Origin: Planctomyces sp.
GTDB taxonomy: Bacteria > Planctomycetota > Planctomycetia > Planctomycetales > Planctomycetaceae
Assembly: GCA_005791255.1 (NCBI GenBank)
Contig: SXXK01000489.1
Coordinates: 1-40,725, forward strand
Length of the DNA stretch: 40,725 bases
Direction: 5' to 3'
Shown here piece by piece: positions 1-40,725 of this stretch. Under the pieces are notes generated by a model. That model worked only from the letters and a program-made list of their open reading frames with translations. It ran no database searches and was not told the DNA's origin. Every line of letters begins with the position of its first letter. Positions within the stretch are counted from its first letter, which is position 1. Made by a program: the position numbers and the translations under genes.

Positions 1-3000
1 CAGCGACACTATCGGGTATTTCAACAATACAGGTGAACGGTGAGACGCGACTGAAGACAAGGAATTCCGTTTCGGCAGCTGGTGATTGCCCAGGCCTTGC
101 TGATACAACGGTTGCTGAGATGGCCACGAGGCTGTTACCGGGACCGGAATCAGTTTCTGTCGGCACAACGGGAATTGGCAGTTGGATGTTCATGGGACTG
201 ATGAACTGACCTGCCGGCAGGCGTTTAGCGTATTCCGATTCACGAGCGCCGGAGGCGGTCATCTGCAGTCGACCGACATCGAGTGTCCAGTCGGGCATTC
301 GTGATTCGGGAGTTGGCCGAGCCGGCGACTTTTCGGCAAGGAAAAGTTCGGACCACGTGATGCGTTCTGAGATTGCAGGCCATGGGATGCTGGCATTGGA
401 ACTGTCGGTGGCTGATTTTCGTTCGGGGAGAGGCAGGCTCCAGATCACAGTGAAGTCGGATTGTCCGAAGAGTGATCGGATGGCCGTGCCATCGACAAAG
501 AATCGCTGACCATCGCGCTGGAGTGCATACTTTTCGCGGTTGGAGAGTACTGCTGGTTCGCTGACAAATTCAGTGTTGTCAGGGAAGTTCATTTCCAGAG
601 GCCCGAGAGCGACGGACCACTGTGTGAGTCGCACGGCGAACTGGAGTCGATCGGCAAGCCACCATGCGGCTACTGCGCCCTGTGGATCCACGGGATTCAG
701 TCGGGTGAGTCTGATGGGGCGAGTTTCGCCGACGACTGTGAGTCTGAGTGGTGAGCCTCGCTGCAGTACGTCTCCGGGTTTGAGTGGGGGATCGGAAACG
801 GCGTCACCGGTATCAGCGAAGACGAGTCCGGTACCGGACTGGTCATTGAGGACCAGCGAGGATTCAAGAATCTGGGATTTTTCAAGAGTTGGGCTGGGTA
901 TGCGCAGATCAGCATCATCTGGAAGTATTTCCAGGGTTCCCTGCAGGGTAATGGCGTGCAGGCCGGTTGTGCCTTCGCGCAGCAGGATGATGACCTGGTT
1001 TCCGCGACGGTGCCATGAGGCGAGTCGATTTGCTTCACCGGCTGTGACTTCGACGTTCTGTACGATGACTTTTTCGGGAATTGTGATGCGGTGTCGAAAG
1101 ACGGCCAGGGCGGAAGTTTCGACGTCCATGCGGCAGGTCCAGTTCATGTTCTGTTCGGTGAAAGTGCACTCCTGCGAAATCCGGACTTCATTGGTTGTGA
1201 TGCGGTCGGGGGCAGTGAGTTGCAGGCTGAGGGAATTCTGTGAGATCTGGAAGATCAGATCGGACCTTCTCAGCCATGGGCCCCAGCGTGGTGAAACGTC
1301 TGTGAAGTTGAGCGGAGTGGCCAGCGTTCTGTCGGGAGTGACGGGTGCAAAGATGGGGTTTGCCCGCAGGGCGAGAATTCCGCCGAGTGTCGGCGTACAG
1401 TCGGCGAACTGATTCAGCTGATGCACTGGAATCAACTGCTGCTGTAGTGGCAGGGGCCGAGTTGATCTGAGTTGCAGGTGCAGAATGAAGTCCGCCGGAA
1501 CAACTCCGGGAAGAGCAATGACGGCGGATTGATTGTCAGTCGACCAGAGCAGTTCAGGGTTCTGGAATCCGGCAGCAGCGGCAGCCGAGAGGAGTTTGAA
1601 TCCGTCGGGTATGCGGTAGCGTATTTCTGTGCTGAGTGGGTTCCATTGTTCAAAGCGGCAGTAGCAGCTGAGATTTTGCAGTCCGGAGGTGTTTTCGGCG
1701 ACAGTCATGACTTCAACTCGGGCGGGATTTGCGCGGCTGCGATCGAGTTCTGTCTGGAGCAGTCGCACGTCGACAGAGTCTCCGCCAGCCAGTCCGTTGA
1801 ACGGGACAGATCCGCTGGCGGGATTCCACTGGATGAAACCGTCAGTGGACTGCAGTCGGGCGATTGAAAACAGTCCTTCAGCGGCGATGATTTCGATTTC
1901 TGACAGCGGGCTGGGTGGAGCGGGTATGCGGAATTGCAGCCCTGACGGCTGACGGAGCGTGTGAGGACGAAGTCGGCAGACAACGAAGTGTTCTGAGAAT
2001 GCTGCGACTTCGTCGGCGGCTACTGCGGTGCGATTCTGGTCGGTGTCAGCGATTGGAAAATCGGGAACAGTTTTGGAGGCGGGGATGGGAATGGCGAGTT
2101 GATCGGGAGGATTCGGTTCAGGAAAGACCTGTTGTCCGTTGACTTCACAGGAAACCAGCTGAGTTCCCTGGGTGGGCAGGTTGAGAGCGCCAGCCTGATC
2201 GCTGCTTGGCACGGAGACCACCAGTTCAAGTCTGAGTTCGACGGAGTCCGGTGTGCTGGCGGTGACGATGGCTTTAAGGGAGCGTACGACGGCGTCGGAT
2301 TTTTTAGGAATCAGCAGTTCGAGTTCTCGGAGTTGCCGGAGATAACTGCGGCGAACGAAGGCGATTCCCGCAGTTTCGGGAGTGGGTGGAGGTGTGAGGA
2401 TGTCGGGAGTCCGGGCATTTTCGGTCAGGGGGCTGCGGGGGGGCTGAGCGGCTTCCTGGGCTATCGCGGAGTGGGTTGTGAGGGTCACGAGGAGTGTCAG
2501 GCTGCGGAGTATTGCGGTGTTTCGGAAGCTGCGCAGGTATCTGAGGAAACTGCGAGTTGACAGCATCAGCAGCAACGCTCCGGCACTTCCCCAGAACGCT
2601 CCCTGCAGTGCGGCATGGACGACGGGAGTCAATTCAAACAGACCAGCGGGTGAAAGCATTATGATTGGTAGAGCTGCAGCCTGAGGATTTCTCAGCAGCA
2701 GTGTTGAGCAGGAGAGGCAGATGCCGAAGAAGACAACGCCCATCCCGGCGGCAACGATCCGGCGTCGCTGTTTCTGAGTGACTTCCAGCGACATGGGATA
2801 GTCTTTTGTATCCGGCTGCACGAACCATGCGCGGGTCCAGCCACGGGTTCCTGAAAGTTGCCAGTACAACTGGAATTGAGTTGTTTCTGCGTGCGGTCCG
2901 GACGTGAATCCAGCGGAGTTTGCTGCGTGGGCGGGCTCAGGCGAGTTCCGAAAAAAGAGTTCGTCAAGCTGCGGAGCATCGGAGGAATCAGCAACACGGA

Positions 3001-5716
3001 ATTCAGAGGGAGGCAGTTCTGGTTCAAGTTCGGGAGCGATCAGCAGGTGGTGTACGAATTGAACGCCCTTGCCATTGATGGATTGCAATCTTGATAAATT
3101 CAGTCGACTGCGAATGTTTTCGAGCGGAGTGAATTCGGGGCTCCATGTCAAAACGACGCGACAGCGATCGGTTGTGGCGGGCAGCGGGATCCGGAGTCCA
3201 GTGGGACCCCGTTCGGCAGCGATCCGTCTCCCTTCGACAAGGACATAGGGTTGTGTCTGGGCGGTATCGATCAGCAGCTGATTTGCAGTTACGGGGCCGG
3301 CGACATCGATGACTGCGAGCATTCGGTGTTCGACCTGTCCCTTGCGTTCCCGAATCAAGTGATAGCAGGCGGCATCAGCTGACTGTATCGGGTCTCTGGC
3401 TTCGGGACTGGATCGTTGAATAACGATGGTTTGGGGTTCGATGGGCAGGATCCACGATGCCAGTTGAGCATTTTCCGGGACAGCCGGTGATTCCTGCAGT
3501 CCTGTGACATTGAGGATCTTCAGATCGGAGCGAGGCAGGGTGATTATGGCGGTGGTGGTTTCTGCTTCGGGGAGAAAGGGAACTGCCGCAGAAAATTGTC
3601 CGGTGACTGCGCGTCGGATACTTCCATTGATAAGCACGGTGGCATCGTTGCGGAACTGTGGCAGTGGCAGGATGGCGTCTCTCCAGGAATTTTCAGAGCC
3701 TGCTACGGCGCGCCATGTCGGGGTAATGGTCTGTCCATTGACAGTCCAGCTGATTTCTTCAGCGAATTCAGCGTCCAGTCGGAGAATGATGCTGGACTGC
3801 AATTGTGAGGGAGAGCATTCGACCTGCAGATTTTCGACAACAACACCGTCACCGTCAGTCCGTAACTGATGTGTCACACGGCAACGGGCAGGCTGGGTGG
3901 CCGGTTGCATTTGCGGGAGCGAGTCACCGCCGAAGTAGCAGAGAGTATCTTCCGAGATTTCGGTGGCGGGAAACCACGGAGCGGCGGCAAGAAACGTCTG
4001 ATTTGCCATCGACTGCAGGCCGCTGGCCCAGCGGCTTGAAATGCGGGATCCCGTCAGCGTCGCGGGTGAATACAGAAGCCATGCTGCTGTGCGTTCGACG
4101 TCCGGAGCGACAGCGAGTGGAGGCTGCAGGGTGGCCGGGTCCGCCTTTTCGGACTGCTGCATTTGCAGGTCAATGACCCGTGATGTATCGGGTTCGAGGG
4201 TTTCGGGAAGGTGTACGGTGAGAACGGAGCTTTCGGAGCCATCAGAAGCCTCGCCACCTGAAGCGGATCGTTGTTCGAAATAAAGTGCGCGACCGTTTGA
4301 TGTATAGCGTGCGGCTACGATCTGCCAGCCGGCATTGATGGGCCATTTCAGTTCAATGACTGCAGCTTCACGGCACTGCACATTGACGAAGCAGCGAACG
4401 GCAGCCAGTTGCCCGGTGGGTTGCAGAAGTGTTGCGACAGCATCGGAGAGAACTGCGGCGGTCGTGGAAGTGCGGACGGTGGCCGAGGCATCGCTGCTGT
4501 ACTGCGTTAACTGATAGGTGCGTGACTGATCCGGTCCTGGAACAACGTCTCGTTCCTGCATTCCGGTGAGTGCCCAGTCATCGATATTGACGGTGGATGG
4601 CAGAGAGACACTGACGATGCCCGGCGGCGTTAAGAGTGTTCCACGAGTTTCCTGTGCGCTTTGCCATTCCTGCATCGCCAGGGCCGGGAGATCCCATTTG
4701 TCGGCATCCGGGATCACAGATGCGGTGGAGATCGTCAGTGATCCGGCGGAACCGGCATCAGAGAGTCTGATGAGCAGACTTTGTGAGTTTTCGGAAGTGT
4801 GAGTTTCCCAGCGCACTGAGCGGTTTTCATCAGTGCGAACGGCAGTCACGCGGGCGCCGGGGCTAAGTCGTGCCGACAACGCTGCGAGGTCGCGCGAGTT
4901 CTGTGGGAGCCCGATGGTCCATCGAGAGGACATGATGTCGCCGTTCAGGACGTGATTTGCCGAGAAACTTGTCAGTGGCAGTGGTTCGGATGGCTGCAGG
5001 TGGGATGTGTTTCGACAGGAAAATGCGAGCCTGGCGGGTTCAGACGCCAGCAGTTCCCAGAGCAATCCGGATTCAGCGGGCTGGGGCCCAAGGACGAGGC
5101 AGCCCAGTCCGGTAACTTCTGTTTCCGGAGGAGTTTTGAGCTGCAGCGAAGTGGCGCTGCTGGCGGGCAGCTCCAGTCGAAATATTGTGGATTCGCCTGA
5201 GACGAGTCCATCAGCGGTCCACGTGCCGCTGAGATCTCCGGTCAGACCGGGTTTCAGGACGAACAGACGTCTTTCAGGATCCGCACCCAGTGGGACGGTT
5301 CCCTGTGGATCACGGAGTTGCAGTTGCCGCAGGCTTGTGCGTCCGAGCAGGAGACCGTTTCCGGAAGCTGCCTCTGCGGATCTGCTGAGTCCGAACTGCA
5401 GAGTACCGGAGACCAGAGAGCGTCCTCTGAATTCTGCTTCATAGCGGGCCATACGGATTGTTGGGGCAGACGGTTCCTTCGAGATTGTCAGAAGTTTCTG
5501 CAGGGCACTGAGATCTTTTTGGGAGAGTGGTACGTATTCACCCGCAGCGATCATTTCAGGGAGTTGCTCTGGTGTGGTGGGTGCAGTACTGACACTGGGA
5601 GTTGTCGGGGATTCTGCGGTGCTGACGGAAGCAGGGGATTGGGGAACCTGCGGATCAGTCTGTCCGGTGGCAGCCTGGAGCAACAACGAGAAAAGTATCA
5701 GGAAGTGTCCGGACAT
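1..5716 (-). CDS. Giant planctomycete-type envelope/secreted protein, partial (C-terminus beyond left window edge); two signal-peptide + beta-rich ectodomain modules in one frame
   Basis: The - strand frame starting at ATG 5716-5714 (MSGHFLILFSLLLQAATGQTDPQVPQSP...) showed no stop in the stretches I read by hand (about 5716-4480, 2830-2440 and 1-360). No ORF in the supplied track uses this frame, as expected for an ORF with no stop inside the window. N-terminal signal peptide, Pro/Ser/Thr-rich linker, long beta-rich ectodomain, hydrophobic segments at about 2560-2790. Confidence 0.85.
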   Translation of the reverse strand, partial: MSGHFLILFSLLLQAATGQTDPQVPQSPASVSTAESPTTPSVSTAPTTPEQLPEMIAAGEYVPLSQKDLSALQKLLTISKEPSAPTIRMARYEAEFRGRSLVSGTLQFGLSRSAEAASGNGLLLGRTSLRQLQLRDPQGTVPLGADPERRLFVLKPGLTGDLSGTWTADGLVSGESTIFRLELPASSATSLQLKTPPETEVTGLGCLVLGPQPAESGLLWELLASEPARLAFSCRNTSHLQPSEPLPLTSFSANHVLNGDIMSSRWTIGLPQNSRDLAALSARLSPGARVTAVRTDENRSVRWETHTSENSQSLLIRLSDAGSAGSLTISTASVIPDADKWDLPALAMQEWQSAQETRGTLLTPPGIVSVSLPSTVNIDDWALTGMQERDVVPGPDQSRTYQLTQYSSDASATVRTSTTAAVLSDAVATLLQPTGQLAAVRCFVNVQCREAAVIELKWPINAGWQIVAARYTSNGRALYFEQRSASGGEASDGSESSVLTVHLPETLEPDTSRVIDLQMQQSEKADPATLQPPLAVAPDVERTAAWLLYSPATLTGSRISSRWASGLQSMANQTFLAAAPWFPATEISEDTLCYFGGDSLPQMQPATQPARCRVTHQLRTDGDGVVVENLQVECSPSQLQSSIILRLDAEFAEEISWTVNGQTITPTWRAVAGSENSWRDAILPLPQFRNDATVLINGSIRRAVTGQFSAAVPFLPEAETTTAIITLPRSDLKILNVTGLQESPAVPENAQLASWILPIEPQTIVIQRSSPEARDPIQSADAACYHLIRERKGQVEHRMLAVIDVAGPVTANQLLIDTAQTQPYVLVEGRRIAAERGPTGLRIPLPATTDRCRVVLTWSPEFTPLENIRSRLNLSRLQSINGKGVQFVHHLLIAPELEPELPPSEFRVADSSDAPQLDELFFRNSPEPAHAANSAGFTSGPHAETTQFQLYWQLSGTRGWTRAWFVQPDTKDYPMSLEVTQKQRRRIVAAGMGVVFFGICLSCSTLLLRNPQAAALPIIMLSPAGLFELTPVVHAALQGAFWGSAGALLLMLSTRSFLRYLRSFRNTAILRSLTLLVTLTTHSAIAQEAAQPPRSPLTENARTPDILTPPPTPETAGIAFVRRSYLRQLRELELLIPKKSDAVVRSLKAIVTASTPDSVELRLELVVSVPSSDQAGALNLPTQGTQLVSCEVNGQQVFPEPNPPDQLAIPIPASKTVPDFPIADTDQNRTAVAADEVAAFSEHFVVCRLRPHTLRQPSGLQFRIPAPPSPLSEIEIIAAEGLFSIARLQSTDGFIQWNPASGSVPFNGLAGGDSVDVRLLQTELDRSRANPARVEVMTVAENTSGLQNLSCYCRFEQWNPLSTEIRYRIPDGFKLLSAAAAAGFQNPELLWSTDNQSAVIALPGVVPADFILHLQLRSTRPLPLQQQLIPVHQLNQFADCTPTLGGILALRANPIFAPVTPDRTLATPLNFTDVSPRWGPWLRRSDLIFQISQNSLSLQLTAPDRITTNEVRISQECTFTEQNMNWTCRMDVETSALAVFRHRITIPEKVIVQNVEVTAGEANRLASWHRRGNQVIILLREGTTGLHAITLQGTLEILPDDADLRIPSPTLEKSQILESSLVLNDQSGTGLVFADTGDAVSDPPLKPGDVLQRGSPLRLTVVGETRPIRLTRLNPVDPQGAVAAWWLADRLQFAVRLTQWSVALGPLEMNFPDNTEFVSEPAVLSNREKYALQRDGQRFFVDGTAIRSLFGQSDFTVIWSLPLPERKSATDSSNASIPWPAISERITWSELFLAEKSPARPTPESRMPDWTLDVGRLQMTASGARESEYAKRLPAGQFISPMNIQLPIPVVPTETDSGPGNSLVAISATVVSARPGQSPAAETEFLVFSRVSPFTCIVEIPDSVA
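2440..2790 (-). other. Internal TM cluster followed by signal-peptide-like segment inside the giant ORF (module junction)
   Basis: Hand translation of the - strand: ...QRRRIVAAGMGVVFFGICLSCSTLLLRNPQAAALPIIMLSPAGLFELTPVVHAALQGAFWGSAGALLLMLSTRSFLRYLRSFRNTAILRSLTLLVTLTTHSAIAQEAAQPP... Three hydrophobic stretches, an Arg-rich patch, then a hydrophobic core ending in a signal-peptidase-I-like AIA-Q site. Confidence 0.75.
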
Positions 5717-5717
5717 T

Positions 5718-8700
5718 TCAGCGTGCCGAGCCTGAGGAGAGATCCGGTTGCAGAGCACTGCTGCCCGATGCTGCACCGTGGTTATCTCGAACGTCTACGG
5801 CAGCCAGGTCGGGAAAACCGAAGATGGAGGGCAGTTCGGCGGTGTTGGCAATCGAGTTGCCGGAGGTGCGTCGATCTGCCAGATATCTGTGCAGCTGAGC
5901 GATACACAATCCTGCCAGTATGCCGGCAACGGCAGCTGGCAGAAAGACGGCTGACCAGACAGGCTGAGCAATCCATGTGGTGAGTGCCAGGGCAGGCGTG
6001 AGGACGAGGGGTACGAGTGGCGAGAGGCGTCTGAACAGGGACATGGACAGAAAGATCAGAGCACAGCCGGGCGCGGCAGCGAGGACCTGCAGGGCAAGTG
6101 GAACTTCGATGACTCTGAGTTCCCGGGCTGCCGCGGTACCGAGGCAAAGTCCGCTGGCATTTTGCTGTCGGATTACCGACGGAGTGCAGGTTTCAACGGC
6201 CGTCCGGACTGCAGGCGAGAAGGTGGAGATTACGGAGGCGAGGTCGGCGGCATGCTGTGCCGCGACGGGCTGCCTCCACGGCAGCGCCGAGGTCAGCCCG
6301 TGATCAAACGAATCAAAGTCGCTGCCGAGCGGAATACTGCGGGCGCCGGGGGATGACAGCAGGCTCCAGACGACCGGCAAGGCAGCTTCTTCAGCGGAAA
6401 AACGGGGTCTCAGCAGGCTGAGCCGGCGGTAAAACGCCGAGCCTGATGGAGTAATCTGGCGACATCTGATCAGCAGCACTGTCGGGCCTTGCAACTGTTC
6501 GAGCGCCGTGGGCAGGATCTGCCAGCGTACAGCAGTGCCGTCTGTCGTTGGCACTGCCTGCAGTGCTGTTCTGGCAACGTCGGCTGTGGTCAGCATCTGA
6601 CTGCCCAGCTGCACAGATTCGAGCTGTAATTCATTTTCGAGGCTGAAATAGATGTTCCGGGGAACGTCCTCCCACGCCGCGATTATTGATGTAAGAGCCT
6701 GTCCGGGCAGCAATTCGGAGCCTGCGAGGATCAGCAGGGGGCTTTCTGCGCCTCCAAAGCCGGCTGTTTCGGCGCGGCGGACAGGCAGTGTCAGGTTCTG
6801 TGCCGTCAGGGCGGGAATGGCTGACGAACCTCCACCCGTCTGCCCGCTTCGCCATTGCCACGCAGCATCAGACTCTTCGGAAAATACGGGCTCCCAGCGG
6901 ACGGGGTCTGCGACCTGCAGTCCGCTCCATGATGCTGTTTGTGCGCGAATGCTGCGAATCAGGCAGTCACCGGGAATCACCAGCGGCACTTCCTGAATTG
7001 CGTTTTGGCTGGCTGAGCCCGATTGCTGAGCACTCCAGATCCAGCCCACATCCAGCAACAGTTCTCCTCGAGCTGACTGAGGAAGTCGAAATGTCCACTT
7101 TCCAGAGGGCCCTATCACCGGTCGCAGTGGTTCACGAATGCCTGCAGCACGCACTATCGGCTGGACTCGATCCGGCACAAACAACGCTACTTCAGTCAGG
7201 TCTTTATGATCGATCAGAAAGCGAATCTGCTGTCGGAGTTCAAGTCCGTTGGCGACCGGCGCCAATCTCGTGGAAACATCTGCTTCGACGACCGGGTCCT
7301 GTTTTCGCAGTGAGACCAGCAGTGGTTGCTCCGGATCTCGATAAAGCAGGCTGCGCGGGGGATTGACCGGACCTGCAGTCTCCGGGCCAGCACCAGCTGA
7401 CGAGATCGCGTTCAGAGCATCGGCAGATGCGGGCGCGGTGATTTCAATTCGATTCTGGTCGGACTGCAGCAGTCGAATGGTAACGGGTTGACCGGTGCGT
7501 TCGCGTACCTGAGGGCAGAGCAGGCTGAGTACAGCATCTGCTGTGGCTTCCTGTTTTGCGAGACAGCGGAGTTCAGCACTGAATTCCCCTGTTTGTCGTT
7601 CGAGAAATGTCAGTGTGATCCAGTCCGGCTGACCTTCAACATCACGCAGAACTGCTCCCGAGGTGCCCGGCTGTCGCTGAAGTACAATGTCGCCGGGCAG
7701 CAGGCCCCAGATTTCACGCATTGCCTGCGGCCACTGCAGCGGCAATTCCAGGAGTGAACCGCGGAGAACATTCACGTTCCAGCGCATCAGCAGACTGACG
7801 GAGTTGCCTTCCGGCTTCAATTCCAGTTCCTGTGTGAAGATGTACTGTGCCTCCGTCTCCTTCACCAGAAGCTGAATCCTGGATTCCGGAGATCGAAGCC
7901 GAAATGCGGTCGCTGCGACCCCTCCGGCCACGTCGGAGGCCACGCGGCGTCGCTGAGCGCCCTCCACCTTCGACTGCTCCACAACAAGTCCTGACGGGAT
8001 CAGAATATCGAGGTCACCTGTCTGGACATTGGCCTCCTGAACAACCGGAAGCGAAACAGCAACCGCGAGTGGAAAAGCCTGTTCCCTCATTTCCAGTTCG
8101 AAACCGAGAGTCAGCTGGCCTTCAACCGCTGAAGTGAGGCGTATCAGAGTCCGCTGCGGATTTTCATTCGGCAGCGATTCAAAATTCTTCAGTACCGAGG
8201 CATTGGCTGAGTTTCGAGCACTGACTTCCTGAAGCTCGAAACCCGGTGGATAGACCACACTGACCTCGGAAAGAGATCCACCAGTGATCTGCAGCGACTG
8301 TGTGCCATTGAGACTGACAGGAATAGTCGTCAGGTCAAGTTTGATGCGGGACTGGGACTGCACTACCGGGGGTACGGCGATCTGAGGTGTGATTTCGGAC
8401 CATGTCAAAAAGATCGGACCTGAGAGCCCCCAGAGTTCAACAGCCCGCACACCCTGTTCATCACGCTGCGTTTCCGACACCGCATCGGCTGGCAGACGCT
8501 GCAGGTCGACAGGGACAGCAAAATCGAGGCGTGCGTGGGAGGCTGTGGATTGCGGGAGAGTCAGATTCAACTGCCAGCCCCCCCCGGTTACAGGTCGTGC
8601 GCGGCTGATCATCTGCAGAGTGAGTGTGTGCAGGCCCCGACCGCGGAGATGCCAGGTCCTCAGATTCTGCTCACCAGCCGACAGGACGGCTTCGGCGCCT

Positions 8701-9152
8701 GCGGCCTGTGATTCATGGCGAAACTCGGTCAGAAACACTTCGCCGAATGAAACGGGAACGGCAATCCACTCGCCGTCGGTACGAATCTGTACCTGCAGTC
8801 GGAATGTCAGTCGCACAACATCGCGTTCAACGGCTCCTGTGATCTCGGTGTGGGCAATTGTGAATGCCGGTACTGCACGCTGTTGCAACCCGCGCTGCAG
8901 CAGGAGATCAGCAATGTCAGGCCCCAGCAGATTGCGGAGTGGTACGAGGTCCCCCGATTTCATGCGGATCAATATATCAGATGTTCCGAGCGTTTCAGCG
9001 GCGGGGTCCTGCGTTGCGGGTGGCGTCGCTGCGGGCGGGGCGAGATCGGACTGTGCAATCACAGGTTGCGCAAAGAGACACAGACTGGCAAGCAAAGGAC
9101 CGGCAAGCAACAGTCGTGCGGCGCTGCCGAAGTTCGGGAGTCGCCAATGCAT
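5718..9152 (-). CDS. Large signal-peptide-bearing, beta-rich planctomycete envelope protein with C-terminal transmembrane segments
   Basis: ORF 5718..9176. The more likely start is the internal ATG at 9152 (MHWRLPNFGSAARLLLAGPLLASLCLFAQPVIAQ, a signal peptide). C-terminus has TM-like stretches (LALQVLAAAPGCALIFLSMSLF; LVPLVLTPALALTTWIAQPVW; SAVFLPAAVAGILAGLCIAQL). The TGA stop is 1 nt before the ATG of the giant ORF. Confidence 0.85.
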   Translation of the reverse strand: MHWRLPNFGSAARLLLAGPLLASLCLFAQPVIAQSDLAPPAATPPATQDPAAETLGTSDILIRMKSGDLVPLRNLLGPDIADLLLQRGLQQRAVPAFTIAHTEITGAVERDVVRLTFRLQVQIRTDGEWIAVPVSFGEVFLTEFRHESQAAGAEAVLSAGEQNLRTWHLRGRGLHTLTLQMISRARPVTGGGWQLNLTLPQSTASHARLDFAVPVDLQRLPADAVSETQRDEQGVRAVELWGLSGPIFLTWSEITPQIAVPPVVQSQSRIKLDLTTIPVSLNGTQSLQITGGSLSEVSVVYPPGFELQEVSARNSANASVLKNFESLPNENPQRTLIRLTSAVEGQLTLGFELEMREQAFPLAVAVSLPVVQEANVQTGDLDILIPSGLVVEQSKVEGAQRRRVASDVAGGVAATAFRLRSPESRIQLLVKETEAQYIFTQELELKPEGNSVSLLMRWNVNVLRGSLLELPLQWPQAMREIWGLLPGDIVLQRQPGTSGAVLRDVEGQPDWITLTFLERQTGEFSAELRCLAKQEATADAVLSLLCPQVRERTGQPVTIRLLQSDQNRIEITAPASADALNAISSAGAGPETAGPVNPPRSLLYRDPEQPLLVSLRKQDPVVEADVSTRLAPVANGLELRQQIRFLIDHKDLTEVALFVPDRVQPIVRAAGIREPLRPVIGPSGKWTFRLPQSARGELLLDVGWIWSAQQSGSASQNAIQEVPLVIPGDCLIRSIRAQTASWSGLQVADPVRWEPVFSEESDAAWQWRSGQTGGGSSAIPALTAQNLTLPVRRAETAGFGGAESPLLILAGSELLPGQALTSIIAAWEDVPRNIYFSLENELQLESVQLGSQMLTTADVARTALQAVPTTDGTAVRWQILPTALEQLQGPTVLLIRCRQITPSGSAFYRRLSLLRPRFSAEEAALPVVWSLLSSPGARSIPLGSDFDSFDHGLTSALPWRQPVAAQHAADLASVISTFSPAVRTAVETCTPSVIRQQNASGLCLGTAAARELRVIEVPLALQVLAAAPGCALIFLSMSLFRRLSPLVPLVLTPALALTTWIAQPVWSAVFLPAAVAGILAGLCIAQLHRYLADRRTSGNSIANTAELPSIFGFPDLAAVDVRDNHGAASGSSALQPDLSSGSAR

Positions 9153-9195
9153 AGACCCTAACCCTTCCCGCGCCACTGAAGGTTGCTGAACTGAC

Positions 9196-9222
9196 TGACA
9201 CAGAGGCGGCAGACCTGTGTCA
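9196..9222. promoter_or_regulatory. Perfect 8-bp inverted repeat upstream of the 1152-aa envelope gene
   Basis: TGACACAG(9196-9203)-11 nt-CTGTGTCA(9215-9222). Confidence 0.45.
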
Positions 9223-9374
9223 ACCGCCGGAGCGACTGAACCGGAATCCGCCGAGCAGAGTCCGCCAGCCTGCAGTCAGTATAGTTTACGCAAACAGCCC
9301 GGGCCGGAGAAGTTGCCAAAGTTTACCGAGGTCCTGCAATGTCACGTTTTGTTGAGCGGGCGGATCGCATGTGT

Positions 9375-10157
9375 TCATTTGAACAGATTTGTGAGTTGTT
9401 GCTGGAGTTCGGGTGAGCTGGCAGCGAGCAGGCTGGGTGCGAAGAGATCGATTTTTTCGCCTTTAAGGTTGGAGAGGACTCCACCGGACTCGGTGACCAG
9501 CAGGGCTCCGGCGGCGATATCCCAGACATTCAGGCTGCTGGACCAGAATGCGTCGATGCGGCCGGCTGCGAGGTTAGCGAGATTGAGAGCAGCGGACCCG
9601 GTGCGCTGTACGGTCTGCAACGTGCTGAGAGCGGTGAGGAATCTGCGGACCGCCGGGTTTTCCGGATTTGCAGCTATGGGGAGGCTGGCCATCCCGAACG
9701 CTCGATCGATACGCGTTTCGCCGCTGGTTTGCAGTGGCGAACCGTTGAGTGCGGCACCGCCGTTTCGGATAGCGGTGAACAGGTCATGTCTGGTTGGATC
9801 CAGAATGACGCCGACTTCGATCTCACCGTGGTACATCAGGGCGATGGAGACGGCGTAATAAGGGAATCCGTGAACATAGTTTGAGGTTCCGTCAAGGGGA
9901 TCGATAATCCAGACGGCTTCGTGGCTGGAGCCGCGTTCGTTGAGATTTTCTTCACCGAGGAACGAGTGATCAGGGAAGTGCTGCCGGAGTCGGCTGACGA
10001 TTGCGGTCTGGGAGGCTTCATCTGCGTCAGTGACGAGGTTTGCTCGACTTTTTTCGCGGACGGAGAAGCGGCCCTGCCAGTCCAGCAGGACCTGTCCGGC
10101 GACTTGAGCGGCTTCGACGGCAGCGTTCAGCCAGGCTTGTTGCGACATAAATTGCAC
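9375..10157 (-). CDS. Inositol monophosphatase family protein
   Basis: IMPase motifs: GEENL, WIIDPLDGTSNYVHGFPYYAVSIAL and WDIAAGALLVTESGG. Confidence 0.95.
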   Translation of the reverse strand: MQFMSQQAWLNAAVEAAQVAGQVLLDWQGRFSVREKSRANLVTDADEASQTAIVSRLRQHFPDHSFLGEENLNERGSSHEAVWIIDPLDGTSNYVHGFPYYAVSIALMYHGEIEVGVILDPTRHDLFTAIRNGGAALNGSPLQTSGETRIDRAFGMASLPIAANPENPAVRRFLTALSTLQTVQRTGSAALNLANLAAGRIDAFWSSSLNVWDIAAGALLVTESGGVLSNLKGEKIDLFAPSLLAASSPELQQQLTNLFK

Positions 10158-10398
10158 CTTCCGGAGAGCAGAATTCGGGGTTCTGGCAGGAAAACGTTGA
10201 TCTGGCCGTGGTCTGGAAGTGTAGTGGAATGGCGGACTGTGGGAACGTCAGCCGTGGCAGGCGAGGTGATCGAGGTGTCAAATCCGATACGATCGTTGCA
10301 GACTGTATTTGCTGCCACCGATGCCTCTCTTCCGCAGTGCGTCCAGCTGGAATGGGGTTGCCGAACTGTCGTTTTCCCCCGATTGTGAGAGGTGTTTG

Positions 10399-10457
10399 TG
10401 CAGGAAAACCTGCAGAAAACATGACCCGGAGGGGGGCAATCGGCCGAAACTGCCGAT
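10399..10457 (+). promoter_or_regulatory. Candidate structured 5' leader of the TadE-CpaB-TadG-like cassette (two short hairpins)
   Basis: TGCAGG-AAAA-CCTGCA (10399-10414) and ATCGGC-CGAAACT-GCCGAT (10439-10457), both perfect 6-bp stems, 58-116 nt upstream of ATG 10515. Confidence 0.35.
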
Positions 10458-10514
10458 GGAGAAGTGTTTCCATTACCTCGCCGATCTGAGAAAGCTGAAG
10501 CCTGTGGGATTGTC

Positions 10515-10967
10515 ATGAAGTCTGCACGCGTTGTGCCCGGTCGTCGCGGTGCCGTTCTGTCCATGGAACTGGTGCTGGTGCTGCCGATTTTTTTGCTGCT
10601 GATTTTCGGCATCGCTCAGTTTTCGATGCTGATGGCGGCGCACGCGCGGATCACATCGGCAGCGCAGTCCGGGGTGAGGATGATGAGTCTCAGTGGGTCC
10701 GGTGTTCCTGAAGTGCAGGAGCGGGTAGCGAACCTGCTGGGGGCGACGCTGGCGGTCAACTGCGAGATTGACGTTCAGCCGGCGGAGTATGCCGGGCAGA
10801 TCGGCAGTGTTTTCATCAAAGTGCCTATGAGCAATGCCAGTCCGGATCTGCTGTGGATGACGGGATTCAGTCTGACGGATCGCTATCTGGAATCAAGTGC
10901 TGCAATGGTGATGGAGCGGGTAGCAGTCGTGGAAATGACGGCTGAGGACAGCGGTTCGGCCCTTTGA
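10515..10967 (+). CDS. TadE-like pilus assembly protein
   Basis: N-terminus RRGAVLSMELVLVLPIFLLLIFGIAQFSMLMAAHARITSAAQSGVR is typical of TadE/TadF. ATG at 10515 preferred over the ORF start at 10464. Confidence 0.85.
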   Translation: MKSARVVPGRRGAVLSMELVLVLPIFLLLIFGIAQFSMLMAAHARITSAAQSGVRMMSLSGSGVPEVQERVANLLGATLAVNCEIDVQPAEYAGQIGSVFIKVPMSNASPDLLWMTGFSLTDRYLESSAAMVMERVAVVEMTAEDSGSAL

Positions 10968-11016
10968 GTTATTCGCACGGCATCGAGATGCATTTTGAGT
11001 ACTGAAGGAGACACCT

Positions 11017-12039
11017 GTGAAGATCACGCCCTGGATGCTGACGATTGCGACATTTTCGATTGTCTGTACTCTGGCCGCGGGTTACATGCTGAAACTGGCA
11101 TTTGGTCGGGCTCCGGTAACCGAGTCGCCTCGCACGACACGCACCATTCCCATGCTGCAGTCGGACGTGGAGCCGGGTACGGTCATTACCCGAGCACACA
11201 TTGGGATGGGTCCGTGGGATCGCAGCAAGACTCTTGAGCCGGACACCATGCTGAATTCGGACACGATCATCAACCGGATCTCGAAGGAGAAGATCACTGC
11301 GGCGACTCCGCTGCGAGGTTCGATGTTTTATGCTCCGGGAGATTTTCCGGCGCTGGACATTGCCGAGGGGAAGCGAGCGGTGGTGGTGCGGGTCAGTCCG
11401 ACGACGGCGGCACTGAATGCGAAGCTGAAGCCGGGGCAGTACGTGGATGTGCAGTTGACAGTTGATGAAGCGGACGTCTCAGCAGCAGCTCGACGTCGTG
11501 CGGGTTTGGATCCCCGCAGTGACACTCTTAGCGGTGATGCCATGACGGCGACACTGTTTAAAGGTGTGAAGGTGGTGCAGGTCAATCGGTCTTCCCCCGG
11601 AACTCCGATACCGACCGCGGCTGGCAGCCAGAGCGTGACACTCGAACTGGATGAGGAGCAGTCGCGGATTGCTCTGCTGGCGCAGAAGAAGGGAGAGATT
11701 GATCTGATTTACAGCAACAACGGTCCGGGGAAGGGCGGAATCAGTATTGAAGCCAGCGAGGACGACCGAATTTTCTTCATGGAGATTCTGGGACTGAAGT
11801 CCGTGGCACGTGAAGAGAACAAGCCATACCGAACCGAGCAGTATCGCGGGCCCAGTTTCAACAGTCAGTATTTTGAGGACGGGCAGCGCATGGGCAACCC
11901 AACCGGACCGCGTACGGCCCCGGCACCGCCGAACAGTTCCTCCATTCGCGGCCCCTCGACTACGCAGCTGAACGACAATGATGTCACTCTGGATGACCTC
12001 GCCGGCAACCTGCCGGCGGACAGTGGAGTTCCTCGCTGA
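11017..12039 (+). CDS. cpaB: Flp pilus assembly protein CpaB/RcpC (SAF domain)
   Basis: N-terminal TM; SAF-like VEPGTVITRAHIGMGPWD; GKRAVVVRVSPTTAALNAKLKPGQYVDVQLTVD; AAGSQSVTLELDEEQSRIALLAQKKGEIDLIY. AAGGAG upstream of GTG start. Confidence 0.87.
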   Translation: MKITPWMLTIATFSIVCTLAAGYMLKLAFGRAPVTESPRTTRTIPMLQSDVEPGTVITRAHIGMGPWDRSKTLEPDTMLNSDTIINRISKEKITAATPLRGSMFYAPGDFPALDIAEGKRAVVVRVSPTTAALNAKLKPGQYVDVQLTVDEADVSAAARRRAGLDPRSDTLSGDAMTATLFKGVKVVQVNRSSPGTPIPTAAGSQSVTLELDEEQSRIALLAQKKGEIDLIYSNNGPGKGGISIEASEDDRIFFMEILGLKSVAREENKPYRTEQYRGPSFNSQYFEDGQRMGNPTGPRTAPAPPNSSSIRGPSTTQLNDNDVTLDDLAGNLPADSGVPR

Positions 12040-12077
12040 ATTTCCGGAGGTCAGATACTCGCAACAGGAGAGTGCTC

Positions 12078-13253
12078 ATGCGCAGGGCTGAGTACAGAAC
12101 GAGTCTGCTGTGTGATTGCAGCTCGACCGGTGTGCGGCTCTGTGTGGCTCGTTCCGGCGTGCTGTCTGTGTGGTCCGTGGCGGCTCTCAGTTTTGTCGGT
12201 TTGCTGTCCTTTCTGGTGCTGGACCTGTGGCTGCTTTCGGGACTGATGCAGCAGGCTCGCAACTGCTGTGAATCTGCGGCTGTGGCTGCTGCTCACAAGT
12301 GGCTGGCTGACGATCTGCTCCGCAGTGGTTATCAGCAGTTTCAGGTTGATGGTCGGCAGGCGACATGCACTGACGCAGCGCTCGATCAGGCTGGCTGGTA
12401 TTCTGAACGATCGCAGCTTCCGCCGCTGAGCGAAGCGGACGTGGAGTACGTCTGGCGTGAAAACTCAGCAGATGCCGCTTCCTTTCCAGTTCCGTCAGCA
12501 GTTCGCGTGCGACATCCGATGGCTGATGGTCGCATTTATCGTCGTCCTGGCAGTTTGCTGAATGTTTCGGAATGTGCGGCAGCGGCGACAGCCAGTCTGG
12601 AAAACCGCCCGGTGGCATTCCGTCCGGCGCCCGGCCAGACTCTTCCGATGCTGCCGTTTTCGATCTGCGATGATCCTGGTGCAGCCGGGGCGGGTTGGTG
12701 GACTTCGCAGATCGAGCAGATGGGGGGGGCGGACGAGGTCTCATGGAATTCTGAACAGCGGATTTTCGAGCAGGGTCCGGACGGTATTCCGGAAATTTCG
12801 GTTGAGCTGACGACTGAGCCGTCGGGACGTCCGGATGAACTGTCTCTGCTGGATTTCAGCGGTGGTGACCAAACTGCGGCCAGACCACTGAAGCGTCAGA
12901 TCGAGGAAGGTCTGAGGTTTGCGGATCTGGAGGTTCTGGGGTGGAAGGAGTTGGCCCTGCCGGCAGTGTTTCCAGCTCTGCAGCCGCAGGCGGAGCAGTT
13001 GGCGGAACTTCAGGTGGAACTGGCGAGCGGGCGAATGGAGCCGAGTCTGCTGATGCTGTGCAGTCGTCTGGCGAGTGGGGGAGTTTCGCTGCAGCGAGCT
13101 GTGGCGGTGCGGGTGGTTGATGCTGTGCAGTCGGACGTGCAAACGGTCAGGCTGCGATTTCAGCCTTGCGTGATGGTGACCTCCATGGCTGTCACCGGAA
13201 GTCCGGAAACTTCAGAGAATCGCTACGTCTACAGTGTGCGTCTGGCGAACTGA
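12078..13253 (+). CDS. TadG-like/pilus-assembly-associated protein
   Basis: Single N-terminal TM (SVWSVAALSFVGLLSFLVLDLWLLSGLMQQARNCCESAAVAAAHKW) with a TadG-like post-TM pattern; follows cpaB with a CAGGAG ribosome-binding site. ATG 12078 (ORF track start 12072 is GTG). Confidence 0.65.
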   Translation: MRRAEYRTSLLCDCSSTGVRLCVARSGVLSVWSVAALSFVGLLSFLVLDLWLLSGLMQQARNCCESAAVAAAHKWLADDLLRSGYQQFQVDGRQATCTDAALDQAGWYSERSQLPPLSEADVEYVWRENSADAASFPVPSAVRVRHPMADGRIYRRPGSLLNVSECAAAATASLENRPVAFRPAPGQTLPMLPFSICDDPGAAGAGWWTSQIEQMGGADEVSWNSEQRIFEQGPDGIPEISVELTTEPSGRPDELSLLDFSGGDQTAARPLKRQIEEGLRFADLEVLGWKELALPAVFPALQPQAEQLAELQVELASGRMEPSLLMLCSRLASGGVSLQRAVAVRVVDAVQSDVQTVRLRFQPCVMVTSMAVTGSPETSENRYVYSVRLAN

Positions 13254-13297
13254 GGGCGACTGTTTGCGGATTGCGGTCGTATTGCCGGATTGGCGTA

Positions 13298-13319
13298 GCC
13301 GGTAAGGCTCGGGACCGGC
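13298..13319 (+). terminator. Candidate stem-loop between the TadG-like gene and the redoxin gene
   Basis: GCCGGT(13298-13303)-10 nt-ACCGGC(13314-13319), a perfect 6-bp inverted repeat, 45 nt after the stop at 13253. No strong downstream T-tract. Confidence 0.3.
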
Positions 13320-13415
13320 CGGCAGAATTTTGTCGGTTCCGCTTGCAGTTGATTCAGTTTCCCTGGAGCATTACGAGGCTGGTTTTTTCGTTAATCCGGG
13401 TGGGAGACTGGTCTG

Positions 13416-14870
13416 ATGGCTGGGCGAAACTTGATCGTGTCACTGGCTGTGGTGTGCCTGTGGATGCTGCTTCCGGTGAGCGGCATGGCGCAGACAAATT
13501 CATCGCCCGGGGCTGCTGCTGGCCCGTCGGAGGTGAGCAAGCTGCTGCAGCAGCTGCAGAAGGAAAGCCCGGAAAATGCTGCGAAGCTGCTCGATGAGGC
13601 GATTGCGGCTGACCCAGCCAATTTTCGTCTGCATTCGTATCGTTCGCTTGTGGCCAGCCGTTATGCAGCAGCGGGCAATCTGCCGGAGGCACTGAAGCAG
13701 GCAGAACAGGGTTGCGATGCGCTGTTGCAGAAAATTGAGGAGCCGCTGGCGGCCGGTATGACCGCTTCGTCGGTTCAGATGTACTACGGTTTTGCCCGTC
13801 GAGCGGGCAAAGCGGACCCCGGTCGTGTGGAGGCTGCACTGGCAGGTCTGCGGAAAGCGGGTACGCAGTCTGCAGATGGTCAGTATCTTCAGGCGATTGC
13901 TCAGTTGACGGTGCTGCGGAGCGAGTTGCTGGCGAGCGGCGGTCGTGTTGAGGATGCTGTGGCGGCGATCCGCGACGAGTTGCAGTTGTTGCGGGCGGGA
14001 ATTGAGCAGCCGTCGAGTTCTGAGAAGGCTGTATTGGCATCCGCGAGGCTTCTGCAGGCGTTGCAGTTGCCTTTTGGGGGTCAGTCGGACGCAGAGCAGG
14101 AGGCGGCGAAGCAGCAGTTGCAGGAACTGTTCACTGCTGCTTTGACGCGACTGCCGGAATCCTCAGCTTTGCTGTCAGAGTATCTGCGCGTGCAGGGTTC
14201 TGAGGCGTCACGTCTTTCCGGCACGGATCCGGAAGCTGCGACACGGATTCTGGAGGCTGCAAGGGCTCTGGCGGCTGAATCAGAATTGAAGGAGCAACCG
14301 GCAGTAAAGGCTGCTGTGGCGATGTATGCACCGCTGGACCGTCGCATTGAATCGGCGCGACTGCAGTTGCAGATGATCGGCAAGCCGGCACCGGCACTGG
14401 ACATTGCCGCTACGGCTCATGGAACGCCCGTCACGGCAGACTCACTGAAGGGCAAGGTAGTGCTGCTGGATTTCTGGGCGATCTGGTGCGGTCCGTGTAT
14501 TGCGACATTTCCCCATCTGAACAGTATGTACGACGAGTTCCACAGTCGCGGTTTGGAGATTGTGGGTGTGACTCGCCAGTATGGTTATGAGTGGAATGCG
14601 GAGACGAAGCGTGCATCTCGTGCCGAGGGGGATGTATCTATGGAAGCGGAACTGGCAATGCTGGAGGAGTTCATGAAGCACCATGAGCTGCGACATCCAA
14701 CGATTGTGACTCCGAAGGAGTCAGCGATGCAGAAACAGTTTGGGGTGACGGGAATTCCGCATGCGGTGCTGATTGACAGGCAGGGCAATGTGCGGATGAT
14801 TAAGGTTGGTTCGGGTGAAGCCAACGCGAAGGCGCTGCATGACATGGTGCAGACGCTGCTGGCCGAGTGA
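13416..14870 (+). CDS. TlpA-like thioredoxin/redoxin-family protein with long N-terminal (TPR-like) region
   Basis: Signal peptide; C-terminal KGKVVLLDFWAIWCGPCIATFPHLNSMYDEF (WCGPC) and GVTGIPHAVLIDRQGNVRMIKVGSG. Confidence 0.92.
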   Translation: MAGRNLIVSLAVVCLWMLLPVSGMAQTNSSPGAAAGPSEVSKLLQQLQKESPENAAKLLDEAIAADPANFRLHSYRSLVASRYAAAGNLPEALKQAEQGCDALLQKIEEPLAAGMTASSVQMYYGFARRAGKADPGRVEAALAGLRKAGTQSADGQYLQAIAQLTVLRSELLASGGRVEDAVAAIRDELQLLRAGIEQPSSSEKAVLASARLLQALQLPFGGQSDAEQEAAKQQLQELFTAALTRLPESSALLSEYLRVQGSEASRLSGTDPEAATRILEAARALAAESELKEQPAVKAAVAMYAPLDRRIESARLQLQMIGKPAPALDIAATAHGTPVTADSLKGKVVLLDFWAIWCGPCIATFPHLNSMYDEFHSRGLEIVGVTRQYGYEWNAETKRASRAEGDVSMEAELAMLEEFMKHHELRHPTIVTPKESAMQKQFGVTGIPHAVLIDRQGNVRMIKVGSGEANAKALHDMVQTLLAE

Positions 14871-14935
14871 GCTTTCCTGGCTGTGCGTCCGGGTTGTCGT
14901 AAGGTTTGTGGTCAGCAGAGGGAACGGCGAGACAG

Positions 14936-16141
14936 ATGACTGGACAGGCGACGCTGCCGCGTGGATTTCGTGCGGCCGGATATACTTGTGGAATCAAGGT
15001 CAGCGGGAAGTCGGATTTGGCGCTTTTCGTGGCGGATGGTCCATCGTCAGCCGCTGGCGTGTTCACGACGAATCGCGTCTGCGGTGCTCCCGTTGTGGTA
15101 TCTCGTCGGCGCGTTCCGTCCGGATCGGCTCGTGCGGTCATCATCAACTCGGGCAATTCGAACGCAGCGACCGGGGATCCTGGAATTGCGGATGCCGAAC
15201 GCATGACGGCAGAACTGGCATTGGCGATTGGCTGTCGTCCGGAAGATGTGCTGGTGTGTTCGACAGGGGTGATTGGTGTGCCGTTGCCGATGCCCCTGCT
15301 GTTGTCCGGCATTCCGCAGGCTGCGGGAAAGCTGGCATCGGATGCTCAGTCGCTGCTGGATGCCGCGACAGCGATGATGACGACCGATACGGTTCCCAAA
15401 CTGACATCTCTGGATTTGACGCTGAGTGGTGGAGGTGTGCGGATTGCGGGTGTGTGCAAGGGGGCAGCCATGATTGCTCCCAACATGGCGACCATGCTGG
15501 GAGTAGTGATGACGGATGCGTTGCTCACGCCTGCTCAATGTACGGAACTGCTGCGAGCGGGTGTGGAGGATACCTTCAACTGCATCAGCGTGGACGGTCA
15601 CATGAGCACCAGTGATACGGTACTGCTGCTGGCCAGCGGGGCCTCGGGTGTGAATCCGGGGGCCGACGATCTGGCGGAGCTGGCTGCGGGGATTCGGCAG
15701 GTTTGTCAGCATTTGGCGACCGGCATCATTCGGGACGCGGAGGGGGCGGATCACTTCATTACGGTGGACGTTGCGGGAATTGTCACCCGTTCGGCTGCTC
15801 GACAGATGGCGAGGGCGATAGCGGACAGTGCGCTCGTGAAGACGGCAATCACGGGCGGGGATCCGAACTGGGGGCGGATTGTCTCTGCGGCGGGTTACAG
15901 TGGGGTCGGATTTGATCCGGCGTATCTTTCATTGCGTATCAACGGGACTGAGGTCTATCGGGCTGGAACGCCGGCAATTTTTGATGCTGCGGTTGTATCG
16001 CGAGGACTGAAGTCCGCTCGTGAGGTTCATCTGGAGCTGACTCTGCATGGCGGTCCGGAATCAGGAAGTTGCAGTGCTCGTTTCTGGACATCGGACCTGA
16101 CAGCTGAATATGTGAGGTTGAATTCCGAGTACACGACCTGA
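14936..16141 (+). CDS. argJ: Glutamate N-acetyltransferase / amino-acid acetyltransferase (ArgJ)
   Basis: GIKVSGKSDLALFVADGPSSAAGVFTTNRVCGAPV; KGAAMIAPNMATMLGVVMTDA (autoprocessing site region); AITGGDPNWGRIVSAAGYSG. Internal ATG 14936 preferred over 14906. Confidence 0.95.
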   Translation: MTGQATLPRGFRAAGYTCGIKVSGKSDLALFVADGPSSAAGVFTTNRVCGAPVVVSRRRVPSGSARAVIINSGNSNAATGDPGIADAERMTAELALAIGCRPEDVLVCSTGVIGVPLPMPLLLSGIPQAAGKLASDAQSLLDAATAMMTTDTVPKLTSLDLTLSGGGVRIAGVCKGAAMIAPNMATMLGVVMTDALLTPAQCTELLRAGVEDTFNCISVDGHMSTSDTVLLLASGASGVNPGADDLAELAAGIRQVCQHLATGIIRDAEGADHFITVDVAGIVTRSAARQMARAIADSALVKTAITGGDPNWGRIVSAAGYSGVGFDPAYLSLRINGTEVYRAGTPAIFDAAVVSRGLKSAREVHLELTLHGGPESGSCSARFWTSDLTAEYVRLNSEYTT

Positions 16142-16158
16142 ATGTGCCGGGAGGGTGG

Positions 16159-17388
16159 ATGATGCGATTGCTGCGAAAAACGGTGTGTTCTCGGGTGATG
16201 CTTTGCGGTGTGTTGTTTGTGACTGTCAGCACTGCGGCCGAGGCACAGCAGCGTTTTGAGCAGCAGCGGGAAGCGATGGTTCAGCGGTCGCTTGAGGCGG
16301 AGGGAATTCGGAATCCGCGTGTGCTGGAGGCGATGCGGAAGGTGCCTCGGCACGAGTTTGTGAGGACGGCAGACAGGAGCCGGGCTTATGAGGACACGGC
16401 TCTGCCGATAGGCAATCAACAGACAATTTCGCCGCCCTATGTCGTGGCTTACATGACGGAGGTGCTGGATCCGGGCCCGGAGGATCGGGTGCTGGAGATC
16501 GGTACCGGCAGTGGTTATCAGGCTGCGGTGCTGGGTGCGATCTGTCGGGACGTTTACACGATCGAAATTGTGCCGCAGCTGGCAAAGCAGGCGACTCGAC
16601 GGCTGCAGGACCTGGGTTATGAGAATGTGCATGTCCGGGAGGGTGACGGCTACAAGGGCTGGGAGGAGCATGCGCCGTTTGATCGGATTATTGTGACGTG
16701 TTCTCCGGAGAGCGTTCCGCAGCCATTGATTGACCAGCTGAAAGAAGGCGGGCGGATGATCATTCCGATGGGTGAGCGTTACCAGCAGTCCTTTCATCTG
16801 CTGAAGAAGGAGAATGGCTCGCTGCAGGACGAGAGGCTGATCTCCACGCTGTTTGTGCCGATGACGGGTGAGTCTGAGGAGCAGCGTCGAGTGCAGCCGG
16901 ATCCGGATCAACCGCAGATTGTGAATGGTGGTTTTGAGCGTGATGAGAATGGTGACGGGCGGGTGGATGGCTGGCACTACCAGAGAAATGCCCGTTTGGA
17001 GACGGATGGCGCGATGGAGGGGCAGCAGTATCTGCGATTTGAGAATGCGGATGCGGACTCGCTGTCTCAGGCGCTCCAGGGGACGGCAGTCAACGGCCGT
17101 CGTTTGGCGGCGCTGCGATTGCAGTTCTGGATGCGTTGTACGGGAGTTGTTCCGGGTGCTGGTCCGTCCGGGCAGGCAGCGGTGGTGGTGCATTTTTATG
17201 ACGGTGTGCGACGTGAGATCGGGGCTGTTGTGATTGGTCGCTGGCGGGGAACGCTGGACTGGCAGGATGTACGTTCTGTGGTGCAGGTACCTGCTGAAGC
17301 GAAGGAAATGATCTTTCGCATCGGACTGAATGGTGCTGTGGGTCAGCTGGACCTTGATGATCTGAAGATTGTTCCTGTTCCGCGATGA
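16159..17388 (+). CDS. pcm: Secreted protein-L-isoaspartate O-methyltransferase with C-terminal beta-sandwich-like (CBM-like) domain
   Basis: PCMT core: MRKVPRHEFV, YEDTALPIGNQQTISPPYVVAYMTEVL, DRVLEIGTGSGYQAAVLGAI, EGGRMIIPMG. N-terminal signal peptide. Extra C-terminal region VNGGFERDENGDGRVDGWHYQRN...LDLDDLKIV. Confidence 0.9.
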   Translation: MMRLLRKTVCSRVMLCGVLFVTVSTAAEAQQRFEQQREAMVQRSLEAEGIRNPRVLEAMRKVPRHEFVRTADRSRAYEDTALPIGNQQTISPPYVVAYMTEVLDPGPEDRVLEIGTGSGYQAAVLGAICRDVYTIEIVPQLAKQATRRLQDLGYENVHVREGDGYKGWEEHAPFDRIIVTCSPESVPQPLIDQLKEGGRMIIPMGERYQQSFHLLKKENGSLQDERLISTLFVPMTGESEEQRRVQPDPDQPQIVNGGFERDENGDGRVDGWHYQRNARLETDGAMEGQQYLRFENADADSLSQALQGTAVNGRRLAALRLQFWMRCTGVVPGAGPSGQAAVVVHFYDGVRREIGAVVIGRWRGTLDWQDVRSVVQVPAEAKEMIFRIGLNGAVGQLDLDDLKIVPVPR

Positions 17389-17428
17389 TTCGGGGCAGGT
17401 GCGGCGTCTTTATTCCGGGGCGAGAGCA

Positions 17429-19522
17429 ATGAGCGTGTACCCTGTGGTTCTGTGTCCTGTGTTCCTGCTGTGCTGGCTGTTTTTGCAGACAGCGGCAGTC
17501 TGTCAGGACGCGGCGAAGCCGGCGGATCCTGCCGCTCCCGCCGATGGCGTCGGTTCCGGTGATCCCGAGAACCCGTTTCCTCGGGCCGTCAGGGTGCCTG
17601 CGGGGGTTATGGATGGCGGGGCGGAGTGGTTTAATACATCGCAGCCACTGGCGCTTGAGGATCTGCGCGGGAAGGTTGTGTTGCTTGATTTCTGGACGTA
17701 CTGCTGCATCAACTGTATGCACATCCTTCCGGATCTGAAGTTTTTGGAGGAGAAGTACGGCGATCAGCTGGTGGTGATTGGCGTGCATTCCGCCAAGTTT
17801 GACAATGAGAAGGATTCGCAGAGCATTCGCAATGCGATGCTGCGGTATGAAATCGAGCATCCGGTGGTGAATGACAGTGAGATGCTGATTTGGCGACGTT
17901 TTGGGACTCGAGCATGGCCGACTGTCGCGTTGATTGATCCGGAAGGGAACTACTGTGGTTCGCAGAGTGGTGAGGGCAACAGGGAGCTGCTGGACGGTGT
18001 CATTGGACGTTTGATTGAGTATCACCGTTTCAAGGGCACTTTGAACGAAAAGCCTTTGGCGTTTTCTCAGGAGTCTGTCCGTGTTGCTGAGACTCCGCTG
18101 CGTTATCCGGGCAAGGTGAGTGTTGATACAGAGGGCAATCGCGTATTCATTACTGACAGCAATCATAATCGGATCGTTGTGGCTGGAATGAATGGTGAGC
18201 TGCAATCAGTGATTGGCAGTGGTGTGGCTGGACGGCGGGACGGCAGTTTTCAGGAGGCTGAGTTTTTCAGGCCGCAGGGAACAGTGCTGGTGAACGGGGT
18301 GCTGTATGTGGCTGACACGGAGAATCATTTGATTCGTGCGGTGAATCTGGCGGAGGGGCGTGTATCGACTCTGGCTGGTACGGGTCTGCAGGGGCAGCCG
18401 GGGCAGTCTCTGGACGGCGGGCTGCTTGAAGTACCGCTGAACAGTCCGTGGTCGATTGCTCATTCCAGGGGGACTTTATTCATTGCGATGGCGGGGCCGC
18501 ATCAGATCTGGTCGCACGTGCTGGGAAGTGATCGTGTGGCTGTGCATGCGGGCAGTGGTCGTGAGGATGTTGTGAATGGTGCGTTGGCTGAGGCTGCATT
18601 TGCTCAGCCATCGGAACTGGTGGTGGACGCTGAGGGAACGTGGCTGTACGTCGTTGACAGTGAAGGATCGGCGGTGCGTCGAGTTTCCACTGACGTGGCG
18701 GGTCGGGCAGAGACGCTGGCTGGCACTTCGGAGTTGCCGCGCGGGCAGTCATTGTTTGCATTTGGCTATCAGGATGGTGTCGGGGACGCTGCAAGATTTC
18801 AGCATCCGCTGGGTGTGGCACAGCATGGCCAGACTCTGTTTGTTGCTGATTCCTACAATCATCGCATCCGACGAATTGATCTGAATGGGAATGCTGTGAC
18901 GACCTGGCAGGGAGACGGTACAGCCGGAAATGCAATACAGCCATTGCAGCTGAGCGAACCAGGCGGGCTGGCGTATGCCGGGGGGCGACTGTTCATAGCC
19001 GACACAAACAATCACCGGATTATTACGGTGGATGAGGCTACGGGGGTGTCGGCGGAGTTTTCTGTGGTCGGCCTGACGCCGCCGGAGACAACTGTTCGGC
19101 GACCGCTGCCGGACCTGAAGTCCGCCGTGGAGGTGGCTCCGGTGAGGCTGGCAGCGACCGCAGAGTTGTTAACCGTTGTGAAGTTGCAGATTCCGGCGGG
19201 CTGGAAGAGGAATGCCGATTTTCCGGTGACGTGGGCGGTGTTTGCTGAGTCTGAGCAGACTGTTGTGCCGAAGTCTGCTTTGGCGGTGCGGCAGGAAGGT
19301 GAGGTGGTGGGGGATGGCAGCGAGGTGCAGATTGTGATTCCGCTTTCCGGCCAGCCGGGCGAGGCGTCTTTGGTTCTGCAGGTCACGTGGGGGTACTGCA
19401 CGTCTGACGGCAAGGGGTTGTGTCGGATGGCATCGGCGGTGTGGAAGGTGCCTGTGGTGCTGAACACCGACGGTGGTGAAAGTCGGCTGGAGCTGCAGTT
19501 TCCTGAGCCGGATATCCGGTGA
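17429..19522 (+). CDS. NHLRC2-like protein: thioredoxin-like domain plus NHL repeats
   Basis: VVLLDFWTYCCINCMHILPDLKFLEEKYGDQLVVIGVHSAKFDNEKD followed by NHL repeats (ADTENHLIRAVNL, ADSYNHRIRRIDLNG, ADTNNHRIITVD). Start at internal ATG 17429 gives a signal peptide. Confidence 0.93.
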   Translation: MSVYPVVLCPVFLLCWLFLQTAAVCQDAAKPADPAAPADGVGSGDPENPFPRAVRVPAGVMDGGAEWFNTSQPLALEDLRGKVVLLDFWTYCCINCMHILPDLKFLEEKYGDQLVVIGVHSAKFDNEKDSQSIRNAMLRYEIEHPVVNDSEMLIWRRFGTRAWPTVALIDPEGNYCGSQSGEGNRELLDGVIGRLIEYHRFKGTLNEKPLAFSQESVRVAETPLRYPGKVSVDTEGNRVFITDSNHNRIVVAGMNGELQSVIGSGVAGRRDGSFQEAEFFRPQGTVLVNGVLYVADTENHLIRAVNLAEGRVSTLAGTGLQGQPGQSLDGGLLEVPLNSPWSIAHSRGTLFIAMAGPHQIWSHVLGSDRVAVHAGSGREDVVNGALAEAAFAQPSELVVDAEGTWLYVVDSEGSAVRRVSTDVAGRAETLAGTSELPRGQSLFAFGYQDGVGDAARFQHPLGVAQHGQTLFVADSYNHRIRRIDLNGNAVTTWQGDGTAGNAIQPLQLSEPGGLAYAGGRLFIADTNNHRIITVDEATGVSAEFSVVGLTPPETTVRRPLPDLKSAVEVAPVRLAATAELLTVVKLQIPAGWKRNADFPVTWAVFAESEQTVVPKSALAVRQEGEVVGDGSEVQIVIPLSGQPGEASLVLQVTWGYCTSDGKGLCRMASAVWKVPVVLNTDGGESRLELQFPEPDIR

Positions 19523-19533
19523 GGTGCTGCTGG

Positions 19534-20079
19534 TCAGCGGAAGCAGGTGTAATCATCGCTGGAGGGTGGTCCGGGGTGCAGTCGGGAGGAGCACCAGAGC
19601 AGCCCGGGAACGGTGATTGCCCAGAGGCTGCCCAGCAGCAGCAGGCTGGGCAGTTCGGGGGTGGCGATGTGCACCAGTTCCATCCGCTGTCCTCCCAGAA
19701 ATGTCATCGGGGCACCGACGTACGTGAGTGCGGCTGCCAGCAGAGGTCGCTGGCAGAGCCAGCGCAGGCAATTGGGCATGGTGGTGGCAAACTGAGCCCA
19801 CAGCACGGTCATCCAGAGGGGCGGTAAAGAGGGCAGGGGGCCAGCCTGAGTGAATTTCAGGATCCCGGCAGCGATGAGCAGGGAGTCGACGAGGAGTCCA
19901 GCGGAAGCTGCGACTGTCATGAGCAGGATTTGGCGACTGCGGCGTGGGTGCAGTTGCAGGTGAACAGCCATGAGTATTGCGGCGCAGGCGATGCCGATTT
20001 GTGAGTGACCTGCGGCGGATGCTCCCATACAGGCCAGCCAGCCGGCTTCATAGAGCAGAAAATTCAGCAGGTTGGACAT
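19534..20079 (-). CDS. DUF2878-like multi-TM membrane protein
   Basis: MSNLLNFLLYEAGWLACMGASAAGHSQIGIACAAILMAVHLQLHP... multi-TM; family-typical LVDSLLIAAGILKF and APMTFLGGQRMEL. Start at internal ATG 20079. Confidence 0.75.
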   Translation of the reverse strand: MSNLLNFLLYEAGWLACMGASAAGHSQIGIACAAILMAVHLQLHPRRSRQILLMTVAASAGLLVDSLLIAAGILKFTQAGPLPSLPPLWMTVLWAQFATTMPNCLRWLCQRPLLAAALTYVGAPMTFLGGQRMELVHIATPELPSLLLLGSLWAITVPGLLWCSSRLHPGPPSSDDYTCFR

Positions 20080-20107
20080 GGGGGTATTTACTGCGCCGGG
20101 GAACGGT

Positions 20108-20407
20108 TCAGGTGGTTTTTTTCGGGGGTGGATCGCGTTTGAGAACACCCTTCTTGATTTCTTCAACGACTTTGGCGAGCACAGCGGCGTCTTTTGTTTT
20201 CATGACATGCGCGATGCGGGTGGCGGGGATGAGCATGCGAGTCATGAGTTCTTCGGCGGATTCCCAGAGTTTTGCCTGTTTTTTGGGTGGAGCGAGATAG
20301 AGGTTGGTGACCAGTTCAGCAAGTCGCTGCTCATCCATCTGCTCGCGGTTGTCGTAGTACCTCTGGATGACTTTCTGCTGATATGGAGAGTAGTTGCGAT
20401 CGCTCAT
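20108..20407 (-). CDS. Small conserved hypothetical protein (99 aa)
   Basis: MSDRNYSPYQQKVIQRYYDNREQMDEQRLAELVTNLYLAPPKKQAKLWESAEELMTRMLIPATRIAHVMKTKDAAVLAKVVEEIKKGVLKRDPPPKKTT. Charged helical, plausible start at 20407; the upstream extension to 20647 is low-complexity and looks non-coding. Confidence 0.7.
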   Translation of the reverse strand: MSDRNYSPYQQKVIQRYYDNREQMDEQRLAELVTNLYLAPPKKQAKLWESAEELMTRMLIPATRIAHVMKTKDAAVLAKVVEEIKKGVLKRDPPPKKTT

Positions 20408-20501
20408 GGGGTTTGACTGGCGTGTTGGAAGCGGTGTGCAGAAGCGGGAAGGCTGATCGGACGATGTGTCTGATTCAGCCTGTGACGGTGGGTATTTGAG
20501 A

Positions 20502-20521
20502 GGAAGTTGTTGACAACTTCC
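20502..20521. promoter_or_regulatory. Near-perfect palindrome (candidate operator) between divergent genes
   Basis: GGAAGTTGT-TG-ACAACTTCC: 9-bp arms with a 2-nt centre. Confidence 0.5.
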
Positions 20522-20538
20522 AGCCCATTTTGGGGACT

Positions 20539-20566
20539 GGAATCGACCGAAAATCGGCGTGATTCC
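20539..20566. promoter_or_regulatory. Second dyad next to the palindrome
   Basis: GGAATC-ga-CCGA-AAA-TCGG-cgt-GATTCC: nested 6+4 bp inverted repeat. Confidence 0.4.
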
Positions 20567-20680
20567 GGATGATCGACGCGATTCGCTGCGGGAAATGCAG
20601 TAGGATTTCAGCGGTGTGTGCCTGTGACAGGGTGCAATCGATGGCAATTTTCACGGTTTCTGACGGGCGGTATTCTGCAA

Positions 20681-21625
20681 ATGTCTGACGTTGGTAATAT
20701 TTTTCGCGGCTGTATTCCTGCACTGATGACTCCGTGTTCAGCTTCGGGTCAACCGGATTTTGAGGCTCTTGTCAGTACGGCTCGTCGGCTGGTTGGGGCT
20801 GGGATGCGTGGGGTGGTGTATTGTGGTTCCATGGGGGATTGGCCTTTGCTGACGGACCTTCAGCGTCAGGAAGGTGTGGAGCGATTGTGTCGAGCGGGCG
20901 TGCCTGTGGTGGTAGGAACGGGAGCGCAGAATCCGGCGCTGGCAGCGGCTCATGCCGCTCATGCTCGCAGAGCGGGTGCAGCGGGTCTGATGGTCATTCC
21001 GCGAGTGCTTTCGCGGGGAACATCAGCGGCGGCTCAGCGGCAGCATTTTGCTGGCGTGCTGCGTGCTGCTGATGGTCTGCCTGCGGTGATTTACAACAGT
21101 CCGTACTACGGCTTCGAGACTCGTGCGGAACTGTTTTTTGACCTGCGGCAGGAGTTTTCAAATCTGGTGGGGTTCAAGGAATTCGGCGGTGCCAGGTCGC
21201 TGAGCTATGCTGCCGAGCACATCACCAGTCGTGACGCTTCACTGACACTGATGGTTGGCGTGGATACTCAGGTGTATCACGGTTATGTGAACTGCGGGGC
21301 CAGTGGTGCGATTACGGGAGTGGGCAATGCACTTCCGAAGGAGGTGCTGCGTTTGGTGGACTTGTGTGAACGGGCGGCGGGAGGCTGTGCAAGGTCTCGC
21401 TTGCTGGCGCAGCAGCTCAGCGAATCGCTGATGGTACTGTCGACCTATGATGAAGGTCCTGATCTGGTGCTGTACTACAAGGCCCTGATGGTGCTGGAAG
21501 GGCACACGGAGTATGAGCATCAGATTGGCAGCTCGGACAGGTTGAGTGACAGTCAGTTGAACTTTCTTAAGGCACAGTGGGGTTTGTTCCGCGCCTGGTG
21601 GTCAAATTGGGAGGGGGCCGTCTGA
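20681..21625 (+). CDS. Dihydrodipicolinate synthase/N-acetylneuraminate lyase superfamily protein (substrate unknown)
   Basis: DapA-like TIM barrel pattern: FRGCIPALMTPC, AGMRGVVYCGSMGDWPLL, LPAVIYNSPYYGF, NLVGFKEFGG (Schiff-base Lys). Start at internal ATG 20681. Confidence 0.88.
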   Translation: MSDVGNIFRGCIPALMTPCSASGQPDFEALVSTARRLVGAGMRGVVYCGSMGDWPLLTDLQRQEGVERLCRAGVPVVVGTGAQNPALAAAHAAHARRAGAAGLMVIPRVLSRGTSAAAQRQHFAGVLRAADGLPAVIYNSPYYGFETRAELFFDLRQEFSNLVGFKEFGGARSLSYAAEHITSRDASLTLMVGVDTQVYHGYVNCGASGAITGVGNALPKEVLRLVDLCERAAGGCARSRLLAQQLSESLMVLSTYDEGPDLVLYYKALMVLEGHTEYEHQIGSSDRLSDSQLNFLKAQWGLFRAWWSNWEGAV

Positions 21626-21695
21626 CACGGCCGGCGGGGAATAGTGATCGAGCGGAGTGTTGTTGTGTGTGTGTTGAGTTAAAAGGGGATACCGG

Positions 21696-23843
21696 ATGAG
21701 AGGCTCGCTGCTGGTGATTGCGCTGGTGACTGCTGGAGTACCAAACATGCTGGCGGATGATGGGATGTTTCCCATGAGCGAGCTGCCGCGGGTGAATCTG
21801 CGAGAGCGGGGAATTGAGCTGACGGCAGAACAGTTGTTCAACCCCAGCGAGATCAGTCTGGTCGACGGTATCTGCCGAGTGAATGGCTGCACGGGATCGT
21901 TTGTCTCTGATTCGGGCCTGATCATCACCAATCACCACTGTGCTTTTGACGCGATTCAGAAGGCCAGCACCAGTGATCGCGATCTGCTGACGAATGGTTT
22001 TATCGCTGGCAGCCGTGGTGAGGAGATTCCGGCTCCTGATTATCAGGTTCGCATCACGGAGAATTACCGGGACATTTCAGCGGAGGTGTTGTCGGTTGTG
22101 CAGGAGGGTATGTCGTTTCTGGAGCGAACGAAGGCGATTGAAAAACGTCGGAAGGAGCTGGAGATTGAGGCGGAGCGTCAGCATCCGGGTTTGCGTGCGG
22201 AAGCGGCAGAGATGTTTGCGGGCCGGACGTATGTGTTGTTTTTGTATACGTATCTGAAGGATGTACGACTGGTGTTTGCTCCGCCGGCATCAGTGGGAAA
22301 TTTTGGGGGTGAAGCGGACAACTGGGAGTGGCCGAGACACACGGGGGATTTCTCGTTTATGCGTGCGTACACGGCTCCGGATGGCAGTTCGGCAACGTGG
22401 TCCGCGCAGAATATTCCGTATCGTCCAAAACGATTTTTGCGTGTGCAGTCGGCGGGTGTGGACGAGGGTGACGCTGTCTTTCTGCTGGGTTATCCGGGGC
22501 GAACGGCGAGGCATCGAACGGCCAGTTTTTTGCAGTATGAGAGTCGTGTTCGGCTGCCTCTGACTGTGCAGCTGTATCAGTGGCAGATTCGTCAGATGGA
22601 GGAAGCGGGAGTCGGTGACCGTTCGGTCGCGATCAGGCATGCATCGCGAACGAAATCACTGGCGAATGTGGAAAAGCGTTCGCGCGGGCAATTGCAGGGT
22701 TTGCAACGAGCACAGATCGTTGAGAAGCGATTGCAGCAGGAGTCGGAGCTGCAGTCGTGTATTGAGGCGGATGAGGTGCTGCGGCCGAAGTACGGCAGTG
22801 TGCTGCGGGACATTGCTGCGGTGTATGCCGAGATGGAGTCTGCCGGCCCGCTGGAGATTCATCTGCAGCAGTTGCGGCAGGCCTGTCGCGCAGCGGCATT
22901 TGGCTTTGCCGTTGTGGATGCGGTGCACGAGCGTGCAAAGCCGGACATCGAGCGAGAGTCGCCATGGATGGACCGAAATTATGCTCAGTCTGTGCAGGAG
23001 CTGAAGGTGTCGTTGCGTGACTGGCATCCGCCGACGGATGTGGAGATGTTGTCGGGTATGCTGCGAAGACTGAGTTCGATCCCCGGGGCTCGTCAGATTC
23101 CTGCACTGATCCCACTGACAGAGAGCGAGCAGATTTGTGAGCAGGCGGCAAAGCGGCTGATTGAAGGGACGAGACTGGGTGATGCTGGTTTTATTGAGCA
23201 GTCATTGGGACAGACGGTTGATCAGCTGCGAGCGACAAAGGATCCACTGCTGACCCTGCTGCTGGACCTGTATTCGTCTTATCGGCAGTTGCGTGAACTG
23301 GACAAGACTCGCGAGGGGCGTCTGAGCCGACTTTACGGTTCACTGCTGGAGGTGAAGGGTCAGTTTCTGCGAACGGGCTTCATTCCGGACGCGAATGGAA
23401 CGCTGCGTTTTACATCGGGGCGCGTGCGAGCGTATTCGCCGGCGGATGCCGTCGTCAGGACTCCGATTTCCACGCTTCGGGGTGTGATTGAGAAGACGAC
23501 AGGGCAGGACCCGTTCATTACACCTGAGCCGGTTCTGCGAGCGTACGGGGCGCGTGACTTTAAGGGTTTTTTGCATCCGCGGCTGGGGCAGGTACCGGTG
23601 GCAATCCTGTATGACACAGATACGACCGGGGGGAATTCGGGCAGTCCGGTGCTGAATTCGAAAGGCGAGCTTGTGGGAGTCAATTTTGATCGCTGTTTTG
23701 AAGCGACGATCAACGACTTTGCGTGGAATGCGGATTACAGTCGATCGATCGGTGTGGACATTCGATATGTGCTGTGGATTACGGGGCGCGTGTACGGAGC
23801 GACGCAGCTTCTTGACGAGATGGGTGTTGCGCTCGCTGAATGA
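21696..23843 (+). CDS. S46 family peptidase (dipeptidyl-peptidase DPP7/DPP11-like)
   Basis: Signal peptide; GCTGSFVSDSGLIITNHHCAFDAIQ (His), GGEADNWEWPRHTGDFSFMRAY (Asp), TTGGNSGSPVLNSKGELVGVNFDRCFE (Ser). Confidence 0.95.
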   Translation: MRGSLLVIALVTAGVPNMLADDGMFPMSELPRVNLRERGIELTAEQLFNPSEISLVDGICRVNGCTGSFVSDSGLIITNHHCAFDAIQKASTSDRDLLTNGFIAGSRGEEIPAPDYQVRITENYRDISAEVLSVVQEGMSFLERTKAIEKRRKELEIEAERQHPGLRAEAAEMFAGRTYVLFLYTYLKDVRLVFAPPASVGNFGGEADNWEWPRHTGDFSFMRAYTAPDGSSATWSAQNIPYRPKRFLRVQSAGVDEGDAVFLLGYPGRTARHRTASFLQYESRVRLPLTVQLYQWQIRQMEEAGVGDRSVAIRHASRTKSLANVEKRSRGQLQGLQRAQIVEKRLQQESELQSCIEADEVLRPKYGSVLRDIAAVYAEMESAGPLEIHLQQLRQACRAAAFGFAVVDAVHERAKPDIERESPWMDRNYAQSVQELKVSLRDWHPPTDVEMLSGMLRRLSSIPGARQIPALIPLTESEQICEQAAKRLIEGTRLGDAGFIEQSLGQTVDQLRATKDPLLTLLLDLYSSYRQLRELDKTREGRLSRLYGSLLEVKGQFLRTGFIPDANGTLRFTSGRVRAYSPADAVVRTPISTLRGVIEKTTGQDPFITPEPVLRAYGARDFKGFLHPRLGQVPVAILYDTDTTGGNSGSPVLNSKGELVGVNFDRCFEATINDFAWNADYSRSIGVDIRYVLWITGRVYGATQLLDEMGVALAE

Positions 23844-23991
23844 TCGTCCGGGGAATGCTTCTGAGCTGCTGAAGTCAGGAAAAAACAGCGATTTGGGCTG
23901 AATATCGTGATCCTGCCCGGGGTGCTGTACGTTGTGGGAGACGTGGGGAGTTACGGGCGGCGGTGCATGGGTATTGTCAGGGGGTAGTGTG

Positions 23992-24810
23992 ATGTCGACA
24001 GCAGAGCCAAATGAGTTGAAGCAGGATCAGGGGCAACTGGAACTTCTGCTGGTGGCCATCGTGACTGTGATGACCTTTGGGCTGGTTCTGCTGTTTGGTT
24101 TTGTGATCGTAAATCCGCGTGAAGAGATAGTTGTACTGCGGTTTGGCAAGTATGTGACAACACTTCGACGTCAGGGCATCAGCTGGATTCATCCTGTGGG
24201 TCGTGCTTTGCATCGCATTCCGACTCGGGATATGACTCATGACATTCCGGTGACAACGGTGCTGGAGAGAAACGGGAATCCAATTCAGATCAGTGCGATT
24301 GTGGTTTACCGTGTTGATGATTCGTACAAGGCAGCATTGGAGGTCGAGAGTTATCGAACGTTTATTGAGGACCAGGCCAGTGCAGTGATCAAGCGGGTGA
24401 GTGCTCAATTTCCGTATGAATCCCCGGACCACAGTGAGCCGTGTCTGAAACTGGAGAATGACACGGTCAATCGGGCATTTGTTCAGGAGATGCAGGAGGC
24501 GGTGCAGGCGGCGGGTGTGCGGGTGCTGAATGTGCGGATGAATGACCTGACATATGCACCGGAGATTGCTCAGGCGATGCTGATGCGTCAGCAGGCGATG
24601 GCACTGATTGATGCTCGCAAAACCATCGTCGAGGGTGCGGTGGAGATTGTGAAGGATGCGGTGCAGCGGCTCAGTACTGCCGAGTTGCACATGAGTGATG
24701 AGCAGCGGGAGCAGTTGATCAGCAATCTGCTGGTGGTGATTTGCAGTGGCGAGCGAGCGCAGCCGGTGGTGCAGGTGCAGCCGTCGTCGCAGCATCGCGG
24801 GCGTCATTGA
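23992..24810 (+). CDS. SPFH/band-7 (prohibitin-like) membrane protein
   Basis: One N-terminal TM (LLLVAIVTVMTFGLVLLFGFVIVNPREEIVVLRFGKYV) and band-7 pattern (RQGISWIHPVGRALHRIPTRDMTHDIPVTTVLERNGNPIQISAIVVYRVDD...). Confidence 0.9.
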   Translation: MSTAEPNELKQDQGQLELLLVAIVTVMTFGLVLLFGFVIVNPREEIVVLRFGKYVTTLRRQGISWIHPVGRALHRIPTRDMTHDIPVTTVLERNGNPIQISAIVVYRVDDSYKAALEVESYRTFIEDQASAVIKRVSAQFPYESPDHSEPCLKLENDTVNRAFVQEMQEAVQAAGVRVLNVRMNDLTYAPEIAQAMLMRQQAMALIDARKTIVEGAVEIVKDAVQRLSTAELHMSDEQREQLISNLLVVICSGERAQPVVQVQPSSQHRGRH

Positions 24811-25047
24811 GTGCCGGCTGGATCAGCAGTGACCGGTGGGCTGCTGCGGCATCAGCGAATCTGCGATGTCGTTGGGAGTGTGGCAGCGTCTGGTGGCGGG
24901 TAGTGCGTTTAGGGTGAAGTGGGTCGGAGGACGTTGCTGAGACGGGCGGGATGGGGTGACGGTAAGTTTTGCCGAAGAAATGTGTTATGATTACGGCACT
25001 GGAAGTCATTCGATGGCAGTTTTCCGTCGTCCTGCTGGCAGATTCTC

Positions 25048-28000
25048 ATGCGAACAGCTCTGTTTATCCTGATATTTCTGCAGGTTCTGCAGTGTCGGAC
25101 TGCTGCTCAGGATGTCAGCAGCGAGGAGTTCTTTGAGAATCGGATTCGGCCTGTGCTGGCGGGTACCTGTTTCCGCTGTCATGGTGGTGAGCGGGTATCT
25201 GGTGGTTTGCGTGTGGACTCGGTGGATGCATTACTGGCGGGCGGGGATTCCGGTCCGGCGATCATCCGTGGGGATTCTGCGGGCAGTCTGCTGTTTCGGG
25301 CCATTGCCAGGCAGCCGGACGTTTCTGCAATGCCTCCTGCTGTCGATCAGTCCTTGTCGGCAGAGCAGGTGGAGGATTTTCGGAACTGGATTCTGGCGGG
25401 AGCAGTTTGGCCGGAGAGGGTAGCCGATTTTGAATCGGCGAAGCACTGGGCGTTTCAGCCGATCGGCAGTTCTGTTGTACCGACGGCAGATTCTGGTTGG
25501 TGTCGGACGGAAATCGATGCGTATGTACTGCGTGGGCTGCGAAATGCGGGACTTGAACCGAGTGGTGATGCGGACCGACGTACTCTGTTGCGTCGCGTGA
25601 ACTTTGATCTGACGGGGCTGCCGCCGACACCTGACGAACTGGATGCCTTCGAGCGGGATGCAGATCCGGCCGCGTTTGAGAAAGTAGTTGATCGTCTGCT
25701 GGCGACTCCGGCTTATGGTGAAAGATGGGGACGACACTGGCTGGACGTGGTGAGGTACGCCGATACGGCGGGTGAAACGGCCGACTATCCTGTGCCTGAA
25801 GCGTGGCGCTACAGGAATTATGTGATTGAGGCTTTCAATCGGGACGTGCCATTTGACCAGTTTGTTCGCGAGCAGCTGGCCGGTGACATTCTGGCCTTGC
25901 GGAGTCCTGATGAGCGATTTGCGGAGCGAGTGACAGCAACGGGCTATCTGGCATTGTCCCGGCGGTTTGGTTTTGACTCGGAAAACTATCACCATCTGAC
26001 AATTCACGACACGATTGACAGCGTGGGCCAGACATTTCTGGGTCTGAGTATTGGTTGTGCTCGCTGTCACGACCACAAATTCGATCCGATTTCCACTGCT
26101 GAGTACTATTCACTGTACGGCATCTTTGACAGCAGTCGTTACCCATTTCCGGGTTCTGAGCAGAAGCAGCGAGTGCGTTCACTGGCGCCTCTTGTGCCGC
26201 CACAGCAGGCGGAAACTGAGTGGCGGTCCTATGTGAGGCGGACGGCTGATTTGTCGCGGGAGCTGGCGGCCCTCAAGCGTCCCGTTCCTGTGGCGGTGCT
26301 GCGCAGCCTGATGGATCTGGACGGCGATTTTGAACTGCAGGCTCCGGCTGCCGGTGGCAGTTATGGAGTTCCGGTGTCTCCGTGGCTGTACACGGGAGTG
26401 GTGTCGGTCACAGGTGAGGCTCAGAGTCCGTTTCAGCACGTGTATCCGGGCGGTCGTCACGGGCTGACGGTGCCGTCGGGTGCCGAGCCGTGGCGGGTCT
26501 GGCAGGGACTGAAGACGGCCAGTGCTGAGCCGGCATCAAAGCTCTGGTTCAGCGTGGATTTTCGGGTAAGGGATGGAGCTTCACCGGAACAGGGAGGACA
26601 TCGAATTCGCCTTGCATCGTCCGTGTCGGGGCGGGGTATTGATGTGCTTCTGAGTCAGGGCGGGGTGTTGTTGCAGTCGGGCGAAAAGTCTGTGAAGGCA
26701 GGTGAGTATCGGGCGGGCGAATGGCTGAGTTTGCAACTGGAGCTGGATCTGCGGGCTCACCATGTTGTCTGTCGTCTGGGGACAGAGCAGGGGATGTTGC
26801 AGAGTGAGGATTGGTGGGCGGGGCAGGAGTTTTCACCTGATCTGCTGATTCTGTGCGCGGACAGCGATCGATCGCAGGTCCGTCCGGGGCTGGATTTTGA
26901 CAACATCGTTCTGCAGTCTGTGCCAGTGGGAGCAGTATCGCGAGAGTGGTCGGTGTCTGCGGGCGAGTCGGCTGAAGCCCTGGCGGCTCAGTTGCGTCAG
27001 CTGACGGGGTTGGACGGAGATCTTGAGCAACAACAGGCAGGGGATGCTGGCTTGACAGCTCCGTGGAATGCCGGGCCGGGCAGTATTGTGAAGCTGCGGC
27101 CAGAGTCACAAAGTCCGCTGGAGAATGTTTACGGAATGGGTCGTCAGGGATTGTTTCTGCCCCAGCGATCGCAGTATGACGGGTTTGGTGTGACGATCAC
27201 GGATTTGCCTGCGGATCCTGCTGGTCTGGTGCATCTGGCATTTGATATTCGCCCTTATCAGGCAGCGGAAGGCTGCGGATCGTGGCGCTATTACATAGGG
27301 CACGGACCGGGCCCGCTGCCGGCTGTGGAGCTGCATTTCACGGATCGTGCGATGTTCACCAAGTCTGCGACGGGATATGTTCGTGTGGGGGAGCTGAGTG
27401 CGGGCGAATGGCACCAGGTTCAAATTGTGCTGGATACTCGGAACCGCAGTTATCGGGGTCAGATTGTGGGTGCGGGTTTGACTGCGGAGTTTCATGGGGA
27501 GTGTCTGCCCAACTGGGATGGTGTCATCGATTACAGTTTCATAGACAGTTACGGGCATCTGCCTGGCCTGCGTCCGGCGCTCGACGTGGATAATTTTGCG
27601 TTGCAGTCCGCACCCATTCCAGCGATTGATTACAGGGTTTCGCGGCAGGATGCTGCTGTTCGTCGCGGGGAAGTGCAGCGCCTGAGGCAGCAGATTTCTG
27701 CACTGCAGGGGCGTGCGGACGTGCTCCAGCAGGAGTTGCAGACACTGCTTGCCAATGGTCCTTATCCGATGGCCTACGCGATGTCCGAGGGGACTGCTCA
27801 TGATGTGCGTATTCAGCAGCGGGGAGAGCCTGATCAGCTCGGGGAATCTGTTGCTCGAGGATTTCTCAAAGCAGTGGGTGGGGATGTTGCCGGAGTTGAG
27901 CTGACGGGGAGTGGTCGACTGCAGCTTGCCGAGTGGCTGGTCCGTCCTGAGAATCCATTGACAGCGAGGGTGATAGTGAATCGGGTGTGGCAGTATCATT

Positions 28001-28752
28001 TTGGCAGTGGTCTTGTGCGGACTCCGAATGATTTCGGGGTCCGGGGGGCAGCGCCAGTGGATCCGGAGTTGCTCGACTATCTGGCGGAACGGTTTGTACG
28101 AGAGGGCTGGCGTATCAAGTCGCTGCATCGTGTGATTCTGCGCAGTGCGGTGTGGCAGCAGCAGGCGAGTGCCGCTGGTGTGGTAAGTGCTGCTCCCGGC
28201 GTAGTTCGTCGCCGACTTTCTGCAGAAGAGATTCGTGATTCCATTCTGGCAGTGAGTGGTCAGTTGGATCGATCTGTGGGTACCGCCCATCCTTTCCCGC
28301 AGCCGTTTGAGTGGGGATTCAGTCAGCACGGTCCGTTCAGCGCTGTTTATGATCACCGGCGTCGCAGTGTGTACCTGATGACATCGCGTTTGCGGCGGCA
28401 TCCTTTTCTGGGTTTGTTTGACGGTCCGGATACGAACGCATCGACGGCAGAACGTGCGCGGACAACGGTTCCGACTCAGGCTCTGTTTTTCATGAATGAT
28501 CCGCTGGTTCATGAGGCTGCTGCTGCGTGGTCTGAGCGGCTGGAGGTGACTGCTTCGGAAGATTCGGAGCGACTGCGTCTGGCGTGGCGACAGGCACTGC
28601 AGCGGTGGCCGGAGGCTGAAGAACTGAGCGAGGCTTTGGAATTTATGCAGGATTATGGGGTGCGTTTTGCGGAGAGTGATGGACGTCGCAAATCACTGGA
28701 AGCGGTACTTCGATCGCTGCTTGGCAGCAACGAGTTTTTGCATGTGGATTGA
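25048..28752 (+). CDS. PSD1 / planctomycete cytochrome c domain protein (DUF1549 + DUF1553) with internal duplicated domain
   Basis: CFRCHGGERVSGGLRVDS and CARCHDHKFDPIS; DUF1549-like GLPPTPDELDAFERD...YGERWGRHWLDVVRYADT; DUF1553-like NPLTARVIVNRVWQYHFGSGLVRTPNDFG and TTVPTQALFFMNDPLV. Confidence 0.95.
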   Translation: MRTALFILIFLQVLQCRTAAQDVSSEEFFENRIRPVLAGTCFRCHGGERVSGGLRVDSVDALLAGGDSGPAIIRGDSAGSLLFRAIARQPDVSAMPPAVDQSLSAEQVEDFRNWILAGAVWPERVADFESAKHWAFQPIGSSVVPTADSGWCRTEIDAYVLRGLRNAGLEPSGDADRRTLLRRVNFDLTGLPPTPDELDAFERDADPAAFEKVVDRLLATPAYGERWGRHWLDVVRYADTAGETADYPVPEAWRYRNYVIEAFNRDVPFDQFVREQLAGDILALRSPDERFAERVTATGYLALSRRFGFDSENYHHLTIHDTIDSVGQTFLGLSIGCARCHDHKFDPISTAEYYSLYGIFDSSRYPFPGSEQKQRVRSLAPLVPPQQAETEWRSYVRRTADLSRELAALKRPVPVAVLRSLMDLDGDFELQAPAAGGSYGVPVSPWLYTGVVSVTGEAQSPFQHVYPGGRHGLTVPSGAEPWRVWQGLKTASAEPASKLWFSVDFRVRDGASPEQGGHRIRLASSVSGRGIDVLLSQGGVLLQSGEKSVKAGEYRAGEWLSLQLELDLRAHHVVCRLGTEQGMLQSEDWWAGQEFSPDLLILCADSDRSQVRPGLDFDNIVLQSVPVGAVSREWSVSAGESAEALAAQLRQLTGLDGDLEQQQAGDAGLTAPWNAGPGSIVKLRPESQSPLENVYGMGRQGLFLPQRSQYDGFGVTITDLPADPAGLVHLAFDIRPYQAAEGCGSWRYYIGHGPGPLPAVELHFTDRAMFTKSATGYVRVGELSAGEWHQVQIVLDTRNRSYRGQIVGAGLTAEFHGECLPNWDGVIDYSFIDSYGHLPGLRPALDVDNFALQSAPIPAIDYRVSRQDAAVRRGEVQRLRQQISALQGRADVLQQELQTLLANGPYPMAYAMSEGTAHDVRIQQRGEPDQLGESVARGFLKAVGGDVAGVELTGSGRLQLAEWLVRPENPLTARVIVNRVWQYHFGSGLVRTPNDFGVRGAAPVDPELLDYLAERFVREGWRIKSLHRVILRSAVWQQQASAAGVVSAAPGVVRRRLSAEEIRDSILAVSGQLDRSVGTAHPFPQPFEWGFSQHGPFSAVYDHRRRSVYLMTSRLRRHPFLGLFDGPDTNASTAERARTTVPTQALFFMNDPLVHEAAAAWSERLEVTASEDSERLRLAWRQALQRWPEAEELSEALEFMQDYGVRFAESDGRRKSLEAVLRSLLGSNEFLHVD
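26330..27630 (+). repeat. Internal tandem protein-domain duplication within the PSD1 protein
   Basis: Copy 1 SPFQHVYPGGRHGLTVP ... LDFDNIVLQSVPV; copy 2 SPLENVYGMGRQGLFLP ... LDVDNFALQSAPI, with matching spacing. Confidence 0.75.
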
Positions 28753-28755
28753 ACC

Positions 28756-30171
28756 ATGAATCGAGAGATCAGTGCGTCGAAGATGACTCGCGGGCAGTGC
28801 CTGCGGTCACTGGCGGCGGGGTCGTCGCTGCTGCCGGGTTTGCTGAGTGAACTTCTGGCCGAAGACAGCGGTGTGCGACTGCGGAATCCGCTCGCGCCAG
28901 GCATTCCTGACAGCAGGCCACGAGCCAGCCGGGTGATCATGTTGTACATGAGCGGAGGCGTATCCCACGTGGATACCTGGGATCCTCGTCCGAAGCTGAT
29001 GCGTGATGCCGGGAAGACGGTGACGGTGAATGAGTTTCAGGGGCGGAAGGGCAGCTTCAGTATGTATCTGAAGTCCCCGCAGTGGACATTCAGGCCGCGG
29101 GGGACATGCGGGACGCAGGTCAGCGATCTGTGTCCTCGGACAGCAGCCTGTGTGGATGATCTGTGTGTGATTCGTTCGATGAAGTCGAACCATACAAATC
29201 ATTATGAAGCGACACTGGGTATGCACACGGGTTCGTTTACGTTTGCCCGTCCCAGCATGGGTTCGTGGATCAGTTACGGGCTGGGGACATTGAATCGGAA
29301 TCTTCCATCCTTCATTGTTCTTGCGCCTCAGACGCCGTATGCCGGGGGGCAGGTGTGGGGCAGTGATTTTCTCCCTGGTACCCATCAGGGGACTCGTGTT
29401 GTGCCGGGCAGCGAGCCTGTCGCCAACATTCAGCGTCGAGCTGAATCTGAGGAGCTGCAGCGACTGGAGCTGGGTTTGCTGGCGCGGATGAATCAGCGGC
29501 ATCGTTCTGATCGCGGTGATGATGCGCTGCTGGAGGCTCGGATGCAGTCCTTTGAGACCGCCTTTGGCATGCAGAAGGAGATGCCGGAGGTTTTTGATCT
29601 GAGTGATGAGACGGAATCGACATTCCGCAGTTACGGACTGGAGCCTGGCAGTACTGCGGGCTTTGCCTGGCAGTGTTTGATTGCGCGGCGTCTGGCTGAG
29701 CGGGGTGTGAGATTTGTGGAACTGATTGACACGGGATCGTCAGGTAACTGGGATGCCCACGGAGATATGCAGACTCATGCACCGCTGGCTGCCAATGTCG
29801 ATCAGCCGACGGCGGCACTGCTGCAGGATTTAAAACAGCGGGGCATGCTGGACGACACTCTGGTGGTTTGGACGACGGAGTTTGGCAGGACACCTTTCAA
29901 TGCGGCGCCGCAGGCCGCTGGTCGTGAGCATCATCACTGGGTGTTTTCATCCTGGCTGGCTGGTGGTGGAGTTCGTGGCGGGATGACCTGGGGGGCGTCG
30001 GATGACTATGGCATCGAGGTTGCGGCCGACGAAGTGCATGTGCATGATTTTCACGCCACGATTCTGCATCTCCTCGGACTGGACCATACGCGTCTGACGT
30101 GGAGAAATTCGGGACGGGATTTCCGTTTGACGGACGTGCATGGTCGTGTTGTGCAGGAGATACTGAGCTGA
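28756..30171 (+). CDS. DUF1501 domain-containing protein
   Basis: SRVIMLYMSGGVSHVDTWDPRPKL, NHYEATLGMHTG, LVVWTTEFGRTPFNAAPQAAGREHHHWVFSSWLAGGGVRGG; 3 nt after the PSD1 gene. Confidence 0.95.
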   Translation: MNREISASKMTRGQCLRSLAAGSSLLPGLLSELLAEDSGVRLRNPLAPGIPDSRPRASRVIMLYMSGGVSHVDTWDPRPKLMRDAGKTVTVNEFQGRKGSFSMYLKSPQWTFRPRGTCGTQVSDLCPRTAACVDDLCVIRSMKSNHTNHYEATLGMHTGSFTFARPSMGSWISYGLGTLNRNLPSFIVLAPQTPYAGGQVWGSDFLPGTHQGTRVVPGSEPVANIQRRAESEELQRLELGLLARMNQRHRSDRGDDALLEARMQSFETAFGMQKEMPEVFDLSDETESTFRSYGLEPGSTAGFAWQCLIARRLAERGVRFVELIDTGSSGNWDAHGDMQTHAPLAANVDQPTAALLQDLKQRGMLDDTLVVWTTEFGRTPFNAAPQAAGREHHHWVFSSWLAGGGVRGGMTWGASDDYGIEVAADEVHVHDFHATILHLLGLDHTRLTWRNSGRDFRLTDVHGRVVQEILS

Positions 30172-30189
30172 GTTGGTGGCAGTACTGGT

Positions 30190-33100
30190 TCAGGGGGCTC
30201 GGGAGAAGCCAGCAGTTCGCTGTTCGGGTGGCTGTCTGAGGAAGGCCAGCACATCGGCCATTTGCTGGACGGTGACATCCTTTTCGATTCCTTCCGGCAT
30301 CAGGGACCTGTTGCTGGACCGCAGCTCTTCGATTTCGCTGCGATCCACAGCGACCTGCCGTCCTTCGGGCTGTTTCAGAGTCAGTGTTGCTGGCGTTTCA
30401 CTGACCAGCAGTCCATTGAGAAGTTGGCCGTCCTTTGTGACAACGATGTATTCTGTGTATTGCGGGTCGACCCGGCGATTGGGGTCGAGGATGTCATACA
30501 GCAGGGCATCGGCGGCACGAGCGCGTGTGTCGCTGATGTCCGGTCCGACATTGTGGCCGAGGCCTCCGACGCGATGACATTTGCTGCAGGTGCGTTCGAA
30601 CACAAGTGCTCCGCGAGCGATATCTGCGTCCAGTGAAAGAGCCGCGGCATAATTCCGGGCCACCTGCTGGCGGTCGGCGGAGACTGCTCCTCCGAATAAT
30701 GAGCGGGCGATTTCCTGAGTGTTTTTGTCGCTGTTCTGCAGCAGTGGCAGTCTCTGATCAATGGAGAGAGCTGCCGCAGGGATATCTCCGGACTGCATCC
30801 GAGCGAGCAGATCGTTCAGGCTGTCTCTGCGGCTGAGGAACAGGTCGATGGCGGTGGAACGCGCCGCCGGTGTCAGTTGAGACCAGCAATCCATGACCTG
30901 TCGAACGAGGTCTGGTCGACCCGAGCGTCGGATAACGTCAACCGCAGCTTTCTGGCAGGCTGATGATTCTCCTGGTGACAGCAAACTGGAGACAGCAGTC
31001 TGGAGTTGTTCGGTCGGCAGCTGCGGCAGCAATGACATCGCGGCAGTACGATCCAGATCTGAGGCGGTGCGATCGACGGCGACAGCAGCGGCAGTCTCAA
31101 GGGTCTGGCGGATCCCCGCGAGGCTATCAGCGAGTTCCGGTGGTGGGTTTTGAAGCAGAGCGGAAACGGATTTGGGCATGTGGCTGTTGCGTGATCCGGG
31201 CAGTCCTTCGGAAAGGCCAACAACGACCGCTGTGCGGAACCAGACAGGCGTGATTGCGGAATCGCGAATGCTGTCAGCCACGATTTTCAGGGCATCGAGG
31301 TTGCCATGGACGCAGGTGTTGACGGCCAGACGCCGCAGATAGTCCTGTCGAACAGCGAGTTGTGTGGTATCTGGTGAGGCCGGGGCAGCGGCCAGCAGTT
31401 GAATGACGAGATGCGCGGATTCCGGGACCGCCACAAGAAATGCTCGCTGGATCCATGGATCATCGGTGGCGGCGATCTTTGCAGCGGTGGCTGAGAGATT
31501 GGCATCGGTGCTGTTGAGGGCCAGGAGTGCCTGAAAGCAGACTCCGGGGGCCGGATCCTGCAGCAGTGTGGAGAGCACTCTTTGTCGAACGGAGATATCC
31601 TGAACGATGCCGGACAGGCGGGCTGCATCCTGTCGGGCCTGGGCAAACGTATCTTCGGCTGCGATGCTGATGTCGGCGGGGGTGAGTGCGTGCAGTCCGT
31701 GGAGTGTCCAGAGGGCATGCAATCGACCGAAGGCGGACGGCAGACCCGGGTCCTGGGCAGCGAGCAGTCTGCGGAGCAGCGGGATTGATGATTCGTCGCG
31801 TTTTTCGAGCAGCAGTCGCTGCCCGAGGAGTCGTCGCCAGCCATTTCCATCGGTCAGGAGTGCGACGCAGTCGGCGACAGACTGAGGCTGTCGGAAGGCA
31901 GTGGATGTTGAGTGCAGCGGAGTAATTCTCCAGATGCGTCCGCGATCCTCACCGGCTCGCCAGTCCATCTTTGCGGCGACATCATCGGGAACAAATTTGG
32001 GGTGTTCGACCCACAAACGGTACATGTCTGCGAGGTACAGGGAGCCGTCGGGGCCTGTGGCGAGGCTGGCGGGTCGAAACCAGGTGTCGGTCGATGTGAG
32101 AAAATCGGCGGTTTCGCGTGCGCGAGAGGAGTTGAATCCAGCGCCGTCAGGCGTGATGACGGAGCGAGTGACGAGGTGCCCAACCGGCTCGCAGACGAAG
32201 ACTGAAGTATCGGAATCCGGTCCGGCAAGGCCTCCGCGATACGCAGTGACTCCGCAGGCAGACGTATGGGTTCCGGCGTGCGAGAGCCAGTTGCTCTTCA
32301 TCGACACTCTGGGGTAGACGCGTGTTTTTTCACCGGCTGGTCCGGCGTCTGTATGTCCTGCCGCGATTCCGGCAAACGGATTGCGGGCCACCTGTTCCAG
32401 GGTGAACATTGCTGTCATGGAAGGGTTTCGATTGGAACTGAAGAAGCGACGGCCAAAGCTGTCGACCGTGTTGCCGAATTGTCCGGCGCCGGAGACGGCT
32501 TCAAACTTCATGGTGTACGGGTCGAAACAGAAGTCGACTCGGGGGATATCCACTGGGGCGGCAGATTCGAAGCCAGGGCGGACGCAGCGAACCTTTCCAT
32601 GGCCGTAGGTGCACCAGATGCGATTATCGAGTCCCATTCGCGGGCAGCCGATCTGCATTTGTGGGTGGGCCGGAGTGAAGCCTTCGAACCAGGTCTCTGT
32701 GCGGTCAGCCACGCGATCGTGATTGTCGTCGGGCAGGTACACGATCGAGCTTTCTGTGCACGCCAGAACGCCGGTGCCCCAGGCGAGGACGCTGTGGCAA
32801 AATTTCAGGTGCTGTGCAAAGACCGATCGCCGGTCCATTTTTCCATCGTGGTTCAGATCTTCGAGCAGAACGATTTGTGAGAGTGCGTCTGTGTCCGATT
32901 TTGGTGGGCCCGACGGATAGTCGCCATATTCGGCGACAAACATGCGTCCGGCGGCGTCGAAGTCGATTGCGACCGGATCGAAGACCAGTGGTTCTGCGGC
33001 CACAAGTTCGATTTGGAAGCCGAGTTCAATCGCAAAACAGGCTGCGGACTCGGCAGGTGATTTTGGCGGATCCGTGGGCTGATCAATCCAGTGTCGGCCT

Positions 33101-33204
33101 CCCCGCTGCTGTTCAATGGAGCGGACGAGGTCTTCGGCGGGAGGCTGGGTCAGTGTGACGACGAGCGGCAGGATCAGGGACAGCACCTTCAGCGACGTGA
33201 GCAT
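30190..33204 (-). CDS. PVC-type heme-binding CxxCH protein with N-terminal membrane-bound-dehydrogenase-like propeller and HEAT-like region
   Basis: N-term FDPVAIDFDAAGRMFVAEYGDYPSGP... and GPDGSLYLADMYRLWVEHP; C-term GALVFERTCSKCHRVGGLGHNVGPDISDTRARAADALLYDILDPNRRVDPQYTEY. Confidence 0.93.
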   Translation of the reverse strand: MLTSLKVLSLILPLVVTLTQPPAEDLVRSIEQQRGGRHWIDQPTDPPKSPAESAACFAIELGFQIELVAAEPLVFDPVAIDFDAAGRMFVAEYGDYPSGPPKSDTDALSQIVLLEDLNHDGKMDRRSVFAQHLKFCHSVLAWGTGVLACTESSIVYLPDDNHDRVADRTETWFEGFTPAHPQMQIGCPRMGLDNRIWCTYGHGKVRCVRPGFESAAPVDIPRVDFCFDPYTMKFEAVSGAGQFGNTVDSFGRRFFSSNRNPSMTAMFTLEQVARNPFAGIAAGHTDAGPAGEKTRVYPRVSMKSNWLSHAGTHTSACGVTAYRGGLAGPDSDTSVFVCEPVGHLVTRSVITPDGAGFNSSRARETADFLTSTDTWFRPASLATGPDGSLYLADMYRLWVEHPKFVPDDVAAKMDWRAGEDRGRIWRITPLHSTSTAFRQPQSVADCVALLTDGNGWRRLLGQRLLLEKRDESSIPLLRRLLAAQDPGLPSAFGRLHALWTLHGLHALTPADISIAAEDTFAQARQDAARLSGIVQDISVRQRVLSTLLQDPAPGVCFQALLALNSTDANLSATAAKIAATDDPWIQRAFLVAVPESAHLVIQLLAAAPASPDTTQLAVRQDYLRRLAVNTCVHGNLDALKIVADSIRDSAITPVWFRTAVVVGLSEGLPGSRNSHMPKSVSALLQNPPPELADSLAGIRQTLETAAAVAVDRTASDLDRTAAMSLLPQLPTEQLQTAVSSLLSPGESSACQKAAVDVIRRSGRPDLVRQVMDCWSQLTPAARSTAIDLFLSRRDSLNDLLARMQSGDIPAAALSIDQRLPLLQNSDKNTQEIARSLFGGAVSADRQQVARNYAAALSLDADIARGALVFERTCSKCHRVGGLGHNVGPDISDTRARAADALLYDILDPNRRVDPQYTEYIVVTKDGQLLNGLLVSETPATLTLKQPEGRQVAVDRSEIEELRSSNRSLMPEGIEKDVTVQQMADVLAFLRQPPEQRTAGFSRAP

Positions 33205-33342
33205 CGGGAACTCCGATCAGGGCGGGACAGGCAGGAGGCAGTTCGGTGCAAAAAGTTTACACATGGAAACTGGGACGGGGCGGGGATTCGCACCATTCTG
33301 CCAGCATGAGCCGTCGGATGCCAGTGTGACTTCCGGAGCGTT

Positions 33343-33831
33343 TCAGCGGCGTGCCGAAATTGTATCGGACAGCCAGGGATCGGCGGAGACGATTATCGGC
33401 AGGATGGTACTGAGTTGTGTGATCCAATCGGTTTCCGGAGGAATACTGCGGGAGGCTTTGAGGGATCCATCTGTCAGCCCTGATTGGATGATTCTCAGGG
33501 TTTCCAGCATAGTGCTGCGGAACGTGAGGAGTTGTTCCGAGTCAAGATCTGACCGCAGCAGGACGGTCTGGGTTTCAGTGCGAATTCTTTCAAGGCGAGC
33601 GAGTCCGGAGTGCTGGCTGCGGTAGAGGAAACCAGCAACGAATGCGCGTCGCAATCTGCCGGCGCCGTCGAAGTGATAGACCTGATTTTGTCCAAAGAAG
33701 AAGCTGGGTGCTGATTCTCGGAAGCCGACAGTGAGGGGTTCCTGGAGGGATGGCAGCAGGACTTCGGCGCGAGGCAGGAGTGCGGTAGCCTCGCGGATCA
33801 GGTCCTCGCGTTCGGATTCGTGTTGAGCCAT
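33343..33831 (-). CDS. Conserved hypothetical protein (about 162 aa)
   Basis: MAQHESEREDLIREATALLPRAEVLLPSLQEPLTVGFRESAPSFFFGQNQVYHFDGAGRLRRAFVAGFLYRSQHSGLARLERIR...; start at ATG 33831, upstream extension of the listed ORF looks non-coding. Confidence 0.7.
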   Translation of the reverse strand: MAQHESEREDLIREATALLPRAEVLLPSLQEPLTVGFRESAPSFFFGQNQVYHFDGAGRLRRAFVAGFLYRSQHSGLARLERIRTETQTVLLRSDLDSEQLLTFRSTMLETLRIIQSGLTDGSLKASRSIPPETDWITQLSTILPIIVSADPWLSDTISARR

Positions 33832-34030
33832 GCAGTAACGGGTGCCTGTGTGGCATGCGAGAGGGTGTGGTGTGGATTCACAATGAACGAATCGGCACAG
33901 AGTGTAGCAGGATTTCAGCCGCTGGAAAACGGTGGTGGTCCTCGAGTTGATTTGTGTGATGCTCTGCGGATGGTAGATTTCGGGCTGTGTTTGGGACTGT
34001 TTTTGCAGGCGACGGGCTGAGCGGGGAAAG

Positions 34031-36799
34031 GTGCGGTGTGTGATGGTGCTGATGCGTGTGATTCCGGCGATACTGGTCCTGGTATCAATGGGTGCGGTTC
34101 GTGCGGCGGATCCTCCTGAAAAGATGGCGGCGATTGAGGGTGTGACGGAGTATCGTTTTGGGAATGGCGCGAGGGCGGCGCTGTTTCCTGATGCTTCACA
34201 GCCGACGATCACGGTGAACATGACTGTGCTTGTGGGATCTCGGCATGAGGGTTATGGCGAAGCCGGGATGGCGCATCTGCTGGAGCACCTGGTGTTCAAG
34301 GGGACTCCGACGTTTCGTGACGTGCCGAAGGCATTGCGTGATCACGGGGCCAGTTTCAACGGTACAACCAATCAGGATCGAACCAATTATTTTGAGACAC
34401 TTCCGGCGACGGATGAAAATCTTGAGTTTGCGATCCATCTGGAATGTGACCGTTTGGTCAACAGTTTCATTGATCGTGAGGATCTGCTGAAGGAGTTCAC
34501 GGTTGTTCGGAATGAGTTCGAGCGTGGTGAGAACAGTCCTGAGGGTGTGCTGTTTCAGCGAGTGATGGCAGCCGCTTATGAGTGGCACAACTACGGCCAG
34601 ACCACGATTGGAAATCGTTCGGACATTGAGCGGGTTCCCATTGAGAATCTGCAGGCGTTTTATCGTCGGTATTATCAGCCGGACAACGTGGTGCTGATTG
34701 TGACGGGGCGTTTTGAAGAGTCGAAGGCCCTGGAACTGCTGGGTAAGTATCTGGGATCAATACCGCGGCCGGAGCGTCGGCTGGATGCGACTTACACGGA
34801 AGAGCCGGCGCAGGATGGAGAGCGGGAAGTGATTCTGAGGCGTGTCGGTGGGGTGGGAGCAGTGGTAGCTGCGTATCACATGCCTGCGGCATCACATGAG
34901 GACTGGGCGGCTTTGTCGATTCTTGGGAGTGTGTTGTCGGAGACGAAGGTTGGCCGTCTGGACCGTGCTCTGGTGGAAACGAAGATTGCGACGAGTGCAT
35001 CCGGTCGATCGGACAGTTCGCATGATCCGGGTTTGTTCACATTTTCAGCGTCTCCGGTTGAGGGGCGTCTGAATGAAACTCGGGAGCTGCTGCTGAAGAC
35101 GATTGATGAACTTGGCAGTGTTGAGTTTTCGGCAGAGGAAGTGGAGCGTGCGAAGCTGCGTGCGAAGCGAGGTTCTGAGCAGTTGATGACCAGTGCAGCA
35201 GCGATGGCATCGGCGCTGAGTGGAGCGGCGTCGCTGGGTGACTGGCGCCTGCTGTTTCTGCAACGGGATCGTGTGCAGAGTGTGACGGCAGCGGATGTAA
35301 ATCGGGTCGCGGCGACGTATTTCAAGCCGTGGAATCGGACACTGGGTCTTTTCATCCCGTCGGATGCTCCCAGGCGTCTGACCATTCCCTCAGTGCCGTC
35401 GATTGCGGATGTGGTGAAGGACTACAAGGGTGGCGCTGCAGTAGCGGCGGGTGAAGCTTTTGATCCGACTCCGGAAAATCTGGACGCAAGGACTCGGATC
35501 ATTGAGGAGGACGGCCTGCGAATTGCGTTGCTTCCGAAGAAGAATCGTGGTGAGACAGTAGCGATGACTTTGGCGCTGCGTTATGGGAACGAGGAGTCTC
35601 TGAAGGATCAGGGGACGGCGGCTTCGATGATCCCATCCATGCTGATGGCTGGCACGAAGCGACTGGATCGTCAGGCGCTGCAGCAGGAGATGGACCGTTT
35701 GAATGTACAGATTGGTGGTGGTGGCGGAGGTGGGCGTGGACGTCGTGGTGGTCGTGGCGGTGGGGGTGGTGGCGGTGCTGCCGGAACTCTGTCGTTTTCG
35801 ATTGAAGCCCGTCGGGATTCACTGGAGAAGGGGATTTATCTGCTGGGTGAGATTCTTCGGGAGCCAGCGTTTCCGGCCGAAGAATTTGAGCAGATGCGTT
35901 TGCGTTCGGCCTCGATGATTGCATCGATGGAGTCGGATCCTGCGACACTGAGTTCTGAGTTATTGTCGCGCAGCCTGTCACAGTACCCGAAAGGGGATGT
36001 GCGTTATTCGATGACGATGACAGAGCGGAAGGAGGAACTGGAGTCAGTGACTTTGGATCAGTTGAAGTCTGTGTATCAGCAGCAGATGTCGGCAAGTCAT
36101 GCTGAGATAGCGATTGTGGGTGATTTCGAGGTGGAATCGGCGATGTCTGCTGTCCGAGAGATTCTGAAAGGCTGGAAGTCCGAGACTCCCTGGAAGGAGA
36201 TTTCCCGTGAGGCTCGTGCTGATGTGGAGGCGAAGAAGCAGGACATTGTGACACCTGATAAGGCGAACGCTGTGTTTCTGGCGGGTTTGTCATTTGCAAT
36301 GAATGACGATCATCCGGATGCGGCAGCGCTGCAATTGGGCAATTTCATTCTGGGTGGCGGGACGCTCAGTTCGCGTCTGGGTGATCGCATTCGACAGAAC
36401 GAGGGCCTTTCCTACGGTGTGAATTCTTCCGTGAGTATTCCGAGTACGGGGAATGATGCGCGGTTCGGCATCAATGCGATTACGAATCCGGCGAACATGA
36501 ATGCTGTGGAGAAAGCGGCGATGGAAGAGCTGGAGCGTTTTCTGAAGGATGGTCCGACAGCGAAGGAGTTGTCGGATGCTCAGACGGCCTGGCTGGAGTC
36601 CCGCAAGGTCTCACGTTCGAGTGACGGGGCGATTGCGGCGCAGCTGATTTCAAATCTGCATTTGTCGCGGAAGTTTGCGCGGGATGCGGAGGAGGAGCGT
36701 CGGATATCTGTGTTGACGCCGGAGCAGGTGCGAGATGCATTCCGGCGGCATATTGATCCGGCGAAGCTGGTTGTGGTTCGAGCTGGTGATTTGCGGTGA
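34031..36799 (+). CDS. M16 (pitrilysin/insulinase-like) family zinc metallopeptidase, two-domain
   Basis: HxxEH motif in MAHLLEHLVFKGTPTF; NGTTNQDRTNYFETLP; VVRNEFERGENSPEG; second M16 domain with LGDRIRQNEGLSYGVNSSVSIPS. Confidence 0.95.
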   Translation: MRCVMVLMRVIPAILVLVSMGAVRAADPPEKMAAIEGVTEYRFGNGARAALFPDASQPTITVNMTVLVGSRHEGYGEAGMAHLLEHLVFKGTPTFRDVPKALRDHGASFNGTTNQDRTNYFETLPATDENLEFAIHLECDRLVNSFIDREDLLKEFTVVRNEFERGENSPEGVLFQRVMAAAYEWHNYGQTTIGNRSDIERVPIENLQAFYRRYYQPDNVVLIVTGRFEESKALELLGKYLGSIPRPERRLDATYTEEPAQDGEREVILRRVGGVGAVVAAYHMPAASHEDWAALSILGSVLSETKVGRLDRALVETKIATSASGRSDSSHDPGLFTFSASPVEGRLNETRELLLKTIDELGSVEFSAEEVERAKLRAKRGSEQLMTSAAAMASALSGAASLGDWRLLFLQRDRVQSVTAADVNRVAATYFKPWNRTLGLFIPSDAPRRLTIPSVPSIADVVKDYKGGAAVAAGEAFDPTPENLDARTRIIEEDGLRIALLPKKNRGETVAMTLALRYGNEESLKDQGTAASMIPSMLMAGTKRLDRQALQQEMDRLNVQIGGGGGGGRGRRGGRGGGGGGGAAGTLSFSIEARRDSLEKGIYLLGEILREPAFPAEEFEQMRLRSASMIASMESDPATLSSELLSRSLSQYPKGDVRYSMTMTERKEELESVTLDQLKSVYQQQMSASHAEIAIVGDFEVESAMSAVREILKGWKSETPWKEISREARADVEAKKQDIVTPDKANAVFLAGLSFAMNDDHPDAAALQLGNFILGGGTLSSRLGDRIRQNEGLSYGVNSSVSIPSTGNDARFGINAITNPANMNAVEKAAMEELERFLKDGPTAKELSDAQTAWLESRKVSRSSDGAIAAQLISNLHLSRKFARDAEEERRISVLTPEQVRDAFRRHIDPAKLVVVRAGDLR
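35714..35785 (+). repeat. Gly/Arg-rich low-complexity coding tract inside the M16 peptidase
   Basis: In-frame GGT/GGC/GGA/CGT-rich codons encode GGGGGGGRGRRGGRGGGGGGGAAG. Confidence 0.95.
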
Positions 36800-36850
36800 C
36801 ATCATTGGTGTTGGTGCGTGGCTTGAGTTTCCGGGCTGAAGGAGCTGGAA

Positions 36851-38557
36851 GTGAGATCAGAAATCGGTGCTCTGGCTATTGTACTGATGCTGATGAGTTG
36901 CAGTTGTGCAGGCGCGGGGGATCGTCCGGCTGGGCGATCCTTCGCGACTCGTTCTGAAGTGATAGCACGTCACGGCATGGCGGCGACGAGTCAGCCGCTG
37001 GCGACGATGACGGCGGTTGATATTTTGCGGCGGGGTGGTTCGGCCGTGGATGCGGCGATAGCGGCAAATGCAGTGCTGTGCGTGGCTGAACCAACGGGTT
37101 GTGGGATAGGCGGGGATCTGTTTGCGATTGTCTGGGATTCCGGGACCGGCAGGCTGCACGGGTTGAACGGAAGTGGCAGATCGCCGATGGGTCTGACTGC
37201 TGAGGAATTTCGTCAGCGGGGGCTGTCACGGATTCCATCGTTTGGTGTGTTGCCGTTGTCCGTGCCTGGCTGTGTGGATGGCTGGTTTGAACTGCACGGC
37301 AGGTTTGGTCGGCTGCCGATGTCTGAGGTACTGGCGCCGGCCATCCGGTATGCTCGAGAGGGCATACCGGTGAGCGAGGTGATAGCCGAGGGCTGGCGGA
37401 GTGGTGAGACGGTCTTTCGTGATCAGCCGGGTTTTGCGGAGACTTTTCTGGTGAACGGCCGAGCGCCTCGGAAGGGCGACGTGTTCACCAATTCGGCCCT
37501 CGCTGACACATTGGAGCGGATCGTCGAGCATGGACGGGATGAGTTTTACCGTGGTTCAACCGCGGTGCGAATCTCAGATTTTGTGCGGCAGCATGGTGGG
37601 CACCTGTCGCTGGAGGATCTGCAGCAGCACAAGTCGGAGTGGGTGGCACCGGTTTCTGTAAATTACCGGGGCTATGATGTCTGGGAGCTGCCGCCGAACG
37701 GTCAGGGGATCGCAGCTTTACAGATGTTGAATCTGCTGAGCGGGTTTGACGTTGGCAAGGCTGGATTTGGCAGTGCGGACCATGTGCACTGGTTTGTGGA
37801 GGCGAAAAAGCTGGCGTTTGAGGACAGGGCCAGGTTATACGCTGACCCTCAGTTTGCAGCAGTTCCCGTGGCGGAGCTGATATCGACTGATTACGCTGAT
37901 CGACGTCGCGTGCTGATGAATTCGGAGCGTGCTGCGTCCAGCTATCCGGTTGGGATTCCGGCGGCGGTGGAGGAGGGCGATACAATTTACCTGACGACGG
38001 CAGATTCTGATCGAAACATGGTGTCATTGATACAGAGCAACTATCGGGGCTTCGGTTCGGGCGTTTGCCCGACGGGACTGGGTTTTTCCTTGCAGGATCG
38101 CGGGGAAATGTTTGATCTGCAGCCTGGTCGGATGAATTCCTATGCGCCTGGCAAGCGGCCGTTCCATACGATCATCCCGGCTTTTGTGACGAAGGATGGG
38201 CAGCCGTACATGAGTTTTGGGGTGATGGGTGGAGCGACGCAGCCGCAGGGCCATGTGCAGATACTGATGAATGTTCTGGATTTCGGAATGAACATTCAGG
38301 AGGCCGGTGACGCACCGCGAATTCTGCATTCCGGGTCATCGGAACCGACTGGTGAGCAGATGACAAACGGCGGTACTGTGGCGCTGGAATCAGGTTTTCC
38401 GGAGGGTTTATCAGAGCGTTTGAGTGAGCGGGGGCATGCTCTGAAGCCGGCGCGCGGGGAATTTGGCGGATATCAGGGGATTATGTACGACGCGGTGCGA
38501 GGAGTGTATTTCGGCGCCAGTGAGTCTCGAAAGGACGGCATGGCTGCCGGCTATTGA
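36851..38557 (+). CDS. Gamma-glutamyltransferase family protein
   Basis: HGMAATSQPLATMTAVDILRRGGSAVDAAIAANAVLCVAEPTGCGIGGDLFAIVW; GDTIYLTTADSDRNMVSLIQSNYRGFGSGV (nucleophile Thr region); PFHTIIPAFVTKDGQPYMSFGVMGGATQPQGHVQILMNVLDFGM. Confidence 0.95.
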   Translation: MRSEIGALAIVLMLMSCSCAGAGDRPAGRSFATRSEVIARHGMAATSQPLATMTAVDILRRGGSAVDAAIAANAVLCVAEPTGCGIGGDLFAIVWDSGTGRLHGLNGSGRSPMGLTAEEFRQRGLSRIPSFGVLPLSVPGCVDGWFELHGRFGRLPMSEVLAPAIRYAREGIPVSEVIAEGWRSGETVFRDQPGFAETFLVNGRAPRKGDVFTNSALADTLERIVEHGRDEFYRGSTAVRISDFVRQHGGHLSLEDLQQHKSEWVAPVSVNYRGYDVWELPPNGQGIAALQMLNLLSGFDVGKAGFGSADHVHWFVEAKKLAFEDRARLYADPQFAAVPVAELISTDYADRRRVLMNSERAASSYPVGIPAAVEEGDTIYLTTADSDRNMVSLIQSNYRGFGSGVCPTGLGFSLQDRGEMFDLQPGRMNSYAPGKRPFHTIIPAFVTKDGQPYMSFGVMGGATQPQGHVQILMNVLDFGMNIQEAGDAPRILHSGSSEPTGEQMTNGGTVALESGFPEGLSERLSERGHALKPARGEFGGYQGIMYDAVRGVYFGASESRKDGMAAGY

Positions 38558-38574
38558 AGTTGGTGAGCAATCCT

Positions 38575-38964
38575 TTACTCTTTTCTCAGTGTGCAGGTTT
38601 CGCGTATGGAGTAGTTGGCGAAGTAACCGAGAGGGCTCCATGAGAACCCGCTGGATGGCACCTGAATGCTGACTGTGACCTCGGTATTTGTTTGTGTGAC
38701 TGAGATCACTGCTCCGGTACCCAGTCCGACCAGTCCCATTTGTCGCATGGCTTCCGTGGTTGCGTGTGTGGCGGTGTTTCCGGGGATTGCCGCTTTGCGA
38801 GCACCTTCGTAAGCGGCAAAGCCGATCGTGTGTCGTGCAAAATTCATGGACGCAAGGTCCAGAGCTCCGAAAAAGAGCAGCAGAATAATTGGTACCACGA
38901 GGGCAAATTCGACAGTCACGGCGCCGCGTCGTTCGGTGGAGCGTGACGGATTGCATCGTTTCAT
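38575..38964 (-). CDS. TadE-like pilus assembly protein
   Basis: STERRGAVTVEFALVVPIILLLFFGALDLASMNFARHTIGFAAYEGARKAAIPG. Start at ATG 38964 preferred over 38994. Confidence 0.88.
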   Translation of the reverse strand: MKRCNPSRSTERRGAVTVEFALVVPIILLLFFGALDLASMNFARHTIGFAAYEGARKAAIPGNTATHATTEAMRQMGLVGLGTGAVISVTQTNTEVTVSIQVPSSGFSWSPLGYFANYSIRETCTLRKE

Positions 38965-38999
38965 ACTATGTTTCCGGAGCAGTGCATCGTCCATCGGGA

Positions 39000-40229
39000 C
39001 TATTCGGTCAGGACGATGGAGACAGTTCGAGCGAGGTTGCGGAAGGTGGTGCGAAGTTGTTCTGCATTGGTGGCCTCATTGTATGAGCCTCCGGTAATGC
39101 TGGCGATATTTCGCAGGACGGTCTGCGAGCCTGTGAGCATACTGACGCAGTGGATTGCGACGCCTGCGCTGGCCGCATCTCTGGCGGCATCTTCGGGGTG
39201 ACGACAATTCGCCCAGACGCCGTCGGTGAAGAGGATGATGACTTTATTGCTTTGGACGAGGCTGTTGGAACCGGTGAGGACGCGAACGGCCTCGTCGATA
39301 CCGTCGGACAGTTTTGTATTGCCGATGAGGGGACCTGAAGAGAGTGATGTCATTCTGTCAGCGACGGCGGTGCGGTTGCTGCTCCAGGTAAAGGTCGAGG
39401 CATTTGGGAGGGGAATGTCGCAGCTGACGTCGGTGGAAGAGAGTCTGGGAAAGTAGGACTGTCGAGCAGCACTGCTCCATGTAACCAAACTGGTTCTGGG
39501 TGGCGATTGTGCGGCGCCGGCTTCGTCGAGAAAGACGTTGATGGCATCTCGCAGTGCAGCCCAGCGACTGAGGCTGGGATGTGGTGGGGAGTGATCATTC
39601 TGAATTGCTGTGCTGGGGTAGTAGGATCGCGGGTACAGGAGTGGATTTCCTGAAGGGTAGGCGTTGCTGTCGGATCGCAGGATCATGGATTGCGAGCGGT
39701 CGAGGCACAGGCAGATTTCGATCTCCTGGCGTCCGGCGGTGGCTTTTGCTGAGGTACTGAATCCGTCCCGGCCGGTCAGGGTTTTGAAGAACAATTCAAC
39801 CTGCGAGAAGATTCCACTGCCACCGACTTTTGACTGCACCTGCACAGCGTTGTAGGGTGACAAGCCGGCGTTGAAGTTCCATTGTCCATTCTGGCCGGCC
39901 ACTGCCTGACCTAAAACCACGTCATTCGGGCGGATTTGGAAGTCACGTCCGCCCACTTTGTTGAGGCTGGCAAATTGCACGGCGGCGGCGACAGCCTGAT
40001 CAGGATCGCGGGTGCGCGCGAGATTTTCGGCGCCTGCCTTCGCTGCAGCATCGGTGGCTGTGCGCAGTTCAGGGCGTATAAGCTGCATGTAGGCATAATC
40101 TATGGAAAAGGCGATTGTGATTCCGAATGCAACGAGCATTGAGGCAATGAGAGCATGGGCGGCACCACGGCGATCTGAGGCAGCGTGGGGATGGTGACAA
40201 ACCTGGCGGTTGAGACGTTTTGATTTCAT
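39000..40229 (-). CDS. TadG-like protein with von Willebrand factor A domain
   Basis: RRGAAHALIASMLVAFGITIAFSIDYAYMQLIRPELRTATDAAAKAGAENLARTRD then EIEICLCLDRSQSM (MIDAS DxSxS) and NKVIILFTDGVW. Confidence 0.9.
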   Translation of the reverse strand: MKSKRLNRQVCHHPHAASDRRGAAHALIASMLVAFGITIAFSIDYAYMQLIRPELRTATDAAAKAGAENLARTRDPDQAVAAAVQFASLNKVGGRDFQIRPNDVVLGQAVAGQNGQWNFNAGLSPYNAVQVQSKVGGSGIFSQVELFFKTLTGRDGFSTSAKATAGRQEIEICLCLDRSQSMILRSDSNAYPSGNPLLYPRSYYPSTAIQNDHSPPHPSLSRWAALRDAINVFLDEAGAAQSPPRTSLVTWSSAARQSYFPRLSSTDVSCDIPLPNASTFTWSSNRTAVADRMTSLSSGPLIGNTKLSDGIDEAVRVLTGSNSLVQSNKVIILFTDGVWANCRHPEDAARDAASAGVAIHCVSMLTGSQTVLRNIASITGGSYNEATNAEQLRTTFRNLARTVSIVLTE

Positions 40230-40262
40230 AGTATGTCTCGCAGAAGGCGTTCAGCGGAGTGA

Positions 40263-40703
40263 TCAGAGTCGGGCCATTCTGACAACAGCAGAAACGTTTT
40301 GTCCGCTCATGAAGCTGACGGGGCCGAAGGAAAGATTGGAGGCGGAGGCCGTGACTGTGACGGTAATGGCCGTGCCTCGAGGTGTATCCTGTGTGACAGC
40401 AGGTGAGATCGAGATGGTGTAGTTTGGGGCGCGACGGGAAGTCATCACGCGAGCTGCACTCTGCAGAGCAAGACTGTTGTTGTCCCCGGGGGATGAAATG
40501 GACTTGGCAGCTTCAAATGCAGCGAGGTTCAGCGTTTGTTTCAGGAAAACGACATTCGCGAATTCCACGCCGGCAAATATCAGCAGCAGCAGAAATGGCA
40601 GGCAGACGGCCGTTTCAACCGTGGCGGCACCGGCCCGGGATTTCGGGTGATACCTGAAATGGCAACCTGAGGGCGTTGGGATCTGAGGAGATTTCCTTTT
40701 CAC
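40263..40703 (-). CDS. TadE-like pilus assembly protein
   Basis: SRAGAATVETAVCLPFLLLLIFAGVEFANVVFLKQTLNLAAFEAAKSISSPGD. Confidence 0.88.
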   Translation of the reverse strand: MKRKSPQIPTPSGCHFRYHPKSRAGAATVETAVCLPFLLLLIFAGVEFANVVFLKQTLNLAAFEAAKSISSPGDNNSLALQSAARVMTSRRAPNYTISISPAVTQDTPRGTAITVTVTASASNLSFGPVSFMSGQNVSAVVRMARL

Positions 40704-40725
40704 AGCTACCTCGCAGCGGTGACCG

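Follow-up and report, generated by a model that had tools for sequence, protein, structure and literature searches.

The window, by which we mean the whole stretch of DNA analysed here, is a contig of 40,725 bases whose position 1 is both the contig edge and the window edge. Its first feature is a giant gene on the minus strand (2..5716), which we call AB. From the ATG at 5716-5714 down to position 2 there is no stop codon over 1905 codons, and the initial annotation of this DNA was right to call the frame open to the window edge. Because position 1 is the edge of the contig, the gene is cut there and does not end there. A family profile search finds AB again at the start of contig G000:C297 of the same genome, where profile positions 1914-2120 are covered. 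Compared with an ortholog that is 84% identical, about five codons are missing between the two contigs, and the full AB protein has about 2144 amino acids. The genome is that of a planctomycete: in a single-protein scan, one relative with a name was an uncultured Planctomycetaceae bacterium, at 84% identity.

AB consists of two modules, A and B, with all of the following features on the minus strand. Module A begins with an N-terminal signal peptide (5663..5716), and the protein reads MSGHFLILFSLLLQAATG↓QTDPQ from its first residue. A linker and a large ectodomain follow (2765..5662, about amino acids 19-984), and then three transmembrane segments (2561..2764), which hydropathy and alternating loop charge place at about amino acids 985-1010 (TM1), 1013-1030 (TM2) and about 1035-1052 (TM3). 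Next comes a putative internal signal peptide (2459..2557) with a basic n-region (TRSFLRYLRSFRNTAILRS), a short h-region (LTLLVTLTTH) and the c-region SAIA. The segment reads LTLLVTLTTHSAIA↓Q1087, and the predicted cut after AIA (A1086↓Q1087) would fall between nucleotides 2459 and 2458. Behind it lies a hypervariable Pro/Ala-rich linker (2372..2458, about amino acids 1087-1115), the predicted new N-terminus of module B, and then the B ectodomain, which continues to the contig edge (2..2371). A C-terminal transmembrane segment of B is present in complete orthologs; in our genome this anchor is on G000:C297. Thus, the elements reported initially from mid-protein (three hydrophobic segments, a basic patch, a signal-peptide-like AIA↓Q and a Pro/Ala-rich linker) are all there, as is the signal-peptide-like N-terminus.

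Immediately upstream lies a third gene, U (5718..9176, minus strand), which encodes 1152 amino acids and ends with TGA at 5720-5718. The ATG of AB follows one base after this stop codon, an arrangement that suggests translational coupling of U and AB. The U protein has an N-terminal signal peptide (VIA↓Q), a large ectodomain, three C-terminal transmembrane segments and a cytoplasmic tail. U, A and B are paralogous to each other: profile comparison with hhalign yields E-values of 3e-16 for U and A, 2e-10 for U and B, and 1e-5 to 8e-5 for A and B, compared with 0.08 at best for reversed or block-shuffled control profiles. In an outgroup genome from another class (G465), direct sequence comparison gives E-values of 2.5e-74 between B and U and 6.6e-65 between B and A. 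By this homology, the locus is a tandem triplication, with two of the three copies in one frame.

The conserved immediate upstream neighbour of U is a gene of the inositol-monophosphatase family (PF00459; 9375..10157, minus strand), and of about 31 loci, 19 have an inositol monophosphatase gene next to U. Beyond it, the stretch 9375-13253 of the window holds an RcpC/CpaB gene (11017-12039) and a Tad-like gene, and a TadG-like protein with Tad_C and VWA domains is encoded near the other contig end (39000-40229). These neighbours, the inositol monophosphatase and the Tad-pilus-type genes, do not reveal a function for AB. A second paralogous operon with the same layout and a longer fused reading frame (about 2690-2860 amino acids) occurs in several members of the family. 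Examples are G018:C1:1418292, G087:C1:3302128 and locus L111 (G095:C1), the last with a U-like gene at 3049-6573 and an AB-like gene at 6570-14729.

One explanation offered for the fused frame was a lost stop codon, or a sequencing or assembly error, between two separate genes. The source is a draft metagenome assembly of 542 contigs, and separate A and B genes do exist elsewhere (in G465), both of which would suit such an error. The same fused frame, however, is found in independent genomes at 84, 64, 42 and 36% identity. All 17 other genomes of the genus carry an AB ortholog, about 34-84% identical, and unless a contig end interrupts the gene, the ortholog reads as one open frame of about 2090-2320 amino acids. 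When 398 genomes of the class were searched with a profile, AB turned up in nearly all members of the family and also in other families, with A and B in one frame wherever frames were inspected, and a second profile has matches in other classes of the phylum. Among the short frames that we inspected, those of G005, G332 and G380 run into a contig end and that of G019 is broken inside B; others, of 1502-1687 amino acids, have smaller modules but retain the junction. Since the fused frame persists at identities as low as about 35% within the genus, and well outside the genus too, the error explanation is refuted, and we give it practically no weight. The AB fusion is ancient and general and not an oddity of the source genome.

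Elsewhere in the polyprotein gene than at the A/B junction, L023 (G019; 458-6408) and L183 (G776; 6158-14982) also show frame breaks, which are either assembly errors or real.

A clean split between A and B was found in one genome, G465, where U, A and B are three separate reading frames. Between A and B, each of the three frames contains stop codons, and hence a single indel error cannot account for the split. The B protein of this genome starts with a classical signal peptide, MNRVIVRVCVLAACLAVVLRSAVRA↓EESS, so that in one genome at least the downstream part is encoded as a separate secreted protein. The initial annotation had named, as evidence against its reading, orthologs that are always single frames with the mid-protein segment inside a folded domain. 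Neither half of this holds: a split ortholog exists, and the segment lies between the membrane bundle and the hypervariable linker. Either fusion or fission may have been the earlier event; fused forms are by far the commoner. In a further genome, G415 (L101), A and B share one frame that is broken by a single TAG near 9780-9838. This codon may be a genuine stop, an artefact of assembly or a nonsense mutation of recent date.

We then compared the junction in 48 sequences from across the class, the window and 47 relatives. The order of elements is constant in all of them: module A, TM1-TM2-TM3, a basic loop, an h-region, a small residue, the linker and module B. Such recurrence without exception is more than chance would give. 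Sites were scored with a home-made cleavage-site matrix whose only training set was the signal peptides at the N-termini of the upstream U proteins. A score of at least 3.5, our cut-off, is reached after the internal h-region in 41/48 sequences, compared with 6/143 after the ends of the neighbouring TM1-TM3 (Fisher p about 6e-28, an optimistic value, since related sequences are treated as independent). With the sites read by eye, 47 of the 48 sequences have A, G or S at position -1, and 36 have Q at position +1. Q1087 is almost invariant within an otherwise hypervariable stretch. Since +1 is so often Q, we considered a genome-wide rule of Q after the cleavage site, but found no support for it in 51 candidate signal peptides that were scanned roughly; a search for Glu_cyclase_2 found none.

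It had also been suggested that B could be translated from its own start, an in-frame ATG at 2566-2564 with a GGAG upstream, and would then carry its own signal peptide. Both the ATG and the GGAG are indeed present in the window and in its two closest orthologs (L003, L004). These are the only three of the 48 sequences that combine an ATG with a Shine-Dalgarno-like sequence at the junction, and 30 have no ATG there at all. An internal start is therefore not the general mechanism, and we consider it very improbable that B is made in this way.

The main rival to processing is a fusion that stays uncleaved. The internal segment would then be a fourth transmembrane helix, a signal anchor, and A and B would form one giant protein with two ectodomains. 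In several relatives the segment is hydrophobic enough to span the membrane, the topology permits a fourth helix, and there is a bacterial precedent in the polytopic Streptomyces Rieske protein with its internal (Tat) signal peptide (PMC13186574). In a few sequences the internal site is weak (for example, in G066, G392 and G360), and such segments could be uncleaved anchors. Three observations speak against this rival. First, the small cleavage-type residues after the h-region are kept, whereas the sequence of the h-region is not. Second, such residues are mostly missing from TM2, which shares the segment's in-to-out orientation. Third, in one branch a lipobox takes the place of the site. A spacer helix that is never cut needs neither cleavage-type residues nor a lipobox. 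We regard an uncleaved fusion as unlikely.

The lipobox is found at the internal site in seven relatives (G480, G515, G445, G834, G843, G708 and G825), for example as LAAG↓CQGG, IATG↓CSTT or LAG↓CDPS. The consensus [LVI][ASTVI][GAS]C directly after the h-region is matched, for instance, by LAAG↓C in G708 and LAG↓C in G825; LPG↓C in G480 and LNG↓C in G843 deviate from its strict form. Another relative (G593), 41-49% identical to six of the lipobox sequences, has ASA↓A at the same place, a site of the signal peptidase I type. Hence, across the relatives, the h-region is followed by a conserved site for either signal peptidase I or signal peptidase II. An exchange between the two would not be expected of a mere spacer helix. 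In the lipobox lineages, cleavage by signal peptidase II and lipidation are to be expected. The split genes of G465 and the lipobox branch both point to cleavage at the internal site.

The composition of the junction fits an export signal as well. With a median hydropathy over 19 residues of 1.64, against 1.96 for TM1-TM3, the internal segment is the less hydrophobic. Net charges are +2.0 for the TM1-2 loop, -0.2 for the TM2-3 loop, +3.1 between TM3 and the signal, and -2.2 after the site. These alternating charges place the loop before the signal in the cytoplasm and the stretch after it on the outer face. The odd number of transmembrane segments (three), together with the basic loop, likewise predicts that the upstream part ends in the cytoplasm. 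The internal signal of the window contains no twin-arginine. Signal peptidases of both the LepB and the LspA type are encoded in the genome. Separately, contig G000:C368 (7509-10698; L173) carries two adjoining LepB-like reading frames that are unusually long, at 622 and 636 amino acids.

Our preferred reading, which we hold to be highly probable, is that AB is a polyprotein of ancient origin, cut at its internal signal peptide by signal peptidase I (in some lineages by signal peptidase II) to give two anchored ectodomains. The initial suggestion that the fusion is natural and has a mid-protein site for signal peptidase is well supported. Sequence shows the fusion and its conservation, the layout with its charge pattern, the conserved site, the split and lipobox variants and the paralogy of U, A and B; the cut itself, like the use of Sec, we infer. 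Module A would be exported by means of its N-terminal signal peptide, and its three transmembrane helices would anchor it and return the chain to the cytoplasm. Module B would be exported next, with the basic loop and the short hydrophobic segment serving as a second signal. A cut by signal peptidase I after AIA (A1086↓Q1087) would free the N-terminus of B on the outer face; where the site is a lipobox, as in some related lineages, signal peptidase II would cut instead and the product would be lipidated. A would keep its helices, and B would be held by its C-terminal transmembrane segment. The products would be two membrane-anchored ectodomains, made at a presumed ratio of 1:1 and paralogous to U. 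A, B and U are probably partners in one complex.

Database searches place AB in no described family. The protein has no match in Pfam or NCBIfam, and a PDB search gave no meaningful match. AlphaFold2 with a two-sequence input was uninformative (mean pLDDT 38 for the junction piece and 28 for U). In the part of the literature on planctomycete and bacterial polyproteins with internal signal peptides that we covered, the AB family is not reported.

To our knowledge, there are very few cases of bacterial, non-viral polyproteins that are cut at internal signal peptides. One is FbcH of Bradyrhizobium japonicum, which Thony-Meyer et al. reportedly described in about 1991 as the precursor of cytochrome b and cytochrome c1. 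As proposed here for AB, one bacterial gene encodes a polytopic N-terminal product and a signal sequence at the junction, and processing by signal peptidase gives rise to two members of the same complex. FbcH, however, is an isolated case and gives rise to known enzyme subunits, whereas AB encodes giant paralogous ectodomains, is conserved phylum-wide, and occurs with signal peptidase I, signal peptidase II (lipobox) and split-gene variants. Because AB matches no Pfam or NCBIfam family, such as cytochrome b or c1, it is an analogue only of the FbcH type. Viral envelope polyproteins, on which the signal peptidase of the host acts, work in a similar way, with transmembrane segments and behind them an internal signal peptide that sets free the ectodomain after it, but this is a process of the eukaryotic ER, and we claim no homology with AB. 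The Streptomyces Rieske protein also carries an export signal within a polytopic membrane protein, in its case for the C-terminal domain; it differs from AB in being Tat-dependent, and no released second protein is described (PMC13186574). With no family match found for AB, it does not belong to the Rieske family either.

What appears to be new, going by the literature that we covered, is the protein family itself, the conservation of an internal site across a phylum, and the exchange of a signal peptidase I site for a lipobox at an internal position. We lean slightly towards an even broader interpretation, namely that this is a polyprotein strategy of planctomycetes across the phylum. A giant envelope complex would be built from three paralogous membrane proteins, and the internal signal peptides would be true processing sites that have passed from one signal peptidase (I or II) to the other in the course of evolution, with some lineages releasing a lipoprotein from the middle of a polyprotein. 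Selection has maintained the internal site across the phylum, and the split-gene and lipobox versions are natural controls, which makes the polyprotein idea directly testable in cultured planctomycetes. The locus also exposes a large, conserved and uncatalogued family of envelope proteins, in a phylum whose cell envelope is debated.

Follow-up and report, generated by a model that had tools for sequence, protein, structure and literature searches.

Two adjacent genes encoding three homologous modules of a candidate cell-envelope system (modules C, A and B) were identified at one end of a 40,725-nucleotide stretch of planctomycete DNA (the window). One gene encodes module C as a separate protein, and the other, a giant gene, encodes modules A and B as one polyprotein. 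Judged by profile comparison, modules A, B and C are full-length homologues. Each is predicted to carry a long, repeat-built beta-rich ectodomain held by a helical membrane anchor.

The open reading frame of module C is located on the minus strand at 5718-9176 and encodes 1152 aa from GTG 9176 or 1144 aa from ATG 9152. A Shine-Dalgarno-like sequence, GGAAGGG, is present just 5' of ATG 9152, which is likely to be the true start, giving a gene of 5718..9152. The giant open reading frame (modules A and B) covers positions 2-5776 of the same strand (1925 aa, running off the edge of the window); its true start is likely to be ATG 5716 and the likely extent of the gene is 1..5716. This ATG lies one base past the module C stop (TGAAATG), and a junction of this kind suggests that the abutting genes are probably translated together. 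The giant gene is incomplete because the contig ends at window base 1: the window begins where contig G000:C474 does, in a draft genome of 5.58 Mb and 542 contigs. A complete giant is found at a sister locus (L002/L033) with 88% identity, where it occupies a 2233-codon stop-to-stop frame and measures about 2145 aa (about 2.15 kaa) when counted from the likely ATG. The original prediction, made from the window, had described both open reading frames correctly, and the motifs and hydrophobic anchors that it quoted are present in the proteins. Its planctomycete label is consistent with the closest relative in the searched collection, a Planctomycetaceae MAG (88% identity), and with the spread of the modules across the phylum.

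Single-sequence BLASTP between the modules gave a best E value of only 0.014, and profiles were therefore used instead; profile-profile comparison was required in the window's lineage because modules A and B are far diverged there. Profiles built from family alignments of about 40 relatives were compared by hhalign, which gave co-linear matches between A and C (E 5.1e-29, 1007 columns), B and C (E 8.5e-30, 845 columns) and A and B (E 1.9e-22, 912 columns), with reversed-profile controls at a probability of 21% or less. The three alignments, which are independent of each other, were concordant within 5 residues in 735 of 775 triple-aligned columns. The strong co-linear homology of all three pairs in this module-against-module test, with the failure of the reversed controls, bears out the earlier proposal of tandem modules of one architecture. 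In plain HMMER searches, a phylum-wide profile built from module C only (A6) also detects all three modules. Its matches at the second locus of one complete genome (G097 locus II) have E values of 9e-262, 8e-76 and 3e-74, and three copies were recognized by this profile in 34 of 80 loci. The reversed profiles and two genomes without matches (the g8 genomes described below) served as negatives. A MAFFT alignment of the six modules of the window and L002, in which the N-termini were misaligned, was excluded from the homology claims.

A tree of 102 modules was used to follow the duplication. Modules C, A and B each form their own clade in 21 type-I loci from several families (support 1.0, 0.98 and 1.0, respectively), and the duplication is therefore older than the families sampled. 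In the group of type-II and out-of-class loci, module C forms one clade (0.99), A and B are not cleanly separated, and the deepest order is uncertain. In some out-of-class genomes each module has a gene of its own, with C, A and B measuring 1129, 1262 and 1148 aa, respectively, at locus L097 and 1211, 1435 and 1489 aa at locus L098, and the modules are therefore real units. The clades and these three-gene versions agree with the ancient tandem duplication that had been suggested from the window. The giant gene is directly 3' of module C in all 41 same-family loci inspected. At one locus (L072) the stop-to-stop frames of module C and the giant overlap by more than 600 bases. A 3895-codon frame at G070 locus II was considered as a three-module fusion and rejected, as separate frames of 1213 and 2681 codons are present there.

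Within the family, a search with a single sequence detected module C orthologues in 105 of 150 genomes. A profile search found module C in 265 of 298 sampled genomes of the class (approximately 89%), corresponding to 138 of 155 genera; among the high-quality genomes of the class the count was 237 of 261. In the sample drawn across the phylum, 76 of 199 genomes (66 of 157 genera) were positive. Most genomes of the window's family contain two loci. The second locus of the window's own genome is a diverged three-module locus split over contigs G000:C28 and G000:C306. Two g8 genomes of the same family (G007 and G061), one of which is a single contig, gave no module match even at E 10, which may reflect lineage-specific loss or divergence beyond detection. 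Since some genomes, such as these two, do not contain the modules, the system is not universally required.

The modules have a common layout, as had been proposed, consisting of a signal or start-transfer helix at the N-terminus, a linker rich in Pro, Ala and Thr, a beta ectodomain of about five repeats and an anchor. In module C, the predicted signal peptide is encoded at 9051..9152 (minus strand, as are all module features) as an N-terminal hydrophobic segment (MHWRLPNFG...PVIAQ), and a signal-like segment of this type is present in 37 of 37 relatives. The ectodomain follows at 6267..8879, where five tandem beta repeats were delimited by hhalign self-comparison and repeat-versus-repeat profiles. 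A C-terminal three-helix membrane anchor with the basic tail HRYLADRR is predicted from hydropathy at 5901..6098; three hydrophobic segments are present at this position in 35 of 37 relatives. The ectodomain of module A is encoded at 2777..5566 (approximately residues 71-1000 of the giant protein, P0001), as delimited by the A-C and A-B alignments and their triangle consistency. It is followed at 2447..2758 by an anchor and an internal signal-peptide-like helix, both recognized by hydropathy, that lead into module B. The anchor helices lie near P0001 residues 1007-1023, 1033-1049 and about 1060-1080, and the internal helix is NTAILRSLTLLVTLTTHSAIAQ (residues about 1086-1107). The basic stretch RSFLRYLRSFR can be read between them. 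Three or more hydrophobic segments are found at the A/B junction in 35 of 37 giants. The ectodomain of module B, delimited by the B-C alignment, is incomplete in the window (1..2446); its last part and its anchor fall past the contig end and are seen in L002. The terminal anchor of module B consists of one helix in the window's genus and of two or three in many others. The similar multi-helix anchors noted in two of the modules thus correspond to a three-helix anchor common to C and A.

The signal peptides, helical anchors and topology support the predicted placement in the envelope. The original prediction considered large beta-rich surface proteins plausible in planctomycete envelopes; in a surface version, the proteins would act as adhesins or form a cell-surface layer. 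Large beta-rich ectodomains, signal peptides and Pro/Thr-rich linkers would suit such a function in a phylum known for attachment, but polytopic alpha-helical anchors, conserved in module C and at the A/B junction at the frequencies given above, are a feature of the cytoplasmic membrane, and Pfam searches found no outer-membrane or cell-wall sorting domain. A surface location is thus considered improbable, and anchoring in the cytoplasmic membrane is preferred.

Self-comparison resolves each module ectodomain into about five tandem units of approximately 168 aa. In module C, the repeats correspond approximately to residues 100-272, 273-442, 443-627, 628-810 and 811-970, with the phase taken from in-register matches to M1_N (PF17900), the N-terminal domain of M1 aminopeptidases. 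Comparison of the repeat profiles with each other gave E values from 7e-24 to 2e-4 (R2-R3, 7e-24; R2-R4, 4e-18; R3-R4, 1e-16; R1-R5, 8e-9), and reversed profiles gave 3.3% or less. A merged-repeat profile matches the first half of M1_N only (84%, E 7e-6). Along the module, five in-phase matches to M1_N were obtained, each at the start of a repeat; reversed profiles and the profiles of two other beta families, VIT and MG2, were used as controls and gave about 2% or less. PF17900 gave no single-sequence Pfam match for the module proteins. AlphaFold models built from the window and L002 sequences only were poor (pLDDT 42.6 and 53.7). For the low-confidence model of repeat 2 (pLDDT 53.7), the top Foldseek matches are M1 aminopeptidases (E 1.4e-3, TM 0.34). 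Antibody Fabs, the first Foldseek result, had a TM of about 0.15 and were uninformative. As the structure models are of low confidence, the assignment depends on remote profile similarity, which is suggestive of a remote relationship between the beta repeats and the N-terminal beta-saddle of M1 aminopeptidases.

The HExxH motif is absent from the window proteins, which are thus not M1 peptidases; a motif scan was positive in 1 of 37 pairs, and Pfam searches found no M1 catalytic domain in any member. The similarity to M1_N could also be explained if the modules were catalytically dead M1 peptidase relatives that bind peptides or proteins as chaperones. The match is limited to the part resembling the N-terminal beta-saddle, however, and with neither a recognizable catalytic domain in the family nor HExxH in the window proteins, a chaperone function of this kind is regarded as unlikely.

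No family match was obtained in Pfam, NCBIfam, PADLOC or PDB sequences, either with single proteins or with 32-44 diverse relatives, in keeping with the earlier statement that no named family could be recognized. The sole Pfam match below 0.001 was a weak one to TgpA_N (E 8e-5) in 1 of 44 members. The PADLOC models of anti-phage defence did not match the module proteins, the viral contigs scanned contained no relative of the modules, and no description of the family was found in open-access literature (open-access text only).

The genes next to the modules are not specifically structural. An inositol-monophosphatase (IMPase)-family gene (9375..10157, minus strand; PF00459, E 5e-66) is directly upstream of module C, and a gene of this family occupies the same position and strand in 36 of 80 loci from several families (median distance 77 bp). 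It is a conserved neighbour that lies outside the homologous modules. This linkage would fit a periplasmic sensor or substrate-capture receptor that works with the enzyme and whose repeats bind a ligand, for example a polysaccharide. No linked signalling domain or enzymatic motif accompanies the modules, though, and the IMPase presumably resides in the cytoplasm, across the membrane from the ectodomains; in more than half of the 80 loci, the linkage was not found. A receptor function is accordingly given little weight.

The Tad/Flp pilus genes TadE and RcpC/CpaB are located divergently upstream of module C (10464-12039, plus strand), and VWA/Tad_C and TadE genes are found at 39000-40703 (minus strand). 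TadE and CpaB relatives are each present near the modules in 17 loci, again divergently upstream. The modules might on this basis serve a pilus at the inner membrane, either as a platform for its assembly or as a cage that stabilises it. Pilus neighbours are restricted to part of the family, however, and no conserved cluster was found outside it; locus II and the out-of-class loci have unrelated neighbours, the spread of the modules is far wider than the Tad synteny, and no homology of the module proteins to Tad proteins was found in Pfam or NCBIfam. Partnership with a pilus is therefore unlikely. In 11 loci, a UppP-like gene, named from its sequence alone, is found downstream, on the other strand. 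Because no neighbour accompanies the modules throughout their range, the module genes seem to make up a system of their own. Elsewhere in the window, the planctomycete cytochrome pair PSCyt1/PSCyt2/PSD1 with DUF1501 is encoded at 25048-30171 and a thioredoxin-like domain fused to NHL repeats at 17369-19522, both on the plus strand.

The molecular basis of the enlarged periplasm of planctomycetes is debated. The gene pair, which is conserved in approximately 89% of the sampled genomes of the class, is large (more than 3,000 aa of membrane-anchored ectodomain), has no name in Pfam or NCBIfam and is unmatched by sequence in the PDB, is a strong candidate for an envelope component. The layout and homology of the modules and the conservation and pairing of the genes are well supported. 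Elimination, together with topology and conservation, points tentatively, at somewhat less than an even chance, to a periplasmic scaffold that is anchored in the cytoplasmic membrane and composed of module C and the A-B polyprotein. The three paralogous modules encoded by the two genes would make up a single envelope assembly, in which C is a separate protein and A-B are one polyprotein, with the internal signal-peptide-like helix after the module A anchor. The ectodomains of A and B would both project from the cytoplasmic membrane into the periplasm: the three helices after the A ectodomain would return the chain to the cytoplasm at the basic RYLRSFR, and the internal helix would act as a signal or start-transfer segment that re-exports the B ectodomain to the same side as A. 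Almost gapless translation of C and A-B could yield a hetero-complex of fixed stoichiometry, and the long ectodomains may form a scaffold, for structure or for docking, within the enlarged periplasm, with no enzymatic activity of their own. Planctomycetes possess an enlarged, invaginated periplasm (PMC8567305). A broader and more speculative proposal, considered rather unlikely as a whole, is that the hetero-complex, with about fifteen tandem M1_N-like beta-saddle domains in three membrane-anchored modules and with roughly two paralogous loci in each genome of the family, is an undescribed envelope machine of the Planctomycetota that spans or organizes this periplasm and underlies the membrane architecture of the phylum.

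Several known systems resemble the modules in part. Planctomycete VIT-domain proteins (PF08487) share a beta-rich domain and are abundant in the phylum, but the VIT profile has no match in the module repeats (0.6%). Bacterial alpha-2-macroglobulins such as YfaS, with their MG arrays (PF01835), are likewise very large envelope proteins with tandem beta domains, and proteins of this type are common in the genomes that contain the modules; they differ in that the MG2 profile is unmatched in the repeats (hhalign 2.1%), the modules have no alpha-2-macroglobulin Pfam matches, and the anchor is of another kind. NOMO and other tandem Ig/transthyretin-like scaffolds contain a signal peptide, many tandem beta-sandwich domains and a transmembrane anchor and have a structural role. 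The modules share the signal peptide, tandem beta domains and transmembrane anchor, whereas no sequence relationship to NOMO was found beyond one chance-level match (E 0.086), and a polytopic anchor and three paralogous modules set them apart. The likeness to the M1_N beta-saddle (PF17900) is a remote one at the level of sequence profiles, the module repeat being in register with its first half. The modules differ from M1 metallopeptidases in having about five tandem copies of the repeat and a membrane anchor in place of a catalytic domain with HExxH, and the M1 aminopeptidase beta-saddle has likely been re-used here as a tandem-repeat building block.
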